NCBI GenBank assembly: GCA_028753945.1
Contig: JAPNXP010000015.1
Coordinates: forward strand, 1,550,001-1,614,000
Direction: 5' to 3'
Length of the DNA: 64,000 bases
DNA from: Hexactinellida sp. DTS-2022
Taxonomy: Eukaryota; Porifera; Hexactinellida
Shown: in pieces, positions 1 to 64,000 of the stretch
Numbering within the stretch: the stretch's first letter is position 1
Layout of the letters: each line of letters starts with the position of its first letter
The notes under the pieces: model-generated
Seen by the model: only the letters and a program-made list of their open reading frames with translations
Databases searched by the model: none
What the model was told of the DNA's origin: nothing
Made by a program: the position numbers and the translations under genes

Positions 1-58
1 TAATCTTCTAGAAAGCATACGATTCTGTATATACTAGCGCATACTAAGTAAAAGTAAA

Positions 59-113
59 CAAAGGTGTTATCGTAATTTGAACTAAGCTTAGTTCTTATTA
101 CGATAACACCTTT
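59..113. repeat. 54-base near-perfect palindrome
   Basis: The two 27-base arms match at about 25 of 27 positions and meet at a perfect 16-base core, GAACTAAGCTTAGTTC. The outer arm reads AAAGGTGTTATCGTAAT. It could be a tiny MITE or the centre of a foldback element. No target duplication was identified. Confidence 0.7.
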
Positions 114-229
114 TCTTTTTTTTGAATAATGAGTGATTTCCTATCATTTTACGAGATAATTTATCGTAGTTAGTCGAAAATTTAAGATAACTAATCAATT
201 TTACATTAAATTAACTAAATTCTCGAAAT

Positions 230-480
230 GGAAAATTGTTTACTACGCGCCTCAAAATACTACAATATAATTTTAATAGCGCATCCATGGTTCACTTATA
301 AAGAGTCTAGAGTTCATGATATAATGCAAAATGTTAGGAAATCACATTTATAGTAGCGTCTCAATCTACCAGAGCGCCTCAACATACCACTGTATAATTT
401 GTAATAGCATATCCATGGTTTATATTAGTGTATCATACAGCGCCTCAATATACGATGGCGCCTCAAAATACGATACAACA
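230..480. repeat. Dispersed repeat, also found near 61 kb
   Basis: Read on the minus strand, this region repeats a unit built from an AACCATGGATGTGCTATT-like block, an AATTATACAGTG-like block and a TTTTGAGGCGC-like block. The same blocks recur on the plus strand at about 61085-61380. It is an unclassified repeat family, with no coding sequence seen. Confidence 0.6.
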
Positions 481-605
481 CCCCCTATATAACGTAGGTC
501 ACGGATGAGCCTTAAGTGCCAATATCTGGGTAATGACATTATACTACATACGCCTTTTTTTTTGGAATATTGTAATTTTCTAGTTGGCACATGATAAAAT
601 TAAGG

Positions 606-1596
606 CAGGGGTTTTCAACCTTTTGTACGATGCGACCCCTTTTACATTTGTGGAAATGCTCGCGACCCCCACAATGTTAATGTGAAAGTTTTTATTAATG
701 TGTAATAAGTATTCCGATTGTTTAATTAAATCGATGCACCTCAAGTTTCAAGCAAATTCTGACAATTATGAAATAACTACAAGGCTATATACAGTGTACT
801 CTGCTTAATTGTGACACCGGTTAATTGGGACAACCGCTTAATTGGGTCCACTCTCCAAGAACCAAACCCATTCCATAGAATCTAATACAAAAAATTCGGT
901 TATTCGGGACAAACTCCGCTTAATTGGGACAAACTCAACAAATTGGGTTCAAAATTGGTGCTCGGTCAATAGAAATTCATATTGATCAGAACAAAATCTG
1001 ATAATCTTGGTCAATTCTGATAAAGGCATAACAAAATAACTAGATAGGGTCTATTTTCTTTTTGATTTCCGCAAAATCGAAATTTACCAGAGATTATTAC
1101 CTTGTGGTTCAGGGATAGTTTCTGTCCACATTATATTAAGGCTTATACTTTGAATGTGAGTAGAATCAAGGGTCCGCAGGCATTGGAGGAATTGTTATAA
1201 CTGGTTAAAAACTAAAATTATTGTAAATCGCAGGTAGATCACTACTTTACATAATTTTTTCGGTTAATTGGGATCTCCGCTTAATTGGGACAAGAGGCCT
1301 GCAACAAACGTGTCCCAATTAAGCGGAGTAGACTGTAATTAAAAATCATCGCGAATCCCTGAAAGCTCATTGCGTAAATATTGCATGTACATTTCACATG
1401 AAGCACTGCATGTTTAAGTACATGCACAATGTCCACACATTATAAGCATTTCAATGTAGATAATTTAAATAAGTTTTGACTTATATCTCGGTAGATTTCA
1501 ACTATTTTATGTAAATTTTCCGGGAACTTTACACGACCCCCCTATAAAGCCTTCGCGACCCCCTTGGGGGACGCGCCCCCAGGTTGAAAACCCGTG
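606..1596. mobile_element. hAT-type non-autonomous element
   Basis: Terminal inverted repeats read CAGGGGTTTTCAACCT on the left and AGGTTGAAAACCCGTG on the right, the form usual for hAT elements. The flanking 8-mers AATTAAGG and AATTACAG agree at 6 of 8 positions, consistent with an old 8-base target duplication. It lies inside a P-element fossil and itself contains a pogo-type MITE. No transposase is present. Confidence 0.8.
792..1335. mobile_element. pogo/Tigger-type MITE, copy 1
   Basis: The ends read CAGTGTACTCTGCTTAATT and the inverse of CAGTCTACTCCGCTTAATTG, flanked by TA on both sides. Motifs related to CCGCTTAATTGGGAC recur internally near both ends. These termini are typical of pogo/Tigger elements of the Tc1/mariner superfamily. 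It is 544 bases long with no coding capacity. A second copy lies at 41013-41543. Confidence 0.85.
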
Positions 1597-2518
1597 AATT
1601 ACAGTGACAAATTTCAGGACAATCAGTCACATGTGACTCTAAATTTGTAGAATGCAGTACATCAATAGCTTCAGTAATATGCACCTTAGCATGGCAAATA
1701 TGTTTATCTGGAGATACAGAACTGTTTGATGTTAGTGATGGTGTATCTAAAGAATTTAATGAAATCTCACATAGAAGGGTTTCAACTTCTCGAATATCAC
1801 TGATACAGCTCTTAGATATCGGAAAAGGATCTCCACGGAAAAAACGCTTAGGCTAACAGATCTGTACTTATTTGTAAGTATAGATCAACAGATATAATGT
1901 TTTTTTATCTTCCTCGGCTGCATAAAAATTATATGGTGGTCATCAGGAAACCACATTGACCAATTGGTTAAACTAAGTAGTGACAACATAGCTTTGATAT
2001 CCTGGCAAGATCTGACAGCAAACTTCTCCTTCTCTTGGTTTTCAAATTGTTAGCTGAGATTGATCGCTTGGTTCACTAGATCTATTTCTTTTGATTCAGA
2101 TGAGAGGCGACTACGCTTGGTGGAGGACTGGCTAGAGTAGTATGAAGAACATCCTGGTAGGAAACATGGGATTGCCCCATCCTTTAACTTAGGACTTGCT
2201 CGAGGGATTTCTCTGAATGTACCATCTCCATTCGGTACCTTGTGTATATGTTCAACATCTTCTGCTCTAAAATGTTTGATACAAACGAATACGTCTTTCA
2301 GTTCGTCAATATGTTCTCGATATAGAGCTCGAATCCAGGATTGCTTTAATTCAGGTGGGGCTTTTGGCATCCGAAAGCATGGGATGCGTTCATCTGGTTT
2401 GTAATTACTCTTGCAACTTGAGGCTAAACAAGAATTGGGCATTTGGATAGTTGGCTAGTGATAATTATTGGAAGACAAAGATCAATAGAGACCATTAATA
2501 ACCATAATTTGTTCCATT

Positions 2519-3113
2519 CAGGGAATGAAAGGTTCGCGAACGGACAGAATTGACGCAATTCAGTTCATTTCAAATTGACGCACGTTCAGTTCGTTCAAGT
2601 TCACCTCCTAACTTCAGCTCCTCCAGCGTTCGTTCAATTCGTTCATGGGCTAACCCGCGTTTGTTCAATCCGTTCAATCCGTTCAATTAAGTTCGCTCAG
2701 TTCGTTCAATGCGTTCAATTCGTTCAGTTCAGTTTGTTCAGTGTACAGTGAGTGGGTCGAACTGTTCCGTTTATGATAGACTGTTCGATCCTCCAAGCTG
2801 TTATTGAAGTTCAGGTTAAGAAGCTAGAATCTAAGCTAAGAGACATGAGTCCACTAGGGATGTCCGGAATTACCACTTTTGCAGTCACCTATTATATTTA
2901 ATGGATGAATATTTAGAATTTATCTTTATTCAGTTTAGTTCGTTCAGTTCAGTTCGTTCAATTCGTTCAGTTCAGTTCGTTCAGTTCGTTCAATTGCCGT
3001 TCGGAAACCGTTGGCGTTCGTTCAGTTCGTTCACCGTGAATTCCTTAAAAGCCCTGCGTTCAGTTCGTTCAGTTCAAGTTCAATAAGTTCGTTCGTGAAC
3101 CTTTCATTCCCTG
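2519..3113. mobile_element. hAT-like foldback MITE full of GTTC-rich repeats
   Basis: Termini CAGGGAATGAAAGGTTC and its inverse are flanked by a perfect 8-base duplication, GTTCCATT, at 2511-2518 and 3114-3121. The interior is iterated GTTCAGTTCGTTCAATTCG-type repeats in a central spacer. The length is 595 bases. The short open frame inside the GTTC repeats is an artefact. A partial relative starts at 38954. Confidence 0.88.
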
Positions 3114-3325
3114 GTTCCATTTATCGGACAAGTCCATCTGAAACATGAAGTACAAATATATTATTATAGATTGTGGTTGATTTATAACTTAGAGTTGACT
3201 TTCAAAATAATGGTTTAATAACAAATCCATTTTCAACCGCATCCCTAGTCCAATTTTTGATGTTTTGATGGGAGGCCTTATGATAGAGTAGGCTATGGCT
3301 GGGTGTATATAATATGTATGTGTGT

Positions 3326-3580
3326 CAGTGGCGTAGCCAGACACGGCCCTGAGGGGCACAGGTCCGGGCAACTTCTCTCTGTGCCATTGTGTATATATGT
3401 ATATCTATCTAGCAAGCGATGCGCGCTAGTGCACGGGCGTCACACGGCTCTGAAAAATCACCGGCCAAACAATTAAAGTGGTCCTGCCAAAACTGGACCG
3501 TCCTATATAATATAGTAGAATAAATGAAAACTGGTCCGGCCATTGCCGGACCAGCCGGACCGCGTGCTACGCCTATGTAG
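3326..3580. mobile_element. hAT-like small element with GGCGTAGC termini
   Basis: The left end reads CAGTGGCGTAGCCAG and the right end is GCTACGCCTATG, its approximate complement. The interior has GGCCGGACC-type repeats. The target duplication is unclear, so the right boundary is approximate. Confidence 0.55.
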
Positions 3581-3919
3581 TTTATGATGATATCCAATCA
3601 AGTAAACTATTTTGGTTGATTTTATGCTTTTGAAATCCGGCCTGCAGGGGCCTTATTCACTAAACTACTTAAACTTAAACTTAACTTAAACTAAGTAAAC
3701 TAAGTATTTGCCAGAAAACTAAGTATTTTCTTAATACTTAGCAAAAAACTAAGTAGGTATTCACAAAGCAAAACTAAGCAAATACTTAGTTTACTTAATT
3801 TTCTGGCAAATACTTAGTTTTTACTTAGTTTTCATACAATTTTTTAAGTCTAGTTGAGAGGTATCTTAAGTTGATAAATCAATATAATTTTTAAGTTTAC
3901 AGTCCTAATAACAGATTAC

Positions 3920-4055
3920 TTATATGGAGCTCAGTTACTGGTAACTGAACTGCCATATAAGGAAGTGTTGCAATTCTAAAAGCCCATAAGCTCAGAAATG
4001 AAATTTAGACATAAATAAAAACCTACTTCAGTTACAGTAACTCAGCTCCATATAA
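3920..4055. mobile_element. Small palindromic MITE inside the Harbinger element
   Basis: TTATATGGAGCTCAGTTAC at the left is complementary to GTAACTCAGCTCCATATAA at the right. The interior has CAGTTAC/GTAACTG iterations. Its family is unknown. Confidence 0.6.
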
Positions 4056-4143
4056 ATATTTTGATTCCTTATTATATGTTTTCCTTTCTATTTGAAGTCT
4101 GCAGATCTCTTGTTTAACTTAGTCACGATCATAATTAATTTAA

Positions 4144-4313
4144 AGAGATATCCTATATGTAGACCGTCTATTTCTAGACCAGGTTTTCTTACATATGCAT
4201 TAGTATTACCCATAAAAAGCAGGGAAAGTGGTCTACAGAATTTATAGACGATCTACAAATTTTTGGCTTATTTGTATGGGCTTTTATAGACCGTCTACAT
4301 ATAGGGATGCTCT
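4144..4313. mobile_element. Palindromic MITE with ATGTAGACCGTCTA ends, copy 1
   Basis: Ends reading TATATGTAGACCGTCTA and its complement enclose about 170 bases. Inside are GTAGACC and GGTCTAC blocks and a TACCCATAAAAAGCAGGG segment. An inverted second copy lies at 63141-63322. The superfamily cannot be assigned. Confidence 0.8.
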
Positions 4314-4425
4314 TAATTAAACTAATATTTACTTTCAATTTAAATTAATGTCGCTTTTTCATAGCAAATATAAATCGAATTAAAACATCAAAAAATAATT
4401 TCACTAATTGTATACTATAAAGTTA

Positions 4426-4598
4426 TAATTGCGAAATTGGTGCTACTGTTATGATATCAATGACTCAACAACAATTGCGAAATTGGTGCTACTGTTATGA
4501 TATCAATGACTCAACAACAATTGCGAAATTGGTGCTATTATTATGATATCAATGACTCAACAACAATTGCGAAAGTGGTGCTATCGTTGTGATATGAA
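4426..4598. repeat. 46-base tandem repeat, about 3.7 units
   Basis: A unit beginning CAATTGCGAAATTGGTGCTA and ending GACTCAACAA repeats with a 46-base period. Later units show substitutions. It lies within the Harbinger element, upstream (on the plus map) of its transposase fragment. Confidence 0.9.
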
Positions 4599-4715
4599 TA
4601 CGACATTTTCTGATAAAGATATCTAGTCATATTGTACTCATAAAGTTATAAACTTCAAACTAATTATACAACCTTATCACTTATGCCATAATAAATAACT
4701 GTTTTGTTACATATG

Positions 4716-5204
4716 TCAATTAAAATATTCTTCAACAACTGATTGACGCACTAGTTGTCCGCTGACAATAGGATCAATAGGTATGCCATCATGGATATCT
4801 TCGATTTCCGGAAGAATTTCATTTGTTGGTTGGGAAAGGTTATATATTCCTTTGCAAATGAGGAGAGTGCATCTGAAACAACACCAATGCATCTTGATAC
4901 AGATGGTTGAGATATCCCATATGCGGTTGCAACTACAGTCTGGAACGAACTTGTTGCAAGAAATTGTAGTGCAACAGCTAATTGGGTAGTAGTTGGAATG
5001 GGATGTGATCTGTGAGTGGATCCATTGAGAAAACCTACAATTTTTTCGTGTAGTTGTAGGAAAAACATACCGAGTTACCCTATAGCGACTGATAAACTCG
5101 AAATCGTTGTAAGCATCAAGTGGATTCAGTCTATCTCGAAAAATTCGTTGATGAGTTAGACTCAGAGTTGTTTCTGCCTCAATTATTAAAAGAAAAAGTG
5201 CCAT
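4716..5204 (-). pseudogene. HARBI1-like Harbinger transposase, N-terminal fragment
   Basis: Two overlapping minus-strand frames share this interval, showing a frameshift. The recognisable frame (4751-5068) includes LQFLATSSFQTVVATAYGIS followed by QPSVSRCI, the helix-turn-helix region just upstream of the DDE nuclease in HARBI1/PIF transposases. The DDE catalytic part is missing and the other frame supplies the preceding N-terminal residues. It lies between Harbinger-type inverted termini, so it is the remnant of this element's own transposase. It is non-functional. Confidence 0.8.
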
Positions 5205-5569
5205 TCAGAAAATAATAGTAAAGTTGTAAATTGATCGAAATGAAAGTTTTGTAAATGAATATTGTATTTCAACACTATTAAAATCTTATATACTGTCGGT
5301 GTTGCTTTTGCATATTGAATTTTACATTAAATGACAATTAACTGAATTTTAGTGTACACTAAGTAAATACTAAGTTTGGGATGAAAAACTAAGTAAAAAC
5401 TAAGTAAATACTTAGTTATATTTAAGTAGAATAAACTTGAAAATACTTAATGAAAACTGAGTAAAAACTAAGTAAATACTTAGTTTGGATGAAAACTAAG
5501 TATTTACTTAGTTTATACTTAGTCTACTTAGTTTAAGTTTAAGTTTAAGTAGTTTAGTGAATAAGGCCC

Positions 5570-5974
5570 CTGGTGACATATCCATTGTCCAAATTTCACA
5601 TCCTGTGGCATGGCCTTATATTACGTAGGTCACGGTCCTAGTTTTATTTATTATTTATTCTATATAACATCATTCAATTAATCTAATATTTAAAATAATG
5701 AGTTAATTAAACATTTAGTATGTATTAAAGTAAATCCCGCGATCCTGGGATTTAGCATCAGGCCAATCCCGAATCCCGGGATTTTTAAAGATGGTCCGGG
5801 ATTGAAAACCCTACTCAAGGGAAATCAAAATCTGGTAGACATAGTGATTTTTCGAATAAAACTGTAAACTGAACAAAATTAAGTTTCGTCTAAATAATCT
5901 ATAGAACATTTTATTATACTAACTGACAAATCACGTATTTTATGTAATGTTGTCAATATAAAATTACTTATGGT
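5570..5974. other. Intergenic stretch with no gene seen
   Basis: AT-rich DNA. A block at about 5743-5813 with repeated ATCCCGGGATT motifs, ending in a GGGATTGAAAACCCT-type end, looks like one terminus of a hAT element. Nothing else was recognised. Confidence 0.5.
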
Positions 5975-6155
5975 CAGGTTCTTTTATTATGAACATTCAA
6001 GGGACCAAAAATTGTTTCATAATAGAGAGACTTCATAATATGCAAGCTCAACTTAAAACCCTTTATAAGTTGTTAATTTGGGGCCATATAGTAAATACTA
6101 AAACGATATCATATTAAGCAGACGAAAAAATGTTCACAATAAGCAGACCTGACTG
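5975..6155. mobile_element. Tc1/mariner-like MITE, copy 1
   Basis: The left end CAGGTTCTTTTATTATGAAC and the right end AATAAGCAGACCTGACTG bracket TTCATAATA-type internal blocks. An inverted second copy at 40714-40903 has the same ends and internal order, which defines the boundaries. The TA following the right end fits a Tc1/mariner insertion. Confidence 0.75.
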
Positions 6156-6640
6156 TATGTGGGGATGGCAAATTGATTAGGATTATCATATTCTAATATA
6201 ATTTAGATAATTAATCGTAATTTTAATATTTAGTTAAGATTTAAGCAATTATGCTGTTAATATTTAACAGGCCGGTTAACTAGTCAATTAAATCTGGAAC
6301 AATTAACCGATATTAGCAATGGTTAACCGAATCCAGCCTTGATTTCACATACAATCCTATTACATTCTTCAAATTGTAGTAAATTATGTATTTCTTCAAA
6401 TTACCGGAATCGTTTAGGAGGGTTTAAAGATATAATTTGTTTAATATTCGCCTTGTCAATTTTCTTAATATAGATATAACCTTAGAAACCATGAAAAAGG
6501 CCCAAATGCAACCGTATAAATTTAAGCACCAACACCTGCCGGAGATGTTGGTATAGCATATACGTCTTACTATATACGGTTTATGTCTTCATGTTACTCA
6601 GATTTTGGACATCATTTACAAGATTATGTTTCCTTTATAG
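6156..6640 (+). other. AT-rich stretch with a possible upstream exon of the RNF213-like gene
   Basis: The segment 6474-6550 is open in one frame, follows an ATATAG acceptor and ends before GTATAG. It could be the exon preceding 6641, but its phase matches the next exon only if a different donor (near 6546) is used. I do not include it in the gene model. No other signal was seen. Confidence 0.25.
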
Positions 6641-9600
6641 AGATAAGTGGAATCGCATTGTTGCTGTTCAATTGTTTATTTCTCACTGTACATTTGGAAT
6701 TGGATTCAATGCTACAGAATCTAGCATCAATAGACTGTTTATGGTCAGATTCTCTGTTTTTGTATTTTGGTATAATCTTCTACCTGAGTGCTTTTATAAC
6801 TGTTGCTTCTTTAGCTGCTAGGAGAATACCCCGACTTTACCTCAGCAGATGTAATTACCCACGTTCTTACTATCTTAGATAATTGTTTTAAGAAAATGAG
6901 CAAAGGAGCAAGGTAAGGAATTTACATGTTGAATAAAGTTAATATTGTCATTATTCAAATGGTTCCTATTATAGTAAAACTACTGCACTCAATCGGCAAA
7001 AATTCAAAGATCACGCGACGAGATTCTTCATAAGTATCCTAACAAATTTAACATTCAAATATTTACAAATTGGTGATACAAACACTGATCTCTTTCGTCT
7101 CTTAATGGGATTTGTGACACTGGATGAAGACAGTATCACTGCACTGTTAACTGAACAGGGTAGTATCAATTTATTCAAGAAGGATGGACTCGATCCTTCT
7201 CCTGCTTTCAGAGCCTTCTTACTCCAGCTACTAATCAAGCACAGGTACTAGACAATGTTGCTAAATTGTTATTATTTCCGCAATTCTTTACCGGTATATT
7301 AACATATACCAAGATACTGCTCATACTTAAGTGTTGCATATTTCCTGTCCCTTATTAGACGAGATGTATTTAAAGAATTAATCTCTGAGGATATTAGATA
7401 TCGAGTGTTTCAGTACAAAGACCGTTCCGCACGAAAGGATCTCTTGCTACTCATAACTCAATCAATCGAGGCAATTACATTATACAACTTAAATTCGAAA
7501 AGTTCATGAACACAATTTTAATAGTTCCCACTTTATATCCCTTACATATATTATAGGATTCTCTTCATCAACAGTATAAACAAATAATTGGAGTTAATCA
7601 ACTAGAGTTTTTCAACTCCCTAATCAATTCTATAACAATTCGATTTCCTACTAGTCCTGAACTCTCTTATGAGATGCTAGAGAAGATAGCTACTCTGAGA
7701 TTTATCTGTATTCACATTTCTCAATGGATAATTGAGTGCTATGACCTTCTAAGCACTCAGTCATGCGCACAGCTGCCTGATCATATAGTGAGAGAGAGAC
7801 AGAAATTGATCAATGAGTTTAGAGACATCTGTTTGATGCAGGGATATGAAGATCTCCATATATTCCTCCTCAAGAATATATACCATCAGTTAGGAAGTGA
7901 TACACTGCATCAAATTACTACTATTAGTAGCTGCTCCTGGATTATACCAGAACATGTTATGGAGAAGATGGTCGAGGTAGTTAGTATATTTTCACTTTTT
8001 AGATTGCTGTATACTTATTCCTTGTTTGGTTAGTTATCAGCTATGATACCAGATTACTATATCATTTACGGAGAAGATTATATTAGAATCACAAGTGCAG
8101 TGGAACATGTCAATTTATTACACAAAAATGATGCTCTTTCTCAGTTCTTTAATCCAGATAGTGTAAGTATACCGTTAATTTACTTAAGTTAAACTATTCT
8201 AATTTATCATATTTTCTCGTTTTTTATTTATTCTAAATACTGAATGGTATCTGAAGAATTCGGTCTTTGTCATACGGTCCGGTGTTCCTGAAAACATGGC
8301 CTTTTTGGAGGGAATGATCTTTTGCCATATAGTTCTTTCATAGAATTCGTATTTTTGCAATATTTATAAGTACGAGTTTGACCAAGCACCCTTCGACCTA
8401 CATTTTCAAGTGTTCTTCTTGGATATAAAGTATCTTTGTTAATATTTGAGGTCAACTAGATATTTACATTAGTACTTTATTATATCTATAGATTCTATGT
8501 TTTGATAAATGTATCGTCTTTTAGAAGCCTGTACCAACCATGATAAGCTGCCTCATGTACTCAATATTTCAGGAAGTCATCAAATCTATCAAGTTCCAGC
8601 TCTTTGAAGAGACACTTTGTGAGGTATGTGTCATTCTTTCTCCCAAAAACATCCTCGAAGTAAATTATATTTCTCTATCGAAATAATCCCCTAAGGAATA
8701 TCCAATGTGATTCAATTGATTAGCTAATTAACTATAATTTAAAAGATATTTAATGTATAATTGTGATTTTCACTTCTATCATATTCAAGAGGTTCCGTAC
8801 CCTGAAAGACTTTCTACTCACTGAGCTCAATGACATTAACCCAGAGCTGAACAATCTTGCTATTCAGATAACAAATAACAACCTTGGAGAGGGACACCTA
8901 CAGACTCTCATTCTCAGAGATACTTCTACTAACCATGAAATATTCTTAGTCAGACTGATTTATCACGTAGCTGTGATGCTATCTTCTAAAAGATACCACA
9001 AGCTGTTCTCTCCAATTGCTCTGCTATACGTTAACCCTATATCTCTTCAAGACAAGCTATTTCCTACTATGATGGATGATCAGTTCTTTGTTGTGAAAGA
9101 GGGAATGAATATAGAAACTGGAAAATGGTACAACTGTCCTAATGGTCATCCATATTTTATTGGAGAGGTAAATATTTAGTCGATTATTTCTTAATTTAGC
9201 TACAATGTGACCATGCGATGTTTTAGTTAGATTTACGATCCCTGGTAGTAGAACTTCCAATTTCTAGTGTGCCTTCTGTTAGATAATATTATTAACTACA
9301 TTTTGCAGTGCGGAAAACCTATCGTTGTGGAAAAATGTACAGAATGTGGGAGTCAAATTGGAGGATTGGGGCATAAAGTGAATCCTCGAAACACTGTACT
9401 CGAGTTAACCAGTGACAGAACTAAACATGGCTATTTGCTGAGAAGAGCTGATAATGTGAATAATGTCCCTGCTGGAGAAAGGTAAATAGAATAATTAGAT
9501 CAAACAATAATTTAATTATTAACGAGTATTTATTTAGATATCTCTCTCCTGCTTCTGTTAAGATAACTCGTATCCTAATGGACATCTCCTTCATCTGGTC

Positions 9601-11622
9601 ATCCTGTTCCAAACATCCCACTGAGAGGAGTCAAGCTCTACCTTCTCTGGTGAAAGGAGGACTAGAGGACCCCAGAGACCTACCTACTTTCTTCTACCAA
9701 CACCTGGAGAGAGACATGAGAGATTTAGCTGGACTGATAGGGAAGAACTTTGAAGAAGCTACCTTCCTTCTTCATCTGGTTATCAAGTCTCTCATGCAGA
9801 CAGCAGCAGAGCCATGTGAGTATACTCTCAATACACATTCTATGTAGTGCTGTAGTGCTAGGTATTAGCTGCTGTGACTGACTGCTATGCTACAGGTGGT
9901 ATTCCTACTGAGCTGACACAGCGTGAGCTGAGAGAGCAGTGGGAGAAGGAGTTTGACAAGAAGTTCATTCAGCCTATACCCTCTCTACACACAGATGTGC
10001 AGAGACAGATGCAACAGGTGCTGAGTGAGAAGAGGATTGCTAACAATCCACTACTCAGGTTAATACAGTTAGAGACACAACTGATTAGTGACTATCTCTC
10101 TGAATGAATCTCCACTTAGAATCGTGTACGAGAGAGAAGAACCAGAACCAGATAACCCCTTGCCTCACCTGTGGCGCTACAGGACTATAGTGAGTCTGGA
10201 GCATTTCTCTCAGAGCTTCAGTACAGCTGATCTCACAACGAAAGAGAAATGTCCTCTAGTCTCCAAATTGTTGAAAGAAGAAAGCCGATTGTTCGTGACT
10301 CGTTACTTACCAGATATTGTACAGCTGCAGAGGCGAGTGCGAGATAGGTTCCTACACAGACTGGACAGGAGAGAGGCTGCTAACACAACTATTAAGCAGT
10401 TCTTATCACAAATGAAGAGAGGTAGCTCTTTGTTAAAACGCCCTGTTGACCATTCTGTAATATGTTGTTTTAATTTGCTGTTTTGTCCTCAGTGCGCATA
10501 AATATGTAATTGTTAAGCTGTTAACGGTTAACAGGCACAGCGGAAATTTTTTTTATTAGTTCGGCCAACATTAATCTTCGGGTCTTTATCATGGTTGGCG
10601 GATACTTCACTAGGTCAAAAGTTGGTCTGGTTTACCGGCCTAAAATATTATGAATCGAGTGTTACGACTTGTGTGGCAGATAAGATCTGAATGTTATATA
10701 GCTACCAAATAAACTACTTGCTCTAAATACTAACTCTATTTTATTGTAGAGAATCAGCAAGAATCAGAAGAGTTAACTCGACTTGTAGAGAGTCTGTCTA
10801 CAGCATGGAGTTTAATAGGAGATGAGGTGAAGAGGAATGGTCGTCTCAGAATGGAAGAAGCTCTTGAACAACAAATAACTCCTGCTACCTCTCTAGCCTA
10901 CCTGCTGGCATCTTCAACAGGAGAGGGAGTGCTGATCACCTCACTCACTGACTACCTAGTGCTGGTACACAACTCATTTGTACACGCCTACAGAGACAGA
11001 GTGAAGGGGTAGGTATACTCCTATCGGTGACTGCTGACATGTGTGCTGTAGACAGATGAGTGTTTAGTTTGTATTGTATCAGGTCCCGCAGCGACAAGGT
11101 GCCACTCCGCGAGTTGAAAGGTCGTCACGTAATTGAGTACGAGGAGCAGCTCCAGCCTCTGCTGCTGTCACACTCTCACTACTCACTAGCTCTCGGACAA
11201 GGAGGCCTCGTGAGTTACGACTTTGAGGGAGTGGAGAAGCAACTGATGGAACAGTTGTTCCAGAACAGACCTCTGATTCTGGCAGAACATCTGCGCTTCG
11301 AGTACACTCGTGAGGCCTACAACCTAGGTGTGTTTGAGCAGGTGCGACACAAGGTCCCGCAGGTTAGTGGCTTGTGTTATTTGAGATAACACTTGTGGTT
11401 CTAATTTATCTTTAACTACATCTCTCTCAGACTGAGTTGAAGGATATCCTGTGCAGAGCCATACGAGAAGATATGGACTCTCTTGAGTCTGTGAGTGACG
11501 TTCTCCTTGTGCTGGATGTGGTGATTGGATTCTTATCCTCAGCAGGAGGAGATCCGGAGCAGAGAGTCTCATCCTATCTTCATGACGTTCTCAGGTATCC
11601 TCATCCTCTGCAGAGCAAAACA
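6641..11622 (+). CDS. RNF213-like: RNF213-like E3 ubiquitin ligase, C-terminal region, 15 exons
   Basis: RNF213 family proteins are giant cytosolic AAA+ ATPase/E3 ubiquitin ligases acting in lipid-droplet biology and antimicrobial ubiquitylation. Exons that join in phase: 6641-6743, 6815-6912, 6975-7244, 7359-7470, 7557-7976, 8034-8162, 8525-8623, 8790-9167, 9309-9481, 9538-9815, 9896-10058, 10120-10421, 10750-11008, 11083-11362 and 11431-11622. With the three exons at 23264-23801 they total 1226 codons including the stop. The RZ finger is formed by CPNGHPYFIGE at the end of the 8790 exon and CGKPIVVEKCTECGSQIGG at the start of the 9309 exon (Cys/His then CxxC). Downstream, GEGVLITSLTDYLVLVHN matches the conserved C-terminal domain. 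About 690 residues follow the RZ finger, which fits my recollection of the mammalian protein. The AAA+ core and RING are not in the window. The first exon pair and the 7470 GC donor are the least certain parts. Confidence 0.87.
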
Positions 11623-11661
11623 GTAAGTGTTAAACGGGGATATATCCAGTACAGTGCCATG

Positions 11662-12114
11662 CAGAGGCGTAGCCAGGATGGTGCACGGTGGTGCGGCGCA
11701 CCACCAAAATGTTTTTGCGCACCACCTCAGGTTTTATACACCTAATTAATTAAGGTGATAGCCCCTTCGATGGGACCAGAAATTCAAAAATTTTCAAAGG
11801 AGATACTTCAATATCTAAGAACTGCACAACGGCATTCCCAATCATCTTCGATAATTGTATACACTATGTTTGAAATGGAATACGTCTCGAATATTTTTTT
11901 TGTGGATTGTACATGAACTTTTGGAAAAATCCCCTCGACGTTTCTTCAGTAGTTAATTCGCCTATCACCGGTCCGATTATACTTCGTTCGCAAATTGATT
12001 TGCACTTTGTGAATTGCCAAGGATTGTTTGGGATTTAGGGGAGGGGAGGGCAGAAAAGACAACCCCGTGCACCACCGACGCACCACCACAAGTCTAGAGC
12101 TGGCTACGCCACTG
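11662..12114. mobile_element. hAT-type MITE in the RNF213-like intron
   Basis: Termini CAGAGGCGTAGCCAG and CTGGCTACGCCACTG, followed inward by GGTGCACGGTGGTGC-like inverted blocks, lie between the 8-mers GTGCCATG and GTGCCAGG (7 of 8 identical). It begins 39 bases after a splice donor. No coding capacity. Confidence 0.85.
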
Positions 12115-12245
12115 GTGCCAGGGTCCTTCAATTTGTTTTATTCCCGGGCCACTTCGTAACTGGAGTAGCCATAATTGATTACTTATACGCTAATAACAAA
12201 TAGGTAAGAATAAAACACAGTATGTGCACATACTGGGGGTGTATG

Positions 12246-12465
12246 CAATAGTTCGAATCTGTATGTAGGCGTTAGTTCGAATCGTATTTGACTATGTAGG
12301 CGTTAGTTCGAATAGAATTTGACTATGTAGGCGTTAGTTCGAATCGTATTTTACTATGTTGGCGTTAGTTCGAATAGAATTTGACTATGTAGGCGTTAGT
12401 TCGAATCGTATTAGACTATGTAGGCGTTAGTTCGAATCAAATTTGACTATTTTAGTTGGAATCAA
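12246..12465 (+). repeat. Left subterminal array of MULE-1, 31-base period
   Basis: Six to seven units of about 31 bases, each containing GTAGGCGTTAGTTCGAAT followed by a variable ATTTGACTAT tail. Alternate units differ (TCGTATT versus TAGAATT), suggesting a two-unit higher-order period. The inverted counterpart is at 22375-22530. Such arrays are common binding regions in Mutator-like elements. Confidence 0.9.
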
Positions 12466-12599
12466 ATAATTTAATTAGACCGACAGTGGATATTGCTCAC
12501 TATTTCTAGATGAAACATGATTCCACATGTCCATTTTAATTATTTAAGATAATATAATTAAATCAAAGAAAAAACAATTAATTATTCAAGAAATATTTG

Positions 12600-14056
12600 T
12601 AGTCTACTTGCAATTGGAGTGCGTCATGTTGGGCATGGCTGATCTAATTGTTCTATCATGCTGCTACATTCTCCACAGCAATTGGCATGCCGACAAGGGA
12701 GAAAGATCCGAGTAGTTTGTCTTCTTTGCATACAAACTACGCATACTAGATTAGAGATAACTTATTTGTCTCAATCTCGTGTTCAGAACCGGGACAATCA
12801 GAAATGTCTGAGATGTCATCTTCTTTCTCTTCCGTAACATGTCCCAAGGTATGACTTATTGACTTGAGAAATTGCAAAGGAGTGTAATCTCCAGATGTCA
12901 ACTTTTGTTTACACAATACACTGCGCTCATCATTTGCTATATCCCTTTTCTTCCTTGGTCTTGTAGTTTCCATGCCTTGTCATAATCTCGCGAATTAATT
13001 GTCAGTGTCTGCTATTATTTCATCTAACACTTTTAGGAAATTCCAAATTCTCGAGTGACCACATTTAATTCTTTACTTTAGTTGTCGGTGATAACTCTCC
13101 GCACCGTTTTTTGTCCCTTTTGTAACATCAAATATGGATAATTCTTCTGGAGCAATTCTAGTTAGCCATTGTTTCTTGAAATATTTGATTGTTTGTTCTA
13201 GTTTAGGACGATCATCATTAGTTAGATTTGGAATCTGTAATTGTGAAAACGTCGGATGGATGAGATCTGGAGGAAGGAAAGGTATGGCCATTATATTTCT
13301 CAAAAACGAAGCGACTTGAGGATTTTCTCAAAAACTCTTCACAAGTCCAGCTTTTTGCGTCCTTCGCCAAACAGCTTGAGTATAATGGAACCAGCATCCA
13401 TTCATTTGCTGCCAGGACATACTTGTTTGAATGCATTTCTGGCAGCCTGCTCCCAATGCGACATTGCATGAGTTGGTTGGAATTGAGGAATTATAAGTTT
13501 GATCTTATGTAGGACAGCACTATAAAGTTCTTCTTTTTTGTTTGTAAGAAGGCAATGGATAGCTGGAAGAGTGTGTCTACCTACGGAGAAAAAATGGTCA
13601 AAGCTGATAAAATTGATCGGGTACAGTATGAAATGTCCCATTGAACTGAATCTCACTGACGTCTGATCCAATCCTTTCATCCTCATCTGAGAAGAAAATA
13701 ACTCCTATACCATTATTCTGGGCTACAACAGCTTTCAAATTATTTGCAAACCCAGTAGTTGGCAACATTTCACACAATTCAGAAGCTGTACGAGGGATCT
13801 TAGGCTGCAGCTTCCTCCTTGATCAGAACATTGCGAATTCGCACTCTTTACATGAAATTGCAGATGCTGAAGGATCTGACCTTGTAGTTGAGTCAAATAT
13901 TTCCCTGAGGTTGCTTGCTGAGGTTTGAGCTATTCTCTTACATTTGGTCTTCAATGTGAAATATTTGATCGATATTCTTCTACAGGATGATTATGTGGAC
14001 CTTTTTGGAAATATCAAATTTCGTTCTTGATCTAGTTTGGCTGTTCCTTTGCATTC
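12600..14056 (-). pseudogene. MULE-1 transposase body with C-terminal RING finger, degraded
   Basis: Reading from 14056 downward: GTAKLDQERNLIF is the end of the FLYWCH region, then a spacer, then the first catalytic block QFNGTFHTVP, in which N replaces the usual Asp. Next are GRHTLPAIHCLLTNKKEELY, then a SHWEQAARNAF block where His replaces the second Asp, then LPPDLIHPTF, ELSIFDV and NGAESYHRQLK near 13075. Past a stop, METTRPRKKRDIANDE (12973) aligns with MULE-2's linker. Finally, at about 12605-12750 in another frame, comes a RING-type finger: CVVC, LPCRHANCCGEC and a terminal CP. Several stops and frameshifts and the two catalytic substitutions mean this copy is dead. The architecture FLYWCH, MULE nuclease, RING matches MULE-2. 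Confidence 0.8.
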
Positions 14057-14084
14057 TACTACGTGGCTCCACCAGACAATGACG

Positions 14085-14212
14085 TATCTTTGCACAGTGC
14101 TTGCATACCGCAATTTTAACACTCTATATTTTTAATACTTTCGATTAGTGTGGTAAAACACACACAGCGGTTAACAAATCGTATATAGAGTAGGTATACT
14201 ACCCTTATCCAG
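14085..14212 (+). repeat. DIRS left inverted terminal repeat
   Basis: About 130 bases, from TGACGTATCTTTGCACAG to TTATCCAGC. Its near-complement is at 21849-21989, including GTTAACAAATCGTATATAG and the AACACTCTATATTTTTAATA block. It probably contains the promoter, since the Gag ATG follows at 14249. Confidence 0.85.
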
Positions 14213-14248
14213 CTTCTAGCGCAATTGAATTAACACTCTACTCGAATC

Positions 14249-15180
14249 ATGAATGAACCCTACGACCCAGATTCCCCGATCTCAGCCTACTCTGAGAGCG
14301 GAGATCACTTCTCTTATCGCGACGAGGACGCTTACGACGACCTCTTCTCTCCACTACGGCCTCATACCCAGACTTTATCTACCCAGGTAGAAACGCTAAA
14401 GTCGGTTAGGCACCGACTGACCCGGTAATGCCCAGACTTGACGCGGCAAGTCCGCTTGCCTTTGAAGCGTCACGCACCACCTCTCCGCAGGAACAAGGTG
14501 CAATAGTACCTCCGGGTACTCCTGGCCCAGTGCCTGTTCCTATAATGACTGCCCCAGGGCAGCACGCTAACCCAATCACTACGCTACACTCACTGCTCAC
14601 TGAGACGCTTTCTGAGTTACGTTACCTGATACCACATAGCGTCAGTCAGGAAATTCCTCCTGCAATGAATGCTCTAACTGTGCTCCTGCCACCGACCTAA
14701 ATCCCGATTCGGGACATGCTCTCTTTGACCCGTCCAATTTAGTGGAGCGAAAGTTTTTCGCTGGGTCCTCGAAAGAGATCTGTTCTTACCTTGCCAAGTA
14801 CTTCACATCCGGCCTCGAGCCGGAACAGAAGCTGGAGATGATCAAGCGTTACAAACGCCCGGATATCCCTTCAATGAGGGTACAAAAGCTGGACAACCTA
14901 TTCCAGCGCCCAGACCTCTATGCATTAAGAGCTAGAGATGAAACGTATAGAGACATACAACGGTCTATTCTGTATGCAGGAGGCCCCCTCTCTGAGCTAC
15001 TGGGTAAGCTCACAACAGATGAGCCGGTCCCAGCGGCAGAACTTATAGAGTATATCTCTGCCTCTCTTATTCTCATTGGCTCAGCCACCACCAGCACGAT
15101 CCGTATCTCGCAGGAAGCAAGCACTACGAGGAATCAATCCCTCTCTAGTGAACGAGCTCGACAACCTCTGTCCTGAGCCA
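14249..15180 (+). pseudogene. DIRS Gag region, frameshifted
   Basis: The segment starts MNEPYDPDSP at 14249 and stops near 14428. A Pro/Thr-rich frame follows (14428-14700), then another from 14742 with KFFAGSSKEICSYLAKYF and RYKRPDIPSMRVQKLDNLF. A further frame switch near 15110 leads into RKQALRGINPSLVNELD, which is typical of DIRS Gag. The order and composition fit a nucleocapsid-like Gag. The frame changes and a stop before 14742 show this copy is damaged, though some overlap may be natural in this group. Confidence 0.65.
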
Positions 15181-15349
15181 GACCCCACCTTCCTTTTCGG
15201 AGCCAACAGCCTCAAAAGGCTAAGGGAGCTTAATAACGAGCAATCCCAACTGGATAAACTATCCAAACCTCCTATGCCAAACGGCCCAAACCATCTGGCT
15301 ACGGTAATACCTCCCAAAACTCAAACCATTTTTTTCGGAAGGGTTCCAC

Positions 15350-17171
15350 TTGGGGAGCGGGCCCCAGTGGGACGAACCAGCATTACCGTCCAAACCAGTA
15401 TCCCAAGCCAAGCCCACACAAGGGCAACGACAGGAGGGGCAACAATGCTCCCCGGGGGAGGCAATAACTCCTCACGACCTCTTCAAGAGGTTCATGCGCC
15501 CCACATTGGCGCCCCCGAATGCAGCCCGACTACCCTTTTTTCTAAACAATTGGCTGCTAATCCGTCCTGGACCCGAAATTCGGCACTACGTAAAAGGTGT
15601 CCAGTTGGACACCCCCCAGAATCTATACACGTCAACTCCGCCTCACAACTGCATATCTACCGCAGAGCAACACCTGGCAGCAAGCCAGGAGATCGACCGC
15701 CTATTGGTCATGGGAGCCATAGAGAGAGTGGAAAAACCATATTTCCTAAACCCCTTCTTTCTCCGGCTCAAGAGCTCGGGTCAATGGAGATTAATACTAA
15801 ATCTCAAAGCCCTAAACAAACATCTCGACCCTCCCCACTTCAAGATGGAGGGCCTGCATTGTATACAGTACACAGTTTCCCAAGGAAACTGGTTAGCCAA
15901 AATAGATTTAAAGGATGCCTATCTTGCAGTGGAAATTCGGAAGGAATCTCGCAAGTTCCTCCAGTTTATCTGGCAGGGACAAACCTTCCAGTATCGGGCA
16001 ATGCCATTCGGCCTGAGCATGGCACCATACATCTTCACAAAACTGCTGAAGAGACCCCTCTCCTATCTCCGATCCCAAGGGATCAAGATAGTAGCATACC
16101 TAGACGACATGCTACTAGCGAACCCCAGCAAGGGAATGCTGACGGCTCATATCAATGTTACCATCTCCCTGTTACAGAACCTGGGATTCATTGTGAATTG
16201 GGAGAAGTCAATTCTCACGCCCCAACAAACCATAGAATTCCTAGGAATTATAGTGGACACACGCCGGATGCTCCTAAGAGTACCCCAACGAACTCTGACA
16301 AAGATCAAATATCAGTGTCGGAGAATAGCACACAGGGGCGGCTGCTCAGCCAGAGAACTGGCAGCACTGATCGGATTCCTGAGCTTTACCAAAATAGCTA
16401 TTCCAATAGCTCCTTTATTCTATCGAGCACTTCAGTTCGACCTAATAGCAACGCTCCAGTTGTCGAACAACTACAATCAGTATGTCCATCTCTCCCAATC
16501 ATCCCAGGCGAACATAACCTGGTGGATGATTAAGGCGGAAGATTGGAATTCCAGCTCAATTCTAAGGCCAGAGATAAGCCTGGTTATCCAAACCGACGCC
16601 TCGCTAACAGGCTGGGGAGCCTCTTGCCAGGAGAAACGAGCCTCGGGAGCCTGGTCCTCCCTAGAGAAGACGCTTCACATCAACCTCTTAGAGTTGAAAG
16701 CGATTTTCTTTGGAGTGAAGTTATTTGCCACTCCCAAAACGCACGTCTTGGTGCAGACGGACAATACCACTACAATTCGCTACGTCAACAGATTTGGAGG
16801 CACTCACTCCCTCCCTCTGTGCCAGCTGGCATATCCCAGGGAAGGAGAATATAACTGCCGACGCTCTATCCCGCCAGTTGAACTCACACCAACACGAATG
16901 GCGTCTCTGTCCGAAAGTTTTCGGAGAAATCCTCTACCAGAACCAGGTATACCCACACGTGGACCTTTTCGCCTCACGCCTGAACAACCAGGTGGCGAGA
17001 TTTGTGAGTTGGCGTCCAGACCCGGAGGCCTGGGCAGTGAACGCCTTGGTAATCAAATGGAAGGACCTGGGAATACTATACATGTTTCCCCCGCCAATCC
17101 TCATCGGCCAGACTCTGTCCAAGTTGACACGGGAGGAGATCACAACAGCGATCATTATAACCCCATTCTAG
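15350..17171 (+). pseudogene. DIRS reverse transcriptase and RNase H
   Basis: A long frame (15350-17491) carries the reverse transcriptase: KIDLKDAYLAV, YRAMPFGLSMAPYIF and VAYLDDMLLA, with the catalytic YLDD near residue 250, then EFLGIIVDT. RNase H follows with IQTDASLTGWGA, NLLELKAIFFG and VLVQTDNTTT. Near 16800 the coding shifts to another frame (to 17171) with HIPGKENITADALSR, VDLFASRLN and VSWRPDPEAWAVNAL, the distinctive C-terminal RNase H part of DIRS elements. The catalytic motifs are intact but the frameshift would disrupt the product. Confidence 0.85.
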
Positions 17172-17179
17172 CCGAGCAG

Positions 17180-17676
17180 GCCTTGGTGGCCCCTTCTTCT
17201 GGAGTCCTTAATCCAACCACCAGTGCAGTTGCCTCAGAGTCAAACACTACTCACCGATCCGTTGGGGAACTATCACCCCCACTCCAGCCACCAACAAATG
17301 ATACTACTGGCCTGTGTCATATCCGGGAACTCCTCAGAGACAGAGGAATTCCGGACAGGCCTGTTGAGATCATTCTCAAATCGTGGTGCACTTCCACAAA
17401 GAAATCCTACAAATCTGCGTGGAACGCATGGTCACGTAGGTGCTGCAGAGGTCAGCCGATCCCTTGGACCCATCTGCAAACAGCATATTGACCTTCTTGA
17501 CGGATACATTTGACGCGGGAAAATCCTCTAGCTGGATTCCTACTTTAAAATCATCGCTGTCCAACATACTAACAATTTCCGGGAATCCCGCTAACATCAA
17601 TGATCCACTAATACCAAGGCTGCTTAAGGGTATAGACAACATCAAGCCCAAACAGCCAAGATACTCAAGGGAAGTC
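17180..17676 (+). pseudogene. DIRS tyrosine recombinase, N-terminal half
   Basis: Coding resumes with an LLLESLIQPPVQLPQS-type stretch and then, with frame switches near 17340 and 17460, ILKSWCTSTKKSYKSAWNAW followed by LTFLTDTFDAGKSSSWI. This is the SAM-like core-binding part of DIRS-type recombinases, which integrate the circular DNA. It breaks off at 17676, where MULE-3 is inserted, and continues at 21161. Confidence 0.75.
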
Positions 17677-18195
17677 CGACAATTCGCACCACGACAATTC
17701 GCACCCGACAATTCGCACCACGACAATTCGCACCAACGACAATTCGCACCACGACAATTCGCACCTAATTTAATTGGCCAACTACTTACTCCCAATTTTA
17801 ATTTTAAATTATGGATTCTTACTTAATTAATTTGCGAAAATCTAAATTTAACTTGCCACTCTTTTGAAAGCATTGTTCTCAGGAAGGTGATATATAGGTT
17901 TACAGTCGAATCTTTGAATAAAGTAAGTTATGAATCGATATAATATTTTCGAAAAGTAAACAGGAAGTAGAGATGGAAGTATAGCAGCTGAATTGTATTG
18001 TTCTTACAATTGTATTGTTCTTAAAAACAATTGTATTGTTCTTAAACTTCAAAAGTTTTCAAAGGCGTACGAGTCACCTGTTATTATTAAAATAGGCACG
18101 CCCTAAGTATAAAATATAAATCTTAATTTAATTATCAAACATTATACACAAATATATTTTTATTGGCGACACTACAACAACAATAATAAAGCGGC

Positions 18196-19222
18196 ATGGA
18201 AGAGCCTCTTAATCAGCCTTTTAGGCTGATTAAGTCGCAAAGAGGAGGAAGCAAGCTGGTGGAGAGAGGCTATATATATGGGATACAGAGGAGAGCAGGA
18301 GAGGTGACGCATTGGCTTTGCGAGAAGAGAGGGGTTTGCAACGCAAGAGTTCATACACAAGGTACGGAGATAGTGAAGCGCACGAATGAGCACCTCCACG
18401 CCCCTGACGAGCAGGCAGTGAGCTGCTGTGAGACCAAGATAGGCATCAAGAGGCGGGCACGGGAGTCGCAGGACAGCTCACACCACATAGTGGGGGAGAG
18501 TATGGTGACGGTATCTGAGGGCACGGCTGTTAAGCTACCCAAGCTGGACAGCCTGAAGCGGACAATACAGCGCCAGCGCGTGCAGCAGCTGGCAGCTCCT
18601 GTGCAGCCTGCCGGTCTGGAGGAGCTGGTGCTACCGGCAGAGTACCAGCAGACAGCCAAGGGGGAGCAGTTCCTCCTCTACGACTCGGGACCGGAGACGC
18701 AGAGGATCCTCATCTTCGGGACACAGCGCAACCTGGAGATGCTGCGACTGTCGGACTACTGGATGGCTGACGGCACCTTTAAGACGGCGCCCTCCCTCTT
18801 CGCCCAGGTATATGTGGTGCATGCACTCCGTGGAGGGCCTCAAGTCATGCGGGATGGTCACCTGCTGCCGAGTCTGTTCGTGCTGCTGCCCAACAAGACG
18901 GAGGCTACCTACAGGAGGATGTGGGAGCAGATTCGCCTACTCTGTCCCCTTGCCCAGCCGAGGGAGATGCTCTTAGACTTCGAGAAGGCTGCGATTAGCA
19001 GCTTTGAGGCGGTGTGGCCGGCACACTGGTCAAGTGCTGCTTCTTCCACCTCACGCAGAACGTATGGCGCAAGGTGCAGGCTGCTGGCTTGCAGGCTGCC
19101 TACAGCCTGGACGAGGAGCTAACGAGGAGAAGCTGGTTAATCTAGTCGCCAGTTATTATAGTCGTAATCGTATAGAGTTCTTGAGAGGAGTAGCACATCA
19201 TTTCAGTTTGGGAGCGGATTAA
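18196..19222 (+). pseudogene. MULE-3 transposase, left copy with internal deletion
   Basis: It starts MEEPLNQPFRLIKSQRGGSK, the start of a FLYWCH zinc finger (GYIYGIQRRAG, HWLCEKRGVCNARVHT, NEHLHAP). Then come a linker and the MULE nuclease blocks MADGTFKTAPSLFAQVYVVH and LLDFEKAAISSFEAVWP, holding the first and second catalytic Asp. After AVWPAHW the frame shifts. At about 19118 the sequence jumps to the last coding segment (LVNLVASYYSRNRIEFLR), so the catalytic Glu region is deleted. A 3-base GCT microhomology lies at the junction. It is non-functional as written. Confidence 0.85.
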
Positions 19223-19231
19223 TACCTATCA

Positions 19232-20670
19232 CTAGGTTGTTAATCCCTCTCTACTGAATTGGTGTGCTACGACTCTAAGGAACTCTATTCTAGTGCGGTC
19301 ATAATAGCTGCTTGCTAGGTTAGTCAGCTTCTTCTCGTTAGCCTGTGCGCTCCTCCGCTTGGTGGGCGCCGCTCCTGCGGTGAACTTAGCCTGCCGTACC
19401 TCCACAAGGCCCTGCTCCCGCTTCAGGGCAGCTATGAACTTCCATATGGTAAGGTGGTGGCAGCCAACAGTGGCGTTAAAGCTGCGGTGCCAGGCCTCTA
19501 CGGCGTTGGTAGTCCGAGGCAGTCCGAAGGGCGTCTCCATGTGGTAGTTCCAGAAGTCGATAGGGAACAGCGGCGCCTGGTATGTGCCGCCTGGGAGAAT
19601 ACGCCCGATGTAGGTCTGCTCGAAGTACAGGACCAGCTCGGCGGCCTCTGGCATCGGGAGCAGCGTCGCTACAGCTGAAAACAGGCCGGGCACATCCGTG
19701 AGCGGGGCGAACGCGAGAGCTGGGAGGTGTCGGATGCGCAGAGCCAGCTCCTCGTCCAGGCTGTAGGCAGCCTGCAAGCCAGCAGCCTGCACCTTGCGCC
19801 ATACGTTCTGCGTGAGGTGGAAGAAGCAGCACTTGACCAGTGTGCCGGCCACACCGCCTCAAAGCTGCTAATCGCAGCCTTCTCGAAGTCTAAGAGCATC
19901 TCCCTCGGCTGGGCAAGGGGACAGAGTAGGCGAATCTGCTCCCACATCCTCCTGTAGGTAGCCTCCGTCTTGTTGGGCAGCAGCACGAACAGACTCGGCA
20001 GCAGGTGACCATCCCGCATGACTTGAGGCCCTCCACGGAGTGCATGCACCACATATACCTGGGCGAAGAGGGAGGGCGCCGTCTTAAAGGTGCCGTCAGC
20101 CATCCAGTAGTCCGACAGTCGCAGCATCTCCAGGTTGCGCTGTGTCCCGAAGATGAGGATCCTCTGCGTCTCCGGTCCCGAGTCGTAGAGGAGGAACTGC
20201 TCCCCCTTGGCTGTCTGCTGGTACTCTGCCGGTAGCACCAGCTCCTCCAGACCGGCAGGCTGCACAGGAGCTGCCAGCTGCTGCACGCGCTGGCGCTGTA
20301 TTGTCCGCTTCAGGCTGTCCAGCTTGGGTAGCTTAACAGCCGTGCCCTCAGATACCGTCACCATACTCTCCCCCACTATGTGGTGTGAGCTGTCCTGCGA
20401 CTCCCGTGCCCGCCTCTTGATGCCTATCTTGGTCTCACAGCAGCTCACTGCCTGCTCGTCAGGGGCGTGGAGGTGCTCATTCGTGCGCTTCACTATCTCC
20501 GTACCTTGTGTATGAACTCTTGCGTTGCAAACCCCTCTCTTCTCGCAAAGCCAATGCGTCACCTCTCCTGCTCTCCTCTGTATCCCATATATATAGCCTC
20601 TCTCCACCAGCTTGCTTCCTCCTCTTTGCGACTTAATCAGCCTAAAAGGCTGATTAAGAGGCTCTTCCAT
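19232..20670 (-). pseudogene. MULE-3 transposase, right copy, full length but frameshifted
   Basis: The minus-strand copy has the same N-terminus (start 20670), FLYWCH finger and first two nuclease blocks as the left copy. It continues from 19852 in a second frame with LVKCCFFHLTQNVWRKVQAA, AELVLYFEQTYIGRIL, TNAVEAWHRSFNATVGCHHL (candidate catalytic Glu) and ANEKKLTNLASSYYDRTRIE. The switch between the two frames occurs at the GTGTGGCCGGCACACTGGTC site, at the same place as in the left copy. Either both copies are dead or the family uses a frameshift here. No RING finger is present, unlike MULE-1 and MULE-2. Confidence 0.85.
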
Positions 20671-21160
20671 GCCGCTTTATTATTGTTGTTGTAGTGTCGC
20701 CAATAAAAATATATTTGTGTATAATGTTTGATAATTAAATTAAGATTTATATTTTATACTTAGGGCGTGCCTATTTTAATAATAACAGGTGACTCGTACG
20801 CCTTTGAAAACTTTTGAAGTTTAAGAACAATACAATTGTTTTTAAGAACAATACAATTGTAAGAACAATACAATTCAGCTGCTATACTTCCATCTCTACT
20901 TCCTGTTTACTTTTCGAAAATATTATATCGATTCATAACTTACTTTATTCAAAGATTCGACTGTAAACCTATATATCACCTTCCTGAGAACAATGCTTTC
21001 AAAAGAGTGGCAAGTTAAATTTAGATTTTCGCAAATTAATTAAGTAAGAATCCATAATTTAAAATTAAAATTGGGAGTAAGTAGTTGGCCAATCAAATTA
21101 GGTGCGAATTGTCGTGGTGCGAATTGTCGTTGGTGCGAATTGTCGTGGTGCGAATTGTCG

Positions 21161-21529
21161 GTATCCGACCCTGGAACAGGGAAATGTACCTAAACATGAC
21201 AAAGGAGCTGAGGCCGCCTGACACCTTCTCAGCCTTACTAAACCTCATAAAGGAGTTACTTCAACTACCGTTGGTAGATGGATTAAAGACACCTTGACCT
21301 AGCTGGTGTCAACACTAGCGTGTACAAAGCCCACTCCACTCGGTCCGCTTCCACGTCCCGAGCTGCGAACGCAGGCATGCCTGTTGACCAGATACTGAGA
21401 GTGGGCGACTGGACAAACGCCCATACGTTTCGAAAGTTTTATTATAGAGACACAATCAGTGACTCAAACCCAACTCACGCAAGCGTGGCATTCACTCAGA
21501 ATGTCTTAGGTCAAACTAGTAGCACTTAG
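21161..21529 (+). pseudogene. DIRS tyrosine recombinase, C-terminal half
   Basis: This continues the recombinase cut at 17676. After a first piece (REMYLNMTKELRPPDTFSAL) and a stop near 21295, the catalytic end reads YKAHSTRSASTSRAANAG and VGDWTNAHTFRKFYYR. It contains the His-x-x-Arg box and the tyrosine region of tyrosine recombinases. Confidence 0.82.
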
Positions 21530-21848
21530 TTTAGCACCACTGGCTACAGCATAGTAGCCACTAGAAGTATAATCAAATAATTATTACACAACGTAAACAT
21601 ATATGAACACATATATAACTTCGTTTAAATAATTAACCAACATTGTCTTTCTCGACAATGAGCAATCTCCTACTGTCGGTTAAACGACTATCCAAAGATA
21701 CTTCATTGTCTGGTGGAGCCACTTAGTAGAATTTAGAATTCGACGAGCCCGTAGGGCGACGTCGAATTGGAATTCTACAGGTGGCGTAACCAGACAATGA
21801 CGTAGATACTCCCAGCCACGCCCTCCCTTTTCTATAGTGATATTCATG

Positions 21849-22040
21849 GCGCACAAGCTGGATAAGGGTAGTATACCTACTCTATATACGATTTGTTAAC
21901 CGCTGTGTGTGTTTTACCATACGCATCGAAAGTATTAAAAATATAGAGTGTTAACATTGCGGTATGCAAGCACTATCCAAAGATACGTCACTTGTAGAAT
22001 TCCAATTCGACGTCGCCCTACGGGCTCGTCGAATTCTAAA
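21849..22040 (-). repeat. DIRS right inverted terminal repeat and complementary tail
   Basis: 21849-21989 is the inverse of the left terminal repeat. 21990-22040 is the reverse complement of about 21727-21778 (CGACGTCGCCCTACGGGCTC and neighbours), part of the internal complementary region typical of DIRS elements. Confidence 0.85.
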
Positions 22041-22177
22041 TTTGTCTTTGAATAGAGTGCATCTGAGATAAGATTGATTCCCAATGACTTTGCAAGAAAA
22101 ATATTTAAATCCATCCGAAGAAGAAAATATCTTAACGTTGCTGCGTCTATATTCGTCAATAGTGTTTTCCATTGCAT
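22029..22177 (-). pseudogene. MULE-1 transposase N-terminal FLYWCH segment
   Basis: VKIFSSSDGFKYFSCKVIGN and SYLRCTLFKDK resemble the FLYWCH finger of MULE-2 (GTIFTTPDGFIYTQ, MYLRCVLHQKVKC). The frame stops matching exactly at the DIRS boundary. The continuation ECKGTAKLD is found on the other side of the DIRS, at 14056 downward, which shows the retroelement inserted into this coding sequence. Confidence 0.78.
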
Positions 22178-22374
22178 AAACTGAAATTTATTGTTTCTAC
22201 AAGTTTCTCCTTTTTATATGTGAAAATTTCTAAATTGATATGTATTCGATTTTTGAAACAAAATGTGTCATGTAGATAACAATTATTGTGTCGTATTTGT
22301 GATAATTATTAAACAACACTTCAATGTATCATTGAAAATCAAGAATAATTTATATAATACACGTATCTGATTTC

Positions 22375-22530
22375 TATTCGAACTAACGCCTATATAGTCA
22401 AATTCTATTCGAACTAACGCCTACATAGTCAAATTCGATTGAACTAATGCCTACATAGTCAAATTCGATTCGAACTAATGCCTATATACAGGATTCGAAC
22501 TAACGCTTACATACAGATTCGAACTAATGC
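22375..22530 (-). repeat. Right subterminal array of MULE-1
   Basis: About five units of TTCGAACTAACGCCTACATAG-type sequence, the inverse of the left array. The outermost units are shorter and more diverged. Confidence 0.85.
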
Positions 22531-22774
22531 AGTGCCCCCATGTGATATACATAATAATGCATGTGACAATTTAATGAAGATATCGGGAAAAGTAACGTGC
22601 TGTAAAACACTATGCCTATGGTTGTATAATAGCTAAACATAAATTTGAATATTGGAATGATCAAGTAACTACTACCGTATATCCTAGGGCCTAGAAGGAT
22701 AAATTACAGTTTCAGTTGCAGAGCATGTAGCTATGAGCAAAATAATATCGAATAAATATACAAACTGAAAAGAT

Positions 22775-22841
22775 TGGGCGGGCCACCAAAATATAGGCAG
22801 CGGGTCACTTTTGGGCCGCGGCCACTAATTGAAGAGCCCTG
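22775..22841 (-). mobile_element. hAT terminus fragment
   Basis: Read on the minus strand, CAGGGCTCTTCAATTAGTGG begins a typical hAT end followed by a GC-rich subterminal block. No partner end was found, so it is a truncated remnant abutting the next MITE. Confidence 0.45.
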
Positions 22842-23179
22842 CAGTACACCCTCGCTAATCCGAACAGAGGTGTTCCTATTCGAAAAAAATCTGTTCCGAT
22901 TAGTGAATTCGTTCGGATTAGTGAAGTAATACATTTTATATAGGCCTCTATAGAATGAGACCCCGATAATCTGAACCAAATTTGTCCAAACCTTTTTAAT
23001 CCAAACTCAACATATAGTATATTACTTAAAATACCTTTCTGAGACTTATTTTTATATTTCCGTTGTAATATACAAATATTAAGATTTTTCCCAAATTGAT
23101 GCGATAAGTATTTTGGGATCTCCTGTTCCGACTAGCGAGGGTTCGGATTAGCAAGGTTCGGATTAGTAAGGGTGTACTG
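22842..23179. mobile_element. Tc1/mariner-like MITE in the RNF213-like intron
   Basis: CAGTACACCCTCGCTAATCC and its complement at the right end (CGGATTAGTAAGGGTGTACTG, here split by short variation) bound 338 bases. Internal GTTCGGATTAG iterations occur near both ends. TA follows the right end but does not precede the left. Confidence 0.7.
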
Positions 23180-23263
23180 TACTAGTACTTAATATTATTG
23201 GGGTGATCCTGATTTATATATTCTCAATGTTACAATTTCAATATTGCTTATTTCGTTCTACAG

Positions 23264-23801
23264 GTTGAAAGGGCGTTACGGCTGAAACACGTCCTCAGCT
23301 TCTGGAGTCTCCTGTCTGTTGAAAAAGCTCGGAAGCTCTCTATTCTCGGTCAGGTGTGTACTTTGTATTCCCACATCTGTAGAATCAGCTAGATATGAAA
23401 TTAATATTCTACAGATTCCATTCTCATCTCTGAGAGACGTGTTTCAGGAAGCTGTTAGTGAGGAGGAGAGAAGACAGATAGGACAGAGCTGTAACCACTT
23501 CCCAGTGGAGAAGGTACTGGTGTATCTCCACGAGTTCATCCTCTTCTTTCTGCTTGAGAGGGGCGATGATGTGAAAAATTATGGGTGAGTTCTCTTTTAT
23601 TTGCAACTAAGAAATATGCTACTTACATTCTCTCATAGACTGAAAGAGAGTATAAATGAATACGCTGATGAGAAAGAGTGGAAGGTTCCTCCTGGATTCT
23701 CCTCTCATTTCCCTGAAAGAATAAAGCTATCACAATGTGCTGCTGCATGGGCTGTATTAGCTCTACAAGAACACAGAATTTATAATCCACAAACTAACTG
23801 A
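23264..23801 (+). CDS. RNF213-like: RNF213-like gene, last three exons
   Basis: Exons 23264-23353, 23415-23584 and 23639-23801 (stop TGA at 23799) continue the frame left at 11622. The phase is preserved across the 11.6 kb intron. The first exon reads VERALRLKHVLSFWSLLS, resembling the LKHV-x-x-LW stretch near the end of RNF213. The last ends in PPGFSSHFPERIKLSQCAAAW, a position-conserved C-terminal signature. All acceptors are CAG/TAG and the donors are GTGTGT and GTGAGT. The intact frame suggests the gene is still under selection. Confidence 0.87.
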
Positions 23802-24020
23802 CGTGTCTATGTAACATTGAATGCGCAATTTTCTAATCACCTCATTTTGAAGTACATTGTTGTCATTCGATTTTGAGCATTAGTTTTTTATATGGATTAA
23901 CAATCTATTAGTAGTCAATGATTTATTTGGTTCCACTTGTTTTTCCCCCGCATATTTTATTTCATCCGTAGTAATTAACTAACTTCAATTGACTTTAGAT
24001 TAAGAAATATTTTAAATGGC

Positions 24021-24026
24021 AATAAA
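24021..24026 (+). terminator. Candidate polyadenylation signal
   Basis: AATAAA lies about 220 bases downstream of the RNF213-like stop codon, in AT-rich DNA. The position suits the gene's 3' end, but no transcript evidence is available. Confidence 0.45.
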
Positions 24027-24067
24027 AGTTATTAACTGTCTACTGCCCAAGCGTGTTATATGTAGTA

Positions 24068-24680
24068 TTTTACTGTGCCGACTACACTTTAGTATAGTGG
24101 CCCAGTATTGAAATCACTGCCTTTAATATTTTTTACTGTGCCGACTATACTATAGCATAGTGGCCCAGTATTGAAATGACTGCCTTTAATATTTACTGTG
24201 CCGACTATACTTTAGTATAGTGGCCCAGTATTGAAATCACTTCCTTTAATTTTTTTCCTGTCTCCATAGACGGTACCCTGGCCAGATTTCTATAGTTGAT
24301 GGGCTGAAACTTGGCATATAGGTGCATATTTACCGTCTAATTTGCACCTGGGGTTACAATTTTTGATTAGCACGTTTTGGACACATTTTTAACAACTTTC
24401 AAAATTTGTCTGGTCCATAACTCAATAATGTTTTACTAAACCCTCAATTTTTATTTCACTTTTGGATTCATCATAAAATTCTGCGTCTGATGGAAGAAGA
24501 AAGTTTTTTTATAATGGGTTTAATTTCTGCCATAAATGGGAGTTGAAATTTCTTTGTTTACTCACACTTCAATTTCAGTAAAACTGTTAAATTTAATTCT
24601 ATTGTTTCAACTTGTAAGAATTATATTGATTTAACTTGTTAATTCCTACTCTATTGATTCAACTTGCGATAAATATATTG
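24068..24680 (+). mobile_element. Dispersed element headed by a 62-base tandem repeat, copy 1
   Basis: Three units of about 62 bases (24068-24252), each with TACTGTGCCGACTATAC and TAGTATAGTGGCCCAGT flanking a small palindrome, are followed by sequence that recurs after a similar array at 48849. Shared blocks include GTGCACCTGG/TTGCACCTGG, TTTTTGATTA, TTTTGGACACATTTTT and TTCTATTGTTTCAACTTGT. Tandem repeats at one end of a dispersed core are known from non-autonomous Helitron relatives. That assignment is only a guess. Confidence 0.6.
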
Positions 24681-25500
24681 ATTTCACTTATAAATTCCAG
24701 CTGGCTTCTATTTAATTGTAGTATTACTATAAGTACAATGGATTAAATAAAGTAATTTAATATAAGGAATTTGTTGACTTAACTACTCACCGTGGATAAC
24801 ATTGCTAAAATAAATAACTAATAATATAATTTATTATCAATACATAATGAATGAATGGCATTCATCTTCATTCATGGTGAATAGAAGAAAACCACGTTAT
24901 TCGATATAAATTACTACTCTAGGTGTGCGTATTATAATCAGGTCGCTTAAACATATAATTTTAGCCGAATCGGGATACGCTGTACAAGTTAATATTTACG
25001 TAATCTTTGTGACCCCAGCATCAAATTTTTCCGCAGCCCCACGACAAACAGATACATTTTCGATGTCATCTTGGTTTGTTAAAATTTCGGCTCTACTAAA
25101 TCGCCGATATTACCCCGAACGCGAACTATTTCAAAATCTATTCTGGTCAACTTGTACCGATCAGATCCGTTGTCCACATGAAATTATCCGTCGTATAATG
25201 GGTATTTGCCCATAGTTTATCCTTAGCAACGCAATAATGTTTTTGGAATGTGACAACATTCCTTCTTCTGATTGTGACTCTAAAAATCTATATAATTCAT
25301 TGTTTCCCCCTTACCCATAGTGCTTAATTCGATTTATGTCAACGTTGATACATATAAATTACATGATAGTATAACTTTGCCATGCATTCTGCATTAACAG
25401 CGCAACGCTTGCTTAGTTTATTCCTTTCAGTTTTAGTATATTTTGAATCCCTAAACGAGCGAGGTAACTAAAAGTACACAGATCATGATCCTAAGATACA
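24681..25500. other. No gene recognised
   Basis: AT-rich DNA with a 96-codon plus frame (24925-25215) that resembles nothing I know and has no clear splice context. I see no repeat termini. Confidence 0.4.
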
Positions 25501-25504
25501 CACA

Positions 25505-25625
25505 GATCATAATCCGAGCGAGGTAGCCAGCGAGAAATCTTCTTTGGGTATACAGGGATTTAGTTCCAATGTACAGGAGTAAATTGTGGCCATGTACAGG
25601 GATATGACTCTAATAGGTTGGCACT
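25505..25625 (+). repeat. Dispersed repeat, inverse copy near 51.6 kb
   Basis: Blocks TGTACAGGGATATGACTC and CCAATGTACAGG recur inverted at about 51545-51660 (GAGTCATATCCCTGTACGAG, CCCCTGTACATTGG). Both copies also have an AGCGAGCGAG/CTCGCTCGCT-rich end. The class is unknown. Confidence 0.5.
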
Positions 25626-25733
25626 TGGCAGGTTTGTGTCGGACATAGTTTCTTAGGTCGGGACAAATCCCATCAAGGGTTCTGGATGGATTGTTAAAGG
25701 AAATATTTAGTCCTGAGATAAAATAACTATGAC

Positions 25734-26006
25734 TAGCGGATCCAGAAATGTTAAAAAGGGGGGGACCCAAGAAATAATGCTTGCGAGGCGAGCAATTTCT
25801 AAGGGGGTCTGGTGGCTTACCCCAAAGAATTCCTTGACTTATATACACTCAGGAGTAATTGTAATGCTAATTTTTTTATTAGGAGCCCTAATTCAAACTT
25901 GAGGCTGAAGTTCCTTATTTATTTTGTCAATCTCAGCCTCAATTCCAGTCAATTTAGTTTCGAAGTGGGGACCAGGCCCCTTGGGGCCCCCCCTGGATCC
26001 GCCTCT
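25734..26006. mobile_element. hAT-like MITE with CGGATCC termini
   Basis: TAGCGGATCCAG at the left and CTGGATCCGCCTCTG at the right flank G/C-run subterminal blocks. The adjoining ACTATGAC and ACTATAAA agree at 6 of 8 positions, suggesting an old 8-base duplication. Confidence 0.6.
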
Positions 26007-26373
26007 GACTATAAAGATTCATACGGTACTATTAGAAACTATAAATAATATTACTAATAAGTTATTAGTAATTTAGAAAATAATCAAATAGTATTAGAGG
26101 TTAGGGACAATAATTGAGGTAATTATAATATCTGACACAACTGCACACTAATTAAGACAATATAGTGGAAATCAAAACTCGTTGCTATAGCTATACCATG
26201 GATGCAGTTATACCGTCTGATTTTTGCTCGTTCCTGAAAAATTTAACTGTCTCAGGTTGAATATTAGAAGGTACACATTTAATTAGAATGTATTCAATTA
26301 ATTGTTTTCTTGATTGTGTTGTAATTAAGACAACATTTTAATTGTAATGAATACAAAAGAGTTTGATAATATA

Positions 26374-26769
26374 TAGGGCTGAAACGAATATAACGAATAT
26401 TTGAATATTCGTTCGAATTGATTGAACGAATATTCGTTACGAAACGAATATTCGTTTGGACGAATATTAGATTGAAACGGATATTCGTTGAATCTTTTGG
26501 ACAACAACAATACTTTTGTATAGCTTAGAGATATCGTAAATATAAATTCCTACTTAAATTAGCTGATTATTAGTTAACTTGTGTATAATACACTTTGTAA
26601 CTATTATTATACCATTCTAACATTATCAAAAACCTATTTTCCAATGTATTTTGTCTCTAGAAATTTATTTAATGCTTAGTCATCCAAACGAACGAATATT
26701 CGAATATTCTTTCGTTTAGACTTTAGAGAAAGGTTGTTCGTTACATTTCGAATATTCGTTTCAGCCCTA
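26374..26769. mobile_element. hAT MITE with perfect target duplication
   Basis: TAGGGCTGAAACGAATA and its complement bound 396 bases, between identical 8-mers ATAATATA (26366-26373 and 26770-26777). Subterminal iterations of CGAATATTCG fill both ends. It ends about 43 bases before the P-type element. Confidence 0.9.
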
Positions 26770-26811
26770 ATAATATATCTCGATATTTATCTTCGAATGT
26801 GTATCCCACAC

Positions 26812-29800
26812 CATAGCAATCTATATACTAAGGCAATGGCAGTCTATTGAATTTATGGACCATGGACTGCGAAGTAATGCTAATTTTGAATTACATTATG
26901 GAGGCTGTTTTAGCTAATATTTTATAAAAAACTAACTAACTAGAGTATATTTAATCATCCCTATCCTATAAATGCATTTACTAATGGTTCTGACAACATT
27001 CAAAAATATCATATTTCGTATCACCGGAATCTCTCAACTAAAATTATGTTGAAGAAGTAAAAATTGTCATAAGTTATAATAAAAATCTCATAAATACATG
27101 CTATACTTTAGTTAGTAAACTTTAGAGTCCTATCTTAGGGCTACTTTTTGTGATATAACCAAAGATGCGCATAATAACTATCATTTTATTACCACATCAT
27201 AGCAACCCATAATTGTTATTTACAATATTTATTATATATTAGCAATTTTGAAAATATTGTTGTTTATTCTACTAGTGCTTTGAATACCATTCTAATAAGA
27301 TGACAACTTGTATTGTACCTGGTTGTAATTCCAACTACCATAATCAAATGAAGTTTACTTCTATCTTTTCTTTTCCTAATGACATCGTTTTGCGTGAGAA
27401 GTGGTTCCGAGCGATACCTAGGCCGCGAGAAGATTATGAGATGAACAAACATTTAATTAAAGGTGAACTTTTTATTATTACACAATTTGAATTTGATATT
27501 CCTTATATTCATTTATATTTTAAGGTTTGTATACACCATTTTCATGAGGAGGACATTGAGAGAACATTTCTATTCCATGATGGGACTAAGATGGTGGAGA
27601 TGGTAAAGAAGAAGATCACTCTGAAGAAGTCCGCAGTACCATCTATCTTCCCAAACTGCCCTAGTTATTTGACAGATGTGGCTACAAAACCCCAAAGACT
27701 CTCATGGCACGATAAGGAGCAGAAAAGAGTTCAAGAAGCTTGCGAGAAAAGCCGCATTGATCATGGAGAAACTGAGGCTAAGTTTATCATTTCTACTCTT
27801 AGTTGCATTTTTAGTAAATTGTATCTAATTCAACTACCTAATGGTTGGCTTACCCATCAACCCAATTTCAATACCATCATATTTCTTAAAATTCAATTTG
27901 ATAATAACATATCAACCATCGACCGTTCTATTATTGTTGATGAAAATCTATTTTGCAAAGCTTTTTATAGGCAAACTTATAAGATTGAGTTATCTTGTCA
28001 TACTCTCAATGATATTAGGTCATTAGAAAATATCATACATGAAGTTGAATTATTTGAAATCAGCCATGATAACCATAATTACTCCAGTTCTTCAGCTACG
28101 CCTTTGATAAACCACATCGAAAATGCAATTCACAACATTTCTAGTGCTATTAATACATTAGAGCCCAGTAATTCCTCAGATTTGGAAATCGAGAGGGATT
28201 CTATGCGTATTCGTCTTAATTTTTTGCTAGATCAGTTGAAATACCTAATTGTCGATAAACACGGTCGCCGTTATAACATCCTCACTCAGGTCTTTGGTTT
28301 GAAAATTCACGGAATTTCTCCAGCTTGTTATCGTCTTATTCAAGGTTCTAATTGTCTAATTCTTCCACATGAGCGTAATTTATTAAAGATCAAAAATAGC
28401 ATTGGCTTAGAAAGTGAGTATACTAAAATTCTTAAAGAAGTTGCTACCACATTTAATGATTTAGAGCGCCATGTCATTCTTCAAATGGATGAGGTTCACA
28501 TTCGTAGTGATGCATCTTATAAGGGAGGTAGGGTAATCGGGTCGATTGACAATCCAGATGATCCACATACTACAGTCTTTTCGATTATGGTTTCTAGTTT
28601 ATCGACCAAATTTTCTACTATTGTTCGATTAATTCCTCTAGGTTCCTCTTCTGCAGAAACATTGTATCCAGTTGTGAACTCCACTATTCGTGACATTGAA
28701 TCTTGCGGTCTTTCTGTTGAAGCTGTGTGTACAGATAATTATCCATTGAACGTGCGTCTATACAAATTGTTTTCAGCTGATTCGAAATTAGAACCAAAAG
28801 TACAACACCCATGTAACCCACAAAGAAGTTTATTTCTGTTTTTTGATATCGTTCATATCATCAAGTCTATCCGGAATAATTGGTTAAATCTTAAGGATTA
28901 TGAGAACACGTTCATTTTTCCAAAATTTGATGAATGTCAATTCAGTGCAAGAAAAGTCGTCTCCAATAAAAGTTTAATTGTTTCTATCCCGACTGCGAAT
29001 ATATCAATAGATCATTTTACCTCTAGCTCTACCTATCCTGTACTATGTTATGCACCCTTTCAAGACATCCGTAACTTGTTCAAATCCGATAAGTTTAATA
29101 TCCTAAAACGAGCACCCAAATTGACAGCTAAAGCGTGTTGGCCCTCTAGGTTAGAAAGACAAAACGTCAGTTTAGCACTGAAAATATTCCATGAAACAAC
29201 ATCTGCAGGTTTATTAGCCTGGAAATTGGAAAATAACATAGTGGATACCACTCAAACTGTAGAATTTCTTGATATAATGAGCAAAGTGTGGAAGATATTT
29301 AATGTAAATTGGGTCGGAAAGAATATTCGCTTTAAGGATGATTATTTAGCTCCAATTTATCCAGCAGATTTCCGTTTACAATATATAAGTAAAGTTGTCT
29401 CTTGGTTAGATAATTGGGTAAATCTGCCATTTATATCGGGAAAGTTAACTCCGCAAACTTTTACCAGTTTTCGACACACATGTGAGGCGTTGCCACTGCT
29501 GGTCAAACAACTTATCGAGAACTGCGGGTATAAGTACCTTCTCACTGCGAGGATCCAAAATGACTCTCTAGAACACCACTTTGGTTTATATAGACAAATG
29601 TCAGGGTCTCACTATCACATTTCATATAACCAAATCTTAGAAAGCGAACGCAGACTTCAACTTTCGAACATATTAAAGGTGTTTGCTATAAAATATGGTT
29701 CCACTAACACTGAAGACAGTGTTTCCTTAAAAGAATATCTTGCTCAATTTTCGGATGATGTAGATTCCATAAGCGACGAACAACTCAGCTTTGATATTGA

Positions 29801-30738
29801 ATTGTACATACATAAATTGAATGAAATTTTTCTCCCAGACTTCGAGGTTTCTCAGATTGAATGTCTGATCTATATAGCGGGATATGCAGTCTTCTCTTAC
29901 TTTAAAAAATCTAATGGGTGTCTATCTTGTCATAATTTCTTAACAACAGATAAACCTCTTGAAGTTAATAATGATGTTGGGTCCCAGTATACCTTGATTG
30001 ATCTGGTGGATAGAGGCTCCCTGAAGTATCCTTCTTATCATGTGGTAAAATCTCTTTTTATATTGTATGAAACTTTTGTAAAGATTGATAACTGCGATTG
30101 CTTTAAAAAAGAATTCTATTCTGGACCATCCCGAAACTTGCTGGTAAACATATGTATGAACATTATTGCAGAGAGGAATAATAACGTGTGGAAAGATTGG
30201 TGCATATGTAATGTTTGGAACTGGGATATTCTCAAAAAGCTTTGTGTAACTTGGGCAAACATAATCTTGTCAAAGAGGGTTCGTAATTACAATGTCGCCG
30301 TTTTAAAAAGGGATAATACCAAACTTAAAAAATACAACTAATACTTAAGTAATTATTTGTTTCCTCTAGATATACGTACTACAAGAAGTTTGTCAGTGTT
30401 TAGAAGATGGTGTGCAAGAAGTAGATGATCCCTGGCTGCTACGGACTGAATTTACTATGTTTTGTACTTATTTGTGTATTAATATGTGTAGTAATATTGG
30501 TATTTGTTGTTAAGAGTTTCCAATTAAAATTTACATGTTTCCAATTATATTTATTGTTAATATTGAGCTGGATATTACTATAAGTTGAACGTGGAAGAAA
30601 GAGCTATAATTCAGGAGCATTTAGTTGTATTAATAGATTAAGTAGCAACATATGAAAAGTTTGAAATTAGCATTACTTCGCAGTCCATGGTCCATAAATT
30701 CAATAGACTGCCATTGCCTTAGTATATAGATTGCTATG
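26812..30738. mobile_element. P2: apparently complete P-type transposon
   Basis: Inverted terminal repeats of 75 bases are identical (start CATAGCAATCTATATACTAA) and are flanked by the direct 7-mer CCCACAC (26805-26811, 30739-30745). The element is 3.93 kb and contains one long open transposase frame. Perfect termini, an intact duplication and an open frame point to recent insertion. Confidence 0.93.
27300..30341 (+). CDS. THAP-domain P-element-type transposase (P2)
   Basis: An open frame of 1013 codons. The THAP zinc finger occupies roughly residues 1-120: CIVPGC, a tryptophan (REKWFRAIP), CIHHF and AVPSIFPNC. The RNase-H-like nuclease follows, with first acidic block ILQMDEVHIRSD (about residue 395), second block VCTDNYPLNVRLYKLF, then a FFDIVHIIKSIRNNW block ahead of the inserted domain. 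The late catalytic Glu block is RIQNDSLEHHFGLYRQMSG. All are expected of P/THAP9 transposases, which cut and paste DNA and in Drosophila bind GTP. Oddly, 21 AT-rich codons (GELFIITQ...HLYFK) split the THAP finger between HLIK and VCIHHF. This looks like a retained intron, but the best GT-AG pair would remove 62 bases and break the frame. Confidence 0.92.
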   Translation: MTTCIVPGCNSNYHNQMKFTSIFSFPNDIVLREKWFRAIPRPREDYEMNKHLIKGELFIITQFEFDIPYIHLYFKVCIHHFHEEDIERTFLFHDGTKMVEMVKKKITLKKSAVPSIFPNCPSYLTDVATKPQRLSWHDKEQKRVQEACEKSRIDHGETEAKFIISTLSCIFSKLYLIQLPNGWLTHQPNFNTIIFLKIQFDNNISTIDRSIIVDENLFCKAFYRQTYKIELSCHTLNDIRSLENIIHEVELFEISHDNHNYSSSSATPLINHIENAIHNISSAINTLEPSNSSDLEIERDSMRIRLNFLLDQLKYLIVDKHGRRYNILTQVFGLKIHGISPACYRLIQGSNCLILPHERNLLKIKNSIGLESEYTKILKEVATTFNDLERHVILQMDEVHIRSDASYKGGRVIGSIDNPDDPHTTVFSIMVSSLSTKFSTIVRLIPLGSSSAETLYPVVNSTIRDIESCGLSVEAVCTDNYPLNVRLYKLFSADSKLEPKVQHPCNPQRSLFLFFDIVHIIKSIRNNWLNLKDYENTFIFPKFDECQFSARKVVSNKSLIVSIPTANISIDHFTSSSTYPVLCYAPFQDIRNLFKSDKFNILKRAPKLTAKACWPSRLERQNVSLALKIFHETTSAGLLAWKLENNIVDTTQTVEFLDIMSKVWKIFNVNWVGKNIRFKDDYLAPIYPADFRLQYISKVVSWLDNWVNLPFISGKLTPQTFTSFRHTCEALPLLVKQLIENCGYKYLLTARIQNDSLEHHFGLYRQMSGSHYHISYNQILESERRLQLSNILKVFAIKYGSTNTEDSVSLKEYLAQFSDDVDSISDEQLSFDIELYIHKLNEIFLPDFEVSQIECLIYIAGYAVFSYFKKSNGCLSCHNFLTTDKPLEVNNDVGSQYTLIDLVDRGSLKYPSYHVVKSLFILYETFVKIDNCDCFKKEFYSGPSRNLLVNICMNIIAERNNNVWKDWCICNVWNWDILKKLCVTWANIILSKRVRNYNVAVLKRDNTKLKKYN

Positions 30739-30779
30739 CCCACACACATTCTTAAAAGAAAAACAGCAGTCATACAAAG

Positions 30780-31090
30780 AAGAACTTTCGTGTGAGAGCT
30801 AACCAATTTCAGATTGGAGACAACGATAAGATTTTCAAGGTAAATTTCTTATAATATCAGTGTTTATCATACAATTATTGGAACATGTTATTACTGATAA
30901 TTACCGATGAAATAATTGTATTGGACAAATTTGAAGTGTTGCGTAAGATGGAGTAACCGACGCGCTGAAAATGTACCATGATAGTGCAGCCCATGCCGGA
31001 ATCAATGAACTATAAGATCCATCAGACAGAAATATTTTTGGCCAGGCTTGAACAAAGATATTACTCAATATGTAAGATTCTAATCTAATA
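30780..31090 (+). pseudogene. Ty3/gypsy integrase N-terminal fragment
   Basis: Despite stops and a frameshift, the plus strand reads FQIGDNDKIFKV, KMYHDSAAHAGINE and then RSIRQKYFWPGLNKDITQYV. This is the His-His-Cys-Cys zinc-binding region preceding a gypsy-type integrase core (YHD...HAG, then YFWPG...D...YV). The core itself is missing. The minus-strand open frame here is a shadow. Confidence 0.7.
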
Positions 31091-31099
31091 ATCAACAAA

Positions 31100-31616
31100 G
31101 TTTACATTTCTAGATAACTAATTGGTCTTAATTATTGCTAAAATATTATTCACTACAGTAAACCTCTCAATTAATTAATTAATTAATGACACGTACAAAT
31201 TTTTGAATTTATTCAAATTTTAAGTTGTGAGGGAAAATTATCAGGACACAAATCCAGTCAAGAATCAAGCAGGTAATGCAAACTTCAATTAATGAAGTAT
31301 GATTTCATAATTTGCTTGTAATAATTGTTTGCAAAATATTCATTACCCAAGAGCAAAGGAATTTGTTAGACAGATAAAGCTTTGAAAACTTCACAATAGA
31401 TACCTGTTGTTGGAACTATATATCGAGTTATAATTACGCAAGAATGCAAGTACGTCTATATTGTAAACATCCTGTGTTGCCTAGTTGATCAATTCTTTAC
31501 TTTGAGGTCAAAATTTGTCATGTTTGCCAACTAACATCAGCCTTAACTCCTCAACCTCAAAGAAAACTTCAACCAACCCTCCACCAGTTCAGCCTTGGTA
31601 CCGCATTGGTGTAGAT
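31100..31616. other. No gene recognised
   Basis: AT-rich DNA with a TTAATTAA run near 31175 and nothing I could assign. Confidence 0.4.
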
Positions 31617-31619
31617 CTG

Positions 31620-32019
31620 GGGCCTAATTCGCTAACAATTCTTAACATTTTTCTTAACTTTGTATTCTTGAAATTATGAGAGAGGTTATCGAAATTGTAT
31701 TTGAATTACCAGTCTAAAGGTTCGAAATACCTAAAACACCTCGGAAGATAAATTTTGTTCGATTCCTCAAAATTTCTTCAGAGTTATGCCACCATTTAAC
31801 TTAAGCATGACGTCATATTCTTAGAATTTTTCCTAACTCATTTTTATACAAAATTGCACCTTGTTTGTTAGATTTTACAGATAATTTGGTTGGATACGAA
31901 TCTAACCCCTAATTGAAATGCCCATCTAAGCAGGCTTCTTTAATTTCTACTTATTTCTCCTAGAATTTGTATAAATATTAGTTAAGAAAAAAGTTAAGAA
32001 TTGTTTGTGAATAAGGCCC
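31620..32019. mobile_element. Harbinger-type MITE
   Basis: Inverted termini GGGCCTAATTCGCTAACAAT and its close complement lie between direct CTG trinucleotides (31617-31619, 32020-32022). The termini resemble those of the 3648-5569 Harbinger element. It is 400 bases long, non-coding. Confidence 0.82.
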
Positions 32020-32849
32020 CTGGTCTGTGATTTGCAGGAAAACAGTGAAGGCTATAAACACCTCTAGCCCAGCAATATGGTGCAAGATTGTGCATTTTCG
32101 AGATAAAAGTACCAAATTTTGGCACAATTGTAGTATTATAGGTTCTGATCAACTTCTGCTATGGCACATAGCAGAATTTTTGGAAGAACAAAATTTCAGG
32201 GGGTCAAAAATTGGTGCCCAATCGAAATCGCCGGCAGTATAAATACAGGATAGCTCATTCAAATGCATTCTTAACGACTTTATATTGTCAGAACCGTGCT
32301 CAGCACTTAATTTCCAGCATTTTGATAGGTATATTGACCATATTTTGTGAGAATATTTTTGGTTTTCCATAGCAACGCTAAGAATGTGATAACATTCCGA
32401 TCTCCCAATTTGGAGTAACCATATCGAGTGACCCCTTGTTTTTCTCGGGTATGCGTACTGAGTGCGAATATACTATTAGAAACACTCTAAATATTAATTG
32501 TCAAGCCATAAGTATGTATTTATCTTATTCCTTCTCAAAGCCAAGATCTATCCAAGATCAAAAGTAGTAGTTGCTTGAAGGAGCACTTCTGTACTTTGAC
32601 TCAGAAAAAGCCGCAAGAACATGTCTTTTGTACTTGTACTACTTCTAGGCAGCCTTGGACCTGCCATAGTTCCATAGTGCAATGCACATGCTCCCCCATT
32701 TATTTGTCCTTGTGTCAGGCCAGTAGCTAGGGGGAGGCTCGCCGGCTAGGTTAACTTTTGTGATATATCTGACATTTGGATTTGTTGTTGAATTGTATAT
32801 TATTGGTGTTTGAATTTCCTCATGCTCACATTTTGTATTAAACCCTTGA

Positions 32850-33010
32850 ATAATCTAGTATCGCACTAGTACGTAGGTATTGAAATTTGGGTGAATAGTA
32901 CTAGTAGCATTGTATCTGGCTTCCAAGGGCTTCGCCCTGGCCTGGACCCAACTGGGGAGCTAATTGCTCTCCCAGACCCCAAGCTGGCGATGCGATGTCT
33001 TAGAAACCAC
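32850..33010 (+). repeat. Dispersed repeat, inverse partner at 35345-35460
   Basis: TTGTATCTGGCTTCCAAGGG, the CTTCGCCCTGG... block and CAGACCCCAAGCTGGCGA recur in inverse at 35345-35460 in GC-rich form. Ends were not defined. Confidence 0.6.
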
Positions 33011-33174
33011 AGCCTCCCCTATAGCAAATCCTAAATGCACTCCTACCCAGGGTCTTCATATTAAATTATTATACTCAGCTCCCCTGCAATCCTCATAGCC
33101 TCACCCACTACTACTTTCTGGCTACAGGCCTGCCTTGTGTAATAGTGATTTGTTAACCGCCCCCCCCCCCCCTA

Positions 33175-34431
33175 GTCACTTAATGGCACCATCCCAAAGA
33201 GAGGCGATTCCGATCCTGCTTCTAGGTAAATGATTGGCTCTTTCAGTCCCAACTAACATTTCATTACTATTTTCACTCATTTACTCACAATATCGTTAAA
33301 ATATTGGATGTTGTAACATATGCATCTTTTGTTCTTGAATCAAATGGACCTTTATGTTTTTATTAAGTATCTATATGGTATGAGACGCATTTACTCCAGT
33401 CCACACAATAATTCGAACTACATTGACCGATTTACACTAATTAGACAATTTAACTTGCATCAAAAAAGCGCACCAAAGGGGAGCTAGCTAGGACCATGGC
33501 ACCCTTTCAGGGCTGTAGATGGGGCTAACACCGCATGCGGAGTGATATAAATAGTACGGGTATATTTTACATGTTGTTTATATAAAATCTGGGAGGACTT
33601 AAGACCCCTAGCTCCCCAGATCTACACCCTTGCTCCTTGAGATACTCTGGCCCTACCTCTAACCCAACTTGGCTTCCCTCCATTTAATTATTATTAAGCT
33701 AAAGATGTCTAAGCATTCTATTAGTACAGTAGTGAAAACTCTTTCACTACTGTACTTAAAATATATTGAAGTGATAAAATTCGACCTTCTCAGGATTCAA
33801 TTCTAGTTTTTATACAGAAATCCCTCCAATTCAAGCGATGTCCATTTTCTTTGAATTGCCCAAAGTCCGAAAATCTCTCATCTCTCATAGTTGTTCTGAG
33901 ATTGGTTGTTCAGCTATGATTCAAAATGGAATTTGAAATACGAAAATCGGGATTCAGTATACATGATTACTTCTCATAACATTTGAAGTGAGTCTCTATC
34001 TCAATAATATATCTGTTCTATATCGACCTATCACTCTAATATAATCGGGAAAACAAACAAACAAGCAAACAAAAAAAAGCACAACAACAATCGAATTTCA
34101 ATAATATAAAATTTATCTTCCCATGCAGCCAGAAGAGCGAGATATCCCACTAATACATTTGTTTGATAAAAAGAGAGAAGCGGCTGCGTCAGTTTTAACA
34201 CTAATATCTGATGGCGTTACAACAACATAACAACTAGTCATAATTGTGACTAATTATAACAGTCTAATAACTAAAATGGTCACTATTTAAAACCACATAT
34301 AAATATTTGCAGGGTGAAGCAAACCTACATATGGAAGTAAGCTGGCAGATCCCTCCCTATAGCAGGCTTATGGCCAGCTCACGAACAAAACGGCCCTACA
34401 GACAGTGCCCTTGGCACTGTCTCAGTCCGCC
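33175..34431. other. Repeat-rich stretch with no gene
   Basis: A small hAT-like MITE may occupy about 33509-33630 (CAGGGCTGTAGATGGGG against CCCCAGATCTACACCCTTG). About 33900-34095 resembles 37600-37800: an ATAACATTTG block, a CACTCTAATATAATCGG-like block, then an ACAAACAAACAAGC tail. This suggests a retroposon-like family with a CA-rich tail. Confidence 0.45.
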
Positions 34432-35217
34432 CTGGCCTACTTAATATACGGCTAAATATGTCACCGAGAAGGCCATGAAACGAGAAGACCAGTTTCTAAT
34501 TTTCACTTTAGGATAAACTATGCCTCCTATTGTTGTTATTTGGGTTGTATATGGGATAATCAACCATTGCGAGTCCATTGGAACCACTTTTGATAATCTC
34601 AGATTTGTGGTTACGTACCTATTTAGGCGCCATTTAATGATGACACCACAAATACACAAAATATACAATTCGAGTCTAAGGAACTTCGAGAAAATGAAAA
34701 TAATTTGCTATATACTTAGAATACATTTTCCGAATATATAATGAGAATGAATATAGTATATAAACCAGCAATTATATACGTTATATGGACGAAAATAGTA
34801 AGTTTTAATTCGGATGCTACTTGTATTTTAGTATGTGGTTGCTTTATAATTTTTTATTATGTCGCCATTTTGTGATTTAGTAGCCTTTGGGGTATTAAAT
34901 ATATCCCTATATTAGTATTCCTATTATAAAATTATTAGAGAAAGTAGAAAGAAACTGAAATTTATGATATTTGAAATTTTTTTCATTTTACCATAAATTG
35001 CTACCGTCATCATTAAATGGCGCCTAAATAGCTTAACCACAAATCTGAGATTCTCAAAAGTGGTTCCATTGGACTCGCAAATGGTTGATTACCCCATATA
35101 CAACCCAAATAACAACAATAGGAGGCGTAGTTTATCCTAAAAAGAAAATTAGAAACTGGCATTCTCGTTTCATGGCCTTCTCGGTGACATATTTAGCCGT
35201 ATATTAAGTAGGCCATG
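34432..35217. mobile_element. Non-autonomous P-type element
   Basis: Long inverted repeats of about 210 bases begin CTGGCCTACTTAATATACGG on the left and CATGGCCTACTTAATATACG on the right. They lie between direct 7-mers GTCCGCC (34425-34431, 35218-35224). The inner edge of each arm has TAGGCGCCATTTAATGATGA, the same motif as at the inner edge of the P4 inverted repeats (52329-55911). The 786-base element has no coding sequence. Its relation to P4 is inferred from termini, 7-base duplication and shared motif. Confidence 0.85.
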
Positions 35218-35503
35218 GTCCGCCTTAGTTGCATAAATACAATTACTAAAATGGTTCACTTATTTTTGGACAAAATATTGAGGGATCACAGGGTTTTATA
35301 CAGGATTTTTCTTCAGGGGGGGGAAAGTCTGCTAGTACCAGGATCCACTAATAATTGCTTCGCCAGCTGGGGGTCTGGGGGGCGCTGCTAGCCCCCCAGT
35401 AGGGTCCAGGGGCAAAGCCCCTGGAAGCCAGATACAATTTATAGTGCAAAGTATTATTGCTAACAATGGAGAGCTATTGCTGTAAAATAATCACATTGTA
35501 TTT

Positions 35504-36125
35504 CAGTGGCGCAAACAGGGGGGGGGGGGGGGCGCGGGGGGGCGTGCGCCCCCCCGCGCGAGGACAAAGTAAATTATATAAATATAATTTACATTGTCCT
35601 TAAATAAGGACGAATAAATTATATTTATAAAAAACTAACCCAGTACACGCCGGAATATTGGTGCTAACTTAAACAGACAATCTTATATATTAGAGAGCTT
35701 GTCCGTGATATGATACAGAATCAAAATATTGTAAATTAGCGAATATTAATATTTAAGGAACTGTACAACTCCTTGAACAAACATGGGAAACAGTTATGTA
35801 TTGATTGATACTACAATGTAATTGGATATCAAAAAGTGGCGCAAACAGGGGAGGGGGCTCGGGGGGCGTGCGCCCCCCATAAAAAGTTGAAGGGGGACAA
35901 CAATAATGGTGCGGGTGTTACCGTGCCCTCTGGATAAAAAATAAAATGTTCAATATGATTTAGGATAGTAAAATACACGTATAATTCATTAAAAAAATGT
36001 CATTTGTTGCAATCAATTTTTTTCGGGGGGGCAAGCCCCCCAGACCCCCAAAAGATCGCTCGCTACACTCGCTCCGCGCTCCCCCCCAACTTTAACCTCA
36101 GACTTGTAAAACTTTGCGCCTATGT
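35504..36125. mobile_element. G/C-run hAT-like elements
   Basis: CAGTGGCGCAAACAGGGG at 35504 and AGTGGCGCAAACAGGGG at about 35836 look like two left ends. AACTTTGCGCCTATG near 36110 is a matching right end. Long G and C runs adjoin them, so base calls in the homopolymers may be unreliable. No target duplication confirmed. Confidence 0.5.
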
Positions 36126-36645
36126 AATATTTGAAGCTGTGGTATCTAATGGAAGATAATTATAGCTTCTAGCACAATTTCATTAATGATTATCACTAGT
36201 AATGTTTGATTGGTATGTGTGGGGAAGATACAGAACTTTTTACATAAAATATTCTCGCCTAGAGAAGAATACGTCGATTTGTCTCTTTATAAAAGGCTAA
36301 AAACACCTAATTTTAATTGAAAATAAGAACTTAGCAGCATATTTCCTGGGGGGGGGGGAAATTCAAGCTAGGGGGGGGGGAAATCCCGGGGCGCCCCCCC
36401 CTCTGTATAATACCCTGGATCATAGGCATTAAAATGGCGAATCAAAATAGCAGGATATGAAAATGCATACTTTTTGGATTGACAATTAATATTTAGAGTG
36501 TTTCTAATAGTATATTCGCACTCAGTACGCATACCCGAGAAAAACAAGGGGTCACTCGATATGATTACTCCTAATTGGGAGATCGGAATGTTATCACATT
36601 CTTAGCACCAAAAATATTCTCACCAAATATGGTCAATATACCTAA

Positions 36646-36983
36646 GGTGCATATAATAATTATAGTAGTAAAGTGATGAGGAAATATAATTTACTGGGTT
36701 AGAGTAGCTATTGTATTGTATGCGTCCTGTCTAAGCTGTGTGTATTTACAGGCTAATTAGCTTCTAACTAATAATTCTTCCCTCAGGCCATTAATTTTTT
36801 ATATGCTTGGGTAAATTGTATCATTGATATAGTATATTTTTGTAATACATTTCCGCTGATTTCGCATTGCAAACTTTGTTATACGTATATACTATATAGT
36901 ATACGAGCCCTTTGGTCTCGGTCGCTTTGCGACAGATCGATACTACGCACCTCTAGTTAACGGCCGCTACGTAGCCTTACTCC
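36646..36983. other. No gene recognised
   Basis: AT-rich DNA containing a small CGGTCGCTTTGCGACAGATCG hairpin-like block near 36918 and nothing else assignable. Confidence 0.4.
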
Positions 36984-37454
36984 CAGAGTTGCCGTGGGTA
37001 TGGGAATCCCCATGGGGATCCCCATACCCATGGGAATGGGATGGGAATGGGAATCAGATTTTCTCCTGTGGGGATCCCCATGGGGATCCCCATAGGAATC
37101 CTGTGGGAATCCCCATAGGAATCTTGTGGGAATCCCCATGGGATATTCGAATATGGTTTCATTAGGTCATCCTTAATTAATATAGGCATTACTATTGATA
37201 CGAATCTCCTCTAGTAATTAAATTCGTTCTTATGTATATATTATACTCCCCTATTCAGTTTGAATAACCCATGAGGATTCCTTATGGGGATTCCCATGGG
37301 GATCCCCATGGGGATTCCTATGGGGATTCCCATGGGGATTCCTATGGGGATTCCCATGGGGATTCCCACAGGATTCCTATGGGGATTCCCATGGGGATTC
37401 CCACAGGATTCCTATGGGAATGGGAACGGAAATTCCATTCCCACGGCAACCCTG
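36984..37454. mobile_element. hAT MITE packed with GGGGATTCCCAT repeats
   Basis: CAGAGTTGCCGTGGG and CCCACGGCAACCCTG bound 471 bases, between perfect 8-mers CTTACTCC (36976-36983, 37455-37462). Both halves consist of iterated ATGGGGATTCCCATGGGGAT units that are themselves palindromic. Open frames made of Gly-Ile-Pro-Met repeats are artefacts of this array. Confidence 0.9.
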
Positions 37455-37462
37455 CTTACTCC

Positions 37463-37923
37463 TCACTAAACAATTGATTACATAGTTAGTAATATTTGTC
37501 ATAGTTAAATACTTTTACTACCCGTTGAAAGCTAACTTCTGGATTGATTTTTAATTTTCATTAATTTGTTTACCTATTTTGTGTAAACAACCACAGTAAA
37601 TATTCATACGTATTAGAAATTTGTAAATGCGAAATTCGAAATCAGCATACTTGTTTACCCCTTATAACATTTGTTTACCAATTATAATATTAGAAAGTTA
37701 CTTTATATCTCATATATATATATGCGGTTTATATTCCCCCATCACTTTAATACAATACGGACAAACAAACACACACGCAAACACACACACAACAATCTAG
37801 ATTTGATAATATAGATGTATGTAGTATAAGCATATATGATATGTGTAGTTATGTTTAGTTTGGAGTTTGGTTTAGTAATCAACATTTATTTTAATCTGAT
37901 CGAATCGTATTAATAGTAGACAT
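37463..37923. other. No gene; retroposon-like repeat
   Basis: AT-rich DNA. 37600-37800 shares blocks with 33900-34095 and ends in an ACAAACAAACACACACG tract, suggesting a CA-tailed retroposon family. Confidence 0.4.
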
Positions 37924-37931
37924 GTTCAGAC

Positions 37932-38343
37932 CAGAGATCAGGGGCGTAACTACTATAGGACAAGGGTGGACAAAGTCCAGGGGCCTCAAGCCCCTAGGCC
38001 GGCCTAGGAGCCTCCGAGAGTTCCGGAGAAGGCCTCAAAATTTTATTTTTCCAGGGGCCACCAAGCGCCTAGTTACGCCACTGCCAGAGATGTTGCGGTT
38101 TGGACCGGGACCTGACCGGACCTACCGGTTTTAGGTCGGTCCGGTCCGCTTATTTTCAGGTGCGGTCTGGACTGTCCAAATTAGCGATTTAACGGTCTGG
38201 ACCGCTCCATCGGCCTAGAACGGTTCATTGGTCTGGACCGGTCCAGACCGATCCAATATTTTGATCACACGGTCTGGACCGTCCAAAAATAATTAATGAC
38301 GGCCCGGTCCTGTCCATGAAATTTTAGGATCGATGCATCTCTG
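37932..38343. mobile_element. hAT MITE, outer member of a nested pair
   Basis: CAGAGATG at the left end and CATCTCTG at the right lie between perfect 8-mers GTTCAGAC (37924-37931, 38344-38351). The interior has GGTCTGGACC-type iterated palindromes. A second hAT MITE inserted only 7 bases inside its left end. Confidence 0.88.
37939..38083. mobile_element. hAT MITE, inner member of the nested pair
   Basis: CAGGGGCGTAACTACTATAG and CTAGTTACGCCACTG enclose 145 bases, flanked by the perfect 8-base duplication CCAGAGAT. That duplication includes the terminal bases of the outer element. Confidence 0.9.
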
Positions 38344-38351
38344 GTTCAGAC

Positions 38352-38953
38352 CATTGGGATAGTACATTACAATAAATTGGAAGATGCCTGGAGCAGAAAT
38401 AAATATTATCTAAAATAATATAAACGATAACACAAAATCCAATGAAACAGGTCTAAATGACAAAAAGATATGGAAATATAAATTAAAATGAAGAAAAATT
38501 AGTTTTTAAGAATAATTAATTAATGTTGAACTGTACGAATTGTAGATTCTCAATATATTACTGGAAGTTATCAAGAACGAGTTAAAATCATACGGTATAA
38601 CAGTATCCATGGTAATAGCTATAGAAACGAGTTTAGATCAGACGCAACAGTTCTACTGTATGTTGCAGTGTAGAAGCAAGTCTGGTGCGCGTGGATGTAC
38701 GTGAACTTACTAGTGTGAACTAGTAAGCACACCAGTCTATCTGCAAGTAATCAATAAATGATGTACTACTTGCTACTATTATTCAAATCAAAGTATGACT
38801 CTCTAGCTCATTTATCTTCCGAGTTACAGTCAAATATTGCAACGGGAAGAATATGTGAAAAACACTTATAATTGGTAAAAACAGCAAACATAACATACAT
38901 TTGAATTTCGAAACATAAGGAAGGCCATAAAATATTTTTTGAGTATCTAGAAT
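38352..38953. other. No gene recognised
   Basis: AT-rich DNA, including a GTGAACTTACTAGTGTGAACTAGTAAG-like inverted block near 38700. No assignable feature. Confidence 0.35.
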
Positions 38954-39340
38954 TCAGGGAATTAAAGGTTCAGGAACGGACTGAATACACCTTATTCAGT
39001 TCATTTCAAATTAACGCACGTTCAGTTCGTTCACGTTTTCCTCCTAACTTCAACACCGCGAGCGTTCGTTCAGTTCGTTCAACGGGCTGACCCCAGTTCG
39101 TTCATTACGTTCAATTCGTTCGTTCAGTTCGTTCAGTTCAGATGAGTTGGTGGTTGTTATTAGGTATGAAAAGCAGGTATAAATGATCTATTTATATTTC
39201 CTTTTCGAGTGATATATTTATTATATTTTATCGATATTCAGTTTAGTTCTTTCAGTTCGTTCGTTCAGTTCGTTCAATTCGTTCATTCAATTCGTTCGTT
39301 CAGTTCGTTCAACTGACGTTCAGGCAACCGTTGGCGTACA
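38954..39340 (+). mobile_element. GTTC-repeat hAT-like element, right end truncated
   Basis: It begins CAGGGAATTAAAGGTTCAGG and has the same GTTCAGTTCGTTCA interior as 2519-3113. No right terminus is present and the similarity fades near 39340. Confidence 0.7.
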
Positions 39341-39499
39341 GCTATTCTTGTCACATAGTAGGAGTGTAATATTGTTCAGTTGTACCAAAGATGTTTAGGT
39401 GTTTAGATGTTTATGTTTAGATAACATGATAACTTTGTTGCATAATTTTATTAATACTATTCAGGAAAATCGAATTATAATAACAACATATCCCTTTTG

Positions 39500-39561
39500 A
39501 AAACCATTTATGAGGGGGGTGTTTGAACACCAAAATCCCCCCCCCCCTGAATACGCCACTG
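39500..39561 (-). mobile_element. hAT terminus fragment
   Basis: Minus-strand CAGTGGCGTATTCAGGGGGG followed by GGTGTTCAAACACC is a hAT-like end with an internal palindrome. No partner end was seen. Confidence 0.45.
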
Positions 39562-39564
39562 TAT

Positions 39565-40650
39565 TGTAGGCGCCTATTACCCTAAAAAATTCGGGCTACA
39601 CCCGATCTGTTGAATGGCCGCGCCGCCCCTGCATCCTCCAAGAGCTTAGGCCCTTCTCGGAGTCCATAGATGCAGTATACCTGTGCGAATAGAGTTGGGG
39701 CAATTTTGAAAGTACTTTCGGAGAGCCATATTTGAGAAGAATTTAGCATTTCTAGGTTCTCTTGGGTTCCAATTATTAGGATTCGCTGTGGATCTGGACC
39801 AGAACTGTATAACAATAAGTAATAACCTTTCAAGTTAATTTATATTCCAAAGAATCATTATTTTTCGAGACTGTCAGGTTGAGCAGGGGAATTATTATTA
39901 CTTTTCCTGCATATCGTTCGCTTAAGACTATCCACCAGACAAGGGGTCAAGCCCTTTCAAAAGAGCTTAAGTACAAGCCCATCCCTTATCAGAAGGCCTT
40001 AAGCCCAAGCCATTTTTCTAAGCCCTTTTGAAAAAGGGTTAAGTCCAAGCTCAAGCCCTTAATAAAGGGCTTAAGTCCGGACTTAAGTCTTTTACTATAA
40101 TTATTTAGAAATCCATACCGTATTTTATTGAATAAGTGCCTTGAAACGGGCTTAAAAGGGCTTGAAGATCATCTATAAAGGGCTTAAGTCCAAGTCCGGA
40201 CTTAATCCCTTTTATTAAAGGATTACTTAAGTCGGGATTTAAGCCCTCTCAAAAATGGGCTAAAATCCAAAGGGCTTAAGCCCTTTTGGGCTTGATCCCA
40301 TGCCTGCAGTAGTATCCACCTTGGGAAGTTTTATTATAGTTCCTGGTATTGTATTTTCAAGCCCATCACCAACTATGCGGTGAGCATGATCGTTTCTCTC
40401 TCTTGCCCTCCTTTTCATCCAAATTTTCACTTTCATGCTATGAACATGCTTCATATCAATATCATGAAGATGTTAGTGCGTTTAATGATTTATGTGTCTT
40501 TAGTGTAAATTATTGCCTTGCAAGATTCTCTCTTTTCGCATTGGCAATTTGTAATATCACCAATGACTCGCTGTTTCCCATATACAAAGCCTCCTTCCAC
40601 AAGATTTTACACTCTTTCTTACATTTGGAAGACCGAATCAATTGAAATTG
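39565..40650 (-). pseudogene. Decayed FLYWCH-MULE transposase related to MULE-3
   Basis: From 40650 downward the minus strand shows a FLYWCH-like stretch with stops (GGFVYGKQRVIGDITN, CEKRESC), then MKRRARERNDHAHRIVGD and IIKLPKVD. These match MULE-3's IKRRARESQDSSHHIVGE and VKLPKLDS. Coding resumes past a 370-base hAT-like insert with VDSLKRTI and then LLLYSSGPDPQRILIIGTQE and FKIAPTLFAQVYCIYGLREG. The catalytic Asp block reads SESTFK instead of ADGTFK. Nothing beyond that block remains. It is an old, dead copy. Confidence 0.8.
39937..40308. mobile_element. hAT-like element rich in AAGGGCTTAAG, copy 1
   Basis: Ends resembling CAGACAAGGGGTCAAGCCC and CAGGCATGGGATCAAGCCC (inverse) enclose AAGTCCGGACTTAAG repeats. 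It interrupts the MULE copy at the LPKVD codons. GTGGATAC and GTGGATAG flank it on the minus strand, consistent with an 8-base duplication, although about five extra bases lie between duplication and terminus on one side. An inverted partial copy lies at 41566-41800. Confidence 0.7.
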
Positions 40651-40713
40651 AGGTTCTGGATCCATATATTAAAATTCTAATTTTATTGAACGTAATGTTT
40701 AAGATTATAAATA

Positions 40714-40903
40714 CAGTCAGGTCTGCTTATTATTAACAAGATTTCGTCTGCTTAATATGAAGATTTTTTATTATGAACAAACCCTACGGTCCCAATTTAA
40801 CAACTTACATAGGGTTTGTATTAAGTTGAGTTCGCTTATTATGAAATCTCTCTATTATGAACACAATTTTTGGTCCCTTGAATGTTCATAATAAAAGAAC
40901 CTG
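40714..40903. mobile_element. Tc1/mariner-like MITE, copy 2
   Basis: Inverse copy of 5975-6155: CAGTCAGGTCTGCTTATTAT at the left after TA, AATAAAAGAACCTG at the right, and internal CTCTATTATGAACA blocks. Confidence 0.75.
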
Positions 40904-41012
40904 AGTTTACTAGTTAGTTACATGATATTTATTTTCAATAGCTTGTACGTATACTCTTACCACAATAATTAAGTGCATATATATAACCAATTAAACTTGG
41001 GAATAAGAAATA

Positions 41013-41543
41013 CAGTCTACTCCGCTTAATTGGGACACTTATGTTCCAGGCCTCTTTCCCCAATTAAGTGGAGATCCCAATTAACCGAAAAACTTTTGTA
41101 AAGTAGTGATTTACCTGTGATTTACACAAATTTTGGTTTTACACCTGTTACAACAATTCCTCCAAAGCCTGCGCACCCTTGATTCTTCTCAAACCCATAG
41201 AATGAGCCGTAATATTCTCTGGACAGTTTGATATATCCCCGAACAACAAGGTCATAATCTCTGGTAAATTTCGATATTACGAAAATCAATAAGAAATAGA
41301 CAATATTTAGATATTTTGTCCTGTCTTCATCGGTATTTACGAAGATTATTTGAATTTGTTTTGATCAATATGATTTTTCTATTGAGCCAGCACCAATTTT
41401 GAACCAAATTTGTTTAGTTTGTCCCGATTAAGCGGAGTTTGTCCTGATTAACCGAAAATTTAGTAATAGCTTCTAATGAAAGGGTTCTGTTCTTGGGGCG
41501 TTGTCCCAATTAAGCGGCTGTCCCGATTAAGCGGAGTACACTG
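41013..41543. mobile_element. pogo/Tigger-type MITE, copy 2
   Basis: CAGTCTACTCCGCTTAATTG after TA at the left, and GCGGAGTACACTG at the right. It resembles 792-1335 in ends and internal blocks. The TA after the right end has been lost. Confidence 0.85.
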
Positions 41544-41565
41544 TCATTATTTAAATAAAAATAAA

Positions 41566-41800
41566 TTTCAGGCATGGGGTCAAGCCCCAAAGGGCTTAAG
41601 CCCTTTGGACTTAAGCCCATTTTTGAGAGGGCTTAAATCCGGACTTAAGTCCTCCTTTAATAAAAGGGATTAAGTCCGGACTTGGACTTAAGACCTTTAT
41701 AGATGATCTTCAAGCCCTTTTAAGCCCGTTTCAAGGCACTTATTCAATAAAATACGGTATGGATTTCTAAATAATTATAGTAAAAGACTTAAGTTCTATC
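41566..41800. mobile_element. AAGGGCTTAAG hAT-like element, partial copy 2
   Basis: Starts CAGGCATGGGGTCAAGCCC and follows copy 1 in inverse as far as the TAATTATAGTAAAAGACTTA block, where it stops. Confidence 0.7.
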
Positions 41801-42182
41801 ATAATTCCAGTCCAATTGGAATTTATTATCAACAATATCAATCAAAAGCTTTGATGATTGCAATTGTAGACACCATACATAATAAGGTAATAAAATTTAG
41901 GAGAAGTACATATGTAATGTTTGTAAAAATTGAGTTATTCATTCATTCATCTTTAAACTTTTTGAGTTTGCGAGAGTGGATATTTTTTTGTTGTTCTCGT
42001 AGAGCGGAATTGATTGCGAACTTTATTGGCCAAAATAACGTTCGCTGTGATTGTAGTTATCTTTCGGAGGATAGTCCACCCTTGCACATTGCAAAAACAA
42101 CATGTCTTTCTCCAGTATATGCTCTGGCTTTCTTCGATTAAAATAATTGTCAGCTGAATTAGGATTTGTCTAGAGGGCCCTG

Positions 42183-44823
42183 TTAAAAGTCGTGCATTAA
42201 GGTTTCGTCATTCTCGATTGTAATAAAGATCTTTAACACAATAATAATGGCATCTATAACAATATGAGATGGCCATTTGAGAGCACCTCGGTCAATAAGT
42301 TGAATTAGTTTATAAGTATCTTCCGTACCAACGATTTCGAGTTCTTTATCCAGTGTAATCAATGACATACAAGTATCACACTTGACAGATTGCTTCAAAT
42401 ACGAGTGTACAGCATATCCACCGACAAAGGCAACTGATTGAAGAAGTGAACGATCAAAAGTAATGGTCGAAAAGTATTGATATGCTATGAGGTATGTATC
42501 TAGGTTTAAAGCATAATTGGAAGGTTCGTTAGATGAGGTGGAACAGGAATCGATCATATCCTTTAAACTGACGTAATCTGATTGTTCCTTTTTCGAGAAT
42601 ATTTTGAGGATGCTTGATAACTTGATTCGTCGTTTACTTTCAATTATTTGAGAATAACTAACGTGATAATGTGCACCAGACATCATACGATACAAACCAA
42701 AATGATGTTCGATTGGGTCATTTTGTAATCGTGATGTGAGCACGTAATCAAATCCACAATTTTGAGTGAGATGTTTTACTATTTCAATCAGGGCAAGACA
42801 TGAATGAGAGAAGCTTGTGAAGGTTTGGGGACTCAATTTACCGTGTTTATTTTCACGAGATCGCCATCGTGCAAGCCAATTGACAATGAGCCGTAGAAAA
42901 ATACAACGATAATCATCACACGTAAGAGGTTTGGAAAAATCATCATTAAGTCTGATATGCTTATGTGTTGTATTGACATTGAAGATCTTCCAAACTTTTA
43001 TAATAATGTTAAGAAACTCGATTGTTTGGGTTTCGGAATTTGTTCGTGCGGAGTTGTAAATAGATAATGCAGCGAGTGTTGATGTGTCGAAAATCTTTAA
43101 AGCTAGGCTGACATTTTTCCGCTCTAAACTTGTGGGCCAGCAAGCTTTAGCTGTTAAACGATGACCCTGTTTGATGATTAAACTCTGCTCGTTTTTGTAA
43201 AGCATTCGAATATCTTGAAATTTCGCAATATGTATATGTTGGCTATTTTCATAGTTCGGAAAAATAAGTGTGTTTGGATAAGAAAATGTATGTTCATAAT
43301 CTTTCAAATTGATCCAGTTGTTTCGTATTGATTTTATAATATGAACGAAATCGAAAATTAAGAAGATTTTTCTTTCTGGATCAATGGGATGAATAGCAGT
43401 AGGTGTCAGAGTCTTTTTATCAGAAGAAAAAAGTTTGAAAAACTTCACGTTTAGAGGATAGTTATCAGTACAGATAACTTGCACCTTTAGACCACAGCGT
43501 TCAATGTCACCAATGACAGACTTGACCACTGTATAAATCTCGGTAGCAGAATTAGAAGAGCATGGAAGCAAGCGGACAATTTCTGACCACTTTTTATAAA
43601 GACTTGATGCCATTATGGCGAAAACAGTTTTAATCGGGTGATCAGGTTGCAATGAGTAGCCAAATATTTTTCCTCCCTTATAATCGACGTTAGATTTTAC
43701 ATGTATCTCATCCAGTAGAAGAAGAATATTATTTTCCTTTTCGCTAAACTCAGAGGTAGCTTGCATAAGAAATGCTGAAAAATCATTCTCTAGCCCAAAA
43801 TTTGAGCAGAGCTTTTGAAGAGTTTAGGATATGGTAAAGAGAGGCATTCGAGTGACTGTAAGTATCTGTAACAAGCTGGAGAGATCTGGTGAGATTTTAA
43901 AGCCATTACCTGAGTAAGAACATTATATCTACGCCTAAATTTACTCGGGAGAATATTATCTAATTTGCATTCGATGAATTGCAGCTGTGAAAGATAGGAA
44001 GCCGTTTCTGGATTATCATCTGAGTATGAAGAATTAGAAATGAGCCTTTTCTTTGCCAAATTAACGTGCTTATTGGCCTGATTAATAGGAAAAACAAGCT
44101 GGTCCGGGTTTGTAGAATTTTTGTCTTGAATGTAAAAATCTTCAGTCTGTTGGATAATTTCTTCGATCTGTCGTATATCAGATAAAACATCCAACGTCAA
44201 CGGAATACTGAGGTTATCGCGAAACGAAAAGATTCTTAGGTTGCGAGATACCTTCAAACAAGCTTGAATCTTCATTCCCTGATCTGAGAACTCGGGTTTA
44301 TATATATGAAGGGAATCATAGTCAGAATGACAAACCATCCACTTATTTAGTAAAATAAGTCCTGGGATTTTCTCAATTAGGTCTTGAAAACTGTTTTCCA
44401 TAAATGCATCGTTATCTCTTTCATGTTGCTGAAGGCTTAAGTCAAGAGCTCGTGCAAATTGTTCTGTTTCTTTCGACTCGCGTGTAAATCGAGTAGTTCT
44501 CCCAACCTGTTCAGCTGAAAGATAGGCCGGACATCCAGGTAAGAGCATAGGAACGGCTGTAGTACGAAGCTTGGGCCTTTCGCGTAATTTCTCGGTGAAT
44601 TTCCGTCTGCTTGCATTATTCTGTCCACGGTGATAATATCTTCAGGCATAAAATGATGGAGACATACGTAAATATGCTTTAGATTTTCTGTGTTCACTCG
44701 ATGAAGAGATTTTAACCACTGCTCACGAAGTTCAGGGGGAGTATTTGGAAGTTTTAACACTGGTGTATATGGTTCACCTCGATAATTACTCCTACACCCA
44801 GGTGCAGAACACTGATAAGGCAT
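42183..44823 (-). pseudogene. P3: THAP-domain P-type transposase with frameshifts
   Basis: The start is taken at MPYQCSAPGCRSN (44823), which places the THAP cysteines as in P2. CLHHFMPEDI follows, then a frameshift near 44580 before PGCPAYLSAEQ. A second frameshift and stop near 43800 precede the nuclease: LLLDEIHVKSNVDYKGG, CTDNYPLNVKFFKLF, FDFVHIIKSIRNNW and RLQNDPIEHHFGLYRMMSG. All catalytic blocks survive, so decay is recent. It is closest to P2 and P1 among the copies here. C-terminal coding ends at 42183. Inverted terminal repeats were not identified. Confidence 0.88.
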
Positions 44824-44839
44824 CTTTGCGTAGAGCACA

Positions 44840-45302
44840 ATAAAATAAATAAACTAGAAAACAAAATGTTTAAAAAAAAAGATTAACCAATAGACCAATA
44901 GACAACAAAATATTATAACCAATCAACAAAAAGTTAACCTTTAGACAATTAGACAACAAAGGTTAATAAACAAAAGGTTAGCCAAATGTTCTTAATTAAG
45001 AATTTGGTTGGTTATTATATTTAGTGACAAATTATTATACACCCATGATTAAATGAACAATAAAAATAACATAGTTGATAATTTCGTCTCTAAATTGGAC
45101 CAATAACCAATGCACTTCTAACATATCTATGGTCCGTTTTTTTCATTTCAGCACTCCGTACTTATTATTTCGTAGTCCACGGTTGAACCAATTCCAGTCG
45201 ATCTTATTCCAGTCTTGTAAATTAGTTGGACCTATTCCAGTCGATCTTATTCTGGTTTCCCAGATTTACTATGTCAAGTCCATGACGATGCTGGTCACCA
45301 AA
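44840..45302. other. No gene recognised
   Basis: AT-rich DNA upstream of P3 with repeated ACCTTTAGACAA/AATAGACAACAA words, and a duplicated CCAGTCGATCTTATTC (about 45195 and 45239). Confidence 0.4.
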
Positions 45303-45310
45303 GCGTAGAA

Positions 45311-46997
45311 CAGGCTTGGACCGGGTCAAGATTTCATGACCCGGTCGACCCGGTAAGCTCAGACCCGGTGACCCGGTGTAACAGCCCAGATTATACCCCC
45401 GTCCTCGAATAAGCCCAGATATAATCTGTCCTAGCCAAGATTATTCCCGGGGTTATTTTGTCCTAGGACAGATTATACCCCCGGGTATGAAGTGGGCTAG
45501 CCCAAAATATACCCCCCTAGCCCAGATTATACCCCCATGGGGGTATAATCTGGGCAAGGACAGAATATACCTGGGTATAATCTGGGCTAGGACAGAATAT
45601 ACTCCCTGGCCTCATTATGTCATGTGCGAAAATGTGGTGCTTGTGGTGTGATAACGTATATATGTATGCATAAATGTTGCATGCAACATTGTAACATACA
45701 AGGTGCAACAATTTTGAATGAATATCGAACACTCAACAATTCACATGAAATATCGCAAAACAATTTTGTATGCAACATTCCAAATATACGATGCAACTTT
45801 GTTCTACTATCAAATTTTCTTCGTATATAAACAAATAAACGTATGTCCCATCTCTAAGTTGAATAATTCTTGAACATAAAGAATTTTTCATGAAATATTA
45901 ACTTTTTGGCAAATTTTGGGTATTCGCGATATGGATAGTTTATTTGCGAAGTTTACCCGAAGAGAAGTTGAATTTGATCAAATATTGTTCTCTTGGTAGT
46001 TTTAACAATCAATAATGGATTATTCGGCAAAAGAACAGTTTATAATCTATTCACAATTATTTGTCATTTTTTTCAATGAATTAGTACGTATTTAGTTATA
46101 AAATTAAAACCACACAATACGTATAAACTTGTGTTGGTTTTTTTGTTCAATCGTCATTCGAAATACAGTGGATGCCGGTTATAAGCACATCGTCGGGAAC
46201 TGCACTTGATGTGGTTTTAACCGGCATGTTCTTATAACCGACATAATTTATATAGGGTATAATAACCGGTATATGGCAAGTTTGGCAACCGTTTTCCAAC
46301 ATAGAGTTCTTATATCCGATATGTTCTTATGACCGGCGTGCTTATATCCGACGTCTACTGACTACATATTTGGTAACCTACTACTACTGTCCCGTCCCGA
46401 AAATTGGGTATCTAGATTTTCCGGGACTGTCCCGTCCCGTTCCGAAAATTAGGCATACACAATAATAGAGGGATATATTCTGTCCTAGCCCAGATTATAC
46501 CCCCAAGGGGGTATAATCTGGGCTAGAGGGGTATATTTTGGGCTAGCCCACTTCATACCCGGGTATAATCTGGCCTAGGACAGAATATACTCCCGGGTAT
46601 ATTCTGGCCTAGGACAGATTATACCCGGGTATATACTGATGGGGGTTAATCTGGGCTGCTACACCGGCTGACCCGGTAAATTTTGACCCGGTAACCCGGT
46701 TGACCCGGTAAGTAAGTATACAGTGACCAGCGATACCAAAGAAATTTCAATTGAGGTACTATGTCTCATAAATATTAAACGACTTACTATATTAAATGAA
46801 TCTTTCTAAGTATAATTCTACAAACCAATAAAATTTGATTAGCATTACTGTGAAGAATCGGTTAAAATCAAAATTAAGTGACCCGGTATCCGGTGACCCA
46901 GTCCAAGCCGGACCCGGTAATGACCCGGAGTTTTAGCGAATATTGTGACCCGGTTGATCCGGAGACCCGGTTGACCCGGTGACCCGGTCAAAGCCTG
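45311..46997. mobile_element. Large hAT-type foldback element
   Basis: CAGGCTTGGACCGGGTCA and TGACCCGGTCAAAGCCTG bound 1687 bases, between perfect 8-mers GCGTAGAA (45303-45310, 46998-47005). Both arms contain many GACCCGGT units, then GCCCAGATTATACCCCC-type palindromic units. It encodes nothing and holds a Tc1/mariner-like MITE near its centre. Confidence 0.88.
46166..46360. mobile_element. Tc1/mariner-like MITE
   Basis: CAGTGGATGCCGGTTATAAG after TA, and the approximate complement CTTATATCCGACGTCTACTG. Internal TTCTTATAACCGACAT blocks occur in both arms. Confidence 0.75.
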
Positions 46998-47059
46998 GCG
47001 TAGAACGCACTCTTAGTCGTGCAAAATATTTAGGATTTTGGGTTGGAATGAGCTCTGAT

Positions 47060-47470
47060 ATCCAAAGGTGTATGTGACCTCTTGCGAAACTTGTCAAAAA
47101 GCTAAACTACCTTAACCGGTCAGAACCCCATTACTCAATACTCCAATTGGGAGACGATGCAATTAGTTAACGTGGACGTTCTTGAAGTTCCTGTTAGTAC
47201 AAATGGACACCGATTCATCTTAGTAGTCGAGGACGCGTTTACAAAATGGCTGGAATGCATTCCAATGTCTGATCAGAAGGCCGAGACCATTACGAGAATA
47301 TTGGTGGAATTCTTTGCTAGTTTCGGTATCCCTGAATTTCTCCATTCCGACCAAGGACGGAATTTTGAATCTTGCCTCTTGGAAGAAGCTTGTAGGTCGT
47401 TGGGAATCCTTAAAACTCGTACTACCCCTTATCATCCTCAGGGAAATCGCAACAATAGTTTTCAAGTTAC
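47060..47470 (+). pseudogene. Ty3/gypsy integrase fragment
   Basis: TSCETCQKAKL is the Cys-Cys half of the zinc-binding domain. A frameshift follows, then the core LVNVDVLEVP (first Asp), TKWLECIPMSDQKAETITRI, FLHSDQGRNFES (second Asp) and TTPYHPQGNR. It ends just before the usual catalytic Glu. No long terminal repeats were noticed nearby. Confidence 0.85.
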
Positions 47471-47888
47471 AGACTTTTAAAAGTCGATCCTGTATAGTCA
47501 TTAATGTTAGAATGTCGTTAATGGAGATTTAGTGGAAATCTTCTGAAAAGATAATTTTTGTAATACCTTGTGAAATCAATTCTATCCGACTTCAACAAAA
47601 CTGAGTTTCTGGGATAAGTAGGCATATAGATCTATGCTCTCTACCATCCGAGATTATATTCATTGAGAACTCATATTATTCCAGCCTTTGAAACTTTGGA
47701 ATTTGTCAAAATATTTTTTAGGCTGAAATAATATCCAAGGGTCAAATATTATACATAAGTATATACAATTCATCTCCGTTCGTGGTAGAGAGTATAGTTA
47801 ACATAGTGTATTTACTGTACAATCTTGAATTGAATAAAACCGAAGCCTATTGAGTATAAAATCTATTACATAAATATGTTTTTTTATA
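47471..47888. other. No gene recognised
   Basis: AT-rich DNA between the integrase fragment and MULE-2. Nothing assignable. Confidence 0.4.
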
Positions 47889-47907
47889 ATTTCTAAGGAA
47901 GCGCGGC

Positions 47908-48048
47908 AATTGATCGACTGACAACGTTTGCAATTGATCGAATTTCTAAGGTTTGCAATTGATCGAATTTCTAAGGTTTGCAATTGATCGACTTAGGTTT
48001 GCAATTGATCGAATTTCTAAGGTTTGCAATTGATCGACTTAGTGATAG
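47908..48048 (+). repeat. Left subterminal array of MULE-2
   Basis: Six units of GCAATTGATCGA followed by ATTTCTAAGGTTT or CTTAGGTTT. The inverted array at 51205-51400 has about nine units. Note that the unit contains ATTTCTAAG, the same 9-mer as the target duplication. Confidence 0.9.
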
Positions 48049-48174
48049 ACTTAATATGTGATTTATTCTAACTTTGAGTAATATTTTTGAGAATATAATG
48101 ATTTAATTAAGGAATTGTGAAAAGATAATGAATTAAAATTGGATAACAACAACAACAAAATATTAGAGTAAAAA

Positions 48175-48840
48175 TTAAGTAAAAATATTGAATCTTTGTT
48201 CTATATTGCACCTGCATATTGGACATTGTTCCAAGGATGCACTGCATTCCTCACAACATTTTGCATGCCTGCAAGGAAGAAATAGGACTGTTGTTATTCT
48301 CTGAAGTAAGCACACACAGCAATTAACCTGATTATCATCTTCAGGCTCTTCATCCGTCAAAGACTCATCTTGGAAATCTCCAAGGCTAATTGGGTTTGTA
48401 ACTGGGTGAATAGAGCTAGCTATGGCATCCACATATCGAGTTGGACTATATTCTCCCGATACAAGCATTTCTTTGCATTGAGCACGAAACGAATCATTTT
48501 CGATGTCAATCAACTTACGACTGCGAGTAATATCAATACCTTTTCCAAGGCGCTCAATGTCTAAATCTGTGTCTTGTATCGTCTTATTGAGGATTTCAAC
48601 AAAAAAACATACACGCGGGTGAGAGACCACGATGTCCTTTTTTAATCTATAGTGGTAGTTCTCTGCTCCATTATTTGTGATATGTTGGCAGTTAAAGATA
48701 GATAATTCTTTCTTAGGAATGGAAATAATCCATTGTCGTCTTATTTACTTCTTAAAGATTGCATATTGATTCTTATGAACTTCACTAAGAGGCAAATCTC
48801 TCACTTCCAGTGGATTGAATACAAATATAATCTGATCTAA
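48175..48840 (-). pseudogene. MULE-2 transposase C-terminus fused to a RING finger
   Basis: One minus-strand frame runs from LEVRDLPLSEVHKNQYAIF through one stop, then RRQWIISIPKKELSIFNC and NNGAENYHYRLKKDIVVSHP, the last conserved block of MULE transposases. It continues without a stop through a 100-residue linker (LGKGIDITRSRKLID, CKEMLVSGEYSPTRYVDAIA) into a RING finger at the C-terminus: CCVC, LPCRHAKCCEECS and CPICRCN. The CxxC, CxHxxxCxxC, CPxC spacing is that of IAP-type C3HC4 RING domains, which are ubiquitin ligase modules. MULE-1 has a homologous linker and RING. I infer the RING is a native part of this transposase lineage, not a chance neighbour. Confidence 0.87.
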
Positions 48841-48848
48841 CTAGTTTT

Positions 48849-50085
48849 TACTGTGCCGACTATACTATAGTATAGTGGCCCAGTTCTAATCTCAGTGCCT
48901 TGGTTATTACTGTGCCGACTATACAATGGTATAGTGGCCCAGTTCTAATCTTACTGCTTTGGTATATTATTCTTCCGTAGATCGTCCACAGAACAGAGTT
49001 TAATTAACTAAGAGCCCAAATTTTCAGGACAGGTGACTCATGGATTACAGATGTGCACCTGGAATCACGATTTTTGATTAAAAACTTTTGGACACATTTT
49101 TGCAACTGTTTAATGTTAGAAAAGGAACAATAAATGGTGCCCGAATATTTAATTTATTTGCATTAGATAGAAAATTAAATTCTACACCTTTTCACAGTGC
49201 GCGAATTAATAAATTTGGTTTCGTTTGTGCCACAATAGAGTTGCAAATTTCCTTTGTTTACTAACACATCAGTTCAATTGAAAGTGTTAAATCTAATTCT
49301 ATTGTTTCAACTTGTGATTATTATATTGATTCAACTTGTGAGATCGAGTAGGCTTCTATTTTCCAATTGAAAACTAAGATTATATATTTCATAACAACGA
49401 CAGATTATGTGATTACATTTACTTCTGCGAGAATATTATTGCACTGTTAATATATGACGTATATAATTATAATTAATTCAGTCAGTATATGACTTATATA
49501 GATGCTCCCAATTTGTTTATTAGGGGTTATCGAGTGTGCGGAATTGAAACTTGATAGCCAAATTGATTAATTTATTATTTATGACAAAATAATTAAACTT
49601 AATAAATATTTGTTGACATTGAAATTGGTGTTAAATTATTAATAATTATTTATATTAAATAATTAAATATCATAAATCTCAGAGATCATAGAAGATAGAA
49701 ACAAACTTTCAATTTATCAATTGATCCTTATGCCACGTAACACCTCTACAAATGGGTTTTGACCCCTTGAGGTGATGATGACATCGTCAAAAAAATGTGT
49801 TTTTACAATTTTGTGAATTCTATATTTTGAATGGGTTAGTTGGTGTTGAGTGAACTCCCAACACGCACATAAAAAATGCTGACTCATCACTTATTATATT
49901 CTACTGAAACTTGAATATCTTTGAATTGAAGTAAGCTAAAAACGAAACTACCAACTCACTAAGGTTCGCTGCCTTTTGAAACACCTTTCTAAAATAATTT
50001 CACACATTCATGGTGATGATGACATGGCGAAAAAAAAATCCCAAATTGCAGCATGTGCAGACAGCATGTTCCTTTGGAGGCACTA
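48849..50085 (+). mobile_element. Dispersed element headed by tandem repeats, copy 2, inside MULE-2
   Basis: Two ACTGTGCCGACTATAC...GTATAGTGGCCCAGT units (48849-48963) are followed by core blocks shared with 24068-24680 to about 49345. The rest is AT-rich, with a duplicated GGTGATGATGACAT at about 49773 and 50012. It separates the MULE-2 transposase halves, so it inserted after MULE-2 arrived. The right boundary is approximate. Confidence 0.6.
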
Positions 50086-51041
50086 TCAATAAAACACCAT
50101 CAAAATATAGTGCCACCAAAGGAGCATGCGTCGGCACAGGGTGCAAATTTGGATTTTTGTAAAATCTGGATTTGTTTGATAAAGAGTAGTTAGACCTAAG
50201 TTTTGTATTTTCTGCCAAATACATTGAGTATATTGAAAATGACATCCCCGTAGATGAATACCTAGGAACTGTCTCTTTACAGCACTTCTAGCCCCTTTCC
50301 CCCAATCAGACATTCCATGGCTAGGTTTTAGTGGTGGAACAAGTTCGTGTATTCTAGCGAGAACAGCTGTATAGATTTCCTCATGCTTGGCTGTAAGAAG
50401 ACAATGGAAAACCGGCAGTACATGGCGTCCAAATCGGGCGAAGATAGTCCACAATTGATAGAACTGGGATGGTACCGTATAAAATGTACCATCAAAATAG
50501 ATGTGAACCACTTCAGGGAGAGAAATCTTCATCTTATCTGAGAAAAATATCACACCAGTGTCACCACCTATTTGTACTTCACCTTTATAGTATATACCAA
50601 AATCAGATGATACAATAAGTTGACAAAACTCAGTAGCACCTTTAGTAATAGGTGGTTCAATTTCTCTTCTTGCTCGATACATTGCACTCTCCAAATTTTT
50701 ATAGGACACATGAACTGCAGAAGGATCATCACGAACAACATCTTTGAACACTTTAGATAACCTTTCACGTGAACATCTCGCCGCAGAAACACATTTAGAT
50801 TTTAAAATTAAAACTTCAGCATTATAATCAGAAACTAAATGGTTATGGTGTTTTATGGGATCAATATAGTATTGGATTCATAGTTTAACTTTGCAGATCC
50901 TTTACACTTTACTTTCTGATGTAAAACACATCGGAGATACATTACCCCAGGTTTGGCTTTGTGTTGTGTGTATATAAAACCATCTGGCGTAGTGAAAATT
51001 GTTCCCCTTCTATGTTTATAATTTCCGCATACGTAGTCCAT
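50086..51041 (-). pseudogene. MULE-2 transposase, FLYWCH and nuclease N-terminal part
   Basis: From 51041, MDYVCGNYKHRRGTIFTTP and GVMYLRCVLHQKVKCKGSAK form a FLYWCH-type finger. A frameshift near 50875 precedes KHHNHLVSDYNAEVL, the rest of the finger. The MULE nuclease follows: YFDGTFYTVPSQFYQLW with the first catalytic Asp, RFGRHVLPVFHCLLTAKHEE, and MSDWGKGARSAV with a likely second Asp. RGCHFQYTQCIWQKIQNLGL is a conserved pre-Glu block. Coding fails after NPDFTK near 50130, where a repeat interrupts it. The remainder is at 48175-48840. First and second acidic residues are retained here, unlike MULE-1. Confidence 0.88.
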
Positions 51042-51414
51042 GTTAAGATTAGAGTGGAAATAAAGTTAGAGATAAGTACGTATTCGAATAAACAAATTGT
51101 AAAACGGACACTTATTTATACAATGAAACGTTTCTAGTATACACCATACAGTTTCATTTGTATGGTTTACAATTTATCGACAATTGTATTTTCGAACATT
51201 TGCAAATCCTAGAAAGTCGATCAATTGCAAACCTTAGAAAGTCGATCAATTGCAAACCCTCAGAAGTCGATCAATTAAAACCTGTAGTCGATCAATTGCA
51301 AACCTTAGAAAGTCGATCAATTGAAAACATGTAGTCGATCAATTGCAAACCTTAGAAAGTCGATCAATTGCAAACCCTCAGAAGTCGATCAATTGCAGGC
51401 GCTCCATTTCTAAG

Positions 51415-52320
51415 AATTCTTCGTAATACATTCTCAATGACGATATCATTTATTAAATAGCTGCACTTTGAAATTTAAGTATCAGAATCAATTGAAATTT
51501 GATATGCACATAGAAAACACTATCTAAATACTGAATCAATTACTAGTAATCCATTTGAGTCATATCCCTGTACGAGGCTCCAATTTCCCCCTGTACATTG
51601 GTCAAGATCCCTAGACACCTCAAATTTCTTTCTCGCTCGCTTCGCTCGCTCGTCTGAGATGTAAGTCTACACTTATACTGAAACGAATTACACTAACCAA
51701 AGCATTTTATTATGTGTGTCAAGATATACGTACTAACATGTTATTTAATCTTATTAAGTTTGACATAAATCAAAATAATCAATTAGGAACGCAGATAATA
51801 TTAAAATATATATTTTTTGTACAGAGAATCCCTTGTACGCTTGAATAGGGTATTAATTTACACAAAACAAAATGCTACATTAGGGTTAGACATTTTTTAG
51901 GTATTATTCGACAAACAATCAATAATTTATCCACACTAGTAATCCATATACAAATTTATTACATCCCTGTAAGCCTGGACAGAACATCCAAAATGGTTGA
52001 AATCACTGTACGGTTGACAGGAATGGACTGTTCTAGATGCGCCTTGTAGGATATTCCTAGTTATTCGGCAACTTTGGTTCTAACTACTAATCAACTGTTT
52101 TACAAACCCAATACACAATTACTTTAGACCTGTTATCTGTCAGAATTGTCTTTTACTGTCAATATATCTAGTAGTAGTTATGCTGTAGTATTTGCTGGGG
52201 TTGCAAAATTCTTGTTAATGTATTGATTTTTGTAGGCTACTTTTCATACTTTACAGGACATTAAACTTTAAAGTTTCATCTTTATCGCATAATTTTTGGT
52301 AACATCAACTGCTAGATCTA
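51415..52320. other. No gene recognised
   Basis: AT-rich DNA. About 51545-51660 is the inverse partner of the repeat at 25505-25625 and contains a TCGCTCGCTTCGCTCGCTCG run. The remainder shows nothing assignable. Confidence 0.45.
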
Positions 52321-52622
52321 ACACCAATCATAGACTACTATATAATACAGATGGGAAAGCAGCCGACCAACGAATAAAAAAGAGAGGCCAGTTTATGATT
52401 TTCACTCTAATACAATCTATGCTTATAGAACTTGTGAATTTGACTTAATATAGGGTAATAGAGTATGGTAAATCCATTAGTAGTATTTATAAGATTCTCA
52501 GAACTGCGGTTTAGGCGCCATTTAATGATGACGTCAGCGACAGCTAATACACATGTATACAGTATACACATAAAAGAATTCAATGGAGCATAATTTATTA
52601 TAATGATAATAAAGACAAACAA

Positions 52623-55184
52623 TCAGTCTGGTAGTCTACGTTTCTTGGCCTTAAATGAATCAACTTGAGACTTTCTAGCAGTTTCACTAACTTCATTGGA
52701 AAGTCCTTTAAGATAAAGATTAGTTACAATCGAATGAACTCTCTTACAACCATCAGTAGCATGTAGATCGCAAACAAAACCAGAATCCCATTCAACTGAT
52801 ACCTGTGCAAGTAGGTGGAGCATTACATGTTTAGTTGGAAGTTTAGTTGCCAATATCTTCGATTCAAACGATTCGAGTATACAAAATGCAGTTTCTACAT
52901 ACTGGTAAAGGATTACTGTTGGTAAGTGGAGCCCCCCTCTATTAAGAATCTCAATATAAGAATTATTCATCTGATCTTTCTGAAGTAGTTCAAAACAAAC
53001 ATCACAGTTGGAACGTTGTATGAGCGAATGAGAGATGTACCCTGCTACATAAGCAACAATATGTTTAGAGTTATCTGATAAAGAAAGTAGGTCAATAGAA
53101 TCAGTCGGTAATGTGATTAAAAAATCAGAAATTAGCTTATTTATTTCATCAGTTGAAGACACTATTAAGCCACTAAAGTCGATATCGCGTTTGAGAAGGT
53201 GCTGGTAAGTTATTATCTTTTCAGAATGCAGTATCTCAGTTAAACTCACTAGAAAACGACCGCCACTCATTTGTCTATATTGAGAAAATCTCCTTTCTAA
53301 TGGATCGGTCTGTAATCTTCCGGTTAATACGTAATGAAAGCCATCTATGATTAAATCATATGATAGATCAGCAATAGCGGCATTTGTATTCATTAATGCT
53401 TCAAAGGTTTGTTTAGTGAGACCAAGTTTTTTCGAAAGTTTCCAAGTTGATAACCAATTGTTCATTTCCAGTAGAAAGGTACGTTTATCTTTAAGCGTAT
53501 TTGGACTAATAGCATTTCCAAAGTGATGCGGATGAAAACGTTCTTTGGAATTAACAAGCAACCACCACATGTTTACCAGCTCTAAGAATGCTGGAGTTAC
53601 TATATCTTCATCCCTGAGATATTCACGCATTGCAGCTGAGGTTTTACTATCAAAAATAGCAAGAGCTAGTGGAACCGATTGTTTGTTATTTCCTGGGTGA
53701 AGTGCTTGGTAGTTTAAAGATGGAGCTTTTCGAAGATGGAAATTGAGAGAGTGGTCTGCGTCATGAACTTTGTGAAGACTACGCCAAAATACATTCCCTG
53801 CTGGAACTATAAGAGTTAATTCTTGAAGTTTTAATTGCAGCTGTGGAATTTGAAAGAACCGAGCACCAATAAGATTATTCCGAATGTTTTTGATTAGGTG
53901 AACTGTATCAAAAAGCAAGTAAACAATTAGAGAATTATTTGGATTGATCATACAGTATTTCTTTTCAGGAACTGGATAAGTATTCATCAAATAGTTGAAC
54001 GAAGAAATATTGGTTCGGTGATTATCAGAAATAACAGCACGAGGATGAAACTTTTCATAGGTTAAATTTTCCAGACAATTAAGGATACCATTACTTACAA
54101 TTTTGGACGATATAGTGAATAATGGAATAGCTTTAATGATAAAGGGGATAGTATTAGTGAGAGACATCGCCATAAAACAAAGTATGCTCTTGTACATTTG
54201 GAGATCTTCATTACAACCAATAATAGTTTGTCCGTCAAATTGTACTTGTTGCTGTAGATGCATTTCATCAAGAAGAATTACGACATCATTTCCAAAAAAA
54301 CCATCTTCACGAAATTTAGATAAAGCTTTTATACTATCAATGGAGTCGGATTTTAAACAACGTAATAATCTCTGGCTAGGTAGCGGCATGTATTGACGTA
54401 ATAGATTATAAGCTGCATTTGAAGTATAGCGCAATTGAAGGGCAAATCGAAGAGTACTGGTAGAGTATTTACACTTTCCTTTAGGGCAATAGTATACGAG
54501 TCGCAACAGATCTTTAAGAGGTTCAATATCATAATTGTGAGTGATGTTTCGACAATAGATGGGTAAATTTGTTAACATATCCAAGTTACGAATTTTAGAA
54601 CCTTTAGAATTCGATATATAATCTGGAAGAGGAATAAGGAATCCTTCAAAACTAAGCTTCACATGTAAATCAGAACTGATATTTATACACTCCATAACTG
54701 TAGCTACACCTGATTGTATTTCAACCCGATAAATAGTAAGATCTGTTTCAGTAGAAGAATGAAAAAAGTCTCGATACTCGATCGCTGATTTTATGTGGCT
54801 TAAGATATCTTGTAAACTTTCGCATTTTGATCGAGATTGAAAAATGGGTAATTCATCTTTCTGAAAAATCCGCACAATAGGTTTTTTTCGAATAGGTGGA
54901 GAGATAATAGCCTGCTGGCTTTTAGGGATAGAAGAAGGGTATATTGTTGGGATAGGGCTGAGTTTCAAATTTAGCCTCGTCTTTAATGGATGGGGAATTA
55001 TATATTTTTCTTCAAAATGTTGGATGCATATTCGTGAAGACTGAGTAATTGTGAAAGCTTCTCGATTCAAAAACTTCACCCATTTCTGTCGAAGCTCATC
55101 TTGCTTTGGAAAGGCAAACATAACTTTACTAGGTCCATTGGAATATCCCGAATGACAATGTACGACAGAGCATTTGAATGGCAT
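52623..55184 (-). CDS. THAP-domain P-type transposase (P4)
   Basis: The open frame reaches 874 codons from 55247. I prefer the internal start MPFKCSVVHCHSGYSN (55184), which places the THAP finger at the N-terminus like its relatives, leaving about 853 residues. THAP features are CSVVHC, KWVKFLNRE, CIQHF and IPTIYPS. The nuclease shows VVILLDEMHLQQQ (first Asp), VISDNHRTNISSF (second Asp), LLFDTVHLIKNIRNN and the Glu block GRLQTDPLERRFSQYRQMSG. The C-terminus has CDVCFELL and an RKSQVDSFKAKKRR basic tail that could act in nuclear import. It is well diverged from P1-P3. No frame breaks were found, so it may be functional. Confidence 0.92.
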   Translation of the reverse strand: MPFKCSVVHCHSGYSNGPSKVMFAFPKQDELRQKWVKFLNREAFTITQSSRICIQHFEEKYIIPHPLKTRLNLKLSPIPTIYPSSIPKSQQAIISPPIRKKPIVRIFQKDELPIFQSRSKCESLQDILSHIKSAIEYRDFFHSSTETDLTIYRVEIQSGVATVMECINISSDLHVKLSFEGFLIPLPDYISNSKGSKIRNLDMLTNLPIYCRNITHNYDIEPLKDLLRLVYYCPKGKCKYSTSTLRFALQLRYTSNAAYNLLRQYMPLPSQRLLRCLKSDSIDSIKALSKFREDGFFGNDVVILLDEMHLQQQVQFDGQTIIGCNEDLQMYKSILCFMAMSLTNTIPFIIKAIPLFTISSKIVSNGILNCLENLTYEKFHPRAVISDNHRTNISSFNYLMNTYPVPEKKYCMINPNNSLIVYLLFDTVHLIKNIRNNLIGARFFQIPQLQLKLQELTLIVPAGNVFWRSLHKVHDADHSLNFHLRKAPSLNYQALHPGNNKQSVPLALAIFDSKTSAAMREYLRDEDIVTPAFLELVNMWWLLVNSKERFHPHHFGNAISPNTLKDKRTFLLEMNNWLSTWKLSKKLGLTKQTFEALMNTNAAIADLSYDLIIDGFHYVLTGRLQTDPLERRFSQYRQMSGGRFLVSLTEILHSEKIITYQHLLKRDIDFSGLIVSSTDEINKLISDFLITLPTDSIDLLSLSDNSKHIVAYVAGYISHSLIQRSNCDVCFELLQKDQMNNSYIEILNRGGLHLPTVILYQYVETAFCILESFESKILATKLPTKHVMLHLLAQVSVEWDSGFVCDLHATDGCKRVHSIVTNLYLKGLSNEVSETARKSQVDSFKAKKRRLPD

Positions 55185-55283
55185 AAGATAATGAGATCTA
55201 AGGATTGATTTAGGAAAAGTTTTATACAGTAAGTCAGAAATACACATATTCCTATAGTACGGATATTATATACATGTATTTAA

Positions 55284-55346
55284 ACCGTCGAAATTGAGAT
55301 TTCTTATATTCGAAATCTCAACTTCGTGATCCTCAATTTCGACGGT
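55284..55346. promoter_or_regulatory. Two overlapping hairpins upstream of the P4 transposase start
   Basis: ACCGTCGAAATTGAG (55284-55298) is the exact complement of 55332-55346. TTGAGATTTC (55294-55303) is the complement of 55312-55321. The two stems share the TTGAG segment, so they exclude each other. The site lies 100-160 bases before the preferred start codon. A regulatory role is speculation. Confidence 0.4.
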
Positions 55347-56041
55347 AACATATACGTATTAACAACCTATGGAAGATAAAGTAGTCGAGGTTTTGAACAA
55401 GGGGCGGAGTTTAAATAAAATAAGTGCACAATTAAACTTAATTAATATAAATGTTGACTAGTTTGTTCCTTGTATATTATATATTTTCTAAGCATATGGT
55501 CGTGTTAAAAATAATCTTATAGTTTTTCCGGTAGAAGCCAATTTGCTATTTTAATATCTTATATGACTATATATATATTATATTGCATATTATTTGTTGA
55601 ACATTCATAAGTGCAAAATAAATAAATAATACGATTGGTGTACAAGTACATTTTAATACATTTAGATACATACATGCCAATTTAATATAAAATTAGTTGT
55701 CGCTGACGTCATCATTAAATGGCGCCTAAACCGCAGTTCTGAGAATCTTATAAATACTACTAATGGATTTACCATACTCTATTACCCTATATTAAGTCAA
55801 ATTCACAAGTTCTATAAGCATAGATTGTATTAGAGTGAAAATCATAAACTGGCCTCTCTTTTTTATTCGTTGGTCGGCTGCTTTCCCATCTGTATTATAT
55901 AGTAGTCTATGCACCAATATAATATTTGCCCCCCCTAGGTGAAATATCCTGGCAACGTCCCTGCATGGTCCGCAAGGAAGATTCAGGTAGAGGTAAGAGA
56001 GAGAGTTCGGGTGATGAGAATATAGAATTCCAGGTCTAGGA

Positions 56042-58170
56042 AGTGAATGGCAGCAGGATTACATGGAAGAGGTAGTACAGCAGCCGGATGCAGAAGAAGA
56101 AGAAGTACAAATTCCTGTTCTTAGGGAAGACTCTACTGTTGGGATGGAGATTCAAATAGTTGAGTGGTTTGCTGTGGAAGATACAACCCTTTTTGATAGG
56201 CCAGGAGTGGGACATGCCAACTTGATGGCATTTTTGTCCGCCCATGATTTCCAGAAGTGGTCGGAGGTTACCAAGAGGCCCGAGTTCCCGTGGCCCTGCC
56301 GAAAGAATGACGGACATACTCTAGACAAATATTTTTGCTTTGTCTGTTTAGCTTTTCTTCAGCATCAATGGCCTCTAAGTTCGTGGATGGCTATCGGATG
56401 AAAAGCAAGTGCGTTAGTACTCGTTCCGCTGAGACACCTCGAGCAAGGAACATACCAACTCTTCCCGAGCTATGATGATTGTGCGACTGGGCGCTGATGC
56501 AAAGTCAATCATATCCGGTGAGACTGAGACTGAGATCCATAAAGCCCAAAATAATCAGATTTTATCCGCTGTGCTGGACGTACTGAAGCTGATGATCGGT
56601 CAAGGTCTGGCGCTGCGCGGGCATCGCAACGAAGGTATTTCGATTGCTTTGACAGATTCAGATAGTGGAGCAAGAATGAGTAATTTCACTTCGATCTTCC
56701 GGTTGATTTGCGTCCGCGAGTCATTAAGTGAAATGTTGGAAGCTCGAAAAAGGGGACAAAATACTACCGGTGCACTAAACTGACATTCACCGGGCATTCA
56801 TCTATAATGTTGTTGATTGATGAATTAAGTCATCATGTTCGGGAGTCAATTTTTAGGGAGATTAGGGCAGCTGGAATTTTCGGATTCGAATGCGACTCTA
56901 GCATGGATGTATCTGTACATGATCAGTTCTGTTTAGCTTTAAGGTTTCTTATGGAAGACAGTGCCGTCTGCCACAGAACTCTTCCGGTAGAGAGCAGTGC
57001 AGACTGAAGGAAGGGCAAATGGGGCATTTGGCCCGGGATCTCCCACACATAAGAGCCCCCACAATAGTAATAATACTACCAATATATTCAAATTAGTGTA
57101 CAATAACGAAATTTCAGGGGTCCCACAGATTGATTGCCCCGGGGCCCACACAGATATAAATCCGGCCCTGGTAGAGAGACTCCCTTCTGGTAAGTCAGAG
57201 GATCTCGAGTCTGCTGTAGTCGGTTTTTTGAAGCGTAACAAATTGAATATGGAGGACATGGTCTCGTTCTCGTGTGACGGTACCAGCAATATGATTCATT
57301 GGAGTTAAATCGGGGCTAACGACCCGAATGATGGCGCTTAAACCGAATCTCATCACTACTTGGTGTGTTAGCTAGACTAAACTTAACCTGGTTGTTTTGC
57401 ATGTATACAAGCAGAACGAATGGGTGACCAGAGTGTTCTCAATGCTCCAGCCAATTTTTGCTTTTTTCCGAGAGTCTACTATCCGTAAATTTGTGATCGA
57501 GGACGTTGTTGGAGACAGTAAAAAACAGCTGGCGAGGGCAGTCACCCACAAATGGCATGGACGGGCTCAGGCAATAGAGCGTACGTATGTGCATTTCTCG
57601 AGCTCGGCTGACCAGGCGGGGGAAGCACTCCTGGCAGACGTGATTATGGTACTTTTAAATATACAAGAATATCGCGATGAAGATGGAAAATTCAGACATG
57701 ACCAAAAATTCCGGACAGAGGCATCGATTCTTTGTGGACATCTAAGTTCGCTAGAGATGCTCTACACTGCTATCATGATGGGGAGTTGTAGAGCCGTGTA
57801 GATGTGGTAATGCGTGTACTCCAAATCGGGCAGCTTGGATTATCCAACGCACTTGATTACATGCATCAACTGCAGTTAGCAATTCATAATGATGCGGACG
57901 AGGAAGAGCAGAGAGATAGTGAAATATGCTAGAGAGTTCGTCCAAGAAATAGAAAACCGTGTGAGATATAGGGGAGTGGAATCAGATGAGGCTATATTTG
58001 GTTGGGGCGGTGAAGCAGTTACGACGAGAAGACGGAGGGCTGAACACGAGTTACCCGAGACAAGATTCAAGGCCATGTATTTGGAAGTGTACGCTGAGAT
58101 AAACAAAGAGCTGGCGAGGAGGTTTAATATGGACAGCAATACAGCGTTATCAGTGATTAGGATGAAGTAA
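56042..58170 (+). pseudogene. ZMYM1/hAT-like transposase-derived gene, broken
   Basis: Plus-strand pieces in order: an acidic N-terminus then LMAFLSAHDFQKWSEVTKRP and CRKNDGHTLDKYFCFVCLAF, a TTF-type zinc-finger region. Next is QNNQILSAVLDVLKLMIGQG with LALRGHRNEG, then ELSHHVRESIFREIRAAGIF, FGFECDSSMDVSVHDQFCLA and, after a hAT MITE, DMVSFSCDGTSNM. Then come THKWHGRAQAIERTYVHFSS and a C-terminal helical stretch. This order is that of ZMYM1-like proteins derived from hAT transposases. Stops at 56401, 56783, 57306 and 57801, plus the MITE, break it. No inverted termini were found. Confidence 0.75.
56995..57170. mobile_element. Small hAT MITE within the ZMYM1-like pseudogene
   Basis: It is bounded by perfect 8-mers GTAGAGAG (56987-56994, 57171-57178). 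The right end ATAAATCCGGCCCTG is a typical hAT end and the left starts CAGTGCAGACTGAAGG. At 176 bases it interrupts the frame between TLPVE and RLPSGKSED. Confidence 0.85.
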
Positions 58171-58409
58171 TGGATCACCAGGGTTTAGCAAATTTTTCAC
58201 CAAATTCACGCCGGAGATATCTGTAGGTGCATTTAAGAGTCAATTGGTTATTTTGAGCGTCGTAAATGCAAAGGTCAATCCTTCGTGCCGCCCGAAAATT
58301 CCGGGTAATGTCCGGGGAAACTCCGGGTATAGTATTAGTAGCATAGGGGCAACCCTTCCGGGCCGCACGGACATTTCCGGGCACCCGGGCGGGTTACGAC
58401 GCCTATGAC
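58171..58409. other. Repeat DNA, no gene
   Basis: GGTTACGACGCCTATG before the MITE at 58410 and GAGCGTCGTAAATGC near 58255 could be the two ends of a further hAT-like element with TTCCGGG-rich interior. The evidence is weak. Confidence 0.35.
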
Positions 58410-58587
58410 CAGGGGCGCCAAGAGGGGGGGGCAGTTGCCCCGGGGCCCGTGGATCTGAGGGGCCCGTGAAAATAAGGAAATCGTGTAAAAATGAACATTT
58501 GGGTTTGGGAAAGGTTCCAGAGGGGCCCATCATTATTGTTTTGCCCCGGGACCCGCAAAGCCTCTGGTAATCCTCTCGGCGGCCCTG
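58410..58587. mobile_element. Small hAT MITE
   Basis: CAGGGGCGCCAAGAGGGGGG and CTCTCGGCGGCCCTG lie between perfect 8-mers CCTATGAC (58402-58409, 58588-58595). It is 178 bases, with GGGGCCC-rich arms. Confidence 0.88.
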
Positions 58588-58688
58588 CCTATGACCATAG
58601 GATAACACATAAACGATGCAATTAATCTGTCCTAATGAAGGCATATTGGGACTAGAATCAACTCGCTTAACCTTCGGACGTTCTATAC

Positions 58689-58973
58689 CATTGGTTCTTA
58701 ACCTTTTTTTATGTCATTTCCCATTTTTGCCTGTTTACTCTAGCCGATTTCCCCCTTCATTTCATTTGTAGTATAGGGAATAAAGTAGCCTTGAAATTAC
58801 AAATTATTAGCTGTCTGGCGATAACTGCTTCTTGGCCACCAGTGGATCAATGTTAGGAGGTATTATTTTATTTTGGTTTTATTATTATTATTAATTTTGT
58901 CTAAATTGATTTCCCCCTTATATTCCCGAAATTTCCCCCGAAGGGGAAATTTCCCCCAGGTTAAGAACTACTG
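58689..58973. mobile_element. hAT MITE
   Basis: CATTGGTTCTTAACCTTTTT and GGTTAAGAACTACTG form typical hAT ends, with GATTTCCCCCTT and GGGGAAATTTCCCCC subterminal blocks. TATAC on each side is the only shared flank. A 29-base direct repeat (TATACCATTCATCTTTTAGT...) follows at 58974-59031. Confidence 0.75.
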
Positions 58974-58994
58974 TATACCATTCATCTTTTAGTT

Positions 58995-59672
58995 TGGTTA
59001 TATGTATACCATTCATCTTTTAGTTTGGTTCTCATTATGAAATGAAGGCCACTATGTACAGTATATCCGAGTAAGGAGTAATGTAGTTGATCTTGGTCGT
59101 GTGTAATGTTGATTTGATTTTCGATGTCAGTTTCACGAATTAGTGAGACATTGTTAACATGACCGACCTCAAGAATGATGAGAGGGGGAACTTGAACAAA
59201 TTTCTGGCTAAGAGATTCTAATTTGGCATTTGGAACTCGACACTTTAAGCATGAAAAAGCTGTTTTGATCTGGAAATCAATGGTCTTTTTGGTAATTTTC
59301 TTTGAATATTAGCACATAAATGAAGTTTAATTTCTTCTCTGATTGATGACTGCAACTCCAGCACTGAAAGATGACTTCGTAACGATCGGAACAGATAAAT
59401 AGATTAATTAACAACTGCACCATTGCCCCTTCGTAACCAAGAAAGTAAAACCGAAAGTTGACAAGTCGCACTCCTAGTTGAGGAGCTAGCCAGTTCCTCA
59501 ATTCATCGAATTCACGGGAATTTATATGTGATAACATGGTTTGCAGACGCTGTGATGGAGAAACATTTGCTACCGAAGAGCCGAAGAGACTTTATGCGAG
59601 TGCAAATTTAGTAGAGTTATGAAATTGTCAACCGGACAATTATTGACTAATTGATTTCCTTCGAATTTACCA
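58995..59672 (-). pseudogene. Ubiquitin-specific-protease-like domain fragment
   Basis: Minus-strand reading from 59672 gives GGKFEGNQLVNNCPVDNFIT, resembling the Cys box of a cysteine peptidase. After a frameshift come RNWLAPQLGVRLVNFRFYFL and CWSCSHQSEKK, a possible zinc-binding pair. After another frameshift come PPLIILEVGHVNNVSL and HYSLLGYTVHSGLHFIMRTK followed by DEWYTYN. The last part resembles the catalytic His box of USP-type peptidases (GxxxHxGxHF then WYxYDD). Order and spacing fit a small C19-like peptidase. It lies downstream of gypsy integrase on the same strand, so it may have been a third gene of that retroelement. The family is not certain. Confidence 0.45.
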
Positions 59673-60008
59673 CCCCTAGTAACACATTAATCTTCCAGGC
59701 GAAGTGATGCAGGTGTGGGTAGAGTATTATCACTGTTTGCCGATGCTTTAGAAGTTGCTAGCAACTGTTGACAACAGGTAGAAGAACATTCGGAGAATAG
59801 TCCATGCTCTCTCCTGACCAGCGAGTAGAAAAATCGAAATCCTCACCTGTGTATTGGTACTCGGATATTTTTATCTCAAAACTATCTAAATACCATTAAG
59901 CCAACAAGTTAGACATTTCATAGGTGGTTTCCAATTGATCTTCTTGAGGATACTCTGTATAATAGGATGGGTAACGGTCAGTTCTCCAATTGAATAAATC
60001 TTTAAATT

Positions 60009-61087
60009 TCATATCGCGTCGATGTGAAGTTCCCGATGGAGATCAGACAGAGGAATATTTGTTTTTATTGAGTTGAAATTTAAACTTGTTATTGAGTTGA
60101 GTTTATCAATCGTGTCTTGGCGGGTATGCCTAGGAGGTGATATCGTCGCAAATACTGTTTCTTCGGCGCCAATGGATGGTGTATCTTCAGCTTGTAAATA
60201 TTCGATTGTAGAGGTTTCTATTTCAGTTGATAAGCGCTGAGATCTTGTGGCTTGTTGGTCGGCAGAATTAATGCGAGTCAATCTTTTCAGGAGCTTAACT
60301 TTGGATCTTTTCACGCGTTGGATGGATTTGTTACGATATATTTTGACTGTATTACGATTTAATTTAGCAATTCTATAAGGACCAAGCCATTTATCATGAA
60401 ATTTCCCTCCTTTCTTCATTTGGTAGATATTTTCAATGAGGACTTCGTCTGTTTTATCCAGATTATTGAAGTTGATCGGGTTAAGTTTCTTGTCATGGCG
60501 TCTCTTCATCAACTCCTTTGAGCGCGTTAGAAGTTCGCCAGTACAACATGATCGTTAGCTTGTGCAGCTTGCATGGACTGAATTAGTTCTGTTGTTGTAT
60601 CTTTACTTGTGTCATTCCCCAGAGACTGTGATTCTTCAATAGCCACATCAGGATATAGCATTGCAAGATTTTCTTCCTCTGTTGGTAAGCGAGGTTTACG
60701 TGACCCATGCATCAATTCAAATGCTGAGAATCCTGTAGATCTCGGGGTCTTATGTTAAGACAAAAAAAAGGTAATTTCTTCAAGATATTGAGCCCAATTT
60801 TCATTCTTTTTATCCAACGATTTCACTGGGCACCTTTTGAGTGCTTTGTGGGCAGATTCAACTAACCCATTGGTTTGAGGGTGGTATGGGGCTGAGAAGA
60901 TTAGCTTACAATCATAAGCATCATGCAGGGCTTTGGAAATTTTGTTTGTAAACTCAGTCCCGTTATCACAAATAATTAGTACAGGTGCTCTCTGTCGACA
61001 ATAAATGGAGAATATCCCTTTTGCTACCTCTTTCGCTTCCTTAGATCTGTTGCATGATATTTTGAGACGCGTGAGAATCTGAGACAT
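60009..61087 (-). pseudogene. Ty3/gypsy integrase core and C-terminal domain
   Basis: From 61087: VAKGIFSIYCRQRAPVLIIC, then CDNGTEFTNKISKALHD (second catalytic Asp) and SAPYHPQTNGLVESAHKALK (catalytic Glu), the D-x35-E core of retroviral-type integrases. A stop near 60755 is followed by FELMHGSRKPRLPTEEENLA. Another break near 60520 leads to GGKFHDKWLGPYRIAKLNRN, the GPY/F module, and a hydrophilic tail ending RELHIDAI at 60009. The first catalytic Asp region is missing upstream, where a repeat begins at 61085. This is a 5'-truncated, inactive pol remnant. Confidence 0.85.
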
Positions 61088-61390
61088 TCTATAAGCAAAC
61101 CATGGATGTGCTATTAGAAATTATACAGTGATATTTTGAGACACTATAGACGGAATTTCTGGATTATTTACTTTTTAATATGAATTTAATTCAAAAATGA
61201 GACGCGTGAGATTTTGAGACATTCTATTAGCAAACCATGGATGTGCTATTAGAAATTATACAGTGATATTTTGAGACGCGTCATATTTTCAGACACTACT
61301 ATAACAGTAATTTTCTACTTAAAATATCACTTTTCATTATGAATTTAAGATTCTTACAATTTTGAGACGATAGTATAGATAAACCATCGA
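61085..61390 (+). repeat. Tandem-like dispersed repeat, partner of 230-480
   Basis: Two units with CATTCTATAAGCAAACCATG-like and GAAATTATACAGTGATATTT-like blocks, each ended by TTTTGAGACGCGT-like sequence, then a diverged third. The same blocks lie on the minus strand at 230-480. Confidence 0.65.
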
Positions 61391-61409
61391 GACATAGATA
61401 TGCTAATAT

Positions 61410-61611
61410 ACAGGTAAACCTCCCAAAGCGGCACCCATCGGGAGAATGATTTTGTGCCGCTTCTCGGAGGTTGCCGCTTTGGGAGGTTGCTCGTAAGGTA
61501 AAACTCCCAAAGCGGCACCCATCGGGAGAATGATTTTGTGCCGCTTCTCGGAGGTTGCCGCTTCTCGGAGGTTGCCGCTACTCGGAGGTGCCGCTTTGGG
61601 AGGTTTACCTG
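61410..61611. mobile_element. Tc1/mariner-like MITE with internal duplication
   Basis: CAGGTAAACCTCCCAAAGCG and its complement lie between TA dinucleotides. Inside, the first half (CTCCCAAAGCGGCACCCATC through TTCTCGGAGGTTGCC) is repeated, giving a near-dimeric 202-base element. Confidence 0.85.
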
Positions 61612-61613
61612 TA

Positions 61614-62519
61614 TATTGTTTTGAGACGCTGGTATATAACAATTTCGGACTTGATTACCTGTTTTGAACGTCTTTCACTCTATTCTATATTTTATCCGCA
61701 ATATTTATCCATTTTTAATTAATTAACTTAATTAAATTAATTACTGATAATTAAGGCAAGTTATACCAGTAACCCAATTTCCAGTGTATATCTGATTTGA
61801 CTAGTTTTTCCTAATCTAATAATTCCCAATTCAGCAAATGGTTATAATACTAACAATTGTAGGGACACAACTTTAATTAATTACTAGCGCGCTTCGCTTG
61901 CTATGTCGCTTCGCGACAGAACACAACCACAAACCAACCGCTTCGCGGTTGGTGTGTGGTTTATATACTCCTAATATTGATTATAAAGCGTAAATAGGCC
62001 TAAAATAGTCGAATTTAACAATGTGAAATTTAGTGATTACGTCATCATGCAAAAATGAGTAAGCATATTGGTGATCTGGTGTGACCACGTGTCCGCATCA
62101 TTAATGTACATATTCTATTAAATTTTAAGATATTTCTCTCTTAAAGGGTGGGAATTATGTGCGATTAAGTGAATTTTCGGGGTTTTCGAAATGTGACAAT
62201 GACGTCATAACTTGTCGAGGTGTGAGAAATTTTGAGTGGAAACATCAACTTGTTGGCGGGTGCCAAAAGTTACCCCCATATGCCAAAAATCATATTTGGA
62301 AAACGTGCACTTTCTTCAATCAACTCGTAACATACAAACAAATATATACACATAAACACATATACACATTTACACCCAGCCTAGTGTTTTAATAGTATAG
62401 ATAAACAAAAACAACTATTACAAACAAACAAAATAAATATTCCAAATTAAATTAAATGAAACATAATAATAAATGGATAAACTAAATAAAAAACTCAATA
62501 TACAAAAAATTAATATATA
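61614..62519. other. No gene; hairpin and CA-rich tract
   Basis: AT-rich. 61920-61962 can form a hairpin (AACCACAAACCAACCGC against GCGGTTGGTGTGTGGTT) beside a CGCTTCGCTTGCTATGTCGC block. A TACACATAAACACATATACA tract near 62350 resembles the tail of a retroposon. No coding sequence recognised. Confidence 0.4.
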
Positions 62520-62780
62520 AACCCCAAACTACCCCCTCTTCCTCCATTGCCTCCACCTCCTGGCTTCCTTCCTGCAACAAATCTTTTAACCAGCCCATCA
62601 GAGCTATCGAGACACATAAGCCCGTAAATATCGCTACTGTAGCTCTCTCAAAGGCTCCACCTTACCCGAAGGTTATTCAAAAGAGCTCAATGGACACACG
62701 CATTACCTCAGTCCCTGATAAAGGGACACCCTCTCCTCCATCTCCCTCCTCTCCCCTTCTCACTTCCGAAAATAAAATAG
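62520..62780 (-). other. Purine-rich (minus-strand) patch with splice-like sites, unidentified
   Basis: Composition differs from the surroundings. On the minus strand a GAG|GTAATG donor-like site near 62706 and a TTGTTGCAG|GAAGG acceptor-like site near 62572 flank a possible intron. After the acceptor one frame reads RKPGGGGNGGRGGSLGFIY and stops. It could be the 3' end of a small gene or chance. I cannot name it. Confidence 0.25.
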
Positions 62781-63140
62781 CAGTAAATAAACTAGTAACA
62801 TATAAATTAGATAGTTTTGTTAGCTGTTACTTATAGTTATTTAACTTTGATACCCAACATACGAAATTATAATACATGTACACAGTGTCATTTACGTCAA
62901 TAGCCAACACTACCTTATCTGATTACGATTAACAAAATAAGAGAAACAAAATATTTTAAACAAAATTTGTTGTTGTGAACTAAAACGATTTTTTTTTTAA
63001 TGTTAGAACCTCTTTATTTCTCCTGAATTTCAATAATATATTCCTAGATTTCTGACGACATATGGTTACTATCCTACCGATTTAATAAATAAAATAAATA
63101 ATCACAACTATTAACTTATTTCTAAATGTATCATACTTAA
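62781..63140. other. No gene recognised
   Basis: AT-rich DNA with short A/T runs. Nothing assignable. Confidence 0.4.
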
Positions 63141-63322
63141 AGAGCATCCTTATATGTAGACCGTCTAGAAATAGACGGTCTATAAAAGCCCATACAAATA
63201 AGCCAAAAATTTGTAGACCGTCTATAAATTCTGTAGACCACTTGCCCTGCTTTTTATGGGTAATACTAATGCATAGGGAATAAAACCTGGTCTATTTCTA
63301 GACGGTCTACATATAAGATATC
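63141..63322. mobile_element. Palindromic MITE with ATGTAGACCGTCTA ends, copy 2
   Basis: Inverse of 4144-4313: AGAGCATCCTTATATGTAGA start, ATATAAGATATCT end, and the same internal TATGGGTAATACTAATGCAT block. Confidence 0.8.
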
Positions 63323-63691
63323 TCATACTTAAACTAGGAGAATGTCTAGAAAGAGATATACAAATATTTATAACATAAATATAAGGTAAACTATTTTGTC
63401 AATCAGTTTTGATTGTATTAGCCAATTACTTTTTGGGGGCCTCCTCCTTTTCCCCAGACAGCCGCCCTATCCTCTCCATTCATACAGTGGAAACAGCATA
63501 TCTATACCCATTCAATCGGCCCAAATTTTTAATTAAATTAGCCTTCGTTCGTATGTGTGTAACGACATAACAGAATGAGCATCGCATTGATGCGCCCTGA
63601 TAATGCGGTTCCCAGTGTACAAAAAAAACTATCAAAGGAAAATAGGTTAAGTCACACTAAATTACTCAAACTATGAAATTAAACACTATCA
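63323..63691. other. No gene recognised
   Basis: AT-rich DNA. No coding frame or repeat terminus recognised. Confidence 0.4.
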
Positions 63692-63923
63692 CAGTGAACT
63701 ACAAATCGGCTATAAATCGGCTTATAACAAAGTTCAATGGTCCGGACATCCTTATATTTGACTATACGATAGTCAAATAAATCGATATAATGAAGTCTCT
63801 TTTTAACGAAGATATTTTTACCCCATAAATTTCTGAGTAATTAATTTTAATCAGCTTATAACAAATTTGGTTTATACCAATATGAAATCGATGTCCGCAC
63901 TTCGTTAAAACGGGAGTTCACTG
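63692..63923. mobile_element. Tc1/mariner-like MITE
   Basis: CAGTGAACTACAAATCGGC and the approximate complement AACGGGAGTTCACTG bound 232 bases. GTCCGGACATC and GATGTCCGCAC form an inner inverted pair. TA flanks are not preserved. Confidence 0.55.
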
Positions 63924-64000
63924 TCTTAATCATATACGATGTAACAAAGTTACATCGTGTTTGGTGGACTTACTAAATAGAAACTAATTAATTAATTACT

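Follow-up and report, generated by a model that had tools for sequence, protein, structure and literature searches.

Mutator-like transposases with a C-terminal RING finger in a clade of glass sponge DNA transposons

We analysed a 64,000-nucleotide stretch of DNA (hereafter, the window) and found that the Mutator-like element MULE-2 belongs to a family in which fusion of the transposase to a RING finger is a family trait. The MULE-RING elements are autonomous DNA transposons of the Mutator-like type and make up a large clade in glass sponges, documented by name in Oopsacas minuta and, judging from these named relatives, inferred for the host of the window. Their architecture is constant across copies, the gene and its ends move as one unit, and the RING has an E3-competent sequence. 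The RING probably works as a dimeric E3 that acts first on the element's own transposase complex, a reading of sequences and structure models to which we give a probability of roughly 0.6.

MULE-2 is a dead copy on the minus strand at 47897-51405, delimited by its inverted ends and arms. It is flanked by an 8-bp target-site duplication (TTAGAAAT, read by eye in the printed junctions), which comparison with paralogues places at 47889-47896 and 51406-51413 (ATTTCTAA on the plus strand at both). The paralogue duplications are GATGAAAC (L002) and GTCGTAAT (L027), with the next C assigned to the element end; since this C is an element base in both, the end base of MULE-2 is fixed as well. An earlier note on this DNA had claimed a 9-base duplication, of which the duplication stands and the length is corrected to 8 bp. 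A third paralogue, L003, has no duplication with either end placement. Short subterminal repeats build inverted arms around the FLYWCH, MULE and RING parts. Units around GTCGATCAATTGCAAACC at the gene's 5' end lie within the long terminal inverted repeat (TIR) at 51191-51397 (repeat family D1 and inverted pairs I1-I8), and the repeats at the 3' end, inverted relative to the opposite arm, occupy 47921-48040 (repeat family D2 and pairs I1-I8).

The transposase gene of MULE-2 starts with a FLYWCH zinc finger (MDYVCGNYKHRRG...) at 50865-51041 on the minus strand (Pfam FLYWCH, 5.4e-5; tblastn with residues 1-59 of the Oopsacas protein P0018). The MULE core, in which FDGTF and SDW supply catalytic acids one and two, follows in a different frame at 50152-50865 (minus; Pfam MULE, 1.5e-6; P0018 residues 59-296), and both parts are separate from the downstream frame that bears the RING. 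As the earlier note proposed, that frame (48175-48744, minus, 189 aa up to the stop codon) contains the last transposase block, NNGAENYHYRLK, and continues from it without a stop into a canonical RING of the C3HC4 type at the C-terminus. The block at 48640-48675 (minus) holds the third catalytic acid, E, in a column near-invariant among relatives, together with two invariant N residues. An acidic, poorly conserved linker at 48322-48408 (minus, approximate boundaries; pLDDT <50 for frame residues 115-136) joins the core to the RING at 48178-48321 (minus), which was recognised by Pfam (zf-C3HC4_3, 6.7e-9), profile and structure model and includes a 12-residue C-terminal tail (RCNIEQRFNIFT). Compared with its paralogues, MULE-2 has a nested insertion of ~1.3 kb disrupting the gene (about 48838-50151; L002, L003 and L012 are uninterrupted at this point) and has lost 32 bases; in addition, its reading frame shifts between FLYWCH and MULE, and a stop lies directly ahead of the RING-bearing frame. 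The description of MULE-2 as one complete transposon thus holds for the ends and fails for the coding part. No intact copy of the MULE-2 subfamily was present among the sequences examined, and relatives, not this copy, supply the full FLYWCH-MULE-RING frame. The insertion is partly similar to window positions 24063-24713; this segment and 48842-49340, inside MULE-2, are related repeat copies, pieces of which also flank L015.

A second, diverged and decayed element in the window, MULE-1 (12591-13960), has its parts in the same order as MULE-2. Its DDE part lies at 13289-13960 (minus; 31% identity by tblastn), its last transposase block, with stops, at 12833-13180 (minus; 40% identity to MULE-2) and its RING remnant, with one in-frame stop, at 12591-12743 (minus; 53% identity to MULE-2), and 31-bp subterminal repeats of its own follow downstream of the RING at 12231-12478.

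To characterise the family, the window's own genome (112.4 Mb, 18 contigs) was searched. The C-terminal piece of MULE-2 has at least 151 matches there, some within single frames of 520-609 aa, which puts the RING of MULE-2 beyond chance. From these matches 20 copies were selected for long open frames, a set biased toward RING and length, and in them one open frame of 520-609 aa leads from the FLYWCH/N-terminal region through the DDE core and linker to the RING region. Intact copies with one frame over FLYWCH, DDE and RING, which the earlier note had recommended seeking, do exist: 14 of the 20 are coding-complete (start, D-D-E and eight RING ligands; 12 identified by script, L034 and L041 judged by eye), and 8 of these also have TIR tips and an 8-9-bp duplication. 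Both catalytic D residues are present in all 20 copies and the E in 18, with K in L031 and L046 (L034 and L041 again by eye). The start is missing in L031, L032, L045 and L048, one RING ligand is lost in L045 and half of the RING in L043. PF10551 (MULE) was detected in 17/17 members of alignment A1, the core matches the IS256/Mutator-like fold, and the N-terminal FLYWCH finger assigns the family to the FLYWCH-type MULEs.

To seek members whose transposase ends before the RING, we used a DDE-only query, a stretch of L033, for which 141 places were listed and 140 of 1774 candidates, i.e., the nearest relatives, were scored. RING sequence was found in 52 of the 53 copies examined (55 qualified among these best 140 of 1774; the two outside the count, C14:1084143 and C17:812438, are siblings of L057), with the tally restricted to stop-free frames of at least 400 aa. 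The first tier comprised 38 stop-free frames of at least 500 aa that reach query residue 260 or beyond. A same-frame C-terminal match is present in 29 of these (that at C7:1875311 stops within the RING), and six of seven fetched copies have RING sequence, L058 with an internal stop and L061 with a frameshift. A second tier of 17 stop-free frames of 400-499 aa with the same reach was added because a RING-less protein would drop below 500 aa, favouring RING-bearers; all 17 have RING sequence, 13 via downstream matches (some in another frame, C12:832494 displaced by ~600 bp and C18:3223152 covering the first RING residues only) and four as fetched copies (L062-L065). L055, the sole copy lacking a RING, matches L040 up to a point inside the acidic linker and no further; it is thus the truncated sibling of a copy that does bear the RING. 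Three fetched rows with shorter frames (L066-L068) all have RING sequence.

Mobility was evaluated with a strict end test that demanded a G-rich tip, matching tips and an exact 8-9-bp duplication. This was passed by 11/20 own pairs of ends vs 3/380 mispaired controls; a looser scan for TIRs and duplications was non-discriminating, as 23/60 mispaired controls also matched. The TIRs and 8-10-bp duplication expected of a MULE are therefore present in 11/20 copies by the strict test, and two MULE-2 paralogues have 8 bp. L047 and L048 share 99.7% identity over 2794 bp, a match that begins and ends exactly at the element tips; their duplications differ (GTTTATAT and AAAAATGTC) and their flanks have no same-direction match. 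Tip-to-tip identity at different sites indicates that the RING travels with the element.

Protein searches with a full-length query returned 55 proteins, and those with names belong to Oopsacas minuta, a glass sponge (P0018; P0058, i.e., LOD99_15877, and P0065 came from a later search). Among 26 proteins of at least 500 aa from the protein searches, a set without P0054 and P0055, which are distant, or P0069, which is unrelated, the eight-ligand pattern is found in 21; in the other five (P0010, P0016, P0021, P0022 and P0027) the RING begins and then breaks off or shifts frame. Like the window family, LOD99_15877 (535 aa, 58% identity to L049) combines MULE and RING. It is annotated only as a hypothetical or RING-type domain-containing protein, and the terms MULE, Mutator, MuDR and RING do not occur in the main text of the Oopsacas genome paper (PMC10280926). 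A profile led by a distant relative recovered 14 FLYWCH-MULE-type proteins, including ones from Macrosiphum and Rotaria, none with the RING pattern (two of them, P0079 and P0081, are short fragments, and the Cys-rich tail of P0076 is of a different kind); this search required shared 5-residue words and did not recover P0058, although this RING-bearer was part of its query, and the result speaks for those 14 only. Two multicopy MULE families of the window's genome (L051 and L052; rows of 474 and 478 aa) lack a RING and end soon after the core. A tree of 48 rows, from which the RING was removed before alignment wherever the pattern was found, separated 35 RING-clade rows, collected with RING-clade queries, from 13 others by a branch with 100/100 support; several of the RING-less rows have long branches. 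One scan of viral contigs with A1 gave 50 pattern matches and no confirmed case.

Eight ligands in C3HC4 order were found in 18/20 of the fetched long-frame copies. All 18 full RINGs have V/I directly before ligand two, P before ligand three and R after CPxC; the V/I and P positions are presumably those that touch the E2. The tail has 12 residues in 11 copies and 13 in seven, with F/Y near its end in each. RING and tail have the highest mean identity among copies (53%), followed by DDE (46%), FLYWCH (38%) and linker (18%). In the five usable pairs, the rest being too diverged or too close, dN was 0.13-0.14 and dS 0.36-0.42 for the RING, and 0.16-0.33 and 1.05-1.22 for the DDE part, so codon-level support for selection acting on the RING is slim.

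The PDB entry best matched by the RING profile was cIAP2 (1.8e-11), with tail Phe aligned to tail Phe. The modelled window RING had pLDDT values of 93-96 (88 in the tail) and matched the structures of IDOL-UBE2D, cIAP2-UbcH5b and BIRC7-UbcH5b-Ub; the linker between core and RING was modelled as disordered. Judged by its sequence, the RING is IAP-like, having the linchpin Arg and a fixed 12-13-residue Phe/Tyr tail as in dimeric cIAP E3s. An Arg linchpin is described in PMC12326332, and in cIAP1 the tail Phe packs against the donor ubiquitin in trans, the F616H mutant being defective (PMC6349121). The comparison set (cIAP1, cIAP2, BIRC7, XIAP, MDM2 and IDOL) has sequence and fold matches to the sponge RING, and cIAP1, BIRC7 and MDM2-MDMX are described as dimeric with a short tail ending in Phe/Tyr, a type of tail that the sponge RING shares. 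Unlike these RINGs, the sponge RING is joined to a transposase, and no other IAP domain was seen with Pfam. A donor of the RING was sought via BIR domains (seven places in the genome), and the two stretches examined, L053 and L054 (~1.3 kb each), contained no RING. Five BIR-domain frames cluster at G000:C5:4489675-4500492 (minus), and in L054 a long tandem repeat comes after the BIR.

A third sub-clade (L056-L061, L065 and L068) has a RING variant, LLHxx[C/Y/F/A]xH, where others have PCxH. Ligand three is Cys in two and non-Cys in six of these eight fetched copies, and an upstream His, which may represent a ligand swap, is present in seven. Given these departures and the damaged RINGs of L043 and L045, some members of the family may be inactive as E3s.

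The constancy of the RING in the clade, its fixed tail and its cIAP2-like matches suggest that it is a working E3, and the ubiquitin-ligase-type domain of the earlier note is supported, as a predicted function, by sequence and fold. FLYWCH zinc fingers bind DNA. In these elements a single gene encodes a transposase of ~530 residues, in which FLYWCH is followed by the RNase-H-like DDE core, the acidic, disordered linker and, at the C-terminus, a RING of the dimerising IAP kind. Multimerisation of the transposases on transposon ends would bring the RINGs together to pair, and the RING dimer would bind UbcH5-type E2~ubiquitin, with the tail Phe/Tyr contacting donor ubiquitin in trans. The transposase complex itself would be ubiquitylated first, and this self-ubiquitylation may cap the transposase level or dismantle the post-cleavage complex for repair. 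RAG1, whose RING has ubiquitin-ligase activity (PMC4411706), offers a precedent. Among the counterpoints are that L055, the RING-less sibling, still has a long frame, and that the RING-less relative Muta1 is active in yeast (PMC5225508).

An active E3 could also be aimed mainly at host proteins, for example factors of silencing, chromatin or repair present at either the donor or the target site, in counter-defence or to steer repair. The same E3 hallmarks (the kept residues, the cIAP2 profile match and the E2-bound fold matches) fit this possibility, as does RAG1, a transposase-derived recombinase with a ligase-active RING (PMC4411706). Pfam found only FLYWCH, MULE and RING in the family, besides overlapping RING-type and RNase-H-like models, and with no further domain, a disordered linker and no pointer to a host target in the data, we consider a mainly host-directed role unlikely; it overlaps with self-directed activity because one E3 may act on both. 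A dimeric E3 used on host proteins at donor or target sites, as an independently evolved MULE counterpart of the RAG1 RING fixed through the clade's radiation, is likewise a tentative proposal at best. That the RING serves only structure or binding, in dimerisation or in contact with histones or DNA, and lacks a ligase function seems quite improbable. The cysteine-rich cross-brace finger at the C-terminus of piggyBac binds transposon-end DNA and that of PiggyMac binds histone H3 weakly (PMC8086355), and ligand loss in some members would suit such a module, but residues independent of zinc binding (V/I, P, linchpin R and tail F/Y) are kept in 18/18 full RINGs, CPxC always lies 12-13 residues from the C-terminus, and E2-binding E3s give the best matches in both sequence and fold. 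MULEs are prone to acquire host-gene fragments (PMC6446971), but a host exon captured by, or adjoining, a single copy, a case the earlier note had raised against itself, is virtually impossible given eight ligands in 18/20 diverged copies, a RING in 52/53 DDE-selected copies (among the best 140 of 1774), one clade at 100/100, a position inside the TIRs and the same architecture in Oopsacas LOD99_15877.

The sponge clade was also compared with known transposon systems by their published descriptions. The animal MULEs Muta1/Phantom resemble the sponge clade in their N-terminal FLYWCH, DDE core, 8-9-bp duplications and subterminal tandem repeats in the TIR; Muta1 is described as a 504-residue FLYWCH and DDE protein, to which the sponge clade adds the acidic linker and RING (PMC5225508). 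Two passing mentions of a RING in MULEs are found in a 2019 MULE survey (PMC6446971). The Ghost MULE of Myzus cerasi has a separate 420-bp RING ORF beside a truncated transposase ORF, with no ends found and SWIM listed in the table, and for MuDR-37_Pi of Phytophthora one table entry gives a ring finger, position not given; as described, they share the mention of a RING with the sponge clade and not the architecture. RAG1 and Chapaev, like the sponge clade, have RING and DDE transposase in one protein, but they belong to a different transposase superfamily and their RING follows a Chapa domain; that 2015 RAG paper states that RING and Chapa occur in no other known transposable elements (PMC4411706). 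The word RING is absent from the main text of a 2026 arthropod MULE survey (PMC13359780). No MULE transposase with a C-terminal RING was found in the literature searched (Repbase, Dfam and most subscription journals lie outside this scope), and within it we found no earlier description of the transposase-RING fusion as a MULE family trait.

The role of the RING in recombinases such as RAG1 is hard to study in isolation. The sponge clade represents a second fusion of RING and DDE transposase, in another superfamily and with well over 100 copies in one genome, and natural comparisons are available in the RING-less MULE families of the same genome and in the related Muta1 with its working yeast assay. 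With an active RING, a transposon would control its own enzyme, or its host, via ubiquitin.

Other elements were also observed in the window. Inverted pieces at 18190-19122 (plus) and 19232-20676 (minus) have the same frames, which are weakly MULE-like, and no RING was seen in them; the GC content of 16001-20000 is 0.51, above its surroundings. THAP and TNP-like RNase H (P-element-like) transposases are encoded at 52623-55265 (minus), 27276-30341 (plus) and 42183-44853 (minus), two of the frames being stop-free (880 and 1021 aa). A reverse transcriptase frame of 727 aa lies at 15308-17491 (plus; RVT_1, 3.1e-24).
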